A stretch of DNA of 64,000 nt from Streptomyces sp. NBC_01451 (lineage in GTDB: Bacteria; Actinomycetota; Actinomycetes; Streptomycetales; Streptomycetaceae), in contig NZ_CP109479.1 of assembly GCF_036227485.1 (NCBI RefSeq), positions 2,108,001 through 2,172,000 on the forward strand, written 5' to 3'. Each line of letters starts with the position of its first letter. The stretch's first letter is position 1. A program made the translations under genes and the position numbers. This document shows, one piece after another, positions 1-64,000 of this stretch. The notes beneath the pieces are model-generated. The model did not search any database, was not told where the DNA came from, and saw only the letters and a list, made by a program, of their open reading frames with translations.

Positions 1-1
1 C

Positions 2-487
2 GACCACGACCGTACGCCCGAGTACTTCGCGGACAACGGCCGTACGCGGCTGGTCGACCTGACGGTCCGGCCCTCCAAGCTGGAGGCGCCGATCGACAAG
101 ATCCACCCGATGCCGTTCCCCGGCCTGAACATCGACAACGTGCCCTTCTTCGCGGCCATCGCGGCCTCGGCGCAGGGCCAGACCCTCATCCACGACTGGG
201 TCTACGACAACCGCGCGATCTATCTGACCGACCTGAACCGCCTCGGCGGACGCCTCCAGCTCCTCGACCCGCACCGGGTGCTGGTCGAGGGCCCGACCCG
301 CTGGCGGGCCGCCGAGATGATGTGCCCGCCCGCGCTGCGGCCCGCCGTGGTCGTCCTGCTCGCCATGATGGCGGCCGACGGCACGTCCGTACTGCGCAAC
401 GTCTACGTCATCAACCGCGGGTACGAGGACCTGGCGGAGCGGCTCAACTCGGTGGGGGCACAGATCGAGATCTTCCGGGACATCTGA
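2..487 (+). CDS. murA: UDP-N-acetylglucosamine 1-carboxyvinyltransferase, C-terminal part (5' end outside window)
   Basis: The reading frame is open from the first bases and ends with TGA at 487, so only about the last 161 residues are present. The segment carries the EPT-transferase C-terminal signature: [20 protein letters not shown], then [19 protein letters not shown] and a [16 protein letters not shown] stretch, ending in [18 protein letters not shown], which is the usual MurA tail. The family transfers enolpyruvate from PEP to UDP-GlcNAc, the first committed step of peptidoglycan synthesis in the cytoplasm. The active-site Cys loop lies upstream of the window, so I cannot tell the housekeeping enzyme from a second paralogue. 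The next 490 bases hold only a broken gene on the other strand. Confidence 0.9.
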
Positions 488-538
488 CGCAGGGGCGCGC
501 GCCAGTTGCCGAGGAGGGTCTCCAGGGCCGCCTCGTTC

Positions 539-927
539 GCGCGTAGTCGGCGTGGTCGGGGAACGCCTCGACGGCTCGGGCCCGCCACAGGGCCTCTCGT
601 CCCCGGTCACCTCGCGTGCCGCCGTGTCCTGGCGCAGCGGGCCGTCCTGGAGCTCGACGCGGGGGTCGGCCACCGCGTTGTGGTACCAGACGGGGTGGGT
701 GGGGGGCTCCTGTCATGGAGGCGACCACGGCGCAGGAGCCGCCGTGGTCCACCCGCATGACCGGGGTCTTGCGGCTCCTGCCGCTCCTCGCGCCCAGGGT
801 GGCCAGGATGACGACGGGCAGGTCCCGGAGCCTCTCGTCCTCTTCCCGTGCGACGAGGACACCCGGCGTCGTCCCCCGCGTCGACAGCGGGCCCCTGCCA
901 GAACCGCGGGTCGAGCACCCGGGTCAT
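539..927 (-). pseudogene. Relic of a deazaflavin (F420)-dependent nitroreductase (DDN family)
   Basis: Reading leftward from an ATG at 927, pieces of a DDN/FGA1-family protein appear in successive frames: [13 protein letters not shown], then [20 protein letters not shown] and [20 protein letters not shown], then [20 protein letters not shown], then [19 protein letters not shown]. In intact homologues these are contiguous and in this order, so at least three or four small indels separate them. The usual C-terminal IPVFVLEP-like tail is not found. The gene has no single usable frame and is called a pseudogene. The family reduces quinones or nitro compounds with F420H2. A live F420-dependent enzyme lies at 3994-4971. 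Confidence 0.75.
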
Positions 928-977
928 CGCTCACTGACCCGCCGGACGCACCTCTGCTCCGTGACCGCGGCGGTGGG

Positions 978-1994
978 TCACAGCGGTGTACGCAGTGAGG
1001 TGCGGCCGTCGCGCCAGGCGGTGAGGAGGTGGGTGCCCAGCCGGTTCTCGGTCCATTCGGTGGCGTCGACGCCGAAGGCGATGTCCTCGTCGAGAAAGGG
1101 CTCGGTTTCGAGGAGACCGCCGACGACGTCCCGGCGGACGATCTGTTCGTGGACCGCGTCGGCCTCGACGTGCTCGGCGTAGAAGCGGACGGCGGCAGGG
1201 CCCGCGCCGACGCGTCGCAGTCCGCGAGCGAGGCGTCGCGAGCCGGGCGACGAGGTCGTCTCCACGGCTGCGAAGTGGCCCACCAGCGCTCCGCGCAGCG
1301 CCCGGTGGAGTCCGAACAGGGACATCAGGTTGACGCTCGTCAGCATCTCCGCGCCGGCCGTGTCGACGTACCGTCCGTACGCGGTGTCCAGGCCCAGGTC
1401 CGCCATCAGGTCGGCGAACAGCCGGGCGTGGATGCGCTCGGGCCGTCCGGCGCCGAACTCGTCGTACTCCACGGCGACCATCGCGGCCTTCGCGCGTCCC
1501 GTCAGCCGCGGGATGACCCAGGCATGCGGATCTGCTTCCTTGAGGTGGTAGAGGGAGCGCTGGGCCGCGTACTCGCGGAACTGCCACAACTCTCCTTGTT
1601 CCATGAGGAAGTGGGAGGGTCCGTCGGCGTCGACGGGTTCCACGAGAAGGTCCGCGAGGGCCTCGTCGGCCGTTCTCGGCGGGCCGACGTCGGCGCGGAG
1701 CGCGGACAGGAAGCGGTGCTCCATCTCCGCCCTCAGCCGCAGCAGCCCGGGGTCCCACTCCCACGCGGGGTCGACGCCGGCGAAGCCGCGGTAGTGCAGT
1801 TCGTAGCAGAGGTGGAGCGCCAGTTGCAGATCGTCCCCGTAGGGGTCCGCGTGCGCCGCCGTCACCCGTTGCGACAGCGGCGTCCCGGCGGGCCTGGTCA
1901 GGGTCTGGCGGACCGTACGGGAGAGTTCGCCCCTGCTTCGTGGCAGCAGGGGGCCGGTGGTGTGGTCACGGGCGGCCGGTGCGGTGGTGGTCAT
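978..1994 (-). CDS. Iron-containing redox enzyme, heme-oxygenase-like di-iron family
   Basis: 338 residues, starting at the ATG (1994) that overlaps the stop of the CDGSH gene in an ATGA junction; an upstream extension of the frame has no better start. The protein is all-helical and soluble, without signal peptide. Its middle holds VEYDEFGAGRPERIHARLF (Glu176, Glu179, His189), and its C-terminal part FYAEHVEADAVHEQIVRRD (Glu274, His275, Asp279, His282). This spacing of acidic and His residues on helices is typical of the iron-containing redox/heme-oxygenase-like di-iron oxidase (HDO) superfamily, whose members oxidise amino-acid-derived or lipid substrates. The substrate is unknown. It is the last gene of a three-gene overlapping operon with a methyltransferase and a CDGSH electron-transfer protein. 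Confidence 0.75.
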   Translation of the reverse strand: MTTTAPAARDHTTGPLLPRSRGELSRTVRQTLTRPAGTPLSQRVTAAHADPYGDDLQLALHLCYELHYRGFAGVDPAWEWDPGLLRLRAEMEHRFLSALRADVGPPRTADEALADLLVEPVDADGPSHFLMEQGELWQFREYAAQRSLYHLKEADPHAWVIPRLTGRAKAAMVAVEYDEFGAGRPERIHARLFADLMADLGLDTAYGRYVDTAGAEMLTSVNLMSLFGLHRALRGALVGHFAAVETTSSPGSRRLARGLRRVGAGPAAVRFYAEHVEADAVHEQIVRRDVVGGLLETEPFLDEDIAFGVDATEWTENRLGTHLLTAWRDGRTSLRTPL

Positions 1995-2203
1995 ACGGTC
2001 CGCCTCTTGACTCGGGCCCGGTGGCTGGTGTCGCACCAGGGGTAGGAGCGGCTGCGCCGGCACACGCAGAGCGCGACGACGAACCGGTCCGAACGCACGG
2101 TGCGCCCGTCGTCGAGCACGACCTCGACCGGCCCTTCGACGAGGATCGGCCCGTCGCTCGTCAGCGTGACGCGGTGCGACTGTTCAGCGGGTTCGTTCGG
2201 CAC
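1991..2203 (-). CDS. CDGSH-type [2Fe-2S] protein
   Basis: 70 residues. The CDGSH signature C-x-C-x2-S-x3-P-x-C-D-x2-H is complete (CVCRRSRSYPWCDTSH): three Cys and one His should hold one [2Fe-2S] cluster. A short beta-rich N-terminal part (RVTLTSDGPILVEGPVEVVL) precedes it, as in bacterial stand-alone CDGSH proteins. The start overlaps the methyltransferase end by about 20 bases and its TGA overlaps the next ATG (ATGA), so translation of all three genes is probably coupled. A role as redox partner of the di-iron enzyme is inferred only from this arrangement. Confidence 0.88.
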   Translation of the reverse strand: MPNEPAEQSHRVTLTSDGPILVEGPVEVVLDDGRTVRSDRFVVALCVCRRSRSYPWCDTSHRARVKRRTV

Positions 2204-2864
2204 GGATGATCACCAGCTCTTCCTTCTCCTCGTCGGCGTCCACGAGACCCCGCTCCCGCAGCCACGCCCCACGCGAGCGGAGCACGGGCCCGAACGGCAC
2301 GAGACACCGGTCGGTCACCCGGGCGTCGAGCCCCGACCGCTCCAGCATGGCCAGCGTCGGTGCGATACCGCACAGGGTGGAGTGCACGAGCAGCAGCACC
2401 CCGCCGGGACGCAGCGACGTGTGCGCCCTGCGGCATATCCGGTCCAGCAGGAGGCGTCCGTCGGCGCCCGCGTCCCACGCGACCGCGGCACGGTGGCGGC
2501 TCGGGACGGCCCCGGGCGTCGGGACGTAGGGCGGATTGCTCACGACGAGGTCGAACCGGCGGCCGACGACGGGCACGAACAGGTCGCCGTGGAGGACTTC
2601 GACGGGCAGCCGGGCGAGCCGGGCGTTGAGCCGGGTCGTGAGGACCGCCCGGCGGGTCCTGTCGACGGCGGTGACGTGGGCGCCCCGCCGGGCCGCGGCC
2701 AGGGCGAGGGCCCCGGTACCGGTTCCCAGGTCCAGGACGGCGGCTCCCCCGGGCACGTACTCCCGGTCCAGGGCCTGGGTCAGCAGTTCGGTGTCGCGCT
2801 GTGGGGCGTACACCCGCCACGGGGCCAGCACCAAGCCGCCCTCGCTGTCGTTCCGCGCCATCAT
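2184..2864 (-). CDS. HemK2/MTQ2-type class I SAM methyltransferase
   Basis: 226 residues from the ATG at 2864; a GTG at 2876 with a GAGG five bases ahead is an alternative start. The SAM-binding motif I is AVLDLGTGTGALALAAARRG, and the catalytic motif is LVVSNPPYVPTPG (NPPY), characteristic of enzymes that methylate glutamine or lysine side-chain nitrogens. APWRVYAPQRDTELL near the N-terminus matches the P-Q-D-T signature of the HemK2 group. It is the first gene of the operon with the CDGSH and di-iron proteins. The target could be a release factor, another protein, or a small molecule made by the operon; the sequence does not decide. Confidence 0.8.
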   Translation of the reverse strand: MMARNDSEGGLVLAPWRVYAPQRDTELLTQALDREYVPGGAAVLDLGTGTGALALAAARRGAHVTAVDRTRRAVLTTRLNARLARLPVEVLHGDLFVPVVGRRFDLVVSNPPYVPTPGAVPSRHRAAVAWDAGADGRLLLDRICRRAHTSLRPGGVLLLVHSTLCGIAPTLAMLERSGLDARVTDRCLVPFGPVLRSRGAWLRERGLVDADEEKEELVIIRAERTR

Positions 2865-3099
2865 TCCGAGCACCACGTACACCTCGCAGCCGTGCCCCGA
2901 GCGTGTCACCGGACGCACCCGACGGGTGGCTCAATGCGAGGGGCACCTCACGGGCGAACCCCACAGGGCACACCCGACCAATGCGTCACTTCTCCGAGTG
3001 CCCGGCGAAACGGCCTTCACACCGCACAACGGACACATCCCCGGTCGACGCGGCACCTCGCACCGGCGACCCGCTGCTCCCCGACCGGGCCGCGGACCA

Positions 3100-3196
3100 G
3101 CGTCTGCCCCGGCAGTACGCCGTTCACCGCGACGGGAACGGCCGGCTCCACGCGGTCTCGGCCCGCTGCGCCCACCTCGGCTCCGCGCCTCCCTGA
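3100..3196 (+). pseudogene. Relic of a Rieske [2Fe-2S] domain
   Basis: An open stretch ending at a TGA (3194-3196) encodes RQYAVHRDGNGRLHAVSARC followed by AHLGSAPP. This matches the first half of the Rieske domain fused to glycine-oxidase-like FAD enzymes (family pattern: VYRDEDGRLHAVSARCTHLGC). The second Cys of the first ligand pair is replaced by Ser and the rest of the domain is missing. No start codon or upstream FAD domain can be traced. The surrounding 2865-3281 interval holds nothing else that I can support. Confidence 0.6.
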
Positions 3197-3281
3197 AGCA
3201 GCCCCACATGACCCACATGACCCGCGTGACCAGCCCATCCGTACTCACCATCAGCCGGCCTCGTGCCTCCCCGGACTCCGG

Positions 3282-3974
3282 TCACTCCTCGTCGGCGAAG
3301 ACGCTGGAGTCGAGGCTTTCGAGGAGGTCTGCGGGGTCCCGGTACACGGCCCGGGCGCCTGCGGCCTCCAGGTCCGCGCGGGGGATTCCGCCGGACAGCA
3401 CCGCGACGGGCGTCACCCCGTCCCGCCGGGCCGCCTCCATGTCCCAGACGGTGTCGCCGACGAACACGGCCCGTTCACTGGGCGCACCGGCGAGCTCCCT
3501 GGCCTGCCGGACAGGATCGGGGGCGGGTTTGCCGACGGCGACGTCGTCCGCGCCGGCCGCCCCGAGGATGACGTCGTCCGCCCCGATGCCCCTCCGTAGC
3601 GCGGAGAGTTCGGCGCCGCTCGCCGAGGTCGCCAGGACGATTCCCCAGCCCCGTCCGGCCAGCGTGCGCAGCAGGTCGCCCGCCGCGCCGAGCGTCGGCA
3701 GCCGCTCGAAGTACGTGGCGTAGAGGGCGTGGTGAGCCGCGACGAGCTGCTCGTCCTCATCGGGATCGCGGGCGCCGGCATCGCGGCCGGCGGGATCGCC
3801 GAGCAGATGGTCCAGCAGGTCGCTGCCGCCGAGGCCCACGGCACGGTGGATCTCCCGCATGGGGACCTGGTGGCCCGCCTGCCGGAGCGCCTCCCACCAG
3901 GTGACGACATGCAGGTGATTGGTGTCGACGAGCGTTCCGTCGACGTCGAAGATCGCGGCGCGTTTCGTGGTCAT
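3282..3974 (-). CDS. HAD-superfamily phosphatase (phosphoglycolate phosphatase/beta-phosphoglucomutase-like)
   Basis: 230 residues. Motif I is AAIFDVDGTLVDTNHLHVVT (nucleophile Asp and acid/base Asp of DxD), motif II ATSAS, motif III Lys in GKPAPDP and motif IV FVGDTVWDMEAARRDG. The helical cap between residues 20 and 85 marks subclass I with a C1 cap. Substrates of such enzymes are small phosphoesters and cannot be read from sequence. It lies 19 bases downstream of the LLM oxidoreductase on the same strand, so the two are probably cotranscribed. Confidence 0.85.
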   Translation of the reverse strand: MTTKRAAIFDVDGTLVDTNHLHVVTWWEALRQAGHQVPMREIHRAVGLGGSDLLDHLLGDPAGRDAGARDPDEDEQLVAAHHALYATYFERLPTLGAAGDLLRTLAGRGWGIVLATSASGAELSALRRGIGADDVILGAAGADDVAVGKPAPDPVRQARELAGAPSERAVFVGDTVWDMEAARRDGVTPVAVLSGGIPRADLEAAGARAVYRDPADLLESLDSSVFADEE

Positions 3975-3993
3975 GCCGGGTGTCCTCGTCCTC

Positions 3994-4971
3994 TCACAGC
4001 TCGTAGCGCAGGGCGGGCAGCAGCTTCCGCTCGGCCCACTCCAGGTACGGCTCCTGGTGCTCGCCGCCGATCTGGACGAGCGCGACCTCGGTGAACCCCG
4101 CGTCGGCGTAAGGGCGTACGGCCTCGACGACCGCGTCCACGTCGTCGCCGCACGGAATGGACTCGGCCACGTCCTCGGGCCGTACGAACTGTGTGGCGCC
4201 CGCGAACGCGGCGGGCCCGGGAAGTTCGGAGTTGACCGGCCAGCCGCCGCCGAACCAGCGGAACTGGTCGTGGGCGCGCATGATCGCCGCGTCGCGGTCG
4301 GTGTCGTAACAGATCGGCAGTTGGCCGACCTTGGGCTTGCCCGTGCCGCCGTGCCGGTCGAACGCGGAGATCAGTTCCGGCCGGGGTTCGGTGGCGATCA
4401 GCAAGTCGGCCAGGTGACCGGCGAGTTGGCACGAGCGGTCGCCCGAGACGGCGACACCGATCGGCGGGGGCGCGTCGGGCAGATCCCACAACCTGGCGTT
4501 CTCCACGTCGAAGTGGGCGCCGTGGTGGTTGACGTTCTCCCCCGCGAACAGCGAGCGGATGATCTCCACGGCCTCCTCCAGCCTCTCCAGGCGGACGTGC
4601 GCTGCGGGCCAACCCCCGCCCACCACATGCTCGTTGAGGTTCTCCCCGGAGCCGAGTCCCAGCCGGAACCGGCCCTGGGAGAGGAGCTGCACGGTGGCGG
4701 CCTTCTGGGCGACGACCGCCGGGTGGTAGCGGGTCGTGGGGCACGTCACGTACGTCATCAGGGGAATGCGTTCGGTGGCCTGCGCGGCGGCACCGAGCAC
4801 GCTCCACGCGTAGGAGGCGTGGCCCTGGGACTCCAGCCAGGGGAAGTAGTGGTCGGACGTGACCGAGAAGTCGAAGCCGGCGCGTTCGGCGCCGACCACA
4901 TGGCCGACGAGCTCTCGCGGACCCGCCTGTTCGGTCATCATCGTGTACCCGATCTGCACCATGCCGCTCAT
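3994..4971 (-). CDS. LLM-class F420-dependent oxidoreductase (FGD-like, TIGR03557 type)
   Basis: 325 residues of luciferase-like TIM barrel. MVQIGYTMMTEQAGPRELV opens the barrel, followed by SDHYFPWLESQGHASYAWSV, TCPTTRYHPAVVAQKAATV and RFRLGLGSGENLNEH, all typical of the F420-dependent glucose-6-phosphate dehydrogenase-like group in actinobacteria. The family transfers hydride between F420 and a substrate; most members outside true Fgd have unknown substrates. No cofactor biosynthesis genes are nearby. The HAD phosphatase follows directly. Confidence 0.85.
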   Translation of the reverse strand: MSGMVQIGYTMMTEQAGPRELVGHVVGAERAGFDFSVTSDHYFPWLESQGHASYAWSVLGAAAQATERIPLMTYVTCPTTRYHPAVVAQKAATVQLLSQGRFRLGLGSGENLNEHVVGGGWPAAHVRLERLEEAVEIIRSLFAGENVNHHGAHFDVENARLWDLPDAPPPIGVAVSGDRSCQLAGHLADLLIATEPRPELISAFDRHGGTGKPKVGQLPICYDTDRDAAIMRAHDQFRWFGGGWPVNSELPGPAAFAGATQFVRPEDVAESIPCGDDVDAVVEAVRPYADAGFTEVALVQIGGEHQEPYLEWAERKLLPALRYEL

Positions 4972-5014
4972 CTCCTCGTGGGTCGGGATCGTGAGAGGAC
5001 GTTCTTCCGTCCCG

Positions 5015-5359
5015 TCACCGCTTCGTCGTGAGCCGCAGGTCGGCCTCCTTCTCCTGGTCTCCCGACGCCGTGCCCCGCTCCTCCACGGCGAACGCGACCC
5101 CCAGGGCTTCGCGGAGCTGGTCCACGGCGGTGTAGTCGCCCTGGAGCGTGGCGGAGACCGAGCCCTCCAGGGGGATCGGATCGGTCGGGATCCATTCCTG
5201 CGTCGGCTCGAACTCCGCGCTCCACACGATGGAGTCGCCGCCCGGTTGCTCCCTGGGCACGTCGTCGACAGGCCTGTCTGCGGGGAACGCCGTCCGCAGA
5301 ACGCCGAACACGGTGGCAGCGTCCTCCTTGGACGCTCCGGTGAGGGACACGGTGGCCAT
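5015..5359 (-). CDS. Conserved hypothetical protein
   Basis: 114 residues from the ATG at 5359, which is preceded by AGGAG ten bases upstream; a GTG at 5368 lies too close to that ribosome site. The protein is soluble and mixed alpha/beta (MATVSLTGASKEDAATVFGV, later IPLEGSVSATLQGDYTAVDQ) with a charged C-terminus. Position-specific similarity to a known family is not evident to me. It lies on the same strand as the LLM gene but 44 bases away from it. Confidence 0.6.
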   Translation of the reverse strand: MATVSLTGASKEDAATVFGVLRTAFPADRPVDDVPREQPGGDSIVWSAEFEPTQEWIPTDPIPLEGSVSATLQGDYTAVDQLREALGVAFAVEERGTASGDQEKEADLRLTTKR

Positions 5360-5435
5360 CAGGCTCACTCTCCTTCTGCACGCGATGGAACATGGATGAT
5401 CGGACGCACCCGTTCACGGGGCCGGCCTCGTCCGT

Positions 5436-5495
5436 GTCGGGAGTCTTCGGGTCGAGGATCTTCGAGTCGGGGATCTTCGAGTCGGGGATCCCCGC
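5436..5495. repeat. 15-bp tandem repeat, four units
   Basis: Four consecutive 15-base units: GTCGGGAGTCTTCGG, GTCGAGGATCTTCGA, GTCGGGGATCTTCGA, GTCGGGGATCCCCGC. The middle two differ by one base and the outer ones have diverged. The array lies in the 372-base gap between the hypothetical gene (5359) and the PRC-barrel gene (5732). The unit length is a multiple of three, but no convincing gene spans it. I see nothing else in this gap. Confidence 0.8.
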
Positions 5496-5731
5496 ATCCG
5501 GATCACGACCCGGCTGGTGCTGCTCGTCGGTGGACTTCTCGCTTCCTCGCGCAGGGCGGGTGCCAGGCGCAGGTACCCCGACGGCCGACGATGATGCGGA
5601 CCTCCACGCCCCGGACGGAGAGGGTCCCGGACCGTGCGGGCGTCCAGGCCACCGGTGGGGCCGCCGGGCACGGCGAAGGGCGGGCACCGGCAGTACGCCG
5701 GTGCCCGCCCCCGTGTGCCGCGGAGTGACGG

Positions 5732-6082
5732 TCAGGCTCGGTGGTCCCCGTAGTAGCCGCCGAGCTGCTCGTGGTAGCCGGGGTCACCGACGTGCTTGTC
5801 CTTGTCGAACTCGGGGGAGTTCTTGATCTCGTCCTTGGTGCGGCCGACATGGATCGTCCGCTCCGCGACGTCGATGGACGAGATGACACCGGCAGGGAGC
5901 AGAACCTGCTTGCCGAAGATCCACACTCCGGTGTCGACGACGATGTACGCGGCCCCGACATCCTCGGAGTGCTTGTCGACCTTGCCGATCGAGCCGTCGC
6001 TCGCCTCGACCTTGAATCCGACCAGGTCCGTCCCCGTCCGGTGACCCGACTCGGCCGGGTAGCCCCACATGTTGTCCGTCAT
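5732..6082 (-). CDS. PRC-barrel domain protein
   Basis: 116 residues. GTDLVGFKVEASDGSIGKVD opens a PRC-barrel, followed by AYIVVDTGVWIFGKQVLLPA and a RTIHVGRTKDEIKNSPEFD tail. This combination (PRC barrel plus K-x3-NSPE segment) is common in small stress-associated proteins of actinobacteria. The start is fixed by AGGGGAGG seven bases before the ATG. No membrane segment or signal peptide is seen. The function is unknown. It stands alone, with the frameshifted hydrophobic gene upstream. Confidence 0.85.
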   Translation of the reverse strand: MTDNMWGYPAESGHRTGTDLVGFKVEASDGSIGKVDKHSEDVGAAYIVVDTGVWIFGKQVLLPAGVISSIDVAERTIHVGRTKDEIKNSPEFDKDKHVGDPGYHEQLGGYYGDHRA

Positions 6083-6253
6083 ACAAAAACCTCCCCTTGC
6101 AGTACGTGAATACCGAGGAAGCCCGTCCGATATTCCAGTGGGCGTCCCTCAGTAGGTCGGGTGCCCAGCGTTTCTCGTCCCACACAATTTGTTTTCGGTC
6201 CGCGCGTCCGTCGACACGGCAGAGAACGCGACGGACGGTACGGGTGACCGGGC

Positions 6254-6423
6254 TCACCAGCGGTACCGACGGCCCTTCGCTCCACCGGTTCCGGCACTCC
6301 GGAAGACGAATCCCAGAAGTCGCGGAACGGCTGCGCCGACGGCGATCCACCACAGAACGTGAAGGGCGAATACGGCTCCGCACATATCAGGGCGTGGAGA
6401 AGTACAAGAATCAACACAGTCAT
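6254..6423 (-). pseudogene. Frameshifted small hydrophobic membrane protein
   Basis: An ATG at 6423 with AGGGGA six bases upstream starts MTVLILVLLHALIC. The matching second half, GAVFALHVLWWIAVGAAV, PRLLGFVFRSAGTGGAKGRR and YRW, continues in another frame to a TGA at 6254-6256. Together they match the widespread Streptomyces hydrophobic protein of about 55 residues ending in RWYRW-like residues. A single net shift near position 6382 separates the halves. It is either a real pseudogene or a sequencing error; the good ribosome site argues the loss is recent. Confidence 0.65.
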
Positions 6424-6431
6424 GTCGATTC

Positions 6432-6779
6432 CCCTGTCGATTCCTCTTTTCAAAGGGCCGTCGTGCCGGCCGTCCGCGGTGTCCAGGAACGCCCGGTCGA
6501 CGCGGCCGGTCCGCATGAGACGGGCGAAGCGGGTTACCCGTGGGTCGTGCCGAGAACCGGAGCCGCCGCTGCCATCCGACGCTCGGGCGCGCCTGCTTCC
6601 GGCTGGAGCGTATCCGTCCCGAACTGCGACACCACTGCTCCGAGCGGGACTTCGACCGGTATCTCTTCGACCGGGACCTCCGCAGCATCGTCTGCGAGGG
6701 GCCAGGGACACCACAGCGGCGGAGCCGTTCGGCACCGGGCGCGACGTGTCCCATCCGATGCGGACCGAATCACGACCAT
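6432..6779. other. Intergenic stretch without recognised gene
   Basis: Between the frameshifted hydrophobic gene and the terminator at 6780, several frames are open on both strands, but none shows a start with a ribosome site, a family motif or the expected third-position GC pattern. I see nothing here that I can name. Confidence 0.5.
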
Positions 6780-6818
6780 GCCCGCCCTGGAATCCGGGGA
6801 AGGGATTCCAGGGCGGGC
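6780..6818 (-). terminator. Perfect 16-bp stem hairpin
   Basis: GCCCGCCCTGGAATCC, a seven-base loop (GGGGAAG) and GGATTCCAGGGCGGGC form a perfect 16-bp stem. It lies about 38 bases beyond the stop of the 24-codon gene (leftward transcription), a natural terminator position. There is no U-run, as is usual for actinobacterial terminators. Confidence 0.8.
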
Positions 6819-6856
6819 TGTGGTCATGGCCGATCGTGCCGCACGAGGGGCACGGT

Positions 6857-6931
6857 TCAGCGGCGGCGCAGCATCAGGACGATAGCGACGATGACAATGA
6901 TGACGACGACGGTACCCAGGCCTATATACAC
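6857..6931 (-). CDS. 24-residue single-span membrane peptide
   Basis: GTG at 6931 to TGA at 6857-6859 encodes MYIGLGTVVVII followed by VIVAIVLMLRRR: one uninterrupted hydrophobic span closed by three Arg, as expected for an inserted helix with a cytoplasmic C-terminus. A purine-rich GAAGGAAAGAGAAG precedes the start, and a strong hairpin follows the stop at 6780-6818. The start, span, positive tail and terminator together make it likely to be a gene. Similar tiny hydrophobic proteins are known in Streptomyces, but I cannot assign a role. Confidence 0.55.
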   Translation of the reverse strand: MYIGLGTVVVIIVIVAIVLMLRRR

Positions 6932-7255
6932 GAGCTTCTCTTTCCTTCAGGGAGCAGCATCCATCGGTGCTGCGAAGAACCGAGTGCCCCCGTCAAAGTC
7001 TTTCAGCCCGCTCCCGTTGTTCTGTTGCCGCGCTGTGACATGCACCCGCGACCGCTGCCCGCCGTCGAAGTCCTCGGTTGCACATTTCTCCGCCGTTTTC
7101 CCACAGGTTCGACCCGCCGACGGGCAGTCCGTAAATGGGGCGGTCTGCGGTCTCCCCTTCGCCCGATGGACGACCGGGGCCATAAACGCGCCGAAACAGC
7201 AATCACGGTGTCGACGCAGGTGCCACCCATCGGGAACACCAAGCGCTGGTACGAC

Positions 7256-7408
7256 CCTCGACGAGGCCGCCGTCTGGTTCGTCGGTCGTGTGGAGGACCG
7301 GATCGACGGCGGCGAACACGTCGGATTCCTGCTCGCTCCGGAGGCGGCGGAGATCCTCACGGGCAGCCGCACCCCCGTGCTGACGCTCGACGACACCCGT
7401 CGCACCGG
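7256..7408 (+). pseudogene. Relic of a flavin reductase-like domain
   Basis: The plus strand encodes LDEAAVWFVGRVEDRIDGGE, HVGFLLAPEAAEILTGSRTP and VLTLDDTRR. This reads like the C-terminal third of FMN-binding flavin reductases (pattern: V-x-D-R-x-D-x-G-D-H-x-x-FLL-x-P...LT-x-x-D-x-R). There is no start or N-terminal FMN-binding part, and the frame runs into the end of the 51-residue gene on the other strand. The rest of 6932-7255 holds nothing I recognise. Confidence 0.5.
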
Positions 7409-7564
7409 TCAGGAATCGTCTCCGGGCGGGAGATCGGGCTCGTCGTCGTCCTCGGCCTTGTCCCGGACGTCTCGCGGTGTGGGTGTGACGACGTTCCGCT
7501 GCTCCGCGGACCGTTCGCGCGTCTCCTCGTCGACCGGAGGTGTCTCGTCGTCGGAGGTCTTCAT
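7409..7564 (-). CDS. 51-residue acidic hydrophilic protein
   Basis: ATG at 7564 to TGA at 7409 gives a protein starting MKTSDDETPPVDEETRERSA and ending in DEPDLPPGDDS. More than a third of its residues are Asp or Glu, with several Pro, so it is probably disordered. GAGGGG lies six bases before the ATG. It is 75 bases downstream of the catalase gene on the same strand and may share its transcript. No family is recognised. Confidence 0.55.
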   Translation of the reverse strand: MKTSDDETPPVDEETRERSAEQRNVVTPTPRDVRDKAEDDDEPDLPPGDDS

Positions 7565-7639
7565 GGGGTTCCCCTCACTCGGGTTTCGGGACTCGGGACT
7601 CGGGCTGCGTCCGCTCGTCGCGGACGCAGCCGACGGGTT

Positions 7640-9160
7640 CTATGCCTTGTGCTGCATGGCGCGGCGCGCGGGGTTGCCCTGTTCCGCCGCCTTCGGGTCC
7701 TTCTCGTGGGACTTCGCTCGCACGCCGTCGGCGATGCGCTTGCCGGTCGTCTCGTCGATACGCGACCAGTACGCGAAGGCGCGTTCGAGGACGGGCTCGC
7801 TCACCCCGTTGAGGAGATGGCCGACGACGTTGTCGACCAGGCGGTCGCGGGCCGCGTCGTCCATGACCTCGCGCACCAGGGTGCCCGGCTGTCCCCAGTC
7901 GTCGTCCTCCGGGTGGGACACGTACGCGGCACGAGTGATCTCGCCGTCCGCTTCCCAGCCGGGCGGGGTTCCGTAACGGGCTGTGTCGGCGGCCGGACCG
8001 CCCTTGGAGTTCGGGGCGTAGACCGGGTCCGCCGTCTTGCGGTAGGCCATCGCTCCGTCCTTGGAGTAGGTGTGGACGTCGACGACGGGCGCATTGACGG
8101 GAAGCTGCTGGTAGTTGGCGCCGATCCGGTGGCGGTGCGCGTCCGCGTACGCGAACAGGCGGCCCAGCAGCATCCGGTCAGGACTCGGCCCGATGCCGGG
8201 GACCAGGTTGTTCGGCTGGAAGGCCGCCTGCTCGATCTCGGCGTGGTTGTCCGTCGGGTTGCGGTCGAGCGTCATACGGCCGACCGGGATGAGCGGGTAG
8301 TCGCTGTGCGGCCACACCTTGGTGAGGTCGAACGGGTTGAACCGGTAGCTCGCGGCGTCCTCGTACGGCATGACCTGCACGTGGAGGGTCCAGCTGGGAC
8401 AGTCCCCGTCACGGATGTGCTCGAAGAGGTCACGCGTGTGGTAGTCCGTGTCGACGGCGACCATCTGGTCGGCCTCGTGCTGGGTGAAGAACTCGATGCC
8501 CTGGTCGGTCTTGAAGTGGTACTTCACCCAGAACCGCTCGCCGTCGGCGTTGATCCACATGTACGTGTGCGACGAGTACCCGTTCATGTGACGCCACGTG
8601 CGCGGGATTCCGCGGTCGCCCATCAGCCAGGTGACCTGGTGGGCGGATTCCGGGGAGAGCGTCCAGAAGTCCCACTGCATGTCGTGGTCGCGCAGGTTGT
8701 TGTCGGCGCGGCGCTTCTGGGACCGGATGAAATGCTGGAATTTCATCGGATCCTTGATGAAGAAGACCGGCGTGTTGTTGCCGACCATGTCGTAGTTGCC
8801 TTCGCTGGTGTAGAGCTTCACCGCGAAACCACGCGGGTCGCGCCAGGTGTCCGGGCTGCCACGCTCCCCCGCCACGGTCGAGAACCGGATGACCAGGTCG
8901 GTGTGTGTGCCCGGCTGGAACACGGCCGCCTTGGTGTAGGCGCTCACGTCGTGGCTCACCTCGAAGCGACCGAAGGCGCCGCTCCCTTTCGCATGGGGCT
9001 GGCGCTCGGGGATGCGTTCCCGGTTGAACTGCGCCATCTGCTCGATCAGGTAGGCGTCCTGCAGAAGGACCGGCCCTCCAGGTCCAACGGTCAGTGAGTG
9101 CTCGTCGCTCTCCACCGGAGCGCCCGAGTCGGTCGTGGTGGCGGGGCGGATTTCTGTCAT
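7640..9160 (-). CDS. katA: Monofunctional heme catalase
   Basis: 506 residues, the size of small-subunit catalases. The distal His lies in [20 protein letters not shown] (His56), the distal Asn in [18 protein letters not shown], and the proximal heme-ligand Tyr in [19 protein letters not shown]-type surface residues are in the expected C-terminal half. It decomposes hydrogen peroxide to water and oxygen in the cytoplasm. The start is preceded by AGGAGTG. Genes downstream (the 51-residue protein) may be cotranscribed. It belongs with the stress proteins that follow on the other strand, although no shared box was seen in its promoter. Confidence 0.96.
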
Positions 9161-9800
9161 GACACTCCTTCTGCCGACTGTCGACGGCTTTCACGGTCGT
9201 CGCGCGGGACGGGCACACGCCGGAACGCGCCGCGCATCGGGTCGACAAGCCGGCTCCGGTGTCGCCGGCCCTCCCGAGGCCCACAAGCCGCGTGACCCCG
9301 AGCGGCCTCGCCAAACATCGTCCGTCGTCCGGGCGACAGCCGCACCCGGCCGCCGCTTCGGCCTGGTGATCACCGACCCGCCCTACGCGCCCACGTCGGC
9401 GACGCGCCGCCCCGGGGGCCCTCGGGAGGCGCGCCTACTCCAGCAGGGTGAACCCGGCCGGTGCCTGGCCTCCGTCGGCGTCCCGGCCGGGCGGGGGGCG
9501 TCCCACGCCATGGTGACCGGCACGGGTTCGAAGACCGCCGTGTGCCGCCGTCCGGCCTTGGTCACGCCTGGGCGCGGGGCTCGTCCCGCTCCGGGCGCGC
9601 CGGACGTGGCGGACTTCCTCGCCGACGGTAGTGAAATCGAAGGTGCCGCCCGAGTTCGATACCGCCTGCGGGGACTGCGGAACGCGGTTCGCCGGCCCGG
9701 ACGACGAGGCGGGGCCGGACGGACGAACCCTCGTTCGTTGGTGGACCGCGGACCGCATACCGACCGTGCTGACGGTCGGCATCCGGCCGAACCGGGCGAA
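9161..9800. other. Intergenic stretch without supported gene
   Basis: This lies between the divergent catalase and stress-protein genes. Fragments such as GLVITDPPYAPT (plus, near 9360) and AGFTLLE (minus, near 9440) recall methyltransferase and glyoxalase tails, but they are too short to count. The interval is probably another worn-down area. Confidence 0.5.
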
Positions 9801-9803
9801 CCA

Positions 9804-9817
9804 GGGCCGAAGGGCCC
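9804..9817. promoter_or_regulatory. DosR/OsdR-like palindrome upstream of universal stress protein 1
   Basis: GGGCCGAAGGGCCC, 100 bases before the start at 9918. It matches the recurring 14-base pattern GGGMCSNWCGGCCC of this cluster at 12-13 positions. Role inferred from position and recurrence only. Confidence 0.45.
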
Positions 9818-9917
9818 CTCGGAAGGGCCTGCCCGGCCTCTGTCCCGGTACCCGCCCCGGTACCAGGCTCGGCGGCGGAAGAGCGACCCATGGGCAGCAA
9901 CGCTGGAGGTACGCCTC

Positions 9918-10826
9918 ATGCTTCGACACGTCACCGCAGGGATCGACGGGTCTCCCGAAAGCCTGGCAGCAGCTCACTGGGCGGCCCGCGAAGCCACGCG
10001 CCGGGGCGCCGCGCTGTGCCTGGTGCATGCCTGGGAGTGGCATCCGCGTCCGGCCCCGTCCGTGCCCGCGGACATGTCCGAACGGGCCTTGGCCGAGGAT
10101 CTGCCGGAACGGGTGGCCGACAGCGTGCGCGCCGCGCACCCAGGGTTGCAGGTCATCGGCCAGGCGCTGGCGGACTCGCCGGTCTCAGTCCTTCTCAAGG
10201 CGGCCGAGCTGGCCGAGTTGCTGGTCCTCGGCTCCCGTGGACTCGGCGGCGTCGCGGGGTTCCTGACGGGGTCCGTGTCACAGCGGGTCGTCGCCAGGGC
10301 GTCGGGTCCCGTGGTGCTGGTGAGGACGGGCGGGAGCATCGCCGACGAGCACTTCTCGGCGCCCGACGGCATCTCCCCGGAGGAGATCCCCGGGATCCCG
10401 TACCGCGATGTCGTCCTCGGTCTCGACACCGGCCGGCCCTGTGACGAACTGATCGGGTTCGCCTTCGAGGCCGCCGCGCGGCGGGGCTCCTCGCTGCGCG
10501 TGGTCCACGCCTTCAGGCGGGCGCCGGACTTCGCGGCGGCGGACAGGATCGTCCCGGTGAGCGGCCCGGAGCTGCGGGCGGAGCAGGAGCAGGCCGTGGT
10601 CGCCGTGCTGCGCCCCTGGTACGAGAAGTTCCCCGAGGTCGCCGTCACCGAGAGCGTCACCGAAGGACGTGCGGCCGACGAGCTGATCGGTGCCTCGGCC
10701 GGCGCGGCCCTCGTCGTGGTGGGACGCCGGATCCGCGAGTACCGTCTCGGCACCCACCTCGGCCCCGTCGCACACGCGGCGCTGCATCACGCGCCCTGCC
10801 CCGTCGCCGTCGTCCCGCACACCTGA
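9918..10826 (+). CDS. Tandem-domain universal stress protein
   Basis: 302 residues from the ATG at 9918, preceded by GGAGGT eight bases upstream. Two USP domains follow each other. Domain 1 (about 1-140) has TAGIDGSPESLAAAHWAARE and the ATP-binding GSRGLGGVAGFLTGSVSQRV (G-x2-G-x9-GS). Domain 2 (about 155-300) starts VVLGLDTG and ends VGRRIREYRLGTHLGPVAHA, where the second Gly-Ser motif is degraded to G-T-H. Actinobacterial tandem USPs are strongly induced by hypoxia and dormancy. A second copy lies at 11113, and a DosR-like palindrome lies upstream. Confidence 0.92.
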   Translation: MLRHVTAGIDGSPESLAAAHWAAREATRRGAALCLVHAWEWHPRPAPSVPADMSERALAEDLPERVADSVRAAHPGLQVIGQALADSPVSVLLKAAELAELLVLGSRGLGGVAGFLTGSVSQRVVARASGPVVLVRTGGSIADEHFSAPDGISPEEIPGIPYRDVVLGLDTGRPCDELIGFAFEAAARRGSSLRVVHAFRRAPDFAAADRIVPVSGPELRAEQEQAVVAVLRPWYEKFPEVAVTESVTEGRAADELIGASAGAALVVVGRRIREYRLGTHLGPVAHAALHHAPCPVAVVPHT

Positions 10827-10865
10827 ACAAGCCCTGGGGACAGGACAGTCGGCCCGGCACGGGCA

Positions 10866-11012
10866 CGCGTTCGCCGAGGGTGTCCGGGGACCTGGCGGAC
10901 GTGCTCGGCGGCAAGGGGGCGAACCTCGCCACGGAGCCGACCCGGCCGGGGGCGCCCGTACCCCCTGCCCCGGTTCACCGTCGTCATCCGTGTCTGCCGG
11001 GAGTGCCCTGCC
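10866..11012 (+). pseudogene. Relic of pyruvate phosphate dikinase N-terminus
   Basis: HAFAEGV, then in a neighbouring frame [20 protein letters not shown] and GAPVPP, then after another shift RFTVVIRVCREC. In intact PPDK these are contiguous near residue 5 ([40 protein letters not shown]). Two shifts and loss of everything after about residue 40 make this a relic. It is flanked by the two stress-protein genes. In other Streptomyces stress/hypoxia clusters ppdK occurs in such company, so this is probably a local gene loss. Confidence 0.78.
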
Positions 11013-11020
11013 CCCGGCGC

Positions 11021-11035
11021 GGGACCCGGGGCACT
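11021..11035. promoter_or_regulatory. DosR/OsdR-like palindrome upstream of universal stress protein 2
   Basis: GGGACCCGGGGCACT, 78 bases before the ATG at 11113. It matches GGGACC-N3-GGCCCT at all but one specified position. Role inferred. Confidence 0.5.
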
Positions 11036-11112
11036 GCCGTGGCCCGGCGGCCCCTGCTGACGCATGTCTCCTGCCCGGACACGAAATCGCGTCCCCTCAA
11101 GGAGGGCTCGAC

Positions 11113-11997
11113 ATGCTCCGCAACGTCACCGTCGGCCTGGACGGCTCACCGGAGAGCCTCGCCGCCGCCGACTGGGCGGCCCACGAGGCCCAGCTCCGCG
11201 ACCTGCCCCTGCGCCTCGTGCACGCCCTGCACCGGCAGCCCCACACGTACGCGTCACTGGCGGGCACCCGCATACCGTCGCCCGCGCGAGGATCGCACCA
11301 CGACCGGGCCGAACGCCTGCCGCGCGAGACATCGGCCCGGCTCGCCGAACGTCATCCCGGTCTGCGCGTCAGCGCCGAACAGAGCACGGAGCGGCCCGTC
11401 ACGGCCCTGCTGGCCGCCTCCCGGAACGCCGATCTCCTGGTGCTCGGCTCCCGGGGCCTGAGCGGAGTGACCGGGTTCCTGGCCGGCTCCGTCGCGCTGT
11501 CCGTCGTGGCCCGGACCGAGCGGCCGGTCGTCCTTGTCCGAGCCGGTGAAGGCGCCGGGACCGTACACATGTCGGGCGATGTCGTGCTCGGGCTCGACCT
11601 GGAGGACCCCGACGACCCCGTGATCGGGTTCGCGTTCCGGTCGGCTTTCCGCCGTGCGGCGAACCTGCGCGTCGTCCACGGCTGGCAGCCACCGTCCTCC
11701 TCCGGCTACGGCGACGCCTTCGACATCGAGCCCAACGCGGAACTGGGCGCGCGGGTGCGGCGCGAGCTGGGCGACGTACTGCGGCCGTGGCGGTCGAGGT
11801 TCCCCGGCGTCGAGGTGAGCGAGCGGACTCCGGTCGGACCGGCGGGCTCCCACCTGGTGAACGCCTCCCGGGACGCCGCGCTTGTCGTCGTCGGGCGGCG
11901 GAACCGTCGTACGCGGGCCGGGAACCACATCGGACCGGTGACGCACACGGTGCTGCAACACGCGGCCGCCCCGGTCGCGGTGATCCCGCACGATTGA
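11113..11997 (+). CDS. Tandem-domain universal stress protein
   Basis: 294 residues. AAGGAGGG precedes the ATG. Domain 1 carries VGLDGSPESLAAADWAAHEA and GSRGLSGVTGFLAGSVALSV; domain 2 carries DVVLGLDLEDPDDPVIGFAF and VGRRNRRTRAGNHIGPVTHT. As in the first copy, the second nucleotide-binding motif is altered. The same architecture and similar N-terminus (MLRNVTVGLDGSPESLAAA against MLRHVTAGIDGSPESLAAA) show that the two arose by duplication, with the ppdK relic now between them. Confidence 0.92.
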   Translation: MLRNVTVGLDGSPESLAAADWAAHEAQLRDLPLRLVHALHRQPHTYASLAGTRIPSPARGSHHDRAERLPRETSARLAERHPGLRVSAEQSTERPVTALLAASRNADLLVLGSRGLSGVTGFLAGSVALSVVARTERPVVLVRAGEGAGTVHMSGDVVLGLDLEDPDDPVIGFAFRSAFRRAANLRVVHGWQPPSSSGYGDAFDIEPNAELGARVRRELGDVLRPWRSRFPGVEVSERTPVGPAGSHLVNASRDAALVVVGRRNRRTRAGNHIGPVTHTVLQHAAAPVAVIPHD

Positions 11998-12145
11998 CCA
12001 CGCCTTCGTTCCGACCGGCGCGCGTCGGCCGGTCCGGCCGGCCGTCCTGGTCGGCGCGCGCCATCGGGCCGGCATCGGCCGCAGTCACAGTCGTCGAAGG
12101 TGCTCCTCGCCTCTGCTCATGTGCGAGGCGGGCGAACGGGGCCGT

Positions 12146-12802
12146 TCAGCGCGGGTCGTGACGATGGTCCACCGCGACGGCGGAGAGCCGGCCCCGCAAC
12201 GAGTAGCCGGAATCGCCCGCGCAGGGGGTGAACAGCACCCACAGGCCCGAGCGGAGGCGGGCTGCGACGGAACGCTCGGGGAGGCCGAGCGTGTGGGAGA
12301 CGGCCGCGCAGGAGCGGTCTCCGATGAGGTGGAGCGCGAGCTCGACGCGGTCGAGGGGCGAGGAGGCACCGTCGGGACAGCGGCCCCCGGTGACGGGCAG
12401 GTGTGCGCGGGCGGCGCGTGTCGCAGGGGAGGCGGGGACGGCAGCGGGGTACTCACCCGGTCCGAGGACGGCGGGAGGGTCGACGGGGTCTGTGAGCACC
12501 TCGGCCAGGGCCGAGTCGACGACACCGGGGGTGTCCGTCATGAGGGTGGACAGGGCGTGGATGGCCATCAGGTGGCGGTCGCACCAGGCGACGACCGAGC
12601 GTCGGCGGGCGAGGAGCCGTTCGGCCTGGTGGCGGGGTGACGTGTCGGGAGCCCGGGTGGTGTCCGGTGTGGTCACCACGTCCGGCTCCGCGCGTCGGTC
12701 CCGGGGCCCGGGTGCGTCGACCGCTGCCACTCCTGCCTCCCGTGCCTGCCGTGCTTCCCGGGAGGTCCCGTGCGCGGCACTGGATCCTTGCCGGGTTCGC
12801 AT
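12146..12802 (-). CDS. Sigma-70 region 4-like protein of unknown role
   Basis: About 218 residues from the ATG at 12802; the start is uncertain because the first 60 residues are low-complexity (Pro, Arg, Thr). Two parts look structured. One is a helical block RRRSVVAWCDRHLMAIHALS followed by TLMTDTPGVVDSALAEVL, which resembles ECF sigma region 2. The other is DRVELALHLIGDRSCAAVSH followed by TLGLPERSVAARLRSGL, which has the helix-turn-helix pattern of region 4. Key core-binding residues cannot be judged, so it may be a degenerate sigma factor or another DNA-binding regulator. It is convergent with the second stress-protein gene. Confidence 0.55.
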   Translation of the reverse strand: MRTRQGSSAAHGTSREARQAREAGVAAVDAPGPRDRRAEPDVVTTPDTTRAPDTSPRHQAERLLARRRSVVAWCDRHLMAIHALSTLMTDTPGVVDSALAEVLTDPVDPPAVLGPGEYPAAVPASPATRAARAHLPVTGGRCPDGASSPLDRVELALHLIGDRSCAAVSHTLGLPERSVAARLRSGLWVLFTPCAGDSGYSLRGRLSAVAVDHRHDPR

Positions 12803-12803
12803 G

Positions 12804-12818
12804 CCCTGGTGACCAGGG
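12804..12818. promoter_or_regulatory. Perfect 15-base palindrome abutting the start of the sigma-like gene
   Basis: CCCTGGTGACCAGGG (7-bp arms, one central base) ends two bases before the ATG at 12802. Its position would block ribosome or polymerase access, as an autoregulatory operator might. If the start is elsewhere it may be incidental. Confidence 0.35.
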
Positions 12819-13218
12819 CCCGGCCGTGAGTGCCGTGCCAAGAGGCTGGCAGCACCTGAAAGGTGGGCATGGTGCTCCGTCCGGAAGCGGTCGGCACGGC
12901 GCCGTGCAGCGCGGCAGGACGTCGTGGTCCTCGGGGAGGAGGACCGGAGCGACGGTCCTTCCTGATGCCCCAGGACACGGTCGTGGACTCCTGGCGCAGC
13001 GCCGTGTGTCTCTGGACGCGGCCGTACGGCAGGAGGGTTCGGGATCGAGCCGGTGGCCGCCGGGAAGCATCGGCGACCGTGCGGGGCCACTCCGGTGCAT
13101 CCGTGTCAACTGGCGGTGGGCGCCGGGGTCCAGGACGTCTGATCAGCAGCCTAGCCCCATTCGGCGCAGGCACAAGGGTCACCCACCGCGCGTGGCCGTA
13201 GCGGTGGCCATGGCGGTG
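12819..13218. other. Intergenic stretch without recognised gene
   Basis: Frames are open on both strands, as everywhere in this GC-rich DNA, but none shows a motif, ribosome site or conserved start that I can support. The doxX promoter boxes begin at 13219. Confidence 0.5.
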
Positions 13219-13269
13219 GAAGACCCGGGGCCTTCTACGGTCCGCTTCGGAGCAGGGACGTTCGGCCCC
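13219..13269. promoter_or_regulatory. Two DosR/OsdR-like boxes upstream of doxX
   Basis: GAAGACCCGGGGCCTTC at 13219-13235 is a palindrome with a 3-base centre. GGGACGTTCGGCCCC at 13255-13269 fits the cluster-wide pattern best (12 of 14). The centres are 35 bases apart, and the nearer one is about 120 bases before the gene. Role inferred. Confidence 0.5.
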
Positions 13270-13387
13270 TGTGGCGGTACCTGTCGGCACCTGACGGCCC
13301 GGACTGCCCGCGCGGGAGAGTCGGACCCTGGACGACGACGGCACGCGGACAGCCGTCGCGCCACGCCCACCAGAGCCCCGGACAGGG

Positions 13388-14023
13388 ATGAGCATCATGG
13401 CGGTACACGAAACTCCCGGCCGGCACACGGGTTTCCACCTCCCGTCGCGACACCGGGCCGGGACGGCCCGGAGGGCCGACGAGACCACGACCGACTCGAC
13501 GGCCACGGCGACCCGCGCCCGGGTTCTCGCGGGGCTGCGGATCGTCACCGGGTTCGTCTTCCTGTGGGCCTTCCTCGACAAGACCTTCGGCTGGGGCTAC
13601 GCCACCGCCTCCGGCAAGGGCTGGGCCGACGGCGGCTCACCCACCAAGGGCTTCCTCAGCGGCGTCGCCGCCGGACCCATGGAATCCACCTTCCACTCCT
13701 GGGCCGGAGCGGGCTGGGCGAACTGGCTGTTCATGCTCGGCCTGCTCGGCGTCGGCCTCGCCCTGGTCAGTGGCATCGCCCTGCGGCTCGCCGCGGTCGC
13801 CGGAACCGCCCTGATGGCGTTCATGTGGATCGCCGAGTGGCCGCCCGCCAAGGCGCTGTCCGACGGCACCCCGAGCATGTCCTCCAACCCGGTCGTCGAC
13901 TACCACGTCCTGTACGCGGCCGTCCTGATCGCCCTCGCGGTCACCTCGGCCGGCACCACCTGGGGCCTCGGCAGGGCCTGGGCCCGTCTCCCTGTCGTCA
14001 GCGACCACGCCTGGCTCCGCTGA
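13388..14023 (+). CDS. DoxX-like integral membrane protein
   Basis: 211 residues if the first ATG (13388) is used; an ATG at 13397 with AGGG ahead is equally likely. After a 45-residue charged leader come four hydrophobic helices: VLAGLRIVTGFVFLWAFLDK, WANWLFMLGLLGVGLALVSG, LRLAAVAGTALMAFMWIAEW and VVDYHVLYAAVLIALAVTSA. The conserved D-K-T-F-G-W-G-Y after helix 1 is typical of the DoxX family, subunits or relatives of thiosulfate:quinone oxidoreductase and redox-linked membrane complexes. In mycobacteria DoxX is part of an oxidative-stress complex. It belongs to the hypoxia/stress block by its promoter boxes. Confidence 0.85.
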   Translation: MSIMAVHETPGRHTGFHLPSRHRAGTARRADETTTDSTATATRARVLAGLRIVTGFVFLWAFLDKTFGWGYATASGKGWADGGSPTKGFLSGVAAGPMESTFHSWAGAGWANWLFMLGLLGVGLALVSGIALRLAAVAGTALMAFMWIAEWPPAKALSDGTPSMSSNPVVDYHVLYAAVLIALAVTSAGTTWGLGRAWARLPVVSDHAWLR

Positions 14024-14175
14024 ACACCGCCCGCTCCCCCACGGACCGTCGACCCGGTCCCGGGAGAGCGGGCCGTCGCACACCTGCCGACACCGCCGAT
14101 CGGACCCGGCGTCCCGTCGCCCTGGAGAGGACGGTGGCCCTGCGCGCCTCGCGCGCGAGCCGGCGTCCGGCGATC

Positions 14176-14206
14176 CCCCGCACCCCGCGATCGACCGGGT
14201 GCGGGG
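14176..14206 (+). terminator. 10-bp perfect hairpin downstream of doxX
   Basis: CCCCGCACCC, an 11-base loop and GGGTGCGGGG form a perfect stem about 150 bases after doxX. It is a candidate terminator, rather distant. The rest of 14024-14716 contains no gene I can support. Confidence 0.45.
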
Positions 14207-14536
14207 TGCCGTCGGCTTCGCCGGGCCGGCTGCCGGCTTCCCGCAGCGCCGTGCGGGAACGCCAGTCGCAGCAAACGGAGTTGGGCATCCCGGGCGAGGC
14301 CGGAAGAATTCCGCGACTGCACCACCTCCGCCGCCGCCACCGCCATGTTGAGGCGGACCGGGGCCGTGTCTTCCGGGACGAGTCGTTCGTCCTCCCGTTT
14401 CTGTACCTGTGCCAGAACCTTCACCCGCACCCGCGCCTACGGCTGCACCTTCACCTGCACCCGCACCTCCCGGGAGGTCTCCCGGAGGTCTCCCGGGCCC
14501 TGCTCCTGTACCGCCACCGCAGGCTGGGCCGCACAG

Positions 14537-14598
14537 TCGGGGCTCGGCGGTCGGGGCTCGGCGGTCAAGGCTCGGCGGTCGAGGCTCGGCGGTCGAGG
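14537..14598. repeat. 14-bp tandem repeat, about 4.4 units
   Basis: Units TCGGGGCTCGGCGG, TCGGGGCTCGGCGG, TCAAGGCTCGGCGG, TCGAGGCTCGGCGG and a partial TCGAGG. The unit is not a multiple of three, so the array is not coding. It lies between doxX and the end of the XRE-PNPOx gene. Confidence 0.8.
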
Positions 14599-14716
14599 CC
14601 GGTCGTACCGGTGGCACGCATCCGTGGCAGAGCGGCGGCGACGGCCGCGAGGAGACCCCGCTGGTGGGTTGACCGGCCATGACGGACCGGGGCCCGCGCG
14701 CCCACCCCGGAGGGGA

Positions 14717-15373
14717 TCAGCGGGCGCGGATCCGGCGTCCGGTGACCCGCTCCGGGGTGATGCGCACCCACAGTTCGCGGTCACCGCCCGCCCAGGGCGC
14801 CGAGTGGGCAGCGCCGACGAGGTGCCGGGCGGCGGCGGGGTCGGTGACCCATTCGGCACGGCCGACGACGAGGACGCTCCAGCCCTCGCTCAGTGCCTCG
14901 TCGATGTGGTCCACCTCGAAGGCGGCCTCGGCTCCGGCTGCCAGGGCGGGCGTGGTGCCGCGCGCGGTACTGAAGGCGACCGAGCCGTCCACGACCGTGT
15001 AGTTGACCGGGACGATGGCGGGGCCGTCGGGTGTGGACACCGAGACGCGTCCGACACCGTGGGTGGACAGCCGGGCCCAGCACTCGCCCGGGTCCAGCTC
15101 CGTCAGGTCGGGGTGGCGGGCGGCCCGGCCGATGCCGGACGGCAGGTCGGCATCGCCGCCGCGCAGTTGGGCCACCGTGGTCTCCAGCGCGTCGGCCAGC
15201 CGAATCAGGAAGCCCGTGCCCGGGGACGCCGTCGGCCGCTCCTCCACGTACCGCAGGTAGTCCGGAGCCGTGCCCGCCAGCGCGGCCACCTGGTCCCCGG
15301 TGAGTCCCAACTCCTCGCGCCGCGCTGCCACCCGTCGTCCGATGTCTCCGGCGTTCCTCGTCGGTTCCGGCAC
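14717..15373 (-). CDS. XRE-family helix-turn-helix fused to pyridoxamine 5'-phosphate oxidase-like domain
   Basis: 218 residues. Residues about 10-70 form an XRE DNA-binding domain (RREELGLTGDQVAALAGTAP, DYLRYVEERP). Residues about 85-210 form a split-barrel flavin-binding domain of the PNPOx type (LSTHGVGRVSVSTPDGPAIV, NYTVVDGSVAFSTARGTTPA, GWSVLVVGRAEWVTDPAAAR). Such fusions are common in actinobacterial stress clusters and may bind flavin, F420 or heme, but their signal is not established. It follows the P-type ATPase gene by 24 bases on the same strand, so the two form an operon. Confidence 0.85.
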   Translation of the reverse strand: MPEPTRNAGDIGRRVAARREELGLTGDQVAALAGTAPDYLRYVEERPTASPGTGFLIRLADALETTVAQLRGGDADLPSGIGRAARHPDLTELDPGECWARLSTHGVGRVSVSTPDGPAIVPVNYTVVDGSVAFSTARGTTPALAAGAEAAFEVDHIDEALSEGWSVLVVGRAEWVTDPAAARHLVGAAHSAPWAGGDRELWVRITPERVTGRRIRAR

Positions 15374-15397
15374 GGCCGGTCACTTCCCTTCGCGTTG

Positions 15398-18154
15398 TCA
15401 CTCGTCGGTCATGGGATGGGGACCGGTCCCGGACCGGTCCCCGTCCGGGCGTCCGACGGCCCGGGTGGACCGGCTCTCCGCGCGGGCGGTGACGAATCCG
15501 GTGAGCCCCGCGCCGAGGGCGGCCACGAGACCGGGCCAGGACGGCGGCGCGGTCTCCAGGACGGCCCGCAGGAACGGCACGTACAGCGCGGCGGCTCCCA
15601 GCAGCGCCGCGGCCAGCACCGCCCAGGGCAGGAAGGGGTTCTCGCGGGTGAACAGCCGCTCCCGCAGCCCCAGTACGACGCCGAGCTGGGCGGCCAGCAG
15701 CGCGAGGAACAGCGTGGTCTGCCAGGGCTGCCCGGTGTGCCGGACCCACAGCGCCGCGGCGAGGCTCGTGCAGGTGGCCACCGTGCCGAGGCGCAGTACC
15801 CGCTGCCACAGCCCACCGCCGAGCACATGCTGTCCGGGCGGGCGCGGCGAGCGCCGCATGGCGTGCCGGGAGACCGGCTCGGCGCCCATGGCGACGCCGG
15901 TCAGACCGTGGGTGAGGAGGTTGATCCACAGGATCTGGCCGGCCCGCAGGGGCAGGGCGAGGCCGAGCAGCGGGCCGAGCAGCATGACGAGGATCTCCGC
16001 GACGCCACCGGCCAGGGCGTAGAGCAGGAAGCGGCGGATGTTGTCGTAGACCCTGCGGCCCTCCTCCACCGCCGTGACCACGGTGGACAGTTCGTCGTCG
16101 GCGAGCACCAGGTCGGCGGCCTGCCGGGCGACCTCGGTTCCCCGGCGGCCCATGGCCACGCCGATGTCGGCCTGCCGCAGCGCCGGGCCGTCGTTGACGC
16201 CGTCGCCGGTCATGGCCGTGACGGCACGGCCGGCACGCCATGCCTGGACGATGTCCAGCTTCTGCTGAGGAGTGGTGCGGGCGAACACCCGGACCCGGGT
16301 GAGGTCCGGAACCTCCCCGGCGGCCAGCTTGCGGCCGGTGACCACCTCGGCGGAGGCGGTGTCGCCGGAAACGGCGTCGCCGGGGCCGAGGATGCCGACC
16401 CTGATCGCGATGGCGCGGGCGGTGGCCGGATGATCGCCGGTGATCAGCACCGGGGTGATGCCGGCTTGTCGGCAGGCGGTGACGGTCGCCGCCGCCGCTT
16501 CCTTGGGCGGGTCGCTGATGGCCACCAGCCCGAGCAGTCGCAGCCCGGTCTCGGCGTCCTCGTACCGGGCCGGGAGGTCCGCGCGCAGGGCCGATGCCAC
16601 GGCCAGGACGCGGAAGCCCTCGGCGGAGAGCGCGGCGGCCTCCTTGCGGACGCGCTCCAGCAGGTCGGGGCTCTCGTCCAGGGTCGCGCCGTCGAGCACC
16701 GCCTCCGGCGCGCCCTTGAGGCAGACCTCCACCTGGCCGGAGGGGGCGCGGTGCAGCGTGGTCATGCGCTTGCGGAGACTGTCGAACGGCACCTCGCCGA
16801 TACGCGGGTGAGCGGGCAGCAGTTCGTCGCGGTCCCGGCCGGCCTTGACCGCGGCGGCGAGCAGCGCGGCCTCGGTGGGATCCCCGAGCGCGGTCCAGAC
16901 GTCGGTGGCGTCGGGACCGTCGGCGCCGTCGGTGGCGTCGGTGCCGTGCGTGTCTTCCACGTCGTCGGTGCCGTCGCTGTCGTCAGCGCCGTCCGTGCCC
17001 TTCGTACTGTTCCCGGGTGGCCGCAGCGAGGCGTCGTTGCACAGCGCCGCCGCCGTGAGCAGGGCCTGTACGGCGCGCAGTGCGGCGGGGTCGGGGGGCC
17101 CGCCCGCGACCAGGACCTCACCGGCGGGCCCGTAGCCGGAACCGGTGAGCGTGGCCGTGCCCCGGATGGTCCACACCCGTTCCACGACCATCCGGCCCTC
17201 GGTGAGGGTGCCCGTCTTGTCGGTGGCCAGCATGGTGACCGAACCGAGGGTCTCCACCGCGGACAGCCGCCGCACCAGCGCGTGGCGGGCGGCCATCCGC
17301 CGGGCGCCGAGCGCCAGGCCGAGGGTGACCACGGCGGGCAGCGACTCCGGTACGGCGGCCACGGCGAGGCTGATCGCGACGACCGCCATGGCCTGCGGCG
17401 ACTGACCGCGGGCCAGGCCGAGCACGAAGACGACCAGGCACAGGCCCACCGCCACCAGGGCCAGCACCCGGCCGAGACCGGCCAGCCGGTGTTGCAGCGG
17501 GGTGGGTTCGGGGTGGGGGTGCAGCAGGGCGGCGATACGGCCGAGCGCGCTGTGCGGCCCGGTCGCGGTGACGGTGGCGACGGCCCGGCCCCGCACCACG
17601 ACGGTGCCCGCCTGGAGCCGTGCGGCGTCCGGGTCGTCGGCCCGGGCGTCCTTGTCCACCGGCACCGACTCCCCGGTCAGCGCCGACTCGTCGACCAGCA
17701 GCGCGGACGACTCGGCCAGCGTCGCGTCAGCAGGGACGATGTCGCCCTCGCCGAGCAGCAGCGCGTCGCCCGGTACGACGGCCGCGGACGGCACCTCGCG
17801 CTCGGTGCCGCCGCGCAGCACCCGGGCCGTCGGGGCGGTCATGGCGGACAGCGCGGCGACGGCGTTGTCCGCGCGTACCTCCTGGGCCACCCCCACGGCG
17901 GTGTTCGCCACGATCACCAGGGCGATGACCACCGCGTCCGCGTAGTCCCCGGTCGCCACGGTGAGGACCACCGCCGCGAGCAGGATCAGGATCATCGGAT
18001 CGCGCAGTTGCGCGCCGATCCGCGACCGCAGCGGTATGCGGCGCTGCGCGCCCAGCTCGTTGGGACCGTGTTCCGACAACAGCCGGGCGGCCCGGTCCTC
18101 GGTGAGCCCCACCGGGTGCGCGATGCCGGGGGCGGGCGCCGGCTGAGCTGTCAT
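15398..18154 (-). CDS. Cation-translocating P-type ATPase (P2-like)
   Basis: 918 residues from the ATG at 18154 (GGAGAG ahead). Landmarks in order: N-terminal cation-ATPase domain (to about 60), actuator TGES (161-163), membrane motif [20 protein letters not shown] (about 266-285; P-E-S-L-P in place of the Ca-ATPase P-E-G-L-P), phosphorylation site [11 protein letters not shown] (Asp312), nucleotide-binding [13 protein letters not shown] and [12 protein letters not shown] hinge, then six C-terminal helices. This places it with type II pumps (Ca, Mn or Na/K-like). The N-domain contains an Asp/Gly/Thr-rich insert at about 386-418. A DosR-like box lies at 18280. Rv1997/CtpF-like pumps in mycobacterial dormancy regulons are the nearest functional parallel. 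Confidence 0.9.
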
Positions 18155-18269
18155 GGTTCTCTCCGGGTTCGATGCGGTGGCCGCCGGTGGTGCGCGGTCT
18201 CGGGGCAGGCACCCGGTATGCACGGGGTGCGTGCCGGTTCTGGCACGCGATCACCACTGGTGTGCGCCG

Positions 18270-18878
18270 TCACGGCGGTGGAACCGTCGGCCCCTCCTGT
18301 CCGGAGCCCGGGGCATTGTCAGGTGTACTGCCGCTCCACCGGGGCCCGGTGAGGGCCCACGTCCGCTCCCACTGCCGAGCGCGGTGGCGGTCCAGTCCCA
18401 TCCGTACGGCCCGGCGGCCGACCAGCAGGAACAGGGCGACGCCGCTCGCCGCCAGCATCCCGGCGAAGACGGACAGCGCGACGGCCTGCCCCGGGGTGGG
18501 CGGCGCGCCGACGAGCCGGCCCTGGTCGTCCGTCCAGATCACGGTGCCGGCGCCCGCCCGGCTGCCCGCCACGACCCGTACCTCCGCCGTACGGACGGAG
18601 TCGTCGGGTGCCGTCCACCGCACCAGCGCCCAGGTGCGGGCGTACGCGCCGGGCCCCGGGGCGCCGGCGTCCTCGGTCAGCACGGCGGAGGTACGGTGCC
18701 GCTCCTGGCGTTCCTGGAGCAGCACGCTTCCGACCCGTACCGATCCGAGGGCTCCGGCGAGGGGCATGCCCGCCGCCATCAGCACGGACGTCACCAGGAC
18801 GACCCATGCCTCGACGGCATCCGAGCGGCGCCTGAGCGGATTGCGCCGCCACCGCCACCACCGCACCCTCATGCCCAT
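18270..18878 (-). CDS. Rv1733c-like membrane protein
   Basis: 202 residues from the ATG at 18878; a second Met two codons on is an alternative. A basic Trp/Arg-rich leader (MRVRWWRWRRNPLRRRSD) is followed by a first helix (AVEAWVVLVTSVLMAAGMPL), an extracytoplasmic domain with TWALVRWTAPDDSVRTAEVR and a second helix (AVALSVFAGMLAASGVALFL). This architecture is that of the Rv1733c family, a DosR-regulon membrane protein in mycobacteria that is abundant in Streptomyces. Its biochemical role is unknown. It diverges from narK and shares a 314-base control region with it. Confidence 0.8.
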   Translation of the reverse strand: MGMRVRWWRWRRNPLRRRSDAVEAWVVLVTSVLMAAGMPLAGALGSVRVGSVLLQERQERHRTSAVLTEDAGAPGPGAYARTWALVRWTAPDDSVRTAEVRVVAGSRAGAGTVIWTDDQGRLVGAPPTPGQAVALSVFAGMLAASGVALFLLVGRRAVRMGLDRHRARQWERTWALTGPRWSGSTPDNAPGSGQEGPTVPPP

Positions 18879-18954
18879 GGCCGAACCCGCTTTCCGTTCA
18901 CGGCGGTACGAGTAACCAGCAGCGACGGTCGCACACACTCCGCACACCGGAGCA

Positions 18955-19071
18955 GAGCCGATCGGCCCGTACAAGAGGCCGATCGGCCCCGTTCGGCCCT
19001 CGACGGCGACCGACGGGTGCCGCCCGGCGCATGTACCCCGGTCGGCGCGGAAGACGAGGACCAACGGCCCC
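18955..19071. promoter_or_regulatory. Three DosR/OsdR-like boxes between the Rv1733c-like gene and narK
   Basis: GAGCCGATCGGCCC (18955-18968) and AGGCCGATCGGCCC (18976-18989) are near-identical sites exactly 21 bases apart, two helical turns. AGGACCAACGGCCCC (19057-19071) lies 122 bases before narK. All share the CGGCCC half seen upstream of the other stress genes. The rest of the 314-base gap shows nothing else. Confidence 0.55.
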
Positions 19072-19192
19072 TGCCGTGGGAGCCGGCCCCTGGGGATTCT
19101 TGCGGGGACGGCGTGGTCGGGCCATGCCGTCCACGGGACACGGGACGCGGGACGCGACCGTGCGACGGCACTCTTGAGGAGCCGAGAAGACC

Positions 19193-20602
19193 ATGCCCAC
19201 GACGCCCCACCCCCGCCCTGCGAAGCCGGAGACCCCGACAGCCAAGTCCGCAGCAGACAAGTCCTCGGCGGGCAAGTCCGCAGCAGACAGGTCCTCGGCA
19301 GGCACGTCGCCGACGGGCGACCCGGCGGACAGCCCGCGGGACGGCATCGACCCACCCCGGTCCGGCCCCGGCCCGGACGCGCAGGCGCCGCCGTCGGCCG
19401 GCCGACGGTGGCTGATGCTGGTGCTCGCCACGGCCGGGTTCGCGGTGAACTTCTGGGCCTGGGCACTGCTGAGCCCGCTCGGCCCACGGTTCAAGGACAG
19501 CCTGCAACTGAGCTCGTTCCAGCAGGCGTTGCTGGTCGCCGTGCCGGTGGTGGTGGGTTCGCTGGGCCGCATACCGGTGGGTGCGCTGACGGACCGGTTC
19601 GGCGGCCGGGTGATGTTCCCGCTGGTCTCCGCGGCCACCATCGTCCCCGTCCTGTACCTGGGGCTGGCCGGACACTCCTCCCTGAGCCGGCTGCTGGTGG
19701 GCGGGTTCTTCCTCGGCGTCGGCGGCACCGCGTTCGCGGTGGGGGTGCCGTTCGTGAGCGCCTGGTTCCCGCCCGAGCGCCGGGGGCTCGCGATCGGTGT
19801 CTTCGGGGCGGGGATGGGAGGTACCGCCATCAGCGCCCTGACCACGGTGAACCTGGTGAAGACGCACGGTCTGGCGACCCCGTTCGTGGTGACGGCGATC
19901 GTGCTGGCCTGCTACGCGACGCTGGCCGCGTTCCTGCTGCGCGACGCCCCGGGCAGGACCGTACCGGCCGGGACCATGACGGGCCGGCTCGCCGCCACCG
20001 TCAGGCTCGGTGTCACCTGGCAGGCAGCGGCGCTGTACGCGGTGGCGTTCGGCGGCTATGTCGCCTTCTCCGTCTATCTGCCCACCTACCTGAAGTCCGG
20101 GTACGGGCTGGCGCAGGCCGACGCGGCCAACCGGATGGCCGGGTTCGTGCTGCTGGCGGTGGTGATGCGGCCGGTCGGCGGCTGGCTGTCCGACCGGCTG
20201 GGCCCCACCCGCGTACTGACGGCCGCGCTCGCCGTGGTCGCGGTGAGCGCGGCCGTCCAGTCCTTCGCCCCGGCGCTGGCCCCGCTGGGCACCATCGCGT
20301 TCCTGGCGATCGCCGCCGCGCTCGGCGCGGGCAGCGGCGCCACCTTCGCCCTCGTCGCCCTGCTCGCCCCGGCCGGCAAGGTCGGCGCCGTCACCGGCGT
20401 CGTCGGCGCGGCCGGCGGGCTGGGCGGCTTCGTCCCACCCCTGCTGATGGGTTCGCTGTACGGCGCCTACGGCGACTACGCGCTCGGGCTGGCCCTGCTC
20501 GCCCTGATCGCCGCCAGTGCCCTGGCGTTCACCGCGACCACCGTCCGCAAGGCCGTCACCCGGGGCGCCCACCGCCCTCCGACGGCCGTCAACCCGGCCT
20601 GA
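19193..20602 (+). CDS. narK: Nitrate/nitrite MFS transporter
   Basis: 469 residues, twelve transmembrane helices starting near residue 73 (WLMLVLATAGFAVNFWAWAL). The NarK/NNP signatures are visible: the Arg in a GSLGRIPVGALTDRFGGR loop between helices 2 and 3, GTAFAVGVPFVSAWFPPERR and G-rich helix GVFGAGMGGTAISAL. It should import nitrate or exchange it for nitrite in support of NarG, whose active site faces the cytoplasm. The long hydrophilic N-terminus contains two copies of a ten-residue unit (KSAADKSSAG, KSAADRSSAG). Hemerythrin follows 11 bases on and then the nar genes, so all are one operon. Confidence 0.93.
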   Translation: MPTTPHPRPAKPETPTAKSAADKSSAGKSAADRSSAGTSPTGDPADSPRDGIDPPRSGPGPDAQAPPSAGRRWLMLVLATAGFAVNFWAWALLSPLGPRFKDSLQLSSFQQALLVAVPVVVGSLGRIPVGALTDRFGGRVMFPLVSAATIVPVLYLGLAGHSSLSRLLVGGFFLGVGGTAFAVGVPFVSAWFPPERRGLAIGVFGAGMGGTAISALTTVNLVKTHGLATPFVVTAIVLACYATLAAFLLRDAPGRTVPAGTMTGRLAATVRLGVTWQAAALYAVAFGGYVAFSVYLPTYLKSGYGLAQADAANRMAGFVLLAVVMRPVGGWLSDRLGPTRVLTAALAVVAVSAAVQSFAPALAPLGTIAFLAIAAALGAGSGATFALVALLAPAGKVGAVTGVVGAAGGLGGFVPPLLMGSLYGAYGDYALGLALLALIAASALAFTATTVRKAVTRGAHRPPTAVNPA

Positions 20603-20613
20603 GACGAGTCACC

Positions 20614-21189
20614 ATGTGTGAGTACTGCGGCTGCCAGGCACTGCCCGGGATCGCCGAACTGACCCGTGAGCACGAGCTGGTCGTCAATCTCATCGGGGAC
20701 GTCCGTACCGCGCACCGCGACGCGGACGTCTCCCGGATGGCGTGGATCGCGCGCCGCGTCTCCGCCGTACTCGTGCCGCACACGGCGGTGGAGGAGGAGG
20801 GGCTCTTCCCGCCGTTGGCAGAGGAGTTCCCCGACGGCATGGCGGCACTCCGGGCCGAACACCGGCGTGTCGAGGCGGTTCTCGACGAGGCCGCCGCGGG
20901 CGTCCCGGACGACCCCGCCTGGCCCCGGCGGCTCCTGGACATCCTGGATCTGCTGCGCGACCACATCCTCAAGGAACAGGACGGCGTGTTTCCGGCCGCC
21001 CTGGCCGGGCTGAGCACGGAGGACTGGGAGGCCATGGACGCGGTCCGCTCCCGCGTCGGCACGCTGAGCGCGGATTTCGCGGCAACGGGATCCGCCCCGA
21101 CGGAGTTCGCCCCGGAAGCCGGTGCCGATCAGCGGCACACCGGATCACAGCAGGACGGGCCGCTGACGCCCGGGAAGGCGGCATCATGA
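20614..21189 (+). CDS. Hemerythrin HHE-domain protein
   Basis: 191 residues. An N-terminal MCEYCGC (Cys2, Cys5, Cys7) precedes a four-helix hemerythrin fold with the expected iron ligands: His20 (TREHELV), His56 and Glu60 (VPHTAVEEEGLF), His83 (RAEHRRVE), and His117 and Glu121 (RDHILKEQDG). The family binds a di-iron site and senses, stores or detoxifies oxygen or nitric oxide. Placed between narK and narG and overlapping narG by ATGA, it may protect or sense during nitrate respiration, when NO can form. The last 45 residues are hydrophilic and probably disordered. Confidence 0.88.
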   Translation: MCEYCGCQALPGIAELTREHELVVNLIGDVRTAHRDADVSRMAWIARRVSAVLVPHTAVEEEGLFPPLAEEFPDGMAALRAEHRRVEAVLDEAAAGVPDDPAWPRRLLDILDLLRDHILKEQDGVFPAALAGLSTEDWEAMDAVRSRVGTLSADFAATGSAPTEFAPEAGADQRHTGSQQDGPLTPGKAAS

Positions 21190-24100
21190 GCCCGGAAGAC
21201 TCGGACACCTCGGACACCTCAGGCACCGCGGACACCGACCCGCAGTCACGCCGGCCGGGGGGCCGACCGGCCGGTCTGGACAGCGAGTTGGCGGACGCGC
21301 TGGTGGGCACCCGCCGGTTCTTCACCAGAGCCGAGGTCTCCGCCGACCACCGCACCCTGTACAGGATCGGTGGCCGCAAGGCCGACGACTTCTACCGGGA
21401 CCGATGGAGCCACGACAAGGTGGTGCGCTCCACCCACGGCGTCAACTGCACCGGCTCGTGTTCGTGGAAGGTGTACGTCAAGGACGGGATCATCACCTGG
21501 GAGTCCCAGCAGACCGACTACCCCACGGTCGGTCCGGACAGCCCCGAGTACGAGCCGCGCGGCTGCCCGCGCGGCGCCGCGTTCTCCTGGTACACCTACT
21601 CGCCCACCCGGGTCCGCTACCCCTATGTGCGCGGGGTGCTCCTGGAGATGTACCGGGAGGCCAGGGCCCGGCTCGGTGACCCGGTGCTGGCGTGGGCGGA
21701 CGTCGTCTCCGACCCGGAGCGCTCCCGGCGCTACAAGTCCGCGCGCGGCAAGGGCGGCCTGGTGAGGGCGAGTTGGGACGAGGCGAGCGAGATGATCGCC
21801 GCCGCACACGTCCACACCATCAAGGAGTACGGTCCCGACCGGCTGGCCGGGTTCTCGCCGATCCCGGCGATGTCGATGGTCTCCCATGCGGCGGGGGCCC
21901 GCTTCTACTCACTGCTCGGCGGGGTGATGCTGTCGTTCTACGACTGGTACGCCGACCTGCCGGTCGCCTCCCCGCAGGTCTTCGGGGACCAGACCGACGT
22001 CCCCGAGTCCGGCGACTGGTGGGACGCCGGCTATCTGATCATGTGGGGCTCGAACCTGCCGGTGACCCGCACCCCGGACGCGCACTGGATGGCGGAGGCC
22101 CGCTACCGGGGGCAGAAGGTCATCGCGGTCGCCCCGGACTACGCCGACAACGTGAAGTTCGCCGACGAGTGGCTGCCCGCAGCGCCGGGCACCGACGGCG
22201 CGCTGGCCATGTCGATGGGACACGTGATCCTGAAGGAGTTCTTCGTCGACCGCCGGGCCGGCTACTTCACCGACTACGTCAAGCGGTACACCGACCTGCC
22301 CTTCCTCGTCACCCTCGAACAGCGCGGCACCGGGCCCGAGTCGACCTACGTACCCGGGAAGTTCCTCACCGCCGCCGACCTGGGCGGCACGGCGGCCGAG
22401 GCGGAGAACGCCGAGTTCAGGACCGTCCTGCTCGACGCCGCGACCGGCGAGCCGGTCGTCCCGAACGGTTCGCTCGGCCACCGCTACGGCGAGTCCGGCG
22501 CCGGGAAGTGGAACCTCGACCTCGGCGACACCGACCCGCTGCTGACCGCAGCCGGTGCTGACGGCGGCGAGGACGCCGTGACAGTCGAGCTGACCCGGTT
22601 CGACACCCCGGACGGGACCGCCGGGCAGCTGCGGCGCGGTGTCCCCGTACGCCGGGTCGCCGGGCAGCTGGTGACCACGGTGTTCGACCTGCTCCTCGCC
22701 CAGTACGGCGTGGCCCGCGAGGGGCTGCCGGGGAGCTGGCCGACCGGCTACGACGACCCCGACCAGCCCTACACCCCGGCCTGGCAGGCGGCCATCACGG
22801 GGGTGCCCGGTGAGACGGCGGCCCGCATCGCGCGCGAGTTCGCCACCAACGCGGAGGAGTCCAAGGGCCGCTCGATGATCATCATGGGGGCGGGGACCAA
22901 CCACTGGTTCCACTCCGACACCATCTACCGCTCCTTCCTCACCCTGACGACACTGACCGGCTGCCAGGGCGTCAACGGCGGCGGCTGGGCCCACTACGTG
23001 GGGCAGGAGAAGGTCCGCCCGATCACCGGCTACTCGGCGGTCGCGACGGCCGCCGACTGGCACCGGCCCGCCCGCCAGATGATCCAGACGGCCTACTGGT
23101 ACCTGCACACCGACCAGTTCCGCTACGACCCCTTCAGCGCCGACACCCTCGCCGCGGCGGGCGCGGGCGGCGCGTTCGCCGGGAAGAGCACCGCGGACGT
23201 CATCGCCGCCTCGGCCCGGATGGGCTGGATGCCGTCCTACCCGACGTTCGACCGCAACCCGCTCACCCTCGCGAGCGACGCGGCAGCCGCCGGGCAGGAG
23301 GTGTCGGAGTACGTCGTGGACGAACTCAAGGCCGGGCGGCTGAAGTTCGCGGGCGAGGACCCGGACGCGCCGGAGAACTTCCCCCGGATACTGACCATCT
23401 GGCGGGCGAACCTGCTCGGCTCCTCCGCCAAGGGCAACGAGTACTTCCTCAAGCACCTGCTCGGCACCGACTCCGCCGTACGCGCCACCGAGGCACCGCC
23501 CGGTGCCCGTCCACGCGACGTGGTGTGGCGGGAGGAGGCGCCGGTGGGCAAGCTCGACCTGCTGCTCACCCTGGACTTCCGGATGACCAGCACCACCGTC
23601 TACTCCGACATCGTGCTGCCGGCGGCGACCTGGTACGAGAAGCACGACCTGAACACCACGGACATGCACCCGTTCGTGAACTCCTTCAACCCGGCCATCC
23701 CGCCGCCGTGGCAGACCCGCACCGACTGGGACGCCTTCAACACCGTCGCGGCGGCGTTCAGCCGTCTCGCCGAGGGACGGCTCGGCACGGTGAAGGACGT
23801 GGTGGCGGCGCCGCTGCTGCACGACACCCCCGACGCGATGGCCACCCCGCACGGGCGGGTCCGGGACTGGAAGGCCGGCGAGTGCGAGCCGGTCCCCGGC
23901 CGGACCATGCCCAAGCTGGTGGTGATCGAGCGCGACTACCCGGCCGTAGCCGACCGGATGACCGCCCTCGGCCCGCTGCTCGACACCCTGGGCGCCACCA
24001 CCAAGGGCGTCACCTTCGACGTACGGCAGGAGCTGGAGTACCTGCGCCACAAGAACGGCACCGTGCGCGGCGGTCCGGCCGACGGCCGCCCGTCGATCGC

Positions 24101-24968
24101 CCGGGACGTGCAGGTCTGCGAGGCGATCCTGGCCCTCTCCGGCACCACCAACGGGCACCTGGCCACCCAGGGGTTCCGCACCCTGGAGGCCCGTACCGGC
24201 GTCGAGTTGGCCGATCTGGCCGCCGAGGCGGAGGGCAGGCGGGTCACCTTCGCCGACACCCAGGCGGGCCCCGTCCCGGTCATCACGTCGCCGGAGTGGT
24301 CGGGGACGGAGTCCGGCGGGCGCCGCTACTCGCCGTTCACCATCAACGTCGAACGCCTCAAGCCCTGGCACACCCTGACGGGCCGTCAGCACTTCTTCAT
24401 CGACCACGACTGGATCGCCGAACTCGGCGAGTGGATGCCCGTCTACCGGCCGCCGCTGAACATGCACGCCCTCTTCGACGAGCCGGCGGTCGGCGACCAG
24501 GGCGAACTCGGCATCACCGTGCGCTACTTGACCCCGCACAACAAGTGGTCCATCCACTCCGAGTACCAGGACAACCTGTTCATGCTCTCGCTCTCCCGGG
24601 GCGGCCCGACCGTCTGGATGAGCAAGGAGGACGCGGCGAAGATCGGCGTGCACGACAACGACTGGATCGAGGCGGTAAACCGCAACGGCGTCGTCGCCGC
24701 CCGCGCGGTCGTCTCCCACCGCATGCCGGAAGGCACCGTCTACATGCACCACGCCCAGGACCGGCTCATCGACGTCCCCCGCACCGAGACCAACGGGCGG
24801 CGCGGCGGCGTCCACAACTCGCTGACCCGGCTGCTGGTCAAGCCCAGCCATCTCATCGGCGGCTACGCCCAGTTGACGTACGCCTTCAACTACCTCGGCC
24901 CGACCGGCAACCAGCGCGACGAGGTCACGGTCATCCGGCGCCGCACCGACCAGGAGGTGACGTACTGA
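21186..24968 (+). CDS. narG: Respiratory nitrate reductase, alpha subunit
   Basis: 1260 residues, normal for NarG. The FS0 [4Fe-4S] ligands are His84, Cys88, Cys92 (HGVNCTGSCSW) and Cys127 (PRGCPRGA). The molybdenum-ligand Asp is in SFYDWYADLPVASPQ, followed by QTDVPESGDWWDAGYLIMWG. The C-terminal molybdopterin dinucleotide domain includes TPHNKWSIHSEYQDN. It reduces nitrate to nitrite on the cytoplasmic face with electrons from quinol via NarI and NarH. There is no Tat signal, as in other membrane-bound Nar. The ATG overlaps the hemerythrin stop by four bases. Confidence 0.98.
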   Translation: MSPEDSDTSDTSGTADTDPQSRRPGGRPAGLDSELADALVGTRRFFTRAEVSADHRTLYRIGGRKADDFYRDRWSHDKVVRSTHGVNCTGSCSWKVYVKDGIITWESQQTDYPTVGPDSPEYEPRGCPRGAAFSWYTYSPTRVRYPYVRGVLLEMYREARARLGDPVLAWADVVSDPERSRRYKSARGKGGLVRASWDEASEMIAAAHVHTIKEYGPDRLAGFSPIPAMSMVSHAAGARFYSLLGGVMLSFYDWYADLPVASPQVFGDQTDVPESGDWWDAGYLIMWGSNLPVTRTPDAHWMAEARYRGQKVIAVAPDYADNVKFADEWLPAAPGTDGALAMSMGHVILKEFFVDRRAGYFTDYVKRYTDLPFLVTLEQRGTGPESTYVPGKFLTAADLGGTAAEAENAEFRTVLLDAATGEPVVPNGSLGHRYGESGAGKWNLDLGDTDPLLTAAGADGGEDAVTVELTRFDTPDGTAGQLRRGVPVRRVAGQLVTTVFDLLLAQYGVAREGLPGSWPTGYDDPDQPYTPAWQAAITGVPGETAARIAREFATNAEESKGRSMIIMGAGTNHWFHSDTIYRSFLTLTTLTGCQGVNGGGWAHYVGQEKVRPITGYSAVATAADWHRPARQMIQTAYWYLHTDQFRYDPFSADTLAAAGAGGAFAGKSTADVIAASARMGWMPSYPTFDRNPLTLASDAAAAGQEVSEYVVDELKAGRLKFAGEDPDAPENFPRILTIWRANLLGSSAKGNEYFLKHLLGTDSAVRATEAPPGARPRDVVWREEAPVGKLDLLLTLDFRMTSTTVYSDIVLPAATWYEKHDLNTTDMHPFVNSFNPAIPPPWQTRTDWDAFNTVAAAFSRLAEGRLGTVKDVVAAPLLHDTPDAMATPHGRVRDWKAGECEPVPGRTMPKLVVIERDYPAVADRMTALGPLLDTLGATTKGVTFDVRQELEYLRHKNGTVRGGPADGRPSIARDVQVCEAILALSGTTNGHLATQGFRTLEARTGVELADLAAEAEGRRVTFADTQAGPVPVITSPEWSGTESGGRRYSPFTINVERLKPWHTLTGRQHFFIDHDWIAELGEWMPVYRPPLNMHALFDEPAVGDQGELGITVRYLTPHNKWSIHSEYQDNLFMLSLSRGGPTVWMSKEDAAKIGVHDNDWIEAVNRNGVVAARAVVSHRMPEGTVYMHHAQDRLIDVPRTETNGRRGGVHNSLTRLLVKPSHLIGGYAQLTYAFNYLGPTGNQRDEVTVIRRRTDQEVTY

Positions 24969-26719
24969 TGGCCTCAAGTGCGGTGCCCGGCCGCCGGGTC
25001 ATGGCGCAGATGGCGATGGTGATGAACCTCGACAAGTGCATCGGCTGCCACACCTGCTCGGTCACCTGCAAACAGGCGTGGACCAACCGCCCCGGCGTCG
25101 AGTACGTGTGGTTCAACAACGTCGAGACCCGCCCCGGCCAGGGCTATCCACGCCGCTACGAGGACCAGGAGAAGTGGCGCGGCGGCTGGGACCTGAACAA
25201 GCGCGGCAACCTGAAGCTGAAGGGCGGCGGCCGGTTCAAGAAGCTGATCAACATCTTCTCCAACCCCACGCTGCCCTCGCTCGACGACTACTACCAGCCC
25301 TGGACGTACGACTACGAGACCCTGACCAACGCCCCGCTCCAGGAGCACACCCCGGTCGCCCGGCCCAAGTCGCTGATCACCGGCAAGGACATGAAGATCA
25401 CCTGGTCGGCCAACTGGGACGACAACCTGGGCGGTTCGGCCGACCACGGCGACAAGGACGTCCTCCTCGCGGGGATCGCCGAGAAGGTCAAGTTCGAGTT
25501 CGAGCAGACCTTCATGTTCTATCTGCCGCGGATCTGCGAGCACTGCCTCAACCCGTCCTGCGTCGCCTCCTGCCCCTCCGGAGCGATCTACAAGCGCTCC
25601 GAGGACGGCATCGTCCTGGTCGACCAGGACCGCTGCCGGGGCTGGCGGATGTGCGTGTCCGGCTGCCCGTACAAGAAGATCTACTTCAACCACCGCACCG
25701 GCAAGGCGGAGAAGTGCACCTTCTGCTTCCCGCGCATCGAGGTCGGCCAGCCCACCGTCTGCGCCGAGACCTGCGTCGGCCGGCTCCGCTACATCGGCCT
25801 GGTCCTCTACGACCCCGACCAGGTCCTCGAAGCCGCCTCCACCCCCGACGACACCGACCTCTACGAGGCGCAGCGGCAGGTCTTCCTCGACCCCGGCGAC
25901 CCGCAGGTGGCCGCCGACGCCGAACGGTCGGGCATCCCACGGGACTGGATCGAGGCCGCCCGGCGCTCCCCGGTGCACGCCCTGATCAACACGTACAAGG
26001 TCGCCCTGCCGCTGCACCCGGAGTACCGCACGCTGCCCATGGTCTGGTACATCCCGCCGCTGTCCCCGGTCGTGGACGTGGTCCGCGACACCGGCTACGA
26101 CGCCGAGGACCGCGGCAACCTGTTCGCCGCGATCGACGCCCTGCGCATCCCCGTGGACTACCTCGCCCAGCTCTTCACCGCCGGTGATCCGGCCCCCGTC
26201 GACGCCGTGCTGCGACGGCTGGCCGCCATGCGCAGCTACATGCGCGACATCAATCTCGGCCGCGAACCCGACGAGACCATCCCCGCCGCGGTGGGCATGA
26301 CCGAGGAGCAGATGTACGACATGTTCCGGCTGCTGGCGCTGGCCAAGTACGAGGACAGATACGTCATCCCGCCCGCGCACGCCGAACAGGCGCACAGCCT
26401 GGAGGAGTTGGCCACCGAGTGCAGCCTCGACTCCGAGGACGGCCCCGGCATGGGAGGCTCCGGTCCCTTCGGCGAGGCGTCCGGCAGCGCTCCGGCCCCG
26501 ATCGCCGTGGAGAACTTCCACCTGCTGCGCGACCGCCAGAGAGCCGACGCCGTGGACACCACAGCCGACTCCCCGGCCGCCCCCGGTGACAGGTCCACCC
26601 GGCTCAACCTCCTCGACTGGGACGGCAACGGCCGCCCGCGGGGCCTGTTCCCCCGCTCCTCCAAGGGCGAGGACGGCACGGAACCGAACACGAACACCGA
26701 GAGCGAGCCGCGTCCATGA
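24968..26719 (+). CDS. narH: Respiratory nitrate reductase, beta subunit
   Basis: 583 residues. Four Cys clusters are visible: CIGCHTCSVTCK, CEHCLNPSCVASCPSG, CRGWRMCVSGCPYKK and CTFCFPR...CAETCVGR. In the third group a Trp stands where a fourth Cys would be (CRGWRMC), as in known NarH, which gives one [3Fe-4S] and three [4Fe-4S] centres. It passes electrons from the NarI hemes to NarG. The start shares one base with the narG stop (TGATG). The C-terminal 80 residues are longer and more acidic than in Proteobacteria. Confidence 0.97.
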   Translation: MASSAVPGRRVMAQMAMVMNLDKCIGCHTCSVTCKQAWTNRPGVEYVWFNNVETRPGQGYPRRYEDQEKWRGGWDLNKRGNLKLKGGGRFKKLINIFSNPTLPSLDDYYQPWTYDYETLTNAPLQEHTPVARPKSLITGKDMKITWSANWDDNLGGSADHGDKDVLLAGIAEKVKFEFEQTFMFYLPRICEHCLNPSCVASCPSGAIYKRSEDGIVLVDQDRCRGWRMCVSGCPYKKIYFNHRTGKAEKCTFCFPRIEVGQPTVCAETCVGRLRYIGLVLYDPDQVLEAASTPDDTDLYEAQRQVFLDPGDPQVAADAERSGIPRDWIEAARRSPVHALINTYKVALPLHPEYRTLPMVWYIPPLSPVVDVVRDTGYDAEDRGNLFAAIDALRIPVDYLAQLFTAGDPAPVDAVLRRLAAMRSYMRDINLGREPDETIPAAVGMTEEQMYDMFRLLALAKYEDRYVIPPAHAEQAHSLEELATECSLDSEDGPGMGGSGPFGEASGSAPAPIAVENFHLLRDRQRADAVDTTADSPAAPGDRSTRLNLLDWDGNGRPRGLFPRSSKGEDGTEPNTNTESEPRP

Positions 26720-27387
26720 CCTCCACGAAGAAGCGCGGAGCAGCCGCCCGCGGGGACACCGCCCGGCACAATGCCGCCTGGCAGATCCAGTCCCTCCTCC
26801 TCGGCTATCCCGACAAACAGCTGCTCGAACAGACGCTGCTGCTACGGGTGGTCACCGACACGCTGCCCGACCGGATCGCCGAGCCGCTGCGCCGGTTCCT
26901 CGGGCACCTCGACCGGACGCCCGCCACCGAACTGGCGGCGGACTACGTCGCCACCTTCGACCACCGCAAACGCAACTGCCTCTTCCTGACGTACTACGCC
27001 CACGGCGACACCCGCAACCGCGGCGCCGCACTGCTGCGCCTCAAGCAGACCTACGCCGCCGCCGGACTGCGGCTGACCGACGAGGAACTGCCCGACCACC
27101 TGTGCGTCGTCCTGGAGTTCGCCGCCATCGGCGACCCCGAAGCAGGACGGCGCCTCCTCACCGAGCACCGGGCCGGTCTGGAACTGCTGCGCCTGGCACT
27201 GCGCGACGCGCGATCCGCCTGGGCCGACGTCCTCGACTCCGTATCGGCGACCCTGCCCCCGCCGGCCGGTGACGAGCGCGAGGCCGTCGCCAGACTCGCC
27301 GCCCAGGGACCGCCCGAGGAGCAGGTCGGTCTCGCGCCGTTCGCGCCGCCGGAGTTCATGCCCGCTCCGACGGGAGGCCGGTCATGA
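26716..27387 (+). CDS. narJ: Nitrate reductase assembly chaperone
   Basis: 223 residues. WQIQSLLLGYPDKQLLEQTL at the N-terminus and the family hallmark YVATFDHRKRNCLFLTYYAH, with GDTRNRGAALLRLKQTY after it, identify the NarJ/TorD-type chaperone that holds apo-NarG until the molybdenum cofactor and NarI are in place. It overlaps narH and narI by four bases each, so expression is stoichiometrically linked. The last 25 residues are Pro/Gly-rich. Confidence 0.94.
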   Translation: MTSTKKRGAAARGDTARHNAAWQIQSLLLGYPDKQLLEQTLLLRVVTDTLPDRIAEPLRRFLGHLDRTPATELAADYVATFDHRKRNCLFLTYYAHGDTRNRGAALLRLKQTYAAAGLRLTDEELPDHLCVVLEFAAIGDPEAGRRLLTEHRAGLELLRLALRDARSAWADVLDSVSATLPPPAGDEREAVARLAAQGPPEEQVGLAPFAPPEFMPAPTGGRS

Positions 27388-28127
27388 CCCCGGACACGAA
27401 CTCGGACACGCTCGACGTCGTGCTGTGGGTCGTCCTGCCGTACATCGCCCTGTCCCTGTTCGTCGTCGGCCATGTCTGGCGCTACCGCTACGACAAGTTC
27501 GGCTGGACCACCCGGTCCAGCCAGCTGTACGAGAACCGGCTCCTGCGCATCGGCAGCCCGCTGTTCCACTTCGGGGTCCTGGCGGTCGTACTCGGCCACG
27601 TGGGCGGTCTGGTGGTCCCGAAGGACTGGACCGGGGCCATCGGCATCAGCGAGCACGCCTACCACCTCATGGCCACCACGCTGGGGACCGTCGCCGGGGT
27701 CAGTACCCTGGCCGGGCTCGCGATCCTCGTCTACCGGCGGCGTACGGTCGGGTCGGTGTTCAGCGCCACCACCCGCAACGACAAGCTCATGTACGTCATG
27801 CTCACCGTGACCCTGGCACTCGGGCTGTCCGCCACCGTGGCCAGCAACATCATCGGCTCGGGATACGACTACCGCACCACCGTCTCGCCCTGGTTCCGGT
27901 CGGTCTTCTTCCTGCAACCCGACCCGGCGCTGATGGCCGGTGCGCCACCGCTGTTCCAACTGCACGCGCTCAGCGCCCTGATGCTGTTCGGCGTCTGGCC
28001 GTTCACCCGGCTCGTGCACATGCTGACCGCCCCCCTCGGCTACCTCACCCGCCCCTACATCGTCTATCGCAGCCGGGACGCGCAGCTGGGCTCCCGCACG
28101 CCCCGGCGCGGATGGGAACGCACCTGA
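27384..28127 (+). CDS. narI: Respiratory nitrate reductase, gamma subunit (cytochrome b)
   Basis: 247 residues with five hydrophobic helices. Heme-ligand His candidates lie in LFHFGVLAVVLGHVGGL (helix 2) and in LFQLHALSALMLFGVWPFTR followed by LVHMLTAPLGYL (helix 5), with HAYHLM in the loop before helix 3. It anchors NarGH to the membrane and oxidises quinol. It starts inside the narJ stop and ends one base into the cupin gene. Confidence 0.95.
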   Translation: MTPDTNSDTLDVVLWVVLPYIALSLFVVGHVWRYRYDKFGWTTRSSQLYENRLLRIGSPLFHFGVLAVVLGHVGGLVVPKDWTGAIGISEHAYHLMATTLGTVAGVSTLAGLAILVYRRRTVGSVFSATTRNDKLMYVMLTVTLALGLSATVASNIIGSGYDYRTTVSPWFRSVFFLQPDPALMAGAPPLFQLHALSALMLFGVWPFTRLVHMLTAPLGYLTRPYIVYRSRDAQLGSRTPRRGWERT

Positions 28128-28513
28128 TGAACACCCACCACAACGGTTCCGCCCGGCCTCCCGAGACACACCTGTCAGCGGGCGAGATCACCAGCCTGCC
28201 GGCCATGGGAAAGGAACTGCTCGCCGATGCCCGGTCCACGGACTCCGGCAGTTCGGGGCGGGCGGCACGAACCGTCGTCACCCTGCCGGGACTCCGCGTC
28301 ACCCTGATCGCGCTCGCGACGGGTTCCGAACTCGCCGAACACGAGGCCCCCGGCGCCGCCACCCTCACCTGCCTGACCGGCCGGGTGACACTCCACACCA
28401 CCGACCGCGCCTGGCCCCTCGGCCAGGGCGACATCGTCGCCGTCCCCGGCCAACGGCACAGCCTGACCGCCGAGACCGACGCGACGGTACTCCTCACCGT
28501 CCGGCCGGCCTGA
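28127..28513 (+). CDS. Small cupin-domain protein
   Basis: 128 residues. A single beta-barrel cupin with LIALATGSELAEHEAPGAAT (motif 1, with only Glu and His of the usual metal set) and GQGDIVAVPGQRHSLTAETD (motif 2, ending in His). It shares one base with the narI stop and is therefore the last gene of the nar operon. The ligand is unknown. Similar cupins terminate actinobacterial nar operons and may be sensors or accessory factors. Confidence 0.82.
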   Translation: MNTHHNGSARPPETHLSAGEITSLPAMGKELLADARSTDSGSSGRAARTVVTLPGLRVTLIALATGSELAEHEAPGAATLTCLTGRVTLHTTDRAWPLGQGDIVAVPGQRHSLTAETDATVLLTVRPA

Positions 28514-28536
28514 ACACCGGCGCACCGGCGACCGGG

Positions 28537-30120
28537 TCACGGGACTCGTGGGTCCCCTCCCGTCTCCCCCGCCTTCTTCGCCTCCTTCACCTTCTTCGCC
28601 CCGGGCGTCTCCGGTTCCAGGAGCCGGGAGTTCTCGACCGTGAACCCCACCTCCGCGCCCCCGCCCGGTCGGGTCCGGGCGAAGGCCGTGCCGCCGTGGG
28701 ACTCGGCGACGTCGCGGACGATGGCCAGCCCGAGCCCGGAGCCGGGCAGGGCGCGGGCGGTGTCGGCCCGGTAGAAGCGGTCGAACACGTGGACGGCGTC
28801 GGCGGCGGCGATGCCCGGTCCGTGGTCGGCGACGGTGATCTCCCCCCGGCGGACGCGCACCTCGACCGGGGAGTCGCCGTCGGTGTCGAACTTGGCGGCG
28901 TTCTCCAGCAGGTTGCCCAGCGCCCGTTCGAGCCCCTGCCTGCGGCCCCTGATCACCGTGTCGTCGACGTCGAGCAGGACGAAGCGCCCGGTGCGCCGAT
29001 GGACACGTTGCGCCACGCGCCGGGCGAGCGCGGCCAGTTCCACCGGCTCCTCCGCTTCCCCGCGGTCCCGGGCCATGGCCAACTCGACCAGTTCGTCGAC
29101 CAGTTGGCCGAGTTCCTCGGTCTCGCCCTCCACATCGTCGAGGAGCCGGTCACGGGCGTACGGGGAGAGTTCGGTGACGCGGCGCAGCACACTGGCGTTC
29201 GTACGCAGGCTGGTCAGCGGGGTCCGCAGTTCGTGCGCGGCGTCCTGCACCAGCCGCTCCTGGGCCTCGCGGGCGGCGGCGAGCCGGCCGAGCATCCGGC
29301 TCAGCGACGCCGAGAGCCGCCCGACCTCGTCGCGTCCGTCCACCAGTCCCGCGCCGTCGAACCGGTCGCCGACGCTGACCTCCTCGGCGACCCCGGCCAG
29401 GCGTTCCAGGCGCCGGGTGATGCGCCGGGCGAGCAGCCAGCCGGCGCAGGCCGCCGCGAGCATGACCGTGAGGCTCGCGGCGGCGATCTGGCGTGCCATG
29501 CCTCCGAGCACGTAGTGGGTCTGGTCGACCGGTACGGCCACCTGCAGGGCGCCGCGGTCGCCGCCGAGCGCGGTGGTCAGCAGGCGGAACGTCTGGGAAC
29601 CGACGACGGCCTCGGTGGTGTCCGCCTGTCCGGCGGTGCCGCCGGCGGCGAGCGCTCGGGCGGTGCCGGACAGGGGCAACCGCACGGGCGGGCCGCCCAG
29701 TCCGGTGAGGGTGCCGTCCTTGGCCACGGCCCGCGCGGTGACGGTCCGCTCGTCCTCGTCACCGGGACCGGGCAGGTCCGGGCCGGGGTAGAGGTCGGGG
29801 GCGCGCTCGACCGCCTCGGACAGGGACAGCGCCTGGTCGGGATCCTGGGCCAGGGCCACCGTGGCCGACCGCAGCGAACGGTCGATCTCCGCCATGACCC
29901 GGTCGGAGGCGGCACCGTAGCTGAGCAGCCCGACGAGTACGGCGACCACGGCGCCCACGGCGGCGAAGGCGAGCGCGAACCGCGTACGCAGACTCAGACT
30001 CAGCCCGAGGTGTGCCCGCGGCCCCGAACCCCTCAGCCACGCCACCGGCCGTGTCCGTGACGGCGAAAGCCGCCGACACCGTGTCCACAGCCGCGCGACC
30101 ACCCCTGACCGGGTGCTCAT
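28537..30120 (-). CDS. Sensor histidine kinase (HAMP, HisKA, HATPase)
   Basis: 527 residues from the ATG at 30120. A basic leader is followed by a first membrane helix (FALAFAAVGAVVAVLVGLLS), an extracytoplasmic sensor of about 150 residues, a second helix (IAAASLTVMLAAACAGWLLA) and HAMP. The HisKA domain carries the phospho-accepting His in DAAHELRTPLTSLRTN. The ATPase has NLLENAAKFDTD, VADHGPGI and GSGLGLAIVRDVAESHGG. Its ATG overlaps the stop of the regulator (ATGA), so the two are a coupled pair. The C-terminal 25 residues are Lys/Glu-rich. It is convergent with the cupin gene. Confidence 0.93.
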   Translation of the reverse strand: MSTRSGVVARLWTRCRRLSPSRTRPVAWLRGSGPRAHLGLSLSLRTRFALAFAAVGAVVAVLVGLLSYGAASDRVMAEIDRSLRSATVALAQDPDQALSLSEAVERAPDLYPGPDLPGPGDEDERTVTARAVAKDGTLTGLGGPPVRLPLSGTARALAAGGTAGQADTTEAVVGSQTFRLLTTALGGDRGALQVAVPVDQTHYVLGGMARQIAAASLTVMLAAACAGWLLARRITRRLERLAGVAEEVSVGDRFDGAGLVDGRDEVGRLSASLSRMLGRLAAAREAQERLVQDAAHELRTPLTSLRTNASVLRRVTELSPYARDRLLDDVEGETEELGQLVDELVELAMARDRGEAEEPVELAALARRVAQRVHRRTGRFVLLDVDDTVIRGRRQGLERALGNLLENAAKFDTDGDSPVEVRVRRGEITVADHGPGIAAADAVHVFDRFYRADTARALPGSGLGLAIVRDVAESHGGTAFARTRPGGGAEVGFTVENSRLLEPETPGAKKVKEAKKAGETGGDPRVP

Positions 30121-30821
30121 GGCCGCCGTACCGCGTAACCCACGCCCCGCACGGTGTGGATGAGGTCGGGCGCACCGGCGTCGCCCAGTTTGCGCCGCAG
30201 ATAGCCGATGTACCCGGCGAGGTTCTTGCCGTCCACGGCGAAGTCCTCGCCCCATATCTCCCGGTAGACGGTCGCGTGGTCGAGCACGATGCCCTCGTTG
30301 CGCACGAGCAGTTCCAGCAGGTCGAACTCGGTCTTGGACAACCGCAGTTCGGCCCCGCCCCACCACACCCGCCGCCCGGAGGGGTCGATCCGCAGGGAGG
30401 CGATCCGCAGTTCGGCCCCGGACACGTCGGCTTCGTCGTCGCCGCCCGGTGTCAGCGCGGCCCGGCGCAGCAACGCCCGCAGCCTGGCGAGCAGTTCGGG
30501 CACCGCGAAGGGCTTGGCCAGATAGTCGTCGGCGCCCGCGTCCAGGCCGGCGACGCGGTCCGGGGTCCCGACCCGCGCGGTGAGCATCAGTACCGGGGTG
30601 CGGTCGCCGTCGGCGCGCAGTACCCGGCAGACCCCGGCGCCGTCGACGTGGGGCATCATCACGTCCACGACGAGCGCGTGGAAGGAACCCCGGCGGGCCT
30701 GGGTCAGCGCCTCCACTCCGTCGACGGCGGTGACGACCTCGTATCCCTCCAACTCCAGGGCGCGTTCCAGGGATTCGCGGATCGCACGATCGTCGTCGGC
30801 TATGAGGACACGGTTCGGCAT
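30117..30821 (-). CDS. OmpR-family response regulator
   Basis: 234 residues from the ATG at 30821 (another ATG at 30830 adds MKP). The receiver has Asp-Asp in VLIADDDRAI, the phospho-Asp in ALVVDVMMPHVDG, Thr in MLTARVG and Lys in DYLAKPFAVPELLARLRALL. The winged-helix domain has SKTEFDLLELLVRNEGIVLD and NLAGYIGYLRRKLG followed by IHTVRGVGYAVR. Target genes are not evident; the DUF3500 gene diverges 137 bases away. Confidence 0.94.
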   Translation of the reverse strand: MPNRVLIADDDRAIRESLERALELEGYEVVTAVDGVEALTQARRGSFHALVVDVMMPHVDGAGVCRVLRADGDRTPVLMLTARVGTPDRVAGLDAGADDYLAKPFAVPELLARLRALLRRAALTPGGDDEADVSGAELRIASLRIDPSGRRVWWGGAELRLSKTEFDLLELLVRNEGIVLDHATVYREIWGEDFAVDGKNLAGYIGYLRRKLGDAGAPDLIHTVRGVGYAVRRP

Positions 30822-30957
30822 GGGTTTCATTTTGGCCCACGGGCGGCCGTCGGACATCGTCCTCGGTTCTCATCCAATTCCCGAACAGCTCCCGCCGGGG
30901 TCCAAGGACGGCCGCACAGCATGGGTTCTCCTGATCACCCCCTCCACAGGAGTATCA

Positions 30958-32145
30958 ATGCGCCGCACCATGACAGCTCTGGCGGTATGCGTCAGCCTGG
31001 GCGTCACCGGTTGTTCCGCCGCGAACACCACGTCCTCGGCCGCGCCGGCGGCCCTGAACGCGGCCCAGGTGGCGAAGAAGGTCAAGGGCGTGGGAGGCGC
31101 GAACACGGCCAAGGTCGTGGCCGCCGCCGACGCGTTCCTGGCGACGCTCTCCGCCGAGCAGCAGGACACCGTCCTGTACGACTTCGACGACGCCGCCAAG
31201 AAGACCGGCTGGTCCAACTTCCCGACCCCCGTCGTGGAGCGCAACGGCCTCAAGCTGGGTGACCTCACCGACGAGCAGGAGGCCGCGGCCCTGAAGGTCA
31301 TGGAGGCCGCGCTCAGCAAGCAGGGTTACGAGGAACTCGTCGAGATCCGCAAGGCCGACGACTACCTCGCCTCGCTGACGGCCGACGACGGGACCAGCAG
31401 CCCGTCACCGTCTGCCACCCCGACCACGGCTCCGACGGGCACCCCGAGCGGTACTCCCACCGGAGGCGGCACCCGTCCCCCGGGGGGTGGCGGAGGCGGC
31501 GGAGGCGCCAACTTCGGCTCGGAGTGGTACTACATCTCCTTCTTCGGGCAGCCCAGCAGGACCGGCCAGTTCACGCTTCAGTACGGCGGCCACCACGCCG
31601 CGTACAACCTCACCTACGCCGGCCAGAACGTGTCCATCTCCCCGACCCTGACGGCCGTCGAGCCGATGGAGTTCAACTGGGAGGAGATGTTCTACGCCCC
31701 CATGGAGGACAAGCGGACCGCCACCATCGGCGCGATCCAGTCCCTGACCGCGACCGAGCTGACCTCCGCCGAGATCGACGGCAGCTTCGACGACCTGTTC
31801 CTGGGCCCGGGCAACGACGGCCCCTTCCCGACGGAGCCCGAGGGCGTACTCGTCAGTTCCCTCACCAGGAAGCAGCAGGCCAAGGTGACCGCGATGCTGA
31901 AGGCGTGGGTGGACGACCTCGACGAGACCGCCGCCAGGCGGCTCCTCGCCAAGTACGCCTCCGAGTACGACAAGACGTACATCGGGTGGAGCGGCGGCAC
32001 GACCCTCGACAACGACCAGACCTACGTGCGCCTCGACGGCCCGTCCGCCTGGATCGAGTTCTCCAACCAGCCCGGCGCCTCGACCGACGAGATCCACCAG
32101 CACACGATCTTCCGCGACGAGACGGCCGACTACGGCTGGAACTGA
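30958..32145 (+). CDS. DUF3500 lipoprotein
   Basis: 395 residues, AGGAG before the ATG. A short signal peptide ends in a lipobox (LGVTGCSA, Cys19). DUF3500 sequence is split by a Ser/Pro/Thr then Gly-rich linker (about 146-181, including eight consecutive Gly). Typical family pieces are ERNGLKLGDLTDEQEAAALK, NFGSEWYYISFFGQPS, FTLQYGGHHAAYNLTYAGQN, SPTLTAVEPMEF and AWIEFSNQPG...IHQHTIFRD. The His/Glu-rich conserved core suggests a metal or cofactor site, but no activity is established. It forms a pair with the HupE/UreJ-like gene 68 bases downstream. Confidence 0.88.
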   Translation: MRRTMTALAVCVSLGVTGCSAANTTSSAAPAALNAAQVAKKVKGVGGANTAKVVAAADAFLATLSAEQQDTVLYDFDDAAKKTGWSNFPTPVVERNGLKLGDLTDEQEAAALKVMEAALSKQGYEELVEIRKADDYLASLTADDGTSSPSPSATPTTAPTGTPSGTPTGGGTRPPGGGGGGGGANFGSEWYYISFFGQPSRTGQFTLQYGGHHAAYNLTYAGQNVSISPTLTAVEPMEFNWEEMFYAPMEDKRTATIGAIQSLTATELTSAEIDGSFDDLFLGPGNDGPFPTEPEGVLVSSLTRKQQAKVTAMLKAWVDDLDETAARRLLAKYASEYDKTYIGWSGGTTLDNDQTYVRLDGPSAWIEFSNQPGASTDEIHQHTIFRDETADYGWN

Positions 32146-32213
32146 CCGAGCGGAAGCCGCGAGGAGGAGCACGGGACACCGGCACACGGGAACGCAGGGA
32201 CACAGGAAAGATC

Positions 32214-33500
32214 ATGAGCAGAACGACGTACCGGCTGTTGCCCGCGCTCCTCCTCGCGGCCCTCTTCCTCACCGGCCTCCTGGCGCCGGCGGCCGAGGCG
32301 CACCCGATGGCCACCTCGGCGGTCCTTCTGGACATCGGCGACGACAGCGTGGACGGCGAGATCCAGCTCCCCCTGGACCGTCTGTCCGTCGCGGTGGACC
32401 GCGAGCTGACCGGCGCCCGCGCCCTGGGCGCCGACCGGGCGTTCCTGAAGAGCTACGCGGCGCGGCACATCAGCGCCGTCGGCAGGGACGGCAGGCCCTG
32501 GACGGTGGAACTCGGCACGGGAACGGTCAGGTCGATCGACGCGTCGCCCCACCTCGTCTACCCCCTGGAGATCCGTCCGCCCGACGGCGAGGTCACCGCC
32601 TTCGACCTGCGGTACGACGTCATCGTCGAGGAACTGCTCACGCACAAGGTCGTCGTCACCGTGCGGTACGACTTCGACCGGGGCATCCTCAAGGCGGACG
32701 ACGCCGAGACCCTGGGCATCTTCGACCACGCGACGAAGACCCTCACGGTCCCGGCGGACGAGGGCTCCTGGCTGCGTGGCCTCGCCTCGACGGCCGCCCT
32801 CGGCATCGAGCACATCGGCGAAGGCGCCGACCATCTCCTCTTCCTGCTCATGCTGCTGATCCCGGCGCCCCTGGTGGCGGTCGGCGGCGGCTGGCGCGCG
32901 GCTCCGTCACGGCGGCGGGCGATCATGCGGGTCGTGCACGTGGTGTCGGCGTTCGCGGTGGGCCATTCGCTCACCCTGGCCCTGGCGGCGACCGGGGTGA
33001 TCGACCTCCCGACGCGCCCGGTGGAGACGTTGATCGCCCTCTCGATCGCGGTGTCGGCGATCCACGCGATCCGCCCCCTGGTGGCGCACGGCGAGGTCCT
33101 GATCGCCTCCGGCTTCGGCCTGATCCACGGCCTGGCCTTCGCCTCCCTGATCACCGGCCTGGGCCTGGACCGGGGCTCCCTGGTGACCACCCTGCTGGGC
33201 TTCAACCTGGGCATCGAACTGACCCAGCTCCTGGTCGTGGCCCTGCTGATGCCGTCGCTGCTCGTCCTGGCCCGCACCCGCTTCTATCCGGCCTTCCGCG
33301 TCGCCGTGGCGGTGGTCGGCCTGCTGTTCTCGTCGTCCTGGATGCTCGAACGCGCGGCCCTCACCTCCGCCGACCCCTTCGAGGGCGTCCAGACCTGGCT
33401 GGTGGGGCATCCCCTGTGGGTCGCGGCGACGGTCGCCTGCCTGGCGGCGGCCGCCCACGGGACCGGGACGCGGACGCGCCGGACGGCGCCGGAGCACTGA
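32214..33500 (+). CDS. HupE/UreJ-2 family membrane protein
   Basis: 428 residues. A signal peptide (LLLAALFLTGLLAPAAEA) is predicted to end at A-E-A, so the mature protein would begin with His-Pro-Met. An exported domain of about 170 residues follows. The C-terminal half has seven or so helices with His-rich entry motifs: GIEHIGEGADHLLFLLMLLI, VHVVSAFAVGHSLTLALAA and GFGLIHGLAFASLITGLGL. These are hallmarks of the HupE/UreJ_2 group thought to carry nickel, cobalt or other metals, though transport has not been shown for this subgroup. DUF3500 and HupE/UreJ_2 genes are often neighbours, so a joint role is likely. Confidence 0.85.
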   Translation: MSRTTYRLLPALLLAALFLTGLLAPAAEAHPMATSAVLLDIGDDSVDGEIQLPLDRLSVAVDRELTGARALGADRAFLKSYAARHISAVGRDGRPWTVELGTGTVRSIDASPHLVYPLEIRPPDGEVTAFDLRYDVIVEELLTHKVVVTVRYDFDRGILKADDAETLGIFDHATKTLTVPADEGSWLRGLASTAALGIEHIGEGADHLLFLLMLLIPAPLVAVGGGWRAAPSRRRAIMRVVHVVSAFAVGHSLTLALAATGVIDLPTRPVETLIALSIAVSAIHAIRPLVAHGEVLIASGFGLIHGLAFASLITGLGLDRGSLVTTLLGFNLGIELTQLLVVALLMPSLLVLARTRFYPAFRVAVAVVGLLFSSSWMLERAALTSADPFEGVQTWLVGHPLWVAATVACLAAAAHGTGTRTRRTAPEH

Positions 33501-33567
33501 CCGGCGCCTCCACGAGACGCCGTGAATGCCGACCGGGTCAGCGGGCCGCGGCGACACGGCCGCGGCC

Positions 33568-34098
33568 TCAGGGCAGGCGGGGCAGCTCGTCGCGCGCGGA
33601 GTGACTGAGGATGCGCAGGTCCTCGGCGAACCGCTCCCAGTCCTCGGGCGGCAGCGGCGCCACGAAATAGCGCCGAATGTTCTCCACGTGCAGCCGGGAG
33701 GCCCGCACCGCGGTCTCCTCCCCCAGCGGGGTCAGACGCACCAGCCGGCCGCGCCGGTCGTCCGGGTCCTCGGCTCGTTCGACCAGTCCGGCCGCCGCCA
33801 TCCGGTCGACCAGACGGGTCGCGCCGCCCGTGGTCAGCACCTGTTCCTGGGCGACGGCGCGCATGGACAGCCCGGGCTCTCCCGCCCGCCCCAGGATGAG
33901 CAGCACCTCGAACATGAGGTGGCTGATGCCGCACTCCTGCTCCAGCGACCGGCCGAGGATGTACTCCAGCCGGTTGGCCGCGCCCTGAAGCCGCCCGAAC
34001 GCCAGCACCAGCGCGTTGTTCGCGGCCTCTCGCGGCGACGAGATCTCCGCCCGTCGGGCCGCCTCGCCGCCCCCGTTCTCGTCCTCTACAGCTGCCAT
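33568..34098 (-). CDS. MarR-family transcriptional regulator
   Basis: 176 residues from the ATG at 34098. Winged-helix core: GISHLMFEVLLILGRAGEPG, LSMRAVAQEQVLTTGGATRL, DRMAAAGLVERAEDPDDRRG and RLVRLTPLGEETAVRA (the D-x-R-DRRGR wing is diagnostic). It diverges from the DUF4142 gene across 120 bases that contain an AT-richer stretch (TGCAAAATTTACCCTGAGCA near 34132), the most likely promoter and operator region. The ligand is unknown. Confidence 0.88.
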   Translation of the reverse strand: MAAVEDENGGGEAARRAEISSPREAANNALVLAFGRLQGAANRLEYILGRSLEQECGISHLMFEVLLILGRAGEPGLSMRAVAQEQVLTTGGATRLVDRMAAAGLVERAEDPDDRRGRLVRLTPLGEETAVRASRLHVENIRRYFVAPLPPEDWERFAEDLRILSHSARDELPRLP

Positions 34099-34218
34099 CC
34101 ACCGATCATGCCGCGTCCCCGGATTTGGCAGAGTGCAAAATTTACCCTGAGCAATGATTGAAAGCCGACTCTCCCCCGTACCTCCTGACGTACGAGCCGC
34201 TCGCACCAGGAGGCTTTC

Positions 34219-34977
34219 ATGCCCATATCGGCCAAAACGGCTGGAAACGTGTTCGTGTTCGGCGCTCTGGGCCTGACGCTCACCGCGTTGGCCTACCCCG
34301 CCATGGTCGGGGTGCAGAACACGACGAGTTCACCGGACCGCGTCATCGCCAACACCCGCTACGGACCGCTGACCGAGGCCGACCGGGACTTCGTGGTCAA
34401 GGTGCGCGCGGCGGGGCTGTGGGAGTACCCGTTGGGCGAGATGGCGATGGAGCGGGGCACGACCGTGGAGATGCGGGAGGCCGGCAAGCACCTGATCGTC
34501 GGTCACGCCGGACTCGACGACATGTGCCGCAGGATCGCCCCGGAACTCGGGGTGGTCCTGCCCAACGTGGCGTCGCCGCAACAGCAGCAGTTCGTGGCCA
34601 CCGCGGACGCCGCCGCCGGCAAGGAGTTCGACTCCACCGCGGTCACCATCATGCGGGTGACCCACGGCCAGATCTTCCCGGTCATCGCCAAGACCCGCGC
34701 CACCACCAGGAACGTCATGGTCCGCGCCCTGGCCGACCTGGCCAACGACACCGTCCTCGACCACATCACCGTGCTGGAGAACACCGGCCTGGTCAACATC
34801 GACCAGGTCAACTTCCAGCAGAGCACGCCCCCGAAACTGCCCAAGGACGACACGACCCCACCGCCGCCCCTGCCGGGCGCACCGATGGTCGCGCTCACCC
34901 CGCGCCCGGACCTGAACATCCACACGGCCGCCCCGGCGCCCACGGGACCGTCGGGTCCGTCGCCGTCGGCGGGCTGA
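34219..34977 (+). CDS. DUF4142 exported/anchored protein
   Basis: 252 residues, AGGAGG before the ATG. An N-terminal hydrophobic segment (VFVFGALGLTLTALAYPAMV) acts as signal or anchor. The helical DUF4142 bundle follows, with TEADRDFVVKVRAAGLWEYP, AMERGTTVEMREAGKHLIVG, HAGLDDMCRRIAPELGVVLP and TVLDHITVLENTGLVN. The last 50 residues are Pro-rich. DUF4142 resembles ferritin-like bundles, but metal ligands are not obvious here. It is probably controlled by the adjacent MarR regulator. Confidence 0.82.
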   Translation: MPISAKTAGNVFVFGALGLTLTALAYPAMVGVQNTTSSPDRVIANTRYGPLTEADRDFVVKVRAAGLWEYPLGEMAMERGTTVEMREAGKHLIVGHAGLDDMCRRIAPELGVVLPNVASPQQQQFVATADAAAGKEFDSTAVTIMRVTHGQIFPVIAKTRATTRNVMVRALADLANDTVLDHITVLENTGLVNIDQVNFQQSTPPKLPKDDTTPPPPLPGAPMVALTPRPDLNIHTAAPAPTGPSGPSPSAG

Positions 34978-35014
34978 GAGACCTCGGCCCGGATCCCGCC
35001 CGCCGTGGACGGCG

Positions 35015-35539
35015 TCAGACGATCGCGCTGTCCGCCCAGCCGAGCGGGTGCGGCTCCGTGTCGCCCGCCGCCGGGGCCGGGGGTTCGCCACCCGCCTCGC
35101 TGAAGGCGGTGAGTGCTTCGACGAGCGCTGCCCGCTGTGCCGGGGCCAGACGCGACACGATCCCGGAGATCTCGGCCCGCCGCCGCGCCGTGACGTCCTC
35201 GACCGTGCGACGCCCCTCCTCGGTGAGGCCAAGCTGCGTCTCACGGCGGTTGTCGGGGTTGAGGTGCCGTTCGGCGAGGCCCGCCGCGATCAGCCGGTCG
35301 ATCATGCGCATCGCGGTGGACGGGGCCACCTGGAGCTGGTCGGCGAGCGTGACCAGCTTGGTGTCGCCGCGCGTGGACAGGACGACCAGCATGCGGAACT
35401 GCGGGAGCGTCACACGCTCCTCGACCTCCGCGAGAGAACGGGCGGAGACCGCCACCAGCAGCCGCGACGCGGTCAGCACCGCACGGGTCACCGCGTCAAC
35501 ATCGTCCATGTCCCCCGCGGGGGTCTCGCGCTCCGCCAT
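35015..35539 (-). CDS. MarR-family transcriptional regulator
   Basis: 174 residues. VTLPQFRMLVVLSTRGDTKL, VTLADQLQVAPSTAMRMIDR, LIAAGLAERHLNPDNRRETQ and LGLTEEGRRTVEDVTARRRA form the winged helix with its wing. It diverges from the LanC-like gene across about 149 bases and may control it; no clear palindrome stands out. It is a different subgroup from the MarR at 33568. Confidence 0.88.
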   Translation of the reverse strand: MAERETPAGDMDDVDAVTRAVLTASRLLVAVSARSLAEVEERVTLPQFRMLVVLSTRGDTKLVTLADQLQVAPSTAMRMIDRLIAAGLAERHLNPDNRRETQLGLTEEGRRTVEDVTARRRAEISGIVSRLAPAQRAALVEALTAFSEAGGEPPAPAAGDTEPHPLGWADSAIV

Positions 35540-35688
35540 GGGTCCTTTCTACCGTGCCGCGGTGAACCCTCCCGCACCCGAGGGGAACAGACTTTCCCTG
35601 CCCGTGACCGTGGCGGCGGAGCGGGAGCATCGCGGCACCGCAGGTGGGCGCCTTCCGGTGGGTGATCGGGCGGTTGTAGCGTGACCGG

Positions 35689-37065
35689 GTGCCGGAGAAC
35701 AGCGTGAGCCACGCGAAGCGTTCGTACGACGAGTACCGGGAACTGGGCGAGGCCGCCTGGTCGTGGGTGCTGGACCAGGTCCGCGACGACGACGGCCCGT
35801 GGCTGCCGGAGACGGTGTCCGAGGACACGGCGAAGGACGCTCCGGACCCCGTACCGGCCAAGGACCGCGACTGTCTGTACGCGGGGATCGCCGGCCTGGC
35901 CCCCGTGCTGGCCGAGATCGCCCGCCACCGCGAACCGACCGAGCGGGAGCGGTCGTTGACGGCCGGGATCGTGACCAGGCTGTCGGCGGCGGCGGAAACC
36001 CGCACGGAACCCTCGCTGTACGACGGCCTGTCCGGTGACGTGACGGCGCTGAGGCTGCTCGCACCGGGCACGGAGTCGGTGGCGCTGCGGCGGCTGGCCG
36101 AGCTGGCGGCGCCGGACGGCTGGCGGACCACCGTCGACTTCGAAGCCGGCTCGGACGCGCCCCTCAACGACATCATCATGGGCACCGCGGGCGTGGTCCT
36201 CACCGCCGTCTGGGCGGGCGGCGAGTTCGCGGAGCCGATCGCCACGACGGGCTGCGAGGCGCTGCTGCGGGTGGCGGACCGCACGGAGGCGGGCCTGGAC
36301 TGGGGCATCGGGGCGACCACGGAGTGGCGGGCGCCGAACTACTCCCACGGCACCGCCGGAGTGGCCTCGGCACTGGCCGTGGCGGGGGCGGCGCTGGGCC
36401 GCGAGGACTTCGTCGAGGCGGCCGTCCTGGGGGCCCAACACGTTCTGTCCGTTGGCCAGTTGGACGACGGCGGCTTCGTCGTTCCGCACACGATCCCGCC
36501 GTCGAAGCGCGAGGTCGAGCCGGTGACGTACACCTGGTGCCACGGTCCGGCGGGTACCTCGCACCTGTTCTCGGCGCTGGCGCACGCGGGCGTGGCGGAG
36601 GTGTCGGGGCTCGGCGTCGGCGAGCTGCGGCAGCGCTGCATGACCTCGCTCCTCACCTCGGGCCTCCCCGAGCGCCTGCGTCCCGGCTTCTGGGACAACG
36701 ACGGCCGCTGCTGCGGCACGGCGGGCGTGGGCGACGTACTCCTGGACGCGGCGCAGGACCGCGGGGACACGGACGCCGCGGAGCCCCTGGTGCGGGCGGC
36801 GCGCGTGATGGGCGACGCGCTGGTGGAGCGGGCGATCAGGGACGGGGCGGGCGCCCGCTGGCGCTTCATCGAATACCGTCAGGAGGACCCGCTGCTGCCG
36901 CCGGGCACCTCGTGGATGCAGGGCGCGGCGGGCATCGCGGCGTACCTCTTCCGGCTGGCCCGGTTCGTCGAGACGGGGCCCGAGGCAGCGGTGGTGGACC
37001 GGCCGGACCAGTGGTGGGCGGTACCGGAGCGGCTGCGTACCACGGGCGGTGCGGCCGGCTCCTGA
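35689..37065 (+). CDS. Stand-alone LanC-like (lanthionine synthetase C-like) protein
   Basis: 458 residues from a GTG. The alpha/alpha toroid repeats show DCLYAGIAGLAPVLAEIARH, SLYDGLSGDVTAL, IIMGTAGVVLTAVWAGG, YSHGTAGVASALAVAGAALG, YTWCHGPAGTSHLFSALAHA, GRCCGTAGVGDVLLDAAQD and WMQGAAGIAAYLFRLARF. The zinc ligands of LanC would be Cys284 and Cys341 with Cys342 in the place usually held by His (C-C-G in place of C-H-G). No precursor peptide or dehydratase is nearby, so it may not make lanthipeptides. LanC-like proteins can also add glutathione or act on other dehydrated proteins. Divergent MarR gene upstream. Confidence 0.85.
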   Translation: MPENSVSHAKRSYDEYRELGEAAWSWVLDQVRDDDGPWLPETVSEDTAKDAPDPVPAKDRDCLYAGIAGLAPVLAEIARHREPTERERSLTAGIVTRLSAAAETRTEPSLYDGLSGDVTALRLLAPGTESVALRRLAELAAPDGWRTTVDFEAGSDAPLNDIIMGTAGVVLTAVWAGGEFAEPIATTGCEALLRVADRTEAGLDWGIGATTEWRAPNYSHGTAGVASALAVAGAALGREDFVEAAVLGAQHVLSVGQLDDGGFVVPHTIPPSKREVEPVTYTWCHGPAGTSHLFSALAHAGVAEVSGLGVGELRQRCMTSLLTSGLPERLRPGFWDNDGRCCGTAGVGDVLLDAAQDRGDTDAAEPLVRAARVMGDALVERAIRDGAGARWRFIEYRQEDPLLPPGTSWMQGAAGIAAYLFRLARFVETGPEAAVVDRPDQWWAVPERLRTTGGAAGS

Positions 37066-37081
37066 GCCCCGGCGGACGGGA

Positions 37082-39178
37082 TCAGTCCAGCGCCTGTTCG
37101 GCCCAGATCGTCTTGCCGGTCCTGGTGTGCCGGGTGCCCCAGCTGGTGGTGAGCTGGGCGACCAGGAGGAGTCCCCGGCCGCCCTCGTCGAAGATCCTGG
37201 CCCGGCGCAGGTGCGGTGAGGTCGAACTGCCGTCGGAGACCTCGCAGATGAGCGTACGGTCGTGGATCAGCCGGAGCTGGATCGGGTCGGCGCCGTAGCG
37301 GATCGCGTTGGTGACGAGTTCACTGACGACCAGTTCGGTGACGAAGGCGGCATCCTCCAGGCCCCACTGCTCCAACTGGGCGACGGCGCGTCTGCGGGCC
37401 TCGGCGACCACCTCGAAGTCGGCGGGCAGGTCCCAGACGCGGACGTGGCCGGCGTCCAGGGCGCGGGTGCGGGCCAGCACCAGGGCGACGTCGTCGCCGG
37501 GGTTCTTCGGCAGCAGGGCGGACAGGACCCGGTCGCAGCGGTCCTCCAGCGAGGCGTGCGCGCTGTGACCGTCCGCGAGGGTCCGGGCCAGCAGGGCGAT
37601 GCCGAGGTCCGGGTCGCCCGCGGCGGCCTCGACCAGCCCGTCCGTGAACAGGGCGACGAGGCTGCCCTCCGGCAACTGGATCTCGGTGGTCTCGAAGGGC
37701 AGACCGCCCACCCCGAGCACCGGCCCGACGCTGACGTCGACGACCTTGGTCTCGCCGTCCGGCAGGACCAGCACGGGCGGCGGGTGGCCGGCGCTGGCGA
37801 CGGCCAGCTCGCGGGAGACCGGGTCGTAGACCGCGTACAGGCAGGTCGCCCCGGTGGCGCCGACGGCCGCCCGGCCGCCGCCGGTGGCGCTGTCGTCGTC
37901 CGCGGCGAGGCGCAGCACCAGGTCGTCGAGGTGGGCCAGCAGCTCGTCGGGCGGCAGGTCGACATCGGCGAGCGTCTGGACCGCCGTACGCAGTCTGCCC
38001 ATGGTCGCCGACGCCTGGATGCCGTGGCCGACCACGTCGCCGACGACCAGGCCGACGCGCGCGCCCGACAGGGGGATGACGTCGAACCAGTCGCCGCCGA
38101 CACCGGCGCGCGAGTCGGTGGGCAGATAGCGGGAGGCCACGTCCACCGCCGACTGCCGGGAGGGGCCGCGCGGCAGCAGGCTCTCCTGGAGGGCGAGGGC
38201 GGTGCCGCGCTCGCGGGTGTAGCGGCGGGCGTTGTCGACGCAGAGGGCGGCGCGGCTCGCCAGCTCCCTCGCCAGGACGAAGTCGTCCTCGTTGAAGACG
38301 TCGGGCCTGGTGCGCAGCAGGACGGCGACCCCGAGTGTCGTACCGCGCGCGATGAGCGGCACGGCCACCAGCGAGGTGACGACGACTCCGCGCAGGCTCT
38401 GGGCCCGCTCGGGCGCGCTCGCCATCCAGTGGTCGAAGTCGGGGGCGCCGCTGCGGCTGAGCACCGGCTGTCCGGTGCGCAGCGCCCGGGCGGGCGGGGA
38501 GTACGGCGGGTACGTGTCGGTGGCGCCCGGGCCGAGGGCGGGCGCGGGCGCCCCGGCGCTCCCGGCGGCGTGGGCGAGGCGGCGCAGCACGACGGCGCCG
38601 TCCGGACCGGCCTCGGCGGGCTCGTCGCCGCGCATGACGGCCTCCAGCAGGTCCACGCTGGCGAAGTCGGCGAACCGGGGAACGACCAGGTCGGCGAGTT
38701 CCTGGGCGGTGCGGTCGAGGTCCAGGCTGGTGCCGATCGAGACGGCCGCCTCGTCGAGCACCGCCAGCCGCTGCCGCGCCCAGTGCTGCTCACTGCTGTC
38801 GAACGCGGCCATCCCGACCGCGCACACCTCGCCCGAGGCGTCCCGGACGGGCCACAGCTCCAGGTTCCAGGCGTGCTCGCGGATACCGGAGGGTGCCCGC
38901 GTGAAGCTCTCGTAGTGCGTGGGCTTGCCCGTCTCGGCCACGTCCCGCAGGGCCGCCAGCATGCCGAGCTGCTCGACGTCCGCCGGTACGCCGTACGGGA
39001 AGACCTGGCCGAGCAGTACGTCCTCCTCGACGCCCATCACCTGGCAGGCCACGTCGTTGAGCCGCCGGTAGCGCTGCTCGATGTCGAAGACGGACATCGA
39101 GAAGGCCGCCTGCCGAAACGCCTGTTCCACCAGGTCAGGTCCGTCGGGATGGTCGTCGTCAGCGCGCTCGGAGGCCAT
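37082..39178 (-). CDS. PAS-GAF-SpoIIE phosphatase-HATPase signalling protein
   Basis: 698 residues from the ATG at 39178. Order of domains: PAS (about 15-130, FSMSVFDIEQRYRRLNDVAC), GAF (about 150-325), PP2C/SpoIIE phosphatase (about 335-545; ALQESLLPRG, GVGGDWFDVIPLSGARVGLV, DVVGHGIQAS, ALFTDGLVEA) and a C-terminal anti-sigma-type ATPase (about 560-695; ELVVSELVTNAIRYGADPI, EVSDGSSTSPHLRRA, EGGRGLLLVAQL). Such proteins control anti-sigma-factor antagonists in partner-switching pathways and are numerous in Streptomyces. No partner gene is adjacent. The acidic metal ligands of the phosphatase are present. Confidence 0.92.
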   Translation of the reverse strand: MASERADDDHPDGPDLVEQAFRQAAFSMSVFDIEQRYRRLNDVACQVMGVEEDVLLGQVFPYGVPADVEQLGMLAALRDVAETGKPTHYESFTRAPSGIREHAWNLELWPVRDASGEVCAVGMAAFDSSEQHWARQRLAVLDEAAVSIGTSLDLDRTAQELADLVVPRFADFASVDLLEAVMRGDEPAEAGPDGAVVLRRLAHAAGSAGAPAPALGPGATDTYPPYSPPARALRTGQPVLSRSGAPDFDHWMASAPERAQSLRGVVVTSLVAVPLIARGTTLGVAVLLRTRPDVFNEDDFVLARELASRAALCVDNARRYTRERGTALALQESLLPRGPSRQSAVDVASRYLPTDSRAGVGGDWFDVIPLSGARVGLVVGDVVGHGIQASATMGRLRTAVQTLADVDLPPDELLAHLDDLVLRLAADDDSATGGGRAAVGATGATCLYAVYDPVSRELAVASAGHPPPVLVLPDGETKVVDVSVGPVLGVGGLPFETTEIQLPEGSLVALFTDGLVEAAAGDPDLGIALLARTLADGHSAHASLEDRCDRVLSALLPKNPGDDVALVLARTRALDAGHVRVWDLPADFEVVAEARRRAVAQLEQWGLEDAAFVTELVVSELVTNAIRYGADPIQLRLIHDRTLICEVSDGSSTSPHLRRARIFDEGGRGLLLVAQLTTSWGTRHTRTGKTIWAEQALD

Positions 39179-39312
39179 GGATTCAGTGTCCTCCCCCACC
39201 CGGACGGCAACAACCGAACACGTCCGAACGCGCACGCGGAGTTCGTGTACGCCATTCGCGGAGGAGGCTCGACCGAGGTGGACGGGTGGAGAGGTACAGG
39301 GGCTTCAGGAGT

Positions 39313-39984
39313 TCAGTGGGCCCAGTCGCCCCGGACATGGCCGAGGTGCCGGGTCATCACGGTCCGTACGCGCTCCGCGTCCCGGGCGAGGAGCGCGTCG
39401 AGGATCTCCAGGTGCTCCTCGGCGGTCGACTTCAGCAGACCGCGTTCGGCCAGTGCGGTGAGCCCGTACAGCCGGGACCGTTTGCGCAGGTCGCCGACGA
39501 CCTCGACCAGGTGCTGGTTGCCGGCCAGGGCGAGCAGGCCGAGGTGGAAGCGGCGGTCGGCCTCGACATGCGCGATGAGATCGCCGCTGTCCGCCGCGGC
39601 GACGCTTTCCACCGCGTACGTGCGCAGCGCCTCCAGCGCGACCGGATCGGCGGTCGCGGCGAGGCCCACGGTGGTCGGGATCTCGATCAGCGACCGGATG
39701 TGGGTGTACTCGTCGAGCTGCCCCTCGGAGACCGTGGTGACCCGGAAACCCTTGTTGGGCACGGGGTCGACCATGCCCTCCTTCACCAGGTCGAGCATGG
39801 CCTCGCGCACCGGGGTCGCCGAGACGCCGAAACGGGCGGCGAGCGAGGGCGCCGAGTAGACCTCGCCGGGCCGCAGTTCACCGGCGACGAGCGCGGCCCG
39901 CAGCGCGTCGGCGACGCTCGCCCGGTAACTGGGCCGCGGCCCGCCGATGCTGGGCAGGGCGGGGCCGGTGCGCTCGGCGGCCAT
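39313..39984 (-). CDS. GntR/FadR-family regulator of the hydroxyproline operon
   Basis: 223 residues. N-terminal winged helix: SVADALRAALVAGELRPGEV, YSAPSLAARFGVSATPVREA and MLDLVKEGMVDPVPNKGFRV. C-terminal FCD effector domain with His/Asp candidates in AHVEADRRFHLGLLALAGNQ, LVEVVGDLRK and EEHLEILDALLARDAERV. It is the last of six leftward genes, 42 bases after the epimerase, so it is probably the local repressor responding to hydroxyproline or a pathway intermediate. Confidence 0.88.
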   Translation of the reverse strand: MAAERTGPALPSIGGPRPSYRASVADALRAALVAGELRPGEVYSAPSLAARFGVSATPVREAMLDLVKEGMVDPVPNKGFRVTTVSEGQLDEYTHIRSLIEIPTTVGLAATADPVALEALRTYAVESVAAADSGDLIAHVEADRRFHLGLLALAGNQHLVEVVGDLRKRSRLYGLTALAERGLLKSTAEEHLEILDALLARDAERVRTVMTRHLGHVRGDWAH

Positions 39985-40026
39985 GGGTTCTCCTGGTGGA
40001 TCTGATGGATCTCGGGTCGGGCGGTG

Positions 40027-41028
40027 TCAGAGTACGAAGCCCGCCGGGAACGGGTCGTCGGGGTCCAGCAAATACTGGGCGGTGCCCGTGATCCAGGCGC
40101 GGCCGGTGATCGTGGGCACCACGGCGGGACGTCCGGCGACCTCCGTGCTCTCGACGAGCCGCCCGGTGAACGACGTACCGATGAAGGACTCGTTCAAGAA
40201 GTCCTGGTGCAGCGGGAGTTCACCGCGCGCGTGCAGCTGTGCCATCCGGGCGGAGGTGCCGGTGCCGCAGGGCGAGCGGTCGAACCAGCCGGGGTGGATG
40301 GCCATCGCGTGCCGGGAGCGGTTCGCGTTCGAGCCGGGGGCCGCCAGATAGACGTGGTGGACGCCGTTGATGGTCGGGTTCTCCGGGTGTACGGGGGGAC
40401 TGTCGGCGTTGATCGCGTCCATCAGGGCGAGTCCGGCGGCGAGGATGTCGTCCTTGCGCTCACGTTCGAAGGGCAGGCCGAACTCGTCGAGGGGCAGGAT
40501 GGCGTAGAAGTTGCCTCCGAAGGCGAGGTCGTACGTCACCGTGCGGCCGTCGGCGAGGGTCGCCTTGCGGTCCAGGTCCACCGCGAACGAGGGCACGTTG
40601 CGGATCGTGACCGCCTTCGCCGCGCCGTCCTCCACCGCCACCTCGGCGACGACGAGCCCGGCCGGGGTGTCGAGGCGGATGGTGGTGACCGGCTCGACGA
40701 CGGGAACCATGCCGGTCTCGACGAGCACGGTCGCCACGCCGATCGTGCCGTGCCCGCACATCGGCAGATAGCCGGAGACCTCGATGTAGACGACGCCGTA
40801 GTCGCAGTCGGGCCGGGTCGGTGGCTGGAGGACCGCCCCGCTCATGGCGGGGTGCCCGCGCGGCTCGTTCATCAGGAAGTTCCGTACGTCGTCCCGGTGT
40901 TCGCGGAACCACAGCCGGCGTTCGTTCATCGTGTCGCCGGGGATCGTGCCGATTCCGCCGGTGACGACCCGGGTCGGCATGCCCTCGGTGTGCGAGTCGA
41001 CGGCGTGCAGGACGAGCTTGCTGCGCAT
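40027..41028 (-). CDS. 4-hydroxyproline 2-epimerase (proline racemase family)
   Basis: 333 residues. The two-base mechanism Cys residues are in GYLPMCGHGTIGVATVLVE and DRSPCGTGTSARMAQLHA; the conserved HAVDSHTEGMPTRVV start and GNFYAILPLDEFG are also present. Cys at both catalytic positions fits an epimerase and not a dehydratase. The neighbours (D-hydroxyproline dehydrogenase subunits and a deaminase) indicate conversion of trans-4-hydroxy-L-proline to cis-4-hydroxy-D-proline. Confidence 0.9.
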   Translation of the reverse strand: MRSKLVLHAVDSHTEGMPTRVVTGGIGTIPGDTMNERRLWFREHRDDVRNFLMNEPRGHPAMSGAVLQPPTRPDCDYGVVYIEVSGYLPMCGHGTIGVATVLVETGMVPVVEPVTTIRLDTPAGLVVAEVAVEDGAAKAVTIRNVPSFAVDLDRKATLADGRTVTYDLAFGGNFYAILPLDEFGLPFERERKDDILAAGLALMDAINADSPPVHPENPTINGVHHVYLAAPGSNANRSRHAMAIHPGWFDRSPCGTGTSARMAQLHARGELPLHQDFLNESFIGTSFTGRLVESTEVAGRPAVVPTITGRAWITGTAQYLLDPDDPFPAGFVL

Positions 41029-41066
41029 GATCGCGATCCTCTCAGGTCAACTCGGGCCGACGTGCC

Positions 41067-41118
41067 GTCGGCTCAGGTCGGCGGGCTGTCGGCTCAGGTC
41101 GGCGGGCTGTCGGCTCAG
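41067..41118. repeat. 21-bp tandem repeat carrying duplicated stop codon
   Basis: Two and a half direct copies of GTCGGCTCAGGTCGGCGGGC plus a final T. The third, partial copy overlaps the TGA of the deaminase gene, so each unit carries the same gene-end sequence. It fills most of the gap between the deaminase and epimerase genes. Confidence 0.8.
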
Positions 41119-42011
41119 GCGAGGCCGAGGGCGACGGCCTTCTCGGTGGCCTCGCGGACCGCCTTCTCCTGGTCCGGCAGCAGCGGCATGCGCGGCGGGC
41201 GGACGGGACCGCCGTGCCGGCCGACGATGTCCATCGAGAGCTTGATGGCCTGCACGAACTCGACCTTGGAGTCCCAGCGGTGGAGTGCGTGCAGTTGCCG
41301 GTAGAGCGGCAGGGCGGTGGCCAGGTCGCCCGCCACGGCGGCGCGGTACAGCTCGACGGTCGCCCTGGGCAGGGCGTTGGGGTAACCGGCGACCCAGCCC
41401 ACCGCCCCGGCCGTGGCCAGCTCCAGCAGGACGTCGTCGGCGCCGATCAACACGTCGAGTTCCGGGGCGAGTTCCTGGATCTGGTAGATGCGCCGGGTGT
41501 CCCCGGAGAACTCCTTCACGCCCTTGATGTGTCCGGCCGCGTGCAGCTCGGCGAGCAGTTCGGGGGTGAGGTCGATCTTGGTGTCGATCGGGTTGTTGTA
41601 CGCCACGATGTCGATACCGGCCTCGGCGACGGCGGCGTAGTGCGCGAGCACCGAACGCTCGTCGCCGCGGTAGGCGTTGGGCGGCAGCAGCATGACGGCC
41701 GCGCAGCCGGCGTCCTTGGCCTGTGCGGCCCAGCGGGCGGACTCGGCGGAGCCGTAGGCGGCCACACCCGGCATGACCCGGTCCCCGCCGATCGCGGCGA
41801 CGGCGGTCTCGACGACCTTCACCCGCTCCTCGGCGGTGAGCACCTGGTACTCACCGAGGGAGCCGTTCGGTACGACACCGTCGCAGCCGTTCTCGACGAG
41901 CCACCGGCAATGGTCCGCGTAGGCCTCGTAGTTGACGCTCAGATCGTCGTTCAACGGCAGCGCGGTGGCGACGAGGACGCCTCGCCAGACAGGGGCGGGG
42001 GTGCTACTCAT
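41115..42011 (-). CDS. Pyrroline-4-hydroxy-2-carboxylate deaminase (DHDPS/NAL family)
   Basis: 298 residues of TIM barrel. GVVPNGSLGEYQVLTAEERV (the family G-x-x-GE motif), the tyrosine in GIDIVAYNNPIDTKIDL and the Schiff-base Lys in HIKGVKEFSGDTRRI are present. In hydroxyproline catabolism this family member removes water and ammonia from 1-pyrroline-4-hydroxy-2-carboxylate, giving alpha-ketoglutarate semialdehyde. The assignment depends on the operon. On sequence alone it could be another aldolase or dehydratase of the family. The semialdehyde dehydrogenase expected next is not in the window. Confidence 0.85.
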   Translation of the reverse strand: MSSTPAPVWRGVLVATALPLNDDLSVNYEAYADHCRWLVENGCDGVVPNGSLGEYQVLTAEERVKVVETAVAAIGGDRVMPGVAAYGSAESARWAAQAKDAGCAAVMLLPPNAYRGDERSVLAHYAAVAEAGIDIVAYNNPIDTKIDLTPELLAELHAAGHIKGVKEFSGDTRRIYQIQELAPELDVLIGADDVLLELATAGAVGWVAGYPNALPRATVELYRAAVAGDLATALPLYRQLHALHRWDSKVEFVQAIKLSMDIVGRHGGPVRPPRMPLLPDQEKAVREATEKAVALGLA

Positions 42012-42057
42012 GAGGGACCTCAACTTTCGGAATCGGGGGTAGGGAGAAGCGCCCTGA

Positions 42058-42099
42058 AGGGGCGCGGGGAACTGCGCGACCAGCCACAACGGCCCCGCA
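42058..42099. repeat. Dispersed Streptomyces-type repeat, copy A
   Basis: The element begins AGGGGCGCGGGGAACTGCGC and continues through GACCAGCCACAACGGCCCCG. A near-identical copy in reverse orientation lies at 61729-61761, with a single mismatch over about 33 bases. It sits in the 100-base gap between the FAD subunit gene (upstream) and the deaminase. A short inverted repeat (GCGCCC...GGGCGC) overlaps its edge. Confidence 0.8.
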
Positions 42100-42111
42100 G
42101 ACAACACACGG

Positions 42112-43545
42112 TCATGAGCGCTCGGGCTCCTTCGCCAACACACCCAACGGCACCGGCCGAGCGAACGGCCGCTTCGCCAGGCCCACCGGACACCCGGCGA
42201 CCCCGGCGACGCCAGGCGCGCAGACCCGCCCCTGACACCAGCCCATCCCGGCCCGGGTGAGGAGCTTGACGGTCCGCAGATCGGTCGCGCCCAACTCCTC
42301 CACCGCCTCACGGACTTCCGCTGCCGTGACCTCCTCGCAGCGGCAGACGACGGTGTCGTCGGCGACCTGTTCCGCCCAGTGCGCGGGCGGGGCGTAGGCG
42401 GTGTCGAGGGCGGCGAAGAACTTCCGCAGCCGGGTACGGGTCCGGGCGGCCGTCGACCAGTCGGCGGGGCTTGGCTCAACTCCCCTCAGCCGGGCGGCGA
42501 TCGAGTGTCCGGCGATCTCCCCCTCGGCCAGCGCGAGCACCGCTCCCCCGATGCCGGTGGCCTCGCCCGCCGCCCAGACACGCTCGACGTCGGTGCGCTG
42601 CTCGGTGTCGGTGACGACGAAGGGGTCCCCGGTGGCGTCGATCGCGCACCCCAGGGTCTCGGCGAGGTCGGTGTGCGCGAGCATGCCGTGCCCGACGGCC
42701 AGGGTGTCGCAGGCGATCCGCCTCCTGGTGGCCGGCCGTACCCGGCCGTGGGTGTCCAGGGCGGCGACGGTGACGGCATCGACGCGGTCGGTGCCGTGCG
42801 CCGCGACCACGGTGTGACGTACCGTCACCGGGACCTTGTGGCGCAGCAGTTGGGCCGCGTACCGGGCGGCCTCGGCGACCTTCGCCGGGTTGGCGGCGAG
42901 CGTCGCGGAGTGCCGTACGAAGTCGGCGGGGTGCGTGGACTCGACGTACGCGGCGACTTCGGCGCCCGCCGCGGCGAGGCCGGCCGCGACCGGCATCAGC
43001 AGCGGCCCGGTCCCGGCGACGACCGCTGTCCGGCCCGGCAGGACGAGGCCGCCCTTGAGCATCGCCTGCGCGCCGCCCGCGCTGATCACACCGGGGAGGG
43101 TCCAGCCGGGGAAGGGCAGCACCTTCTCGTAGCCGCCGGTGGCGAGGAGGACGGCGTCGGCGGTGACGGTCTGCGACCCGGTCCGCCCGGGACCGACGAG
43201 CTGCCCGGGACCGATGAGGGCGTGCACACCGAAGCCGCTGCCGCCCGCGAACTCCCTTTCCACAGACCACACATGGCGATTGGTCAGGTGCGTGACCCGG
43301 CCCGCCGCCACATGGGCCGCCAGCCGGTCCCGCAGTTTCTTCCAGGTGCCCCAGGCGTGGTGCAGGGCCTGCGGCCTGCGTGCCTTCAGCGCCGCCGCGG
43401 GCTGCCGGTAGAACTGCCCGCCCGCCTGTTCGCCGGCGTCGAGCAGCACGACCCGGACACCCCGGTCGGCTGCCGCCAGCGCGGCGGCGAGGCCTGCCGG
43501 ACCGGCGCCGACCACCGCGAGAACGGCCTTACCGGAGTTCGCCAT
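42112..43545 (-). CDS. D-hydroxyproline dehydrogenase, FAD/BFD subunit (HcnB-like)
   Basis: 477 residues from the ATG at 43545. The N-terminal dinucleotide fold reads VVGAGPAGLAAALAAADRGV, followed by a second nucleotide fold (AVVAGTGPLLMPVAAGLAAA). The C-terminus carries a BFD-like [2Fe-2S] motif VVCRCEEVTAAEVREAVEEL with GMGWCQGRVCAPG (C-x-C...C-x4-C). This is the HcnB/alpha-subunit architecture of heterotrimeric dye-linked amine or D-hydroxyproline dehydrogenases. It overlaps the small ferredoxin-like subunit gene by 17 bases. Confidence 0.88.
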   Translation of the reverse strand: MANSGKAVLAVVGAGPAGLAAALAAADRGVRVVLLDAGEQAGGQFYRQPAAALKARRPQALHHAWGTWKKLRDRLAAHVAAGRVTHLTNRHVWSVEREFAGGSGFGVHALIGPGQLVGPGRTGSQTVTADAVLLATGGYEKVLPFPGWTLPGVISAGGAQAMLKGGLVLPGRTAVVAGTGPLLMPVAAGLAAAGAEVAAYVESTHPADFVRHSATLAANPAKVAEAARYAAQLLRHKVPVTVRHTVVAAHGTDRVDAVTVAALDTHGRVRPATRRRIACDTLAVGHGMLAHTDLAETLGCAIDATGDPFVVTDTEQRTDVERVWAAGEATGIGGAVLALAEGEIAGHSIAARLRGVEPSPADWSTAARTRTRLRKFFAALDTAYAPPAHWAEQVADDTVVCRCEEVTAAEVREAVEELGATDLRTVKLLTRAGMGWCQGRVCAPGVAGVAGCPVGLAKRPFARPVPLGVLAKEPERS

Positions 43546-43942
43546 GACCGGTGCCTTCCTGGCTGCGGATCGCGTCGCCCGGGGTGGCCGGGACGAGGCA
43601 AGCCCGTTGGTTGGGGCGGTCGTTGACCGTGACGAGGCAGTCGAAGCAGACCCCGATGCCGCAGAAGATCCCGCGTGGGGCACCGCTGCCCCGGGTGCGG
43701 CGCCAGGAGGTGATGCCGGCCGACCAGAGCACGGCGGCGACGGTCTGACCGGGCAGCGCGGCGGTCTCGTCCCCGTCGACGGTGACGGTGAACGGGGTTC
43801 CGGGCCGGGCCCGGGCCAGCTCCAGCGGAGTCATCTCCTCCCCCCTCTCGCCCCTCACGGCCTTCCCAGCCTTCCCGACCCACTCGGTCTTCTCGACCTT
43901 CTCGGCCTTCTCCACGTGTTTGGTCCTCTTCACGTTCCTCAT
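43529..43942 (-). CDS. D-hydroxyproline dehydrogenase, [2Fe-2S] subunit (HcnA-like)
   Basis: 137 residues from the ATG at 43942, overlapping the DAO gene stop by ATGA with GGGGGAGGAG ahead; an ATG at 43834, also preceded by GGGGGGAGGAG, gives the usual 101-residue form. The plant-type ferredoxin motif is CGIGVCFDCLVTVNDRPNQ followed by RAC, with AALPGQTVAAVLWSAGITSW before it. The extra N-terminal 36 residues are a Lys/Glu-rich repeat (EKAEKVEKTEWVGKAGKA) not expected in the family. It links the two FAD subunits electrically. Confidence 0.85.
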   Translation of the reverse strand: MRNVKRTKHVEKAEKVEKTEWVGKAGKAVRGERGEEMTPLELARARPGTPFTVTVDGDETAALPGQTVAAVLWSAGITSWRRTRGSGAPRGIFCGIGVCFDCLVTVNDRPNQRACLVPATPGDAIRSQEGTGHGELR

Positions 43943-45111
43943 CGCTCCTCCCCCGCGAACCTGTCCGGGCGGAACGGCGTCAGATCGAGGTCGGGCGTCC
44001 GGTCCGTCAACGACTGTGCGATCAGGTGCCCGGTGCCGACCGCGAGCCCGATCCCCGCCCCCTCGTGACCGCACGCGTGGTAGAGCCCCGGTGCCCGGGG
44101 ATCCGCCCCGATGGCCGGCAGGTGGTCCGGCAGATACGGGCGGAAGCCCAGGTAGGCGCGCATCGCGTGGACCGTGCCGAGGACCGGGAAGAGCGCCGTC
44201 GCCTGGGCGGCCAGTCGGCGCACGACCGGGAGGGAGAAGGTCCGGTCGAAACCGACCCGTTCCCGGCTGGCCCCGATCAGCACCGGGCCCGCGGCCGTGC
44301 TCTCGACGACCGCCGAGGACTGGAGCCCTGCGTCGCCGCTGGCGACATCGGCGACGTAGTCGGCGGCGTACACCTTGTGCCGGACGGTGCCGGGCGGCAA
44401 CGGCTCGGTGACCAGGACGAAGCCGCGGCGCGGCAGCACCGGCAGGCGCACCCCGGCCAGCGCGGCGACCTCGCCGCCCCAGGTGCCGGCCGCGTTGATG
44501 ACGACCGGGGCGTGGATGTCCCCGTGCTCCGCCGTGCGTACGCCGTGCACGGAACCGTCCGCCGCGCGCAGGATGTCCGTGACGGCGGTGCCGGTGCGCA
44601 GCTCGGCTCCGGCCCGCCGGGCCGCCCGGACGACCTGGGCGGCGGCGAGGGAGGGCATCACCTGGCAGTCCTGCGGGTACCGGACGCCGCCCGCGAGGTC
44701 GGGGGCCAGGTGCGGTTCCAGGTCGGCGAGCCGTCCGGCGTCGACCACCTCGGCCTCGACACCCGCCGCCCGCTGTCCGGCGGCGAAGCCGGTCAGCGCG
44801 GCCATGCCTTCGGTGTCGGAGGCGACGACGATGCCGCCCTTCGCCTCGAACTCGACGGTGCCGCCGATGCCCGGCTCGGCGGCGAGGTCGTGCCAGAGGC
44901 GGGCGGAGAGCAGCGCGAGCTCCAGCTCGGGCCCCGGCTCCTTGTCGGAGACGAGCAGGTTGCCCTCACCGGCGCCGGTGGTGCCGCCGGCCACCGGTCC
45001 CCGGTCGAGGACCAGGGTCACGAGGCCCGCCCGGGCGAGGTACAGGGCGCAGGCGGCGCCGACCATTCCGGCGCCAATGACCACAACGTCGCAGGTCAGT
45101 CGCTTGCTCAC
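43939..45111 (-). CDS. D-hydroxyproline dehydrogenase, DAO-type FAD subunit (HcnC-like)
   Basis: 390 residues. CDVVVIGAGMVGAACALYLA is the Rossmann motif, GGTTGAGEGNLLVSDKEPGP the conserved substrate-side stretch, and GLYHACGHEGAGIGLAVGTG the C-terminal flavin-binding segment. It is the catalytic subunit of the glycine oxidase/DAO type and would oxidise cis-4-hydroxy-D-proline to the pyrroline. It is the first gene of the leftward operon. A palindrome (45121-45129) lies ten bases before its start. Confidence 0.88.
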   Translation of the reverse strand: MSKRLTCDVVVIGAGMVGAACALYLARAGLVTLVLDRGPVAGGTTGAGEGNLLVSDKEPGPELELALLSARLWHDLAAEPGIGGTVEFEAKGGIVVASDTEGMAALTGFAAGQRAAGVEAEVVDAGRLADLEPHLAPDLAGGVRYPQDCQVMPSLAAAQVVRAARRAGAELRTGTAVTDILRAADGSVHGVRTAEHGDIHAPVVINAAGTWGGEVAALAGVRLPVLPRRGFVLVTEPLPPGTVRHKVYAADYVADVASGDAGLQSSAVVESTAAGPVLIGASRERVGFDRTFSLPVVRRLAAQATALFPVLGTVHAMRAYLGFRPYLPDHLPAIGADPRAPGLYHACGHEGAGIGLAVGTGHLIAQSLTDRTPDLDLTPFRPDRFAGEER

Positions 45112-45120
45112 ATCAGTACA

Positions 45121-45129
45121 ATGTCACAT
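45121..45129. promoter_or_regulatory. Short palindrome ATGTCACAT before the hydroxyproline operon
   Basis: ATGT-C-ACAT is a perfect palindrome nine bases upstream of the first gene's ATG (45111) in an AT-richer patch. It is a candidate operator for the GntR regulator at the operon end. At nine bases it could be chance. Confidence 0.3.
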
Positions 45130-45189
45130 GTTTCTATTCCCGCCAAGGGCACCCGGGTTCGACCCGCCGCCGCCACCAGCCACCACGGC

Positions 45190-45332
45190 CGGTCGACGGG
45201 CGGCCTCCAGCGCGGACGTACCCGTGCAGCGCCGGTAGTTCCTCGACCCGTACGCGCGTCGCCGCACCCGCGTCGGGGCGCCGGTGCACCACCTTCGACA
45301 CGGTGCTCAGCGGCACTCCCCTGACCGCGCCG
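45190..45332 (-). pseudogene. Relic of a LacI-family DNA-binding domain
   Basis: Leftward reading gives VPLSTVSKVVHRRPDAGAAT then RVRVEELPALHGYV, the second half of a LacI helix-turn-helix and hinge (family pattern: GVPLSTVSKVLNGRPDVGAETRARVEELLREHGY). The first helix and the whole sugar-binding domain are gone. It lies between the hydroxyproline operon and the MMPL promoter and is probably the remains of a former regulator gene. Confidence 0.7.
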
Positions 45333-45348
45333 CGAGGACGAGAGGCAT

Positions 45349-45447
45349 TAGTACCGGGGTACTAGCCGCAACCCGCCAGTTCGGTCCCGCAGGAGGCAGG
45401 GAGCGCGAGAACCCGCCCCTAGCTTGAGATCAAGGGTCGATCGACCC
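45349..45447. promoter_or_regulatory. Cluster of inverted repeats upstream of the MMPL transporter
   Basis: TAGTACCGGGGTACTA (45349-45364, 7-bp arms around GG), CTTGAGATCAAG (45423-45434, 5-bp arms) and GGGTCGATCGACCC (45434-45447, fully palindromic 14-mer) lie within 140 bases of the GTG at 45490. They are good candidate sites for the NarL-type regulator encoded two genes downstream. No -10/-35 pair is certain. Confidence 0.55.
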
Positions 45448-45489
45448 CACGCACTCACGTAACGATCTCTTCTCCTGTGGGAGTACTCC

Positions 45490-48156
45490 GTGGCCACCTT
45501 CCTGTACCGACTGGGACGGCTCGCCTTTCGGCGACGACGCCTCGTCGTCATCTTGTGGATCGCCGTCCTGGCCGCCGTGGGCATCGGCGCCATGAGCTCC
45601 ACCGGCAAGACCTCCGACAGCTTCACGCTGCCGGGCACCCAGTCCCAGAAGGCCATCGACCTGCTGGGCGAGGAGTTCCCGCAGGCATCCGCCGGCGGCG
45701 CCTCCGCCCGGGTCGTGTTCGAGGCGGCCGACGGGCAGAAGCTGACCGCCACCGCCCACAAGGCGGCGGTGGAGTCGCTGGTGGCGAAGCTGGAGAAGTC
45801 GCCGCAGGTGGCGAGCGTCTCCAACCCCTTCACCAGCGGTCAGGTCAGCGAGGACGGCACCATCGGCTACGCCGGGGTGACGTACAAGGTCGCCGAGGCC
45901 GACGTCAGCGACGCCGCGCACGACGTCCAGACCGCTGTCGTGGCGCAGGGCGAGAAGGCCGGCATCACGGTGAGCCTGGGCGGCGACGGCGTCGCGGACC
46001 AGGCTGCCAGCAAGGCCGCCGAGCTGATCGGTCTGGGCGTCGCCGCCGTCGCCCTGATCATCACTTTCGGCTCGCTGATCTCCGCCGGACTGCCCCTGCT
46101 CACCGCCATCCTCGGCGTCGGCGCGGCCATCCTGTCGATCACCGTCGCGACCCAGTTCTTCGACATCGCCTCCCAGACGTCCGCGCTGGCGCTGATGCTC
46201 GGCCTCGCCGTCGCCATCGACTACGCCCTGTTCATCGTCTCCCGCTACCGCAACGAGATCCGCGACGGCCACGAGCCGGAGGAGGCCTGCGGACGGGCCC
46301 TGGGCACCGCCGGCTCCGCGGTCGTCTTCGCCGGCCTGACCGTGATCATCGCGCTGGCCGGACTGAGCGTCATCGGCATCCAGATGCTCACCTCCATGGG
46401 CCTGGGCTCCGCCTTCGCGGTCGCCGTAGCCGTGGTGATCGCGCTGACCCTGCTGCCCGCCCTGCTCGGCTTCGCCGGCATGCGGATCATGAAGAACAAG
46501 CTGCTGTCCCGCCGTATGAAGGCCCTGGAGCGCGGCGAGGGCGAGTCGATGGGCGTGCGCTGGGCGAAGTTCGTCACCCGCAACCCCGTCAAGGTCCTCG
46601 CCGTCTCGGTGATCGGCCTCGGTCTGCTGGCCATCCCCGCCCTGTCACTGCGCCTGACCCTGCCCGACGACTCCATGAAGCCCCCTGGCAGCACCCAGCG
46701 CCTTGCCTACGACACCCTCAGCAAGGGCTTCGGACCGGGCTTCAACGGCCCGCTGACCGTGGTCGTCGACGCCCGCGGCAGTGACGACCCGAAGGCCGCC
46801 GCCGCGGACGCGACCGCGGTGCTCGGCAAGCTGGACGATGTCGCCTCGGTCCGTGACGCGGCCTTCAACGAGGCCGGTGACGTCGCCATCATCGGTGTCG
46901 TCCCGGAGAGCTCCCCGACCAGTCAGGCCACCAAGGACCTGGTCGCCGACATCCGTGACCACAGCGCCGCCCTGCGGAAGGACGCCGGCGCGGACCTGAT
47001 GGTCACCGGCACCACCGCCGTCAACATCGACGTCTCCACCAAGCTCGCCCAGGCACTCATTCCCTACCTCGCCATCGTCGTCGGCCTGGCCCTGATCCTG
47101 CTCCTGCTGGTCTTCCGCTCGATCCTGATCCCGCTCAAGGCCGCTCTCGGCTTCCTGCTCACCATCGCCTCCACCCTCGGTGTCCTGGTCGCCGTCTTCC
47201 AGTGGGGCTGGCTCGCGGATGTCTTCGGCGTCGACCAGACGGCGCCCATCGTCAGCGTGCTGCCCATCCTGCTGATCGGTGTCGTCTTCGGCCTCGCCAT
47301 GGACTACGAGGTCTTCCTCGTCACCCGGATGCGGGAGGAGTACGTCCACGGGGCCGCCCCCGCCCAGGCAGTCATCGGGGGCTTCCGGCACAGCGGCCGG
47401 GTGGTCACCGCCGCCGCGGTCATCATGATCGCCGTCTTCTCCGGGTTCCTCCTCGACGACGCCGCTCTGATCAAGTCGGTCGGCCTGGGGCTCGCCTCCG
47501 CCGTCCTGTTCGACGCCTTCGTGGTCCGCATGACCATCGTCCCGGCGGTGCTGGCCCTGCTCGGCCACCGCGCCTGGGCGCTGCCCGCATGGCTCGACCG
47601 GGTGATGCCCGACGTGGACGTCGAGGGCGAGAAGCTGCGCCACATCCTGGACTCCGACAGCACGAGCACCGCACCCGAACCCGTGCTCGCCGGCGTGGGC
47701 GCCGGGGTCCACCAGGGCTCGGGCGGCCACAGCGCCCCGCAGGTCTTCAGCAGCGGCTCCGGCTCCGGCCCCGGTGCCCCCGACCCGAACACGTACGCGT
47801 CGCCGCTTCCGCGACACCACCACGGCCGGCCCCGGGGTCTGTCCGGGCTCAGGCAGCGCGGCGCCGACCACCATGGTGCCGAGAGCCTCGCGGACACGGG
47901 CGCCGGGAGCGACACCCCGGCCCCGGACAGCGGCTCCACCGGCGCCGACAGCCCCGGCGACACGGCGTCGCCGAGCCGTCGTGCGCGGCTCCTCGGCGAG
48001 AAGCTGGGACTGTCCCGGTTCAAGCGGCGTCTCGCACGCACCGGCGACACCACCGCCCCGGCCCCCGACACGACCGAGCCGAAGGACGGCGCGACGAAAG
48101 GCATGACGAAGGGCACGCCGAAGGGGATACGGAAGAAGATGTTCCGTAAGCGCTGA
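45490..48156 (+). CDS. MMPL/RND-family membrane transporter
   Basis: 888 residues from a GTG (GGGAG ahead). Two RND halves, each with one helix, a large exported domain and five helices. The proton-relay helices carry GLAVAIDYALFIVSRYRNEI and GVVFGLAMDYEVFLVTRMRE, the Asp-Tyr pairs diagnostic of actinobacterial MMPL proteins. After the last helix (about 715) comes a 170-residue Gly/Ser/Pro-rich cytoplasmic tail ending in a Lys-rich segment (KGMTKGTPKGIRKK). It exports lipids or drugs in other species; the substrate is unknown here. The two-component genes follow after a terminator. Confidence 0.92.
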   Translation: MATFLYRLGRLAFRRRRLVVILWIAVLAAVGIGAMSSTGKTSDSFTLPGTQSQKAIDLLGEEFPQASAGGASARVVFEAADGQKLTATAHKAAVESLVAKLEKSPQVASVSNPFTSGQVSEDGTIGYAGVTYKVAEADVSDAAHDVQTAVVAQGEKAGITVSLGGDGVADQAASKAAELIGLGVAAVALIITFGSLISAGLPLLTAILGVGAAILSITVATQFFDIASQTSALALMLGLAVAIDYALFIVSRYRNEIRDGHEPEEACGRALGTAGSAVVFAGLTVIIALAGLSVIGIQMLTSMGLGSAFAVAVAVVIALTLLPALLGFAGMRIMKNKLLSRRMKALERGEGESMGVRWAKFVTRNPVKVLAVSVIGLGLLAIPALSLRLTLPDDSMKPPGSTQRLAYDTLSKGFGPGFNGPLTVVVDARGSDDPKAAAADATAVLGKLDDVASVRDAAFNEAGDVAIIGVVPESSPTSQATKDLVADIRDHSAALRKDAGADLMVTGTTAVNIDVSTKLAQALIPYLAIVVGLALILLLLVFRSILIPLKAALGFLLTIASTLGVLVAVFQWGWLADVFGVDQTAPIVSVLPILLIGVVFGLAMDYEVFLVTRMREEYVHGAAPAQAVIGGFRHSGRVVTAAAVIMIAVFSGFLLDDAALIKSVGLGLASAVLFDAFVVRMTIVPAVLALLGHRAWALPAWLDRVMPDVDVEGEKLRHILDSDSTSTAPEPVLAGVGAGVHQGSGGHSAPQVFSSGSGSGPGAPDPNTYASPLPRHHHGRPRGLSGLRQRGADHHGAESLADTGAGSDTPAPDSGSTGADSPGDTASPSRRARLLGEKLGLSRFKRRLARTGDTTAPAPDTTEPKDGATKGMTKGTPKGIRKKMFRKR

Positions 48157-48242
48157 CAGAGTAGGGCCGCAGCGGCAGCCGCCGACCACCGCCCGACCCA
48201 CACCGCCGGAACGGCCGCCTCCCACCGGCCGGCTCCCCGGAC

Positions 48243-48279
48243 CCGCCCGCCGGTCCGGTCCCCCGGGACCGGCGGGCGG
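48243..48279 (+). terminator. Strong hairpin after the MMPL gene
   Basis: A 14-bp perfect stem (arms CCGCCCGCCGGTCC and GGACCGGCGGGCGG) around a nine-base loop, 87 bases after the MMPL stop and 25 before the kinase GTG. It should end or attenuate transcription between transporter and kinase. Confidence 0.7.
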
Positions 48280-48303
48280 CCCCCGACCCGTGAAGGACTC
48301 CCC

Positions 48304-49629
48304 GTGACCGTGCCGAGCGCCCCCACTGCCCGCCCGGACGACGACCGGACCCTGCAGATACTGGCCGACGACTCCGTGATCGCCTCGGTCGCCTACCGGC
48401 TGGCGGCACTGCGGCAGGCAGACCGGGCACACCCCAGGGTCCGGCACTGGGGTGTGCCGGTCTTCTGCGCCGCGCTCGGCGCCACCTCCAACCTCAACCC
48501 CTACAACACCGGTGACATCCCGGCGCAGTTGGCACTCGTCGTCGCCTTCGCCGTCCCGCTCCTGTGGCGGGAGCGCAGGCCCATGCTCGTCTTCGCCCTC
48601 ACCACGGCCGTGTCCGTGGCGGCCCTCCCCCTGGGGGTGCTGACCGGCTCCGAGTCCGCACGCGTCGTGTCCCTCTTCAACGTCGGCCGGTACTGCACAC
48701 CGCGCCAACTGGCCCTCGCCGTCGGTGTCACCACCGCGCAGCTCGTCGCGTGGGCCGCCGTGTTCACCGGGCGCCAACTGGAGTACGCCACACGACCGGA
48801 GGTCGTGACGATGCTGGCGATGACCGCGATGGCGGCGTTCGCCGCGCTCGGTCTGCTGAGCCGACTGGCCAACGCCTACATCAACACCCTGAAGAAGGAA
48901 CGCGACCAGCAGGCACGCCTCGCCACCGCGCAGGAACGCGCCCGCGTCTCCCGCGAGATGCACGACATCCTCGGCCACACCCTCTCCGTCATCGTCGGCC
49001 TCGCCGACGGCGCCGCCGCCCTCGCCGAGACGAAACCGGAACGCGGCGCCCAGACACTCCGCATCATCAGCGCCAGCGGACGCGACGCCCTGGCCGAACT
49101 GCGCCGCCTGCTCGCTGTCGTCGGCGACGACAACGAGCGCGTGGACGAGGCACCACTCGCCCCACAGCCGGGTCTCAGCGACCTCGGCTCACTGCTGGAG
49201 CGCGTCCGCGCGGCGGGCCCCACCGTCACCCTGGACACCCACGGCGACCTCGCACACCTGCCCCCGGGTCTCCAACTGTCCGTCTACCGCATCGTCCAGG
49301 AGGCCCTGACCAACACCGTCAGGTACGCCGCCTCCGACACCTCCGTCCGCGTGTCGCTCACCGCCGGCCCGGAAGCTCTCCAGGTCACCGTGGAGGACGA
49401 CGGCCCGCCCCGTACTCCGCGAACCCGGCGCGGACGGTCCGGGGGCGGCCGTGGCCTGGTCGGCATGCGCGAACGCGTCGCCCTCTACAAGGGCACCGTC
49501 ACCGCGGGCCCCAACTCCCGCGGGGGCTGGACCGTCCGCGCGTTCCTCGTCCCCAACCCGCCCTTCCCCGGCTTCGCGTCCTCGCACGAGCAGGGGGAGC
49601 CCCCGTCCTCCCCGGAGCACCGCTCATGA
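48304..49629 (+). CDS. NarL-type sensor histidine kinase
   Basis: 441 residues from a GTG. Four to five membrane helices (about 50-190) without a large sensor domain are followed by a coiled linker, a HisKA_3 box with the phospho-His in REMHDILGHTLSVIVGLADG, and an ATPase domain with VYRIVQEALTNTVRYAA and GGRGLVGMRERVALYKG. This is the intramembrane-sensing class that often watches membrane stress or antibiotics. It overlaps the regulator by ATGA and probably controls the MMPL gene upstream. Confidence 0.92.
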   Translation: MTVPSAPTARPDDDRTLQILADDSVIASVAYRLAALRQADRAHPRVRHWGVPVFCAALGATSNLNPYNTGDIPAQLALVVAFAVPLLWRERRPMLVFALTTAVSVAALPLGVLTGSESARVVSLFNVGRYCTPRQLALAVGVTTAQLVAWAAVFTGRQLEYATRPEVVTMLAMTAMAAFAALGLLSRLANAYINTLKKERDQQARLATAQERARVSREMHDILGHTLSVIVGLADGAAALAETKPERGAQTLRIISASGRDALAELRRLLAVVGDDNERVDEAPLAPQPGLSDLGSLLERVRAAGPTVTLDTHGDLAHLPPGLQLSVYRIVQEALTNTVRYAASDTSVRVSLTAGPEALQVTVEDDGPPRTPRTRRGRSGGGRGLVGMRERVALYKGTVTAGPNSRGGWTVRAFLVPNPPFPGFASSHEQGEPPSSPEHRS

Positions 49630-50282
49630 CCACAGTTCTCATCGTCGACGACCAGGCCCTGCAACGCATGGGCTTCAACATGCTCCTCGAAGCGCAGCCC
49701 GGCATGACCGTCGTCGGCGAGGCCACCAACGGCGCCGAAGCGGTCCGTGCGACCGCCGAACTGCGCCCCGACGTCGTCCTGATGGACGTACGCATGCCCG
49801 GCATGGACGGCATCGAGGCCACCCGGCGCATCGTCGAGTCCGGTGGCCGCTCCCGCATCCTGGTCCTGACCACCTTCGACCTCGACGAGTACGCCTACGA
49901 CGCCCTGCGCGCCGGGGCCAGCGGCTTCCTGCTCAAGGACGCCCTTCCCGAGGAACTCGTCGCCGGCGTCCGCGCGGTGGCCGCCGGTGACGCGGTCATC
50001 TCACCCGGCCTGACCCGCAAGCTCATCGACACCTTCGGCGACCGCCTCCCCGGCCACTCCCCGCAGCAGCAGCGCCGACTCGACGAACTCACCCAGCGTG
50101 AACGCGAAGTCCTCACCGCCGTCGCCAGCGGCTGGACCAACACGGAGATCGCCGAACGCCTCCACCTCGCCGAGTCGACCGTCAAGTCGCACATCGGCCG
50201 CATCCTCACCAAGATCGACGCCCGCGACCGCGTCCAGGCCGTGATCTTCGCCTACGACACCGGACTCGTCCGCCCGGCATGA
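49626..50282 (+). CDS. NarL/LuxR-type response regulator
   Basis: 218 residues. Receiver: acidic pair in LIVDDQALQRMG, phospho-Asp in VVLMDVRMPGMDGIEATRR, Thr in VLTTFDLDEYAYDALRAGAS and Lys in GFLLKDALPEELV. LuxR-type helix-turn-helix: LTQREREVLTAVASGWTNTE, IAERLHLAESTVKSHIGRIL. All functional residues are present, so it is a working partner of the kinase. A degraded paralogue lies at 50775. Confidence 0.95.
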   Translation: MTTVLIVDDQALQRMGFNMLLEAQPGMTVVGEATNGAEAVRATAELRPDVVLMDVRMPGMDGIEATRRIVESGGRSRILVLTTFDLDEYAYDALRAGASGFLLKDALPEELVAGVRAVAAGDAVISPGLTRKLIDTFGDRLPGHSPQQQRRLDELTQREREVLTAVASGWTNTEIAERLHLAESTVKSHIGRILTKIDARDRVQAVIFAYDTGLVRPA

Positions 50283-50774
50283 CCCACCCCGCTCGCCCTG
50301 CTCGTCCCGCTCCCCCGGCTCGTCGGATGCCCGGGCCAGCTCCCCACGTCCCCAACCGTGTTCACCGCCACGTCCCCGAAGCCCGGCCACCTCGGCGGCA
50401 CCGCAGCCGAGCATCCACGACGTACACGGTGAACGAGGCATGGCCACCGCCGTCCTGAGCGCCATGAGGAACTGACGACACCCCGGCCAACGACGTTGAC
50501 CGCGGACAACCGGCGGGAAGCCGGCCCCGTCCACGTCCTTCGCACACCCTCGGCTCCGGGCGCGTGTGCTCAAGCGGAGCGCGCGCCCGGTACGCACCGG
50601 CTCCCGTGGGGACAGGCGCCGGTGCGAGGCAGGGCCCGGCCGCGGATCCCGAACCCCAGGACCGCGGCCGGGCCCCGCCCCCCCCTTGCTCCGCCCCACC
50701 CCGCCCCCGCTTCGCTCCGCTGCGAACATGGCGGCCGAACGCCTCCGGGCCCGGTCCGCCGGGAGAACGCCCCC
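50283..50774. other. Intergenic stretch without recognised gene
   Basis: This separates the two paralogous regulators. It contains a run of C-rich sequence near 50675-50715 and no frame with a start, ribosome site and motif. It may be the remains of the duplicated kinase region, but nothing can be aligned by eye. Confidence 0.5.
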
Positions 50775-51500
50775 ATGACCACCGTACTCATCGTCAACGA
50801 CCAGGCCCTGCAACGTCTCGGCCTGCGCATGTTCCTGGAAACCCAGCCCGACCTCACGGTCGTGGGCGAGGCGACCGACTGCGCCCAAGCGGTCCGGGCC
50901 GCCACCGCCCTCCGGCCCGACGTCGTCCTCCTGGACCCGGGCCCGACGGACGCCGACCGCGTTCGGGCCGTACGCCGCATCACCCGAACCGACTGCCATG
51001 CCAAGGCGTCATGCTCCGAGCCGCCCGGCCCACTCCCCCCGCGGGTACTCGTGCTGATCGCGTCCGACGGCGACGAGTACGCCTGCGCCACCCTGCGCGC
51101 GGGCGCCGACGGAATCCTCCTCAAGGACGCCCTCCCCGAAGAACTCGCCGCGGCCGTGCGCATCGTCGCGCTGGGAGGCTCGGTTCTGTCCCCCCGCCTC
51201 ACGCGCGCCCTGATCGAGGCCGTCCGGGAACGGGACTCCACCGACGAGCCCGACCGAGGCCGGCGGCTGTCCCGCCTCACCGAACGCGAAACCGAGGTGC
51301 TCGCCGCTCTCGCCTCCGGCTGGAGCAACTCGGAGATCGCCGAACAGCTGTCGATAGCGCCGACCACGGTCAAGACCCACATCAGCAGCATCCTCGCCAA
51401 GATCGGCGCCCGCGCCCGGGTGCAGGCCGTCGTGTTCGCCTACGAGACAGGCCTGGTCAGGCCGCCTTGGCAGCAGCCCCGCCCACCCGAATCGACCTGA
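50775..51500 (+). CDS. Orphan NarL-type regulator with altered receiver domain
   Basis: 241 residues, clearly a paralogue of the regulator at 49626 (both start MTTVLIV-DQALQR and keep GLVRP at the end). In the receiver the first acidic residue is Asn (VNDQ for VDDQ), the phospho-Asp remains but its M-P-G-M-D-G environment has become LLDPGPTDADR, and a 14-17-residue insert with two Cys (TDCHAKASCSEPPGPLP) separates the two halves. The LuxR-type DNA-binding domain is intact (LTERETEVLAALASGWSNSE, IAEQLSIAPTTVKTHISSIL). It probably binds DNA without normal phosphorylation. No kinase is adjacent. Confidence 0.88.
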   Translation: MTTVLIVNDQALQRLGLRMFLETQPDLTVVGEATDCAQAVRAATALRPDVVLLDPGPTDADRVRAVRRITRTDCHAKASCSEPPGPLPPRVLVLIASDGDEYACATLRAGADGILLKDALPEELAAAVRIVALGGSVLSPRLTRALIEAVRERDSTDEPDRGRRLSRLTERETEVLAALASGWSNSEIAEQLSIAPTTVKTHISSILAKIGARARVQAVVFAYETGLVRPPWQQPRPPEST

Positions 51501-51542
51501 CCGAACACCAACACGTCGAGGTGTCCCTGTCCCCACGCCGTC

Positions 51543-51638
51543 GGCAGCGGCGACCGCCACCCACTGGCCGGCATCGCCCACGCCCACGAACGGGTCGACG
51601 CGGGCACGCGCGGCCGGGTGCTGGTCACCGTCCCGCGC
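51543..51638 (+). pseudogene. Relic of a medium-chain dehydrogenase (quinone oxidoreductase-like) C-terminus
   Basis: GSGDRHPLAGIAHAHERVDA followed by GTRGRVLVTVPRW resembles the tail of zinc-independent NADP-dependent quinone oxidoreductases (pattern: FPL-x-x-A-x-AH-x-x-x-x-x-G-x-x-x-GK-x-VL-x-V). No upstream part is preserved. The remainder of 51501-51869 shows no supported gene. Confidence 0.45.
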
Positions 51639-51869
51639 TGGAGGGAACGCTCCGTCGTACGCCCCGCCCGGACGGCCACCGCCCCCTGGAGGCCCTGCGC
51701 CCTCACTCGATAAACGCTGGTCAGGCACACTCTCATTGTCAGCTCCACAAGCCCGAGCCACTTCGATGACCGTGAAAGTGACAGTGGGCAGGTCGAAGGA
51801 CTTGTCGACTCTCATTCCCAGCGGCCCGCCCTCACCACCCCGACCTCAAGACGAAGAAGGTGCCGACAG

Positions 51870-53336
51870 GTGTCCAGGGAATCCACGGGGACCACCCAGC
51901 CCACCGAGACCGCCGAGACCAAGGACCGCAAGAACCGCCTCTACCCGTCCGTATCCCCGCAGCTGGCCGAGCTGATGACGACGGGGTGGGCCGACACCGA
52001 GCTGCGGGACCTGCGCCCGATCGAGCAGGCGCCCTACGCCGCCGAGCGCCGCGCCGCCCTCTCCGCCCGGTTCCCCGGCGAGCGTCTGATCGTCCCGGCC
52101 GGCAACCTCAAGGTCCGCGCCAACGACACGCACTACCCGTTCCGTCCGTCCACCGAGTACGTCCATCTCACGGGCGACCAGACCGAGGACGCGCTCCTCG
52201 TCCTCGAACCCCGCGCGGACGGCGCCGGTCATGACGCCGTCGCCTACCTCCTGCCCCGCTCCGACCGGCAGAGCGGCGAGTTCTGGCAGGGCGCGGCCAA
52301 GGGCGAGCTGTGGGTCGGCCGCCGTCACTCCCTCGCGGAGGCCGAGCAGCTCCTCGGCCTGCCCTGCCGTGACGTCCGCGAGGCCGCCGACGAGCTGCGC
52401 GCGGCCCCCGCCGTCCCCACCAGGATCGTGCGCGGCTACGACGCCGGGCTGGAAGCCGCCGTGCCGACGGACGAGGAGCGTGACACCGAGCTGAAGTCGG
52501 TCCTGTCCGACCTGCGGCTGGTGAAGGACGACTGGGAGATCGGCGAGATGCGCAAGGCGGTCGACTCGACCGTGCGTGGATTCGTGGATGTGGTGAAGGA
52601 GTTGTCGACCGCGATCGCCACCTCGGAGCGCTGGATCGAGGGAACCTTCTTCCGCCGCGCCCGACTTGAGGGCAACGACATCGGCTACGGCTCGATCTGC
52701 GCCGCCGGCGAGCACGCCACGATCATGCACTGGGTCCGCAACGACGGCGAAGTCCGGCCGGGCGAACTGCTGTTGCTCGACGCGGGCGTGGAGACGAACT
52801 CCCTCTACACCGCCGACGTCACCCGCACCCTCCCCATCAGCGGCACCTTCTCCCCGCTCCAGCGCAAGATCTACGACGCGGTGTACGAGGCGCAGGAGGC
52901 CGGCATCCGGACGGTCAAGCCCGGTGCCGCGTACCGGGACTTCCACGTCGCCGCCCAGCGGTACCTGGCCGGGAAGCTCGTCGAGTGGGGCCTCCTGGAG
53001 GGCGACCCGGAGGACGTGTACGAGCTGGCCCTCCAGCGCCGATTCACCATGGCCGGCACCGGTCACATGCTCGGCCTGGACGTGCACGACTGCGCCAAGT
53101 CCCGTACCGAGCTGTACGTCGACGGCACCCTCGAACCCGGCATGATCCTCACGGTGGAGCCGGGCCTGTACTTCCAGCCGGACGACCTGACCGTGCCGGC
53201 GGAGTACCGGGGCATCGGGGTCCGGATCGAGGACGACATCCTCGTGACGGCGGACGGTCACGAGAACCTGTCGGCCGGGCTGCCCCGTACGTCCGACGAG
53301 GTCGAGGCATGGATGCGGGGGCTGACCGGCGCGTAG
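51870..53336 (+). CDS. pepP: Xaa-Pro aminopeptidase (aminopeptidase P)
   Basis: 488 residues from a GTG at 51870. The N-terminal AMP_N domain (RRAALSARFPGERLIVPAGN, YPFRPSTEYVHLTG) is followed by a pita-bread domain with the two-metal ligands: both Asp in LLLLDAGVETNSLYTADVTR, His in AGTGHMLGLDVHD, Glu in LEPGMILTVEPGLYF and Glu in GIGVRIEDDILVT. It removes the N-terminal residue before proline. It is probably transcribed alone. The upstream regulators are 370 bases away. Confidence 0.95.
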   Translation: MSRESTGTTQPTETAETKDRKNRLYPSVSPQLAELMTTGWADTELRDLRPIEQAPYAAERRAALSARFPGERLIVPAGNLKVRANDTHYPFRPSTEYVHLTGDQTEDALLVLEPRADGAGHDAVAYLLPRSDRQSGEFWQGAAKGELWVGRRHSLAEAEQLLGLPCRDVREAADELRAAPAVPTRIVRGYDAGLEAAVPTDEERDTELKSVLSDLRLVKDDWEIGEMRKAVDSTVRGFVDVVKELSTAIATSERWIEGTFFRRARLEGNDIGYGSICAAGEHATIMHWVRNDGEVRPGELLLLDAGVETNSLYTADVTRTLPISGTFSPLQRKIYDAVYEAQEAGIRTVKPGAAYRDFHVAAQRYLAGKLVEWGLLEGDPEDVYELALQRRFTMAGTGHMLGLDVHDCAKSRTELYVDGTLEPGMILTVEPGLYFQPDDLTVPAEYRGIGVRIEDDILVTADGHENLSAGLPRTSDEVEAWMRGLTGA

Positions 53337-53379
53337 CACCGGCCGGCCCCCGTCGGTCCCGTGGGGCCGGGCGCGCGGG

Positions 53380-53853
53380 TCAGACCTCCGTGAGGACGAC
53401 CTCCTGGACCTGCTCCGAGCGGACGGTCGGCATCGGGATGAAGCCCGAGCGGCGGAACTCCACCAGGCTGGTCTTCACCCGCACCGGGCCGGGCTCGTAG
53501 GCGCCCGGCTCGGTGGCCTTGGTGTTCGACCACTGGTGCCAGGAGCCGTCACAGCTGGCGGGGATGCTGTCCATGCCGTACCAGACGTTCTCGCCGCGCT
53601 CGACCGAGGCCGCGACGCGGACGGAGTCGCCGGTGCTGAGGCAGCGGTAGCTGCCGGAGAGCGTGAGCTCGCCGTCGGACGTGATGCTGCCGGATTCGAC
53701 CGTCACCCGGTCGAAGCCCTCGTCCGCGGCCTGGGCCGCCGTCGCGGCCGGGGCCACGGTCAGCAGCACGGCGCCGGCGGCGACGGCCGCGGCACGGCAG
53801 AGGGACGAGAACGCCGGGAAGGACCGGAAGGCCGGCGGGAAGGACAGTGACAT
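53380..53853 (-). CDS. Secreted DUF6299-like protein
   Basis: 157 residues from the ATG at 53853 (AAGGAGG seven bases ahead). A signal peptide (LCRAAAVAAGAVLLTVAPAA then TAAQAA) precedes a beta-rich domain with DRVTVESGSITSDGELTLSG, a Cys pair (SYRCLSTG and IPASCDGSWHQW) that may form a disulfide, and EVVLTEV at the end. The role is unknown. It is convergent with pepP and monocistronic. Confidence 0.78.
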   Translation of the reverse strand: MSLSFPPAFRSFPAFSSLCRAAAVAAGAVLLTVAPAATAAQAADEGFDRVTVESGSITSDGELTLSGSYRCLSTGDSVRVAASVERGENVWYGMDSIPASCDGSWHQWSNTKATEPGAYEPGPVRVKTSLVEFRRSGFIPMPTVRSEQVQEVVLTEV

Positions 53854-54165
53854 GGGGAAACCTCCTTGGGGGGACTCCACAGGTACTGGTCCCACGCGCC
53901 CGCGCGCGTGATCATCACCCCTTCGTCGGCGAGTCGCGCGCTCCGACTGCCACGCTTTTCGGATCATTTCCGCAGGTCGGGTCCGAATGTCAGGGTGGTG
54001 TCACAGCACGTCCGCGTGGTGTCACGCTTCCCCGGCACGACTTGGCGCGGAGCCCCCGGCACGGGCATCGTCAGAAGTGGCAAGGAACCGAGGATCCACC
54101 GCACCACCGCACCACCGCACCACCGCATCGCACCCGAGCACCCGCATCCGATCCGGAGGCACACC

Positions 54166-54354
54166 ATGTGTTCACACCAGCCCCCGTGCCCCTCGGCCGA
54201 CCGTCCCGACCGCGACGCCGCGCACATCGTCGCCTTCCACCCCGAGCAGGGCTGGAACCTCCTGTGCAACGGTGCGATCGTCTTCGACGACACCGGCGAG
54301 CTGCTGCCCGACGGCAGCGTGATCACCCCGCACCGTCTGACCGCTGCGGCCTGA
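54166..54354 (+). CDS. DUF5999 small protein
   Basis: 62 residues, CGGAGG seven bases before the ATG. MCSHQPPCPSADRPDRDAAH, IVAFHPEQGWNLLCNGAIVF and DDTGELLPDGSVITPHRL are the conserved Streptomyces DUF5999 features. The N-terminal C-x-H-x4-C pattern could bind zinc. The function is unknown. A short run of CACCACCG-like repeats lies upstream at about 54095-54125. Confidence 0.85.
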   Translation: MCSHQPPCPSADRPDRDAAHIVAFHPEQGWNLLCNGAIVFDDTGELLPDGSVITPHRLTAAA

Positions 54355-54391
54355 ACCACCCGGGGCCCCGGCCCACCGGTCCGCCGACTCG

Positions 54392-54790
54392 CTACGGCAG
54401 CACCGCGAAGCCGTCGAGCTCGACCAGGGCCCGTTCGTCCCACAGCCGTACGATCCCGACCACCGCCATCGCCGGATAGTCGCGCCCCGCCAAGCTCCGC
54501 CAGATACGGCCGAGTCGAGGGGCCTGGGCGCGGTATTCGGCGACGTCCGTGGCGTACACGGTGACGCGGGCCAGGTCGGCGGGCGTACCGCCGGCCGCGT
54601 GGAGTGCGGCGAGGAGATTCCCGAGGGCCCGCTCGAACTGCTCGGGCAGGGTGTCCCCCACGACCTTCCCGTCGGCGTCGAGCGCGGTCTGCCCGGCGAG
54701 GAACACGATCCGGGAGCCGGTGGCGACGACGGCGTGCGAGAAGCCGGCGGGCGGCGAGAGACCGTCGGGATTGACGCGCTCGGCACTCAT
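54392..54790 (-). CDS. RidA-family enamine/imine deaminase
   Basis: 132 residues. RidA features: RVNPDGLSPPAGFSHAVVAT (active-site Tyr position replaced by Phe/His), FLAGQTALDADGKVVGDTLP and ARVTVYATDVAEYRAQAPRL (conserved Arg). The C-terminus VELDGFAVLP closes the trimer fold. RidA proteins hydrolyse reactive enamines or imines and release ammonia. Its ATG overlaps the acyl-CoA dehydrogenase stop (ATGA), so it belongs to the aryl-CoA cluster, where an amino-cyclohexene intermediate is expected. Confidence 0.85.
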   Translation of the reverse strand: MSAERVNPDGLSPPAGFSHAVVATGSRIVFLAGQTALDADGKVVGDTLPEQFERALGNLLAALHAAGGTPADLARVTVYATDVAEYRAQAPRLGRIWRSLAGRDYPAMAVVGIVRLWDERALVELDGFAVLP

Positions 54791-55953
54791 TCGGCACCCG
54801 TCCCTTCGGCCAGGCCCGGCGAGCCCTTCGAACCCTGCGAGCCCCTGTACAACTCCTTCGCGATGACCGTCCGTTGGACTTCGCTCGCGCCCTCGTAGAT
54901 GCGCGGTGCCCGCACCTCCCGGTAGAGGTGTTCGAGGAGGTGGCCGCGCCGCAGCGCCCGGGCGCCGTGCAGTTGGACGGCCGCGTCGACGACGTACTGC
55001 GCGGTCTCGGTGGCCAGCAGCTTCGCCATCGCGGCGCGCCCGGGGACGTCCTGGCCGCCTTCGTCGTACGCCGCCGCTGCCGCGTAGACCATCAGCCGGG
55101 CCGCCTCGGTGCGCAGGGCCATCTCGGCGACCTGGTGGGCGACGGCCTGGAGATCCTTCAACTTGCCGCCGAACGCGTCCCGTTGGCCGGTGTGGGCGAG
55201 GGTCGCGTCCAAGGCCGCCTGGGCCATGCCGACCGCGAAGGCGCCGACGCTCGGCCGGAACAGGTTCAACGTGCCCATGGCGACCCGGAATCCGCGGTCG
55301 GGTTCGCCGATGACGTCGTCCGCGGTCACCGGTACGGCGTCGAGGGCGAGGGCGCCGATGGGGTGCGGGGAGAGCATGTCGAGGGCGCTGCCGGTGAGGC
55401 CGGGCCGGTCGGCGGGGAGGAGGAACGCCGTGACTCCACGGGCCCCGGCTCCCACTGTCGTACGGGCGAAGACGGTGTAGAAGTCGGCCTCGGGGGCGTT
55501 GGAGATCCAGCACTTCTCGCCGGTGAGGCGCCAGCCGGAGGGGCCGTCGGGGGTGGCCGTGAGCGAGAGGGCCGCCGCGTCGGAGCCCGCGCCCGGCTCG
55601 CTCAGCGCGAACGCGGCCACCGCGCTGCCCTCGCTCACCCGGGGCAGCCAGCGTTCGCGCTGGGCCGGCGTCCCGTGGGCGTGGACGGGGTGGGCGCCGA
55701 GGCCCTGGAGGGCGAGGGCGGTCTCCGCCTCGGTGCAGGAGCGGGCGAGGGACTCCCGCATCAGGCACAGGTCGAGTGCCCCGGAGGTGAACAGCCGGGA
55801 GAGCAGGCCGAGTCGGCCGAGTTCGGCGACGAGGGGACGGTTGACTCGGCCCGGTTCGCCCTTGTCGGCGAGTGGGCGCAGCCGGTCGGCGGCCAGCGTG
55901 CGCAGCTCGGCACACCAGGCGGCCTGACCCGGTTCGAGCGAGAATGCGGGCAT
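54787..55953 (-). CDS. Acyl-CoA dehydrogenase
   Basis: 388 residues from the ATG at 55953. FAD and substrate motifs AAFALSEPGAGSDAAALSLT and GWRLTGEKCWISNAPEADFY, the C-terminal catalytic region LHGARALRRGHLLEHLYREV and RAPRIYEGASEVQRTVIAKE (Glu of Y-E-G-x-x-E). The family introduces a double bond next to the thioester. It is divergent from the CoA ligase and shares its operator. In an aminobenzoyl-CoA route it would act during ring beta-oxidation. Confidence 0.93.
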   Translation of the reverse strand: MPAFSLEPGQAAWCAELRTLAADRLRPLADKGEPGRVNRPLVAELGRLGLLSRLFTSGALDLCLMRESLARSCTEAETALALQGLGAHPVHAHGTPAQRERWLPRVSEGSAVAAFALSEPGAGSDAAALSLTATPDGPSGWRLTGEKCWISNAPEADFYTVFARTTVGAGARGVTAFLLPADRPGLTGSALDMLSPHPIGALALDAVPVTADDVIGEPDRGFRVAMGTLNLFRPSVGAFAVGMAQAALDATLAHTGQRDAFGGKLKDLQAVAHQVAEMALRTEAARLMVYAAAAAYDEGGQDVPGRAAMAKLLATETAQYVVDAAVQLHGARALRRGHLLEHLYREVRAPRIYEGASEVQRTVIAKELYRGSQGSKGSPGLAEGTGAE

Positions 55954-55996
55954 CGCCGGTCCTCCCTCCGAGGCCACCGGTCGCGACCCCTCCCCG

Positions 55997-56040
55997 ACGG
56001 TATCGCGCACCGTTGACTGTCGTCACCAACACGATACGCT
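55997..56040. promoter_or_regulatory. Divergent promoters overlapping a TGACTGTCGTCA operator
   Basis: The operator is 56014-56025. Leftward: GTGACG (-35, complement of 56021-56026), 18 bases, TACCGT (-10, complement of 55997-56002), giving a leader of about 37 bases to the acyl-CoA dehydrogenase ATG. Rightward: TTGACT (56013-56018), 16 bases, TACGCT (56035-56040), about 45 bases before the ligase ATG. Both -35 boxes lie inside the operator. The same site recurs at 62671. Confidence 0.65.
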
Positions 56041-56090
56041 CGTTCTGCGAGCCCACCAGTACGCCCACCACGGCAAGGGGGCGACCCGCC

Positions 56091-57755
56091 ATGGACCCCA
56101 CGCACTCCAGGCAGCCCGGGTACGGCAGGGTTCCCGAGGACCGCGCCGACGCCACCGCCCGGCGGATCCCCTCGGCCCACGTCGACACCTTCGCGCGCGA
56201 CCATCTGCCGCCCCCGGACCAGTGGCCCGACCTCCGCCTCGACCTGCCCGAACTGCGCTACCCCGACCGGCTGAACTGCGCGGCCGAGCTGCTGGACGGG
56301 CCCGCGGCCGGACGCCCCGCGTTCCGTACCGCCACCGGCGAGGTGTGGACGTACGGCGAGCTGCGCACCCGCGTCGACCGGGTCGCGCATGTCCTGACCC
56401 GGGATCTCGGGGTCGTCCCCGGCAACCGTGTCCTCCTGCGCGGTCCCACCACACCGTGGCTCGCGGCCTGCTGGCTGGCGGTGCTGAAGGCGGGCGCGGT
56501 CGCGGTCACCGTGCTGGCCCAGCAGCGTCCGCACGAGCTGCGCACGATGTGCGGGATCGCCCAGGTGCGGCACGCGCTGTGCGACATCCGGGCCCTCGAC
56601 GACCTCGCCAAGGCGGAGGTACCGGGGCTGCGGATCACGACGTACGGCGGCGACGGCCTCGACGACCTGCTGAACCGTCCGGTGCCGGGCACCCCGTATC
56701 CCGCCGTGGACACCGCGGCCGACGACGTGGCGCTGATCGCGTTCACGTCCGGGACCACCGGCCGCCCGAAAGGGTGCATGCACTTCCACCGGGACGTGCT
56801 CGCCGTCGCCGACACGTTCTCGCGGCACGTGCTGAAGCCGCGCGCGGACGACGTGTTCGCGGGCAGTCCGCCGCTCGGTTTCACCTTCGGGCTCGGCGGT
56901 CTGGTGGTCTTCCCGATGCGGGCCGGGGCCAGCGCGCTCCTCCTCGAACAGGCGGGACCCAAACAGCTGTTGCCGGCCATCGCCGAGCACCGCGTCTCGG
57001 TGCTGTTCACCGCGCCGACGGCGTACCGCGCGATGCTCGACGAGCTGGACGCGTACGACACCGGTTCGCTGCGCCGCTGCGTCTCGGCGGGCGAGAACCT
57101 CCCCGAGGCCACCTGGCGGGCCTGGTACGAGCACACCGGCCTGCGGCTGATCAACGGCATCGGCGCGACCGAACTGCTGCACATCTTCATCTCGGCGGCC
57201 GACCAGGACATCAGGCCCGGCACGACCGGGATTCCGGTGCCGGGCTGGCACGCGCGCGTGCAGGACGAGAACGGCGAGCCGGTGCCGGACGGCACGCCCG
57301 GGCTGCTCGCGGTGCGCGGCCCGGTCGGGTGCCGGTATCTCGCCGATCCGCGCCAGGACGCGTATGTGCGGGGTGGCTGGAACATCACCGGGGACACGTA
57401 CGTCCGGGAGAGCGACGGCTACTTCCGCTATGTGGCCCGGGCCGACGACATGATCATCTCGGCCGGGTACAACATCGCGGGCCCGGAGGTCGAGGAGACG
57501 CTGCTGCGCCATCCGGACGTCGTGGAGACGGCCGTGGTGGGACGGGAGGACGAGTCGCGCGGTCAGGTCGTGGTGGCGTACGCCGTGCTCAGGGAGGGCG
57601 TACGCCAGGACGCGGAGGCGCTGCGCGCGTTCGTCAGGGAGGAGCTGGCACCGTACAAGTGTCCGCGCGAGATCGTCTTCCTGGACGCCCTGCCGCGGAC
57701 GGCGACGGGCAAGCTCCAACGCTTCCGGCTGCGCACCGACGCGAGGCCGATCTGA
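56091..57755 (+). CDS. Benzoate/2-aminobenzoate-CoA ligase family AMP-binding enzyme
   Basis: 554 residues. The P-loop is ALIAFTSGTTGRPKGCMHFH; A5 is LINGIGATELLHIFISA; A7-A8 GGWNITGDTYVRESDGYFRY and VARADDMIISAGYNIAGPEV; A10 catalytic Lys in LPRTATGKLQRFRL. The overall form (FARDHLPPPDQWPDLRLDLP start, G-A-T-E-L-L-H-I-F-I) is that of the benzoate and 2-aminobenzoate-CoA ligases. It activates an aromatic acid as its CoA thioester. With the fused monooxygenase nearby, anthranilate is the favoured substrate. Confidence 0.88.
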   Translation: MDPTHSRQPGYGRVPEDRADATARRIPSAHVDTFARDHLPPPDQWPDLRLDLPELRYPDRLNCAAELLDGPAAGRPAFRTATGEVWTYGELRTRVDRVAHVLTRDLGVVPGNRVLLRGPTTPWLAACWLAVLKAGAVAVTVLAQQRPHELRTMCGIAQVRHALCDIRALDDLAKAEVPGLRITTYGGDGLDDLLNRPVPGTPYPAVDTAADDVALIAFTSGTTGRPKGCMHFHRDVLAVADTFSRHVLKPRADDVFAGSPPLGFTFGLGGLVVFPMRAGASALLLEQAGPKQLLPAIAEHRVSVLFTAPTAYRAMLDELDAYDTGSLRRCVSAGENLPEATWRAWYEHTGLRLINGIGATELLHIFISAADQDIRPGTTGIPVPGWHARVQDENGEPVPDGTPGLLAVRGPVGCRYLADPRQDAYVRGGWNITGDTYVRESDGYFRYVARADDMIISAGYNIAGPEVEETLLRHPDVVETAVVGREDESRGQVVVAYAVLREGVRQDAEALRAFVREELAPYKCPREIVFLDALPRTATGKLQRFRLRTDARPI

Positions 57756-57785
57756 CGCCGTCCCGGCCCCGCCCTGAAGTGATCT

Positions 57786-57798
57786 TGACCGAAAGTCA
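57786..57798. promoter_or_regulatory. TGAC-N5-GTCA site at the paaX-like promoter
   Basis: TGACCGAAAGTCA overlaps a TTGACC -35-like hexamer (57785-57790), about 60 bases before the regulator start. The half-sites equal those at 56014 and 62671, but the spacer is one base longer. A weaker candidate for autoregulation. Confidence 0.4.
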
Positions 57799-57857
57799 TT
57801 CACCCGAGGTAGTTGACCAGCGGAAATGGCAAGCAGCAGTGATTCCGGCGGCCTAAA

Positions 57858-58673
57858 ATGATCAACGTGTCCGAACAGCACGCCCCGCGGTCTCTCATCG
57901 TCACGCTCTACGGCGCGTACGGCCGATTCATGCCCGGCCCGCTACCCGTCGCCGAGCTGATCCGGCTCCTCGCCGCGGTCGGCGTCGACGCGCCGTCCGT
58001 ACGGTCGTCCGTGTCCCGCCTGAAGCGGCGCGGCCTGCTCGTGCCGGCCCGTACGGCCCAGGGCGCGGCCGGGTACGAACTCTCGCCGGACGCCCGCCAG
58101 CTGCTCGACGACGGCGACCGGCGCGTGTACGCCGCCGCCCCTCCCCCGCTCGACGAGGGCTGGATCCTCGCCGTGTTCTCCGTCCCCGAGTCGGAGCGCC
58201 AGAAGCGCCATGTCCTCCGTTCCCGGCTGGCCGGACTCGGCTTCGGCACGGCCGCCCCGGGTGTGTGGGTGGCCCCGGCGCGCCTCTACGAGGAGACCCG
58301 CCACACCCTGGAGCGGCTGCGCCTCGACCCGTACGTCGACTTCTTCCGCGGCGAGCACCTGGGCTTCGCGGCGACGGTCGAGGCGGTCTCCCGCTGGTGG
58401 GACCTGGCCGCGATCGCCAAGGAGCACGAGGCCTTCCTCGACCGCCACGCGCGCGTGCTGCACGACTGGGAGAAGCGCGCGGACACCCCGCCGGCGGAGG
58501 CGTACCGCGACTATCTGATGGCGCTGGACTCCTGGCGCCACCTGCCGTACGCCGACCCGGGCCTGCCCGCCCACCTGCTCCCGGCGGACTGGCCGGGCGT
58601 ACGCTCGGCTGCCGTCTTCCAGGGGCTGCACGCCCGGCTGCGGGACGCGGGGGCGGCATTCGCGGGGGTGTGA
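57858..58673 (+). CDS. PaaX-family transcriptional regulator
   Basis: 271 residues. The N-terminal winged helix reads SLIVTLYGAYGRFMPGPLPV, ELIRLLAAVGVDAPSVRSSV and SRLKRRGLLVPARTAQGAAG; the central domain has WILAVFSVPESERQKRHVLR and GFGTAAPGVWVAPARL; the C-terminal domain DYLMALDSWRHLPYADPGLP. PaaX proteins repress aromatic catabolism genes and are released by aryl-CoA thioesters. It is in the middle of the aryl-CoA cluster and is the natural candidate for binding the shared TGACTGTCGTCA sites. Confidence 0.9.
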   Translation: MINVSEQHAPRSLIVTLYGAYGRFMPGPLPVAELIRLLAAVGVDAPSVRSSVSRLKRRGLLVPARTAQGAAGYELSPDARQLLDDGDRRVYAAAPPPLDEGWILAVFSVPESERQKRHVLRSRLAGLGFGTAAPGVWVAPARLYEETRHTLERLRLDPYVDFFRGEHLGFAATVEAVSRWWDLAAIAKEHEAFLDRHARVLHDWEKRADTPPAEAYRDYLMALDSWRHLPYADPGLPAHLLPADWPGVRSAAVFQGLHARLRDAGAAFAGV

Positions 58674-58790
58674 CCTCAGCCACATCGGGCGTCACTCACG
58701 CAACCCTCAGGTTCCTCTTCGCCTCTTCTCAAGTTTCTTACCTAGCGTCCGGGGGGCCGCACGCGGGGAGAGAGACGAGGACTGTTGCGT

Positions 58791-59360
58791 ATGACCACCA
58801 CGGCCAGGCCCACGGGACCCACCAGGGCTCGGGGAGCCACCGTCTGGCTCACCGGGCTGCCGAGCGCGGGTAAGACGACGATCGCCCAGGTGCTCGGTGA
58901 GCGGCTGCGCGCCGAGGGACGCCGGGTGGAGATCCTCGACGGCGACGAGATCCGCCGCTTCCTCTCCGCGGGCCTCGGCTTCTCCCGCGAGGACCGCAAC
59001 ACCAACGTCCAGCGCATCGGGCTCGTCTCCGAGGTGCTGGCCCGCAACGGCGTCCTGTCCATCGTCCCGGTGATCGCCCCGTACGCCGACAGCCGCGAGG
59101 CGGTACGCAAACGGCACGACGCGAGCGGGACGCCGTACATCGAGGTGCATGTCGCGACTCCGGTGGAGGTGTGCGGCGAGCGGGACGTGAAGGGCCTGTA
59201 CGCCCGGCAGGCGGCGGGCCGGCTGACCGGCCTGACCGGCGTCGACGACCCGTACGAGCCCCCGGTGGACCCGGCGTTGACCCTGCCGACGCAGGAGCAG
59301 ACCCCGGCGGAGTCGGCGGACGCGGTGTACGCGGTGCTGGCCGAGCGGGGGCTCGTGTGA
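58791..59360 (+). CDS. cysC: Adenylylsulfate (APS) kinase
   Basis: 189 residues from the ATG at 58791 (GAGG ten bases ahead; a TTG at 58785 is the alternative). P-loop VWLTGLPSAGKTTIAQ, then ILDGDEIRRFLSAGLGFSRE, DRNTNVQRIGLVSEVLARNG and SIVPVIAPYADSREAVRKRH correspond to the CysC pattern (D-G-D, R-x-N, I-x-P-x). It phosphorylates APS to PAPS, the sulfate donor. No sulfate adenylyltransferase or sulfotransferase is in the window, so its link to the aryl-CoA genes around it is unclear. Confidence 0.85.
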   Translation: MTTTARPTGPTRARGATVWLTGLPSAGKTTIAQVLGERLRAEGRRVEILDGDEIRRFLSAGLGFSREDRNTNVQRIGLVSEVLARNGVLSIVPVIAPYADSREAVRKRHDASGTPYIEVHVATPVEVCGERDVKGLYARQAAGRLTGLTGVDDPYEPPVDPALTLPTQEQTPAESADAVYAVLAERGLV

Positions 59361-59420
59361 GCGGGTTCCGGCCGGACGATCCGGCTGACGGTTCGACGTC
59401 GACGGCAGGGACGGCCGAGG

Positions 59421-61790
59421 TCAACTCCCCAGTGCGAGACGGGGTTTGGGGGCGTCCGTGCGCCCGGTGCGCGGGCGTCGGTTGCCCGCCCGGTACGGGG
59501 CCGGCCAGACGGCGCCCGGACCGTCGTACTCCTGCTCGGCCGCCGCGTGCAGGGTCCAGTTCGGGTCGTAGAGGTGCGGGCGGGCCAGCGCGCACAGGTC
59601 CGTACGGCCCGCCAGGATCAGGGAGTTGACGTCGTCCCAGGAGGAGATCGCGCCGACGGCGATCACCGGGGCGCCGGTCTCGTGGCGGATGCGGTCGGCG
59701 AACGGGGTCTGGTAGGAGCGGCCGTACTCCGGACGTTCGTCGGGCACCACCTGGCCGGTCGACACGTCGATCGCGTCGGCTCCGTGGGCGACGAAGGCGC
59801 GCGCGATCGCGACGGCGTCCTCGGCCGTCGTACCGCCGTCGGCCCAGTCCGTGGCCGAGATGCGGACGGTCATGGGCCGGCCCTCCGGCCACACCTCCCG
59901 TACGGCGTCGAAGACTTCGAGGGGGAAACGGAGCCGCGCGGCGAGCGGGCCTCCGTACGCGTCCGTGCGGTGGTTGGTGAGCGGGGAGAGGAAGCCGGAG
60001 AGCAAGTAGCCGTGGGCGCAGTGCAGTTCGAGGAGGTCGAAGTCGGCGTGGACGGCTCGGTGGGCGGCTGCCGTGAACTGCTCTCGGATCGTTGAGAGTT
60101 GAGCGACCGTCAGTTCTCGTGGGGTCTGGCTGCCCGGCCGGTACGGGATCGGGGAAGCGGCGACCAGCGGCCAGTTGCCCTCCTCCAGCGGCTCGGCGCC
60201 GTAGGCGGCCTCCCACATCGGCTTCGTCGAGCCCTTGCGGCCGGAGTGGCCGAGCTGGACGCCGAGTGCGGTGCCGGGGGCCTGGGAGTGGACGAAGTCG
60301 GTGATGCGTCGCCAGGCCTCCGTCTGCCGGTCCGTGTAGAGGCCGGCGCAGCCCGGGGTGATGCGTCCCTCGGCGCCGACGCACACCATCTCGGACATCA
60401 CCAGTCCGGCGCCGCCGAGTGCTCTGGCGCCCAGGTGGACGAGGTGGAAGTCGCCGGGGACGCCTTCCGTGGCCGAGTACATGTCCATGGGGGACACGAC
60501 GACGCGGTTGCGGAGGGTCAGCCCGCGCAATCGGAAGGGCGTGAACATCGGCGGGGTGGCGGGTGGGCAGCCGAACTCCCGCTCCACGCCGGCGGTGAAG
60601 TGCGGGTCCCGCAGCCGCAGGTTGTCGTGGGTGACGCGGCGGCTGCGGGTGAGGAGGTTGAACGCGAACTGGCGGGGCGGCTGGTCGAGGTAGAGGGGCA
60701 GGTTCTCGAACCACTCCAGGCTGGCGCGGGCCGCCCGCTGGGTGGAGGCGACGACGGGCCGCCGCTCCTCCTCGTACGCCGCCAGCGCCTCGGCCAGCGT
60801 CGGCCGCTCCTCCAGACAGGCGGCGAGCGCGAGGGCGTCCTCGACGGCGAGCTTGGTGCCGGAGCCGATGGAGAAGTGGGCGGTGTGGGCGGCGTCCCCG
60901 AGGAGCACGATGTTGCCGTGCGACCAGCGGTCGTTGACGACCGTACGGAAGGTGGTCCACGCGGGCCTGTTCGCGCGCAGCGGCCGTCCGCCGAGGGCGT
61001 CCGTGAAGATCTTGGCGCAGCGGTCGACGGATTCCGGTACGTCCGTCCGGTCGAAGCCCGCCGCCCGCCACACCTCCTCCCGCATCTCGACGATCACGGT
61101 CGAGGCGTCGGCGGAGTACGGGTATCCGTGGAGCTGCATCACGCCGTGCTCCGTCTCCGCGATCTCGAAGCGGAAGGCGTCGAAGGCGAAGTCGGCGGCG
61201 AGCCAGAGGTAGCGGCAGCGGTGGGTGGTCAGGCTGGGCCGGAACTCCTGGGCGTAGGCCTCGCGGGTGGTGCTGTGCACGCCGTCGGCGGCGATGACCA
61301 GGTCGTACGTCTGCGCCAGCCACTCCGGGTACGGCGCCTCCGTACGGAAGCGCAGTTCGACGCCGAGCGAGCGGCAGCGGGCGTGCAGGATCTCCAGGAG
61401 CCGGCGTCTGCCCAGGGCGGCGAAGCCGTGTCCTCCGGAGGTGTGGCGGGTGTCGCGGTGGACGATGTGGATGTCGTCCCAGCGGGTGAAGTGTCGCCGC
61501 AGGGCCTCGTGGACCACGGGGTCGGCGTGTTCTATGCCGCCGAGGGTCTCGTCGGAGAGGACGACTCCGAAGCCGAAGGTGTCGTCGGGGGCGTTGCGTT
61601 CCCAGAGGGTGATCTGCCGATCGGGGTGGAGGCGTTTGAGGAGGGCGGCGGCGTACAGGCCTCCGGGGCCGCCGCCGATGATCGCGATTCGGTGGGGGTG
61701 GTTCGGATGCGACGGCGGGTGCGGGTTCGTTGTGGCTGGCCGCGCAGTTCCCCGCGCCCCTGGGTGTGCCGCCCCTGACGTCGGTTTCAT
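59421..61790 (-). CDS. Fused FAD aryl-CoA monooxygenase / old-yellow-enzyme reductase (ACMR-like)
   Basis: 789 residues from the ATG at 61790, which overlaps the hydratase stop (ATGA). Residues about 33-390 form a group A flavin monooxygenase (RIAIIGGGPGGLYAAALLKR, LVIAADGVHSTTREAYAQEF, VLLGDAAHTAHFSIGSGTKL). Residues about 415-760 form an OYE-type FMN barrel (TPFRLRGLTLRNRVVVSPMD, VQLGHSGRKGSTKPMW, HADFDLLELHCAHGYLLSGF). The same fusion is known as salicylyl-CoA 5-hydroxylase and, in Azoarcus, as 2-aminobenzoyl-CoA monooxygenase/reductase, which hydroxylates and then reduces the ring. Residues 10-22 are encoded by a dispersed repeat (61729-61761). The first 32 residues are otherwise not needed. 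Confidence 0.88.
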   Translation of the reverse strand: MKPTSGAAHPGARGTARPATTNPHPPSHPNHPHRIAIIGGGPGGLYAAALLKRLHPDRQITLWERNAPDDTFGFGVVLSDETLGGIEHADPVVHEALRRHFTRWDDIHIVHRDTRHTSGGHGFAALGRRRLLEILHARCRSLGVELRFRTEAPYPEWLAQTYDLVIAADGVHSTTREAYAQEFRPSLTTHRCRYLWLAADFAFDAFRFEIAETEHGVMQLHGYPYSADASTVIVEMREEVWRAAGFDRTDVPESVDRCAKIFTDALGGRPLRANRPAWTTFRTVVNDRWSHGNIVLLGDAAHTAHFSIGSGTKLAVEDALALAACLEERPTLAEALAAYEEERRPVVASTQRAARASLEWFENLPLYLDQPPRQFAFNLLTRSRRVTHDNLRLRDPHFTAGVEREFGCPPATPPMFTPFRLRGLTLRNRVVVSPMDMYSATEGVPGDFHLVHLGARALGGAGLVMSEMVCVGAEGRITPGCAGLYTDRQTEAWRRITDFVHSQAPGTALGVQLGHSGRKGSTKPMWEAAYGAEPLEEGNWPLVAASPIPYRPGSQTPRELTVAQLSTIREQFTAAAHRAVHADFDLLELHCAHGYLLSGFLSPLTNHRTDAYGGPLAARLRFPLEVFDAVREVWPEGRPMTVRISATDWADGGTTAEDAVAIARAFVAHGADAIDVSTGQVVPDERPEYGRSYQTPFADRIRHETGAPVIAVGAISSWDDVNSLILAGRTDLCALARPHLYDPNWTLHAAAEQEYDGPGAVWPAPYRAGNRRPRTGRTDAPKPRLALGS
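61729..61761. repeat. Dispersed Streptomyces-type repeat, copy B, inside coding sequence
   Basis: The complement reads AGGGGCGCGGGGAACTGCGC, GGCCAGCCACAAC, the same element as copy A at 42058-42099 with one base changed. It lies within the N-terminal coding part of the fused monooxygenase, where it is translated as GARGTARPATTN without breaking the frame. Confidence 0.8.
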
Positions 61791-62617
61791 CGTCCCCGCC
61801 ATTTCGGGGGGCGCTTCTCGGTGAACGCGGCGTGGAACTCGGCGTAGTCCTCGCCGGTCATGAGGAGGGCCTGGGTCGCGGCGTCCAGTTCCACGGCTGC
61901 GGCCAGCGGCATGTCCAGTTCGGCGGTGAGGAGGGCCTTGGTCTGCGCGTACGCCAGTGCCGGGCCCTCCGCGAGGTGGTGGGCCAGCGTCTGGGCCGCC
62001 TCGTCGGCGCGGCCCTCGTCGGTCAGCCGGCTGATCAGGCCGATGCGCTCGGCCTCGGGTGCCCGCACCGGCTCGCCGAGCATCAGCAGGCGGGTCGCGT
62101 GGCCGAGTCCGACGACCCGGGGCAGCAGGTAGGCGGCGCCCATGTCGCCGCCGGAGAGGCCGACCCGGGTGAAGAGGAACGCGAAGCGCGCGGACGGGTC
62201 GGCGACGCGGAAGTCGGCGGCCAGCGCGAGAACCGCACCGGCGCCGGCCGCCACCCCGTGCACCGCCGCGATCACCGGGAACGGGCATTCCCGTACGGCC
62301 CGTACGACCTGTCCGGTCATCCGGTTGAAGTCGAGCAGCTGGGCGGTGTCCATGGACAGGGTCGCGCCGATGATCTCGTCGACGTCACCGCCCGAGCAGA
62401 AGCCGCGGCCCTCGCCGGCGAGCACCAGCGCCCGTACGGATCGCTCCCGGGACAGCTCGGCGAGCAGGTCGCGCAGGTCGGCGTAGGCGCCGAAGGTGAG
62501 GGCGTTGAGTTTCTCGGGGCGCGCGAGGGTGACGGTGGCCACGCCGGTGGGGGCGAGGTCGAGGCGGAGGTGGTGCCAGGTGGAGGTGCGGGGGGTCGAG
62601 CCGGTGAAGGGACTCAT
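61787..62617 (-). CDS. Enoyl-CoA hydratase/isomerase family protein
   Basis: 276 residues. ARPEKLNALTFGAYADLRDL, VLAGEGRGFCSGGDVDEIIG (oxyanion-hole segment), AAVHGVAAGAGAVLALAADF and RFAFLFTRVGLSGGDMGAAY are the crotonase-fold landmarks; one catalytic Glu position is taken by Gly-Asp. It is the first gene of the operon with the fused monooxygenase. A role in hydrating or opening the ring after reduction is likely. Similar hydratases occur in anthranilate and benzoate epoxide routes. Confidence 0.9.
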   Translation of the reverse strand: MSPFTGSTPRTSTWHHLRLDLAPTGVATVTLARPEKLNALTFGAYADLRDLLAELSRERSVRALVLAGEGRGFCSGGDVDEIIGATLSMDTAQLLDFNRMTGQVVRAVRECPFPVIAAVHGVAAGAGAVLALAADFRVADPSARFAFLFTRVGLSGGDMGAAYLLPRVVGLGHATRLLMLGEPVRAPEAERIGLISRLTDEGRADEAAQTLAHHLAEGPALAYAQTKALLTAELDMPLAAAVELDAATQALLMTGEDYAEFHAAFTEKRPPKWRGR

Positions 62618-62653
62618 GCGCGGCCTCCTCGTGACGGGGACGGCTGTCTCACG

Positions 62654-62683
62654 AAGTTATCACTCATCTGTGACTGTCGTCAT
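62654..62683 (-). promoter_or_regulatory. Promoter with TGACTGTCGTCA operator before the hydratase gene
   Basis: Operator at 62671-62682. Leftward -35 ATGACG (complement of 62678-62683) overlaps it; after an 18-base spacer lies TAACTT (complement of 62654-62659). The leader is about 30-40 bases. The arrangement is the same as at 55997-56026. Confidence 0.65.
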
Positions 62684-62887
62684 GAGTACGCGATACAGGG
62701 GGCCGCTGCGGCCCGTTCCGGTGATCCGGTCCCGTCACGAGGCGTCAATAGCGCGGTAACAGTGGGAGTGGTTGCGGGAGACGGGCCGTTGGTCTGGGTA
62801 AGCCGAACGGTGAGCGGGGCCGAAAGTCCCGTGCGGCGCCCGACCAGTGCCCCTGCCGGACCTCGCCGTACCATTCCTATTGTTGAA

Positions 62888-62903
62888 AGCAGGACAACCT
62901 GCT
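62888..62903 (+). promoter_or_regulatory. Inverted repeat over the ribosome-binding region of the anti-sigma-like gene
   Basis: AGCAGG-ACAA-CCTGCT forms a 6-bp stem two bases before the ATG at 62906. It includes the only purine-rich AGG available as ribosome site, so the folded mRNA would limit translation. It could also be a protein-binding site. Confidence 0.4.
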
Positions 62904-62905
62904 CC

Positions 62906-63358
62906 ATGAACGGAACCGCCGTGCAAGAACCCCCCGCCCCCGCCTCCTGGCGTATCGCCCTGCCGCACACCGCCGCGGCCGTGCCTGTCGCCCGCGCACT
63001 GGTCCGCACGGCTCTGACCGAGCTGGAACACGCGGCGGCGGACTGCGACACGGCGGAGCTGCTCACCGCGGAGCTGGTGGCGAACGCCGTGGAGCACACG
63101 GCCGGGGACGCGCCGATAGAGCTGGTGGTGGAGCTGCTGCCGACCAGCTGCCAGGTCGAGGTCCACGATCCCGACCCGGCACCGCCGGGGAATCTCACAC
63201 GGCCGTTGTCGGAGGAGCCGGACCCCTGGCAGGAACACGGCCGGGGGCTGCTGCTGATCCGGACCCTGAGCTCGTCGTGCGGCCACCGGACCACGGACTC
63301 GGGCAAGGCGGTGTGGTTCAGGGTGCCGGTGGTGCCGGCACAGTGGCGCCGGGCGTAG
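62906..63358 (+). CDS. Anti-sigma-type ATP-binding protein (HATPase_c_2)
   Basis: 150 residues. SWRIALPHTAAAVPVARALV, TAELLTAELVANAVEHTAGD (N-box Asn), VEVHDPDPAPPGN (G1 box) and GRGLLLIRTLSSSCGHR (G2 box) form the GHKL fold of RsbW/SpoIIAB-like kinases, which are abundant and mostly orphan in Streptomyces. They bind sigma factors or anti-sigma antagonists. The start follows an inverted repeat (62888-62903). It is convergent with argF. Confidence 0.88.
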   Translation: MNGTAVQEPPAPASWRIALPHTAAAVPVARALVRTALTELEHAAADCDTAELLTAELVANAVEHTAGDAPIELVVELLPTSCQVEVHDPDPAPPGNLTRPLSEEPDPWQEHGRGLLLIRTLSSSCGHRTTDSGKAVWFRVPVVPAQWRRA

Positions 63359-63370
63359 GGGTACGTTTTC

Positions 63371-63438
63371 AAGCCCGTCCGGCGCTTGAGGACAAGGCCC
63401 GTTCAGGGGCCGAGGGGGTCCGGGGGCACAGCCCCCCC
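63371..63438. repeat. Streptomyces intergenic repeat with small hairpins between convergent genes
   Basis: AAGCCCGTCCGGCGCTTGAG, GACAAGGCCC and further on GGGGGCACAGCCCCC. I recognise this as the common Streptomyces intergenic element (GCCCGTCCGGCG-TTGAGGAC...GGGGGC-GCAGCCCCC). Hairpin arms at 63422-63427 and 63431-63436 may serve as terminator for both the anti-sigma-like gene and argF. Confidence 0.65.
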
Positions 63439-63488
63439 CAGGTCGAGGACGGGGGGAGCGGACAGGGGCGGCCGGGGCGAGAGACCCC

Positions 63489-64000
63489 TCACCCCAGCGA
63501 GGCGACCAGCACGGCCTTGATCGTGTGCAACCGGTTCTCCGCCTCGTCGAACACCACCGAGTGCGCCGACTCGAACACCTCGTCCGTGACCTCCAGGGAC
63601 TCCAGACCGTACGTCTCGTGAATCTCGCGCCCCACCTTCGAACCGAGATCGTGGAACGCCGGCAGACAGTGCAGGAACTTCACGTCCGCGTTCCCCGTCG
63701 CCCGCAGGACGTCCATCGTCACGGCGTACGAGGCCAGTGCCGCGATCCGCTCGGCCCACACCTCCTTCGGCTCCCCCATCGACACCCACACGTCGGTGGC
63801 GACGAAGTCGGCGCCCCGCACCCCCTCCGGCACGTCCTCGGTCAGGGTCACCCGCGCACCGCTCGCCTCCGCCAGCTTCCGCGCGTCGGCGACGACACCC
63901 TCGGCGGGCCAGTAGGCCCGCGGCGCGACGATCCGTACGTCCATCCCGAGCAGGGCACCGGTGATCAGATACGAGTTGCCCATGTTGAAGCGGGCGTCGC
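63489..64000 (-). CDS. argF: Ornithine carbamoyltransferase, C-terminal part (5' end outside window)
   Basis: About 170 C-terminal residues are present; the frame is open to the window edge. [60 protein letters not shown], the catalytic-loop [20 protein letters not shown] and [20 protein letters not shown] identify the ornithine (not aspartate) enzyme by the H-C-L-P signature. It makes citrulline from ornithine and carbamoyl phosphate in arginine synthesis. The carbamoyl-phosphate loop lies outside the window. Confidence 0.96.

Follow-up and report, generated by a model that had tools for sequence, protein, structure and literature searches.

The window, a 64,000-nucleotide stretch of the chromosome of Streptomyces sp. 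NBC_01451, carries a block in which genes for two universal stress proteins (USPs), a protein named DoxX-like in the original prediction, a pyridoxamine oxidase-like protein, a P-type ATPase and an Rv1733c-family protein precede narK, a hemerythrin gene and narGHJI (Table 1). The DoxX-like protein had no match in Pfam or NCBIfam, and the top NCBIfam match of the ATPase, a Ca PMR1-type model, fell under that model's cut-off. At E 1e-50 NarG has a single match in the genome, that of this nar cluster.

Table 1. Genes and candidate OsdR boxes of the block, in window coordinates (sites are named by the first base of the 14-mer originally predicted; scores are from the published-box matrix).
Feature	Position	Strand	Evidence
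OsdR box AGGGCCGAAGGGCCCC before USP1 (site 9804)	9803..9818		score 16.6
Universal stress protein 1 (USP1)	9918..10826	+	PF00582, E 2e-46; two stretches = two Usp domains
Site before USP2, rejected as box (site 11021)	11021..11034		score -5.3; three mismatches
Universal stress protein 2 (USP2), without own box	11113..11997	+	PF00582, E 5e-44; two stretches = two Usp domains
OsdR box AGGGACGTTCGGCCCC before DoxX-like gene (site 13255)	13254..13269		score 18.8
DoxX-like protein	13388..14023	+	present in 68/199 sampled same-genus genomes
HTH + pyridoxamine 5'-phosphate oxidase-like protein	14717..15331	-	PF12900, PF13560
Cation-transporting P-type ATPase (P2-like)	15398..18154	-	PF00122, PF00689, PF13246, PF00690
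Rv1733c-family protein	18270..18878	-	NCBIfam NF050032, 163 bits (cut-off 80)
Site before ATPase, background level (site 18280)	18280..18293		score 6.8; within 3' end of Rv1733c-like ORF
OsdR box AGAGCCGATCGGCCCG before Rv1733c-like gene (site 18955)	18954..18969		score 12.8
OsdR box GAGGCCGATCGGCCCC (site 18976)	18975..18990		score 15.6; 21 bp from AGAGCCGATCGGCCCG box
Weaker third box GGCCCCGTTCGGCCCT, overlapping, not originally predicted	18985..19000 (14-mer 18986-18999)		score 11.3
Moderate OsdR box GAGGACCAACGGCCCC before narK (site 19057)	19056..19071		score 10.6
NarK-type nitrate/nitrite MFS transporter	19193..20602	+	PF07690; TIGR00886 top match, 200 bits, under cut-off 312
Hemerythrin-domain protein	20614..21189	+	PF01814
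narG, narH, narJ, narI respiratory nitrate reductase	21186..28127	+	TIGR01580, TIGR01660, TIGR00351 above cut-off; narJ by position alone

OsdR-type boxes in the block

The original prediction held that seven 14-base palindromes, lying about 75-140 bases before both USPs, doxX, the P-type ATPase, the Rv1733c-like gene and narK, unite the stress and nitrate genes into one putative dormancy regulon like those of OsdR and DosR. All seven 14-mers were located, each in a single copy on the plus strand, and their coordinates place them 77-136 bp away from the start codons of these six genes. The OsdR box of Streptomyces coelicolor is AGGGCCGATCGGCCCT (PMC5069765), and we scored the sites with a 16-column matrix made from the 26 boxes that Table 1 in the same source gives; these boxes are independent of the seven sites and are mostly predictions themselves. 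A second matrix, built from six EMSA-tested promoters, ranked the sites almost identically, with two pairs of adjacent ranks swapped. The pattern GGGMCSNWCGGCCC fits exactly at 13255 and, on the minus strand, at 9804, with one mismatch at 18280, 18955, 18976 and 19057 and with three at 11021. Allowing at most one mismatch, it gave 21 rows in the window, palindromes being counted twice, once per strand, against 9.2 ± 3.2 expected, and none of 100 shuffles reached 21. The three-mismatch level needed to admit 11021 gave no excess (644 rows against 682 expected), so this site is uninformative, and its negative score together with its mismatches rules it out as a box. Site 18280 is at background level: about three equally good matches are found per 9.3 kb of background, and the region upstream of the ATPase was boxless in all four relatives fetched (no box of score at least 9 in 0.35-1.5 kb), the own genome and these being the 5 of 121 genomes that matched the ATPase at E 1e-200. 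Two box matches were seen in another position in one relative (L256), past the 3' end of the ATPase gene.

Four of the seven predicted sites, 9804, 13255, 18955 and 18976, are strong matches to the OsdR box, 83-126 bp 5' of start codons, and 19057 is a moderate one. An OsdR-type box is found upstream of USP1, the DoxX-like gene and the Rv1733c-like gene, and a moderate one upstream of narK. Because 11021 fails and 18280 is background, neither USP2 nor the P-type ATPase can be credited with a box; USP2 is possibly transcribed from the USP1 promoter, and the ATPase gene may be reached by read-through from the Rv1733c-like gene. The four sites scoring at least 12 fall in 9,268 bp, for which the genome sample described below predicts 0.13 (Poisson P ~1e-5, for a block picked after the fact).

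Position and conservation of the boxes

The expectation that matches should be denser upstream of genes than inside them was examined with the published-box matrix in a 1.6 Mb sample of the genome (80 segments of 20 kb), in which matches were sorted into upstream, coding and other DNA. It held at scores of at least 13, with 5 upstream matches (29/Mb) against 7 in coding DNA (5.5/Mb) and 2 elsewhere, and none of the four matches scoring at least 15 was coding; at the looseness of the original pattern there was no excess, the densities at score 8 being close (211/Mb upstream, 172/Mb coding). Over the whole genome, the one-mismatch pattern showed no excess over its reversed form (536+542 vs 567+531), and the symmetric pattern was rarer than its control (155 vs 195). 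The symmetric-pattern scan also placed the exact site at genome position 2121255. Total matches were not enriched over permuted matrices, whose average was higher at thresholds 8 to 14; at 15 and 16 the permuted matrices gave a similar or smaller number of matches outside coding DNA. The box signal is one of position and clustering, not of overall count.

The boxes form five islands, located towards the two ends of the chromosome. For perfect boxes, of which 50 out of 56 were listed, 12 gaps between those listed are shorter than 5 kb, against 1.2 expected. Of 64 island boxes scoring at least 12, 48 precede a start by at most 350 bp (median 119 bp), 10 lie in other non-coding DNA and 6 in coding DNA. 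Boxed genes include those for pyruvate formate-lyase with its activase (full-length and following pfl), a sulfhydrogenase-type [NiFe] hydrogenase, a PorA-like ferredoxin oxidoreductase, GAPDH, and nitrate uptake and reduction; besides such fermentation and hydrogenase genes, the islands contain three of the five OsdR-like regulators and one of the three full-length OsdK-like sensors described below. No box scoring at least 11 was found directly 5' of the island neighbours AdhE (910431), phosphoketolase (9669346) and PPK2 (425855). A link between the V-type ATPase and the perfect box at 1221745 was discarded, as 565 bp separate this box from the operon start as called and a divergent gene lies 90 bp away; V-type ATPase and OsdR showed no significant co-occurrence (0/17, P 0.37).

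In the DNA fetched from relatives, gene starts were set by a simple codon-usage caller, or by hand for USP1 and the Rv1733c-like gene, and the relatives share ancestry, so that the following counts are not independent. A box scoring at least 10 precedes the DoxX-like gene in 28 of 30 orthologous loci including our own (27 of 29 relatives, at 69-78% protein identity), in all 28 at -101 to -138, while the control, an equal stretch within the same genes as in the two cases that follow, gave 0/30. Such a box was present before the Rv1733c-like gene in 15 of 30 loci including our own (control 1/30) and absent from the other 15; before narK, in the region -450 to +30 around the called start, it was present in 48 of 80 loci (control 0/80) and absent from 32. 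In Streptomyces sp. SID12501 the 16-mer before the USP1 orthologue is identical to AGGGCCGAAGGGCCCC (L114:6646), that of the 19057 box recurs unchanged at the same place before narK, the 18955/18976 pair is reduced to a single weaker box (score 11.7), and there is no box of score at least 9 upstream of USP2. Across 199 genomes, an OsdR-like regulator (E 1e-70) was missing from none of the 68 with the DoxX-like gene vs 15 of the 131 without it (P 0.003). No more than suggestive is the distribution of Rv1733c-like boxes scoring at least 12, found in 0/5 OsdR-lacking genomes vs 13/25 others (P 0.052).

Candidate regulators and alternative explanations

The regulator gene had been said to lie outside the window, and the genes there agree: the two NarL-type regulators of the window (49626-50282 and 50775-51500) were discarded as OsdR, each being 40% identical to it, with STVKS and TTVKT in place of KT(V/I)KN. 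The genome encodes five DevR/OsdR-type regulators (100, 84, 76, 70 and 62% identity; other full-length matches do not exceed 44%), and all five have the KT(V/I)KN recognition motif. We take its residues to be those that contact DNA, as in the DevR-type recognition helix. The best PDB match of the OsdR-like regulator is DevR (3c3w, E 3.8e-78). Three of the paralogues sit within box islands and have boxes 5' of their own genes, a usual sign of autoregulation; no box scoring at least 9 was found in the locus of the 62% copy. The GAF domain of the full-length OsdK-like sensors matches DevS/DosT (E 1e-48), and all three copies have the HPPM histidine, presumably the heme-holding residue.

Judging from these sequences, it is highly likely that 9804, 13255, the 18955/18976 pair and probably 19057 are sites for OsdR-type (DevR/DosR-family) regulators encoded elsewhere in the chromosome, which would drive a low-oxygen regulon. 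The box agrees with the published OsdR consensus, the five regulators carry KT(V/I)KN and high-score boxes favour upstream DNA, all in line with the OsdR/DosR-type assignment first made by eye. Upon a drop in oxygen, or a rise in NO, the OsdK-type kinases with their DevS-like GAF domain would phosphorylate OsdR, whose dimers would then bind, with cooperativity at pairs of boxes two helical turns apart, and would induce USP1 (and perhaps USP2), the DoxX-like gene, Rv1733c-like together with the ATPase, and narK-hemerythrin-narGHJI.

If the sites were merely the GC-rich palindromes that a 72% GC genome produces by chance, uniting nothing, one would expect what was seen for the one-mismatch pattern and its reversed control, for total counts against permuted matrices, and for 11021 and 18280. 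Such an origin is nevertheless very improbable in view of the upstream bias of the high-score boxes, their clustering, the DoxX-like box kept at its place in relatives, and the co-occurrence of that gene with OsdR. Even less probable is that these inverted repeats, GC-rich and intergenic as they are, act as RNA hairpins or terminators and not as protein sites, as most precede starts and many are paired 20-23 bp apart, which a terminator would presumably not need.

That the true regulator is another NarL-type protein with a similar box, either of the window's two or the 62% OsdR-like copy, possibly of the SCO3818 type, is unlikely, but deserves more weight. SCO3818 partners OsdK in S. coelicolor (PMC5069765), and at E 1e-10 the genome yields 58 OsdR matches, among them the five OsdR-like ones. 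In one relative (G024) both doxX-like and pfl are preceded by boxes, yet its sole OsdR-like match (E 8e-80) is comparable in level to the 62% copy. Of the 68 genomes that carry the DoxX-like gene, 7 show this match level, and among these 7 the doxX-like locus was fetched for G024 alone. Against it stand the missing KT(V/I)KN in the window's two regulators, the boxless locus of the 62% copy, and the three OsdR paralogues that lie inside the islands with boxes before their own genes.

Relation to known regulons and spacing of paired boxes

The OsdR (SCO0204) regulon of S. coelicolor shares with the genes described here the 16-bp box, its location (mostly 36-391 bp before starts), a two-component pair, OsdK/OsdR, that resembles DevS/DevR, and target kinds such as USPs, narK-hemerythrin, nar, pyridoxamine oxidase and PPDK; the OsdR targets predicted there in 2016 include narK (SCO0213), hemerythrin (SCO0212) and the nar2 cluster (PMC5069765). 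It differs in that here the nar-usp-doxX-like-ATPase-Rv1733c genes form a separate block at 2.12 Mb, and in that this strain has five islands, five OsdR-like regulators and three full-length OsdK-like sensors. In Streptomyces lividans the nar transporter, PPDK, USPs and a putative pyruvate formate-lyase (SCO0206) rise with osdR, and the formate-lyase activase is an N-terminal fragment, a putative pseudogene (PMC6302529), unlike the full-length activase here.

In Mycobacterium tuberculosis, DevR and DevS/DosT are the closest PDB matches to the regulator and to the sensor GAF domain described above. The mycobacterial DevR/DosR regulon includes USPs, narK2 and Rv1733c, so that its kinds of members overlap with the block, and its box is less GC-rich than the one found here. 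In contrast to the M. tuberculosis regulon, the block contains a full NarGHJI operon and has no host-infection role. We discarded the mycobacterial regulon proper as an identity for the block: the nearest named narK loci point to a Streptomyces host, and the regulators here are OsdR paralogues, so that the system resembles the DosR regulon in its working but is a different regulon. The block looks like an outlying part of the known low-oxygen OsdR regulon, unusually large in this strain. A motif noticed by eye has in this way become a tested regulon assignment, which tells which sites are real and where the regulators are, and marks the nar block as an outlier. The regulon itself is already known; what is new is its size in the strain and the spacing of its paired boxes.

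Paired boxes favour a spacing of 20-23 bp, as in the 18955/18976 pair. The main text of PMC5069765 contains none of the words 'doxx', 'hydrogenase', 'tandem', 'spacing' and 'helical'. In M. tuberculosis, DevR binding to neighbouring primary and secondary boxes is cooperative (PMC3029386, PMC3338549). In a Rayleigh test on box distances the best helical period was 11.2-11.5 bp, and as this exceeds the 10.5 bp of B-DNA we restrict the claim to the 20-23 bp preference. Streptomycetes have been held incapable of oxygen-free growth, yet possess anaerobic enzymes, the 'anaerobic paradox' (PMC5069765). It is a tentative and rather doubtful possibility that the dormancy regulon of this lineage has expanded into a multi-regulator, spacing-coded anaerobic programme, in which five OsdR-like regulators and three DevS-like sensors would act on tens of boxes in the five islands and the nar block, box pairs two helical turns apart would make promoters cooperative and graded, and the boxed genes, with AdhE, phosphoketolase and PPK2, would give an organism regarded as an obligate aerobe the means for fermentation and nitrate metabolism. 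With its five OsdR-like regulators, boxed pyruvate formate-lyase and single nar cluster, the strain is a good place for testing the roles of anaerobic enzymes, and the 20-23 bp spacing lends itself to a simple promoter experiment. At distances above 25 bp in relatives, longer helical multiples are suggestive (P 0.0025, uncorrected for shared ancestry).

The OsdR box in the nar region

The original prediction had joined stress and nitrate genes into one putative dormancy regulon on the strength of seven 14-base palindromes. All seven 14-mers were found where they had been placed, each once on the plus strand, and their pattern is the same as the box published for OsdR, the DevR/DosR-type response regulator of S. 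coelicolor, given as AGGGCCGATCGGCCCT in a paper whose predicted OsdR targets include the narK–hemerythrin pair SCO0213/SCO0212 as well as the nar2 operon (PMC5069765). When the sites were scored with a symmetric matrix made from the 26 sites printed in Table 1 of that paper, the values descended from 18.8 (13255) through 16.6 (9804), 15.6 (18976), 12.8 (18955), 11.3 (the overlapping site 18986), 10.6 (19057) and 6.8 (18280) to −5.3 (11021). A second matrix, built from six EMSA-tested promoters, gave a near-identical order, with swaps between 9804 and 18976 and between 18986 and 19057. The third box of the cluster (18985–19000) starts 10 bp from the box at 18975 and overlaps it, which is an unusual arrangement.

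The genes concerned are listed in the table. The DoxX-like gene, which carries the label of the original prediction, had no Pfam or NCBIfam match; the window's narG is the only NarG match in the genome. Among the 80 narK loci kept, the majority are from Streptomyces, the nearest being Streptomyces sp. SID12501 (88%). That strain also has an 81% counterpart of a minus-strand ORF at 12146–12679, itself without a Pfam or NCBIfam match. Just past the nar cluster, N-terminal sequence points to a response-regulator-like gene (30117–30857) with a possible kinase gene adjoining it (28537–30045).

Genes of the window block and of two chromosomal loci with boxes (G000, the strain's own genome; C1, its chromosome; L003, L004 and L013, stretches fetched from it)
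Feature	Position	Strand	Remark
USP1	9918-10826		
USP2	11113-11997		
DoxX-like	13388-14023		
HTH/pyridoxamine oxidase	14717-15331	minus	
P-type ATPase	15398-18154	minus	
Rv1733c-family	18270-18878	minus	
narK	19193-20602		
hemerythrin	20614-21189		
narG, narH, narJ, narI	directly after hemerythrin		narJ assigned by position
pyruvate formate-lyase (glycyl-radical domain) and activase	L013:7637-10686 = G000:C1:9662637-9665686		divergent from OsdR paralogue
hydrogenase cluster, maturation protease and sulfhydrogenase-like subunits	L003:12360 to L004:2939 = G000:C1:872360-882939		four proteins scanned

Most likely, low oxygen or NO would relieve sensors of the OsdK type, OsdR would then be phosphorylated, and its dimers would occupy the sites and activate transcription. 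Published work on OsdK/OsdR is the source of both the signal and the phosphorelay in this scheme. USP2 and the ATPase may be expressed by read-through.

Density, conservation and spacing of the boxes

Whether such boxes are simply as dense in coding DNA, the comparison attached to the original prediction, was examined in 80 evenly spread stretches of 20 kb from the host genome, and the answer depended on the threshold. At a loose one, equal density held in spirit, with 211 sites per Mb upstream and 172 in coding DNA at score 8. At the proper threshold it failed: the 22 sites scoring at least 12 (13 coding, 6 upstream, 3 other) correspond to 35 per Mb upstream vs 10 coding, those scoring at least 13 (7 coding, 5 upstream, 2 other) to 29 and 5.5, respectively, and at a score of at least 15 there were three upstream, one other and none coding, three of these four coming from a single stretch in one of the box islands described below. 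Other counts speak against more than chance. In the same sample the total number of boxes showed no excess over permuted matrices, whose average was higher. Across the whole genome, the one-mismatch pattern and its reversed control gave equal counts, and the symmetric pattern was rarer than its control (155 vs 195). The block at 9804–19071, picked post hoc, holds four sites of score at least 12 within 9.3 kb against 0.13 expected (P ~1e-5).

Relatives of the genes were then compared at a box score of at least 10, using the best-matching loci out of the 68 (DoxX-like), 187 (Rv1733c-like) and 62 (formate-lyase) genomes that have the gene. A box was present in 28 of 30 DoxX-like loci (own included), every time at −101 to −138, in 23 of 30 formate-lyase loci (own included), in 15 of 30 Rv1733c-like loci, and in 48 of 80 narK loci, paralogues and other genera included; equal stretches within the same genes gave 0/30, 0/30, 1/30 and 0/80, respectively. 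The eight best-matching Rv1733c-like loci, own included, all have a box of score at least 15. Streptomyces sp. SID12501 shares the 16-mers of USP1 and narK with the window and has a single weaker box in place of the 18955/18976 pair; no DoxX-like, pyridoxamine oxidase, ATPase or Rv1733c-like gene was found in the stretch examined there.

Boxes also recur at a preferred distance. The islands described below, the window and some further stretches of G000 together contain 24 pairs lying 12–80 bp apart, and 13 of these, including the 18955/18976 pair (21 bp), have a spacing of 20–23 bp. The same spacing was seen for 51 of the 106 distinct pairs in a set of 140 loci, of which 138 come from relatives and two from G000. 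Five permuted matrices found 0, 1, 0, 1 and 3 partners, none at 20–23 bp, from 5–41 primary sites each vs 218. Cooperative binding to adjacent primary and secondary sites is reported for M. tuberculosis DevR (PMC3029386). The words 'tandem', 'spacing' and 'helical' are absent from the main text of PMC5069765, and a search of open-licence papers found no prior description of this spacing in Streptomyces.

Box islands, regulators and sensors

The window lies at 2108001–2172000 of a 10.27-Mb chromosome that has 56 perfect boxes (GGGCCGNNCGGCCC) vs 43 for the reversed control. Among the 50 of these 56 that were listed, 25 fall near 0.42, 0.87–0.92, 1.21–1.24, 9.66 and 9.91–9.92 Mb, and 12 gaps are shorter than 5 kb vs 1.2 expected. 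Within these five islands, whose limits were set after the hits were known, 48 of 64 boxes scoring at least 12 precede a start by no more than 350 bp (median distance, 119 bp), 10 are otherwise intergenic and 6 are coding. Among the island genes preceded by a box are those for pyruvate formate-lyase and its activase, next to an OsdR gene (boxes at −104 and −127), the hydrogenase cluster (four boxes of score at least 11), a PorA-like operon and a GAPDH gene. For PPDK, a strong box lies 444 bp before the gene and a weaker one at about 150 bp; directly before the AdhE, phosphoketolase and PPK2 genes, neighbours in the islands, there is none of score at least 11. Of 199 genomes sampled from the same genus, 62 have pyruvate formate-lyase, and a formate-lyase of S. 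lividans has already been reported to rise with OsdR (PMC6302529). The assignment to the OsdR regulon is a further example of an already known system, and the parts worth pursuing are the grown number of regulators and the box spacing.

The response regulator at 903365–904057 has DevR as its best PDB match (E 3.8e-78). G000 encodes five such regulators (100, 84, 76, 70 and 62% identity; remaining full-length matches at most 44%), all keeping KT(V/I)KN in the recognition region, a motif that the two NarL regulators of the window do not have. Three of the five lie inside islands, their own genes preceded by boxes. The sensor query gave three full-length matches, all with the HPPM histidine: at 1239895, inside an island; at 9676325, 2.7 kb past the point where the boxes of the 9.66 Mb island end; and at 548938, adjoining the 70% regulator. 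For the GAF domain searched, that of 1239895, DevS and DosT were closest. With 14 candidates scored in each of the 199 genomes (E 1e-70), at least one OsdR-like regulator was present in 184, four in 16 and five in two (G000 and G012). Such a regulator was missing from none of the 100 genomes that carry the DoxX-like gene, pyruvate formate-lyase or the V-type ATPase vs 15 of the 99 others (P 1.6e-5, uncorrected for shared ancestry). A partial exception is the relative G024, which has boxes, yet whose sole OsdR-like match is comparable in strength to the 62% copy.

At G000:C1:1213918-1221180 (L008:8918-16180 of the fetched DNA) this streptomycete carries genes for a rotary ATPase of the archaeal/V type; the catalytic subunit occurs in 17 of 199 sampled genomes, and the nearest upstream perfect box lies 565 bp away from the start called for the operon. 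In the window, similar NarL-type regulator genes form a tandem pair (49626–50282 and 50775–51500). When aligned, the second shows ND instead of DD in the acidic pocket of the receiver, and residues that follow the conserved D are missing from it.
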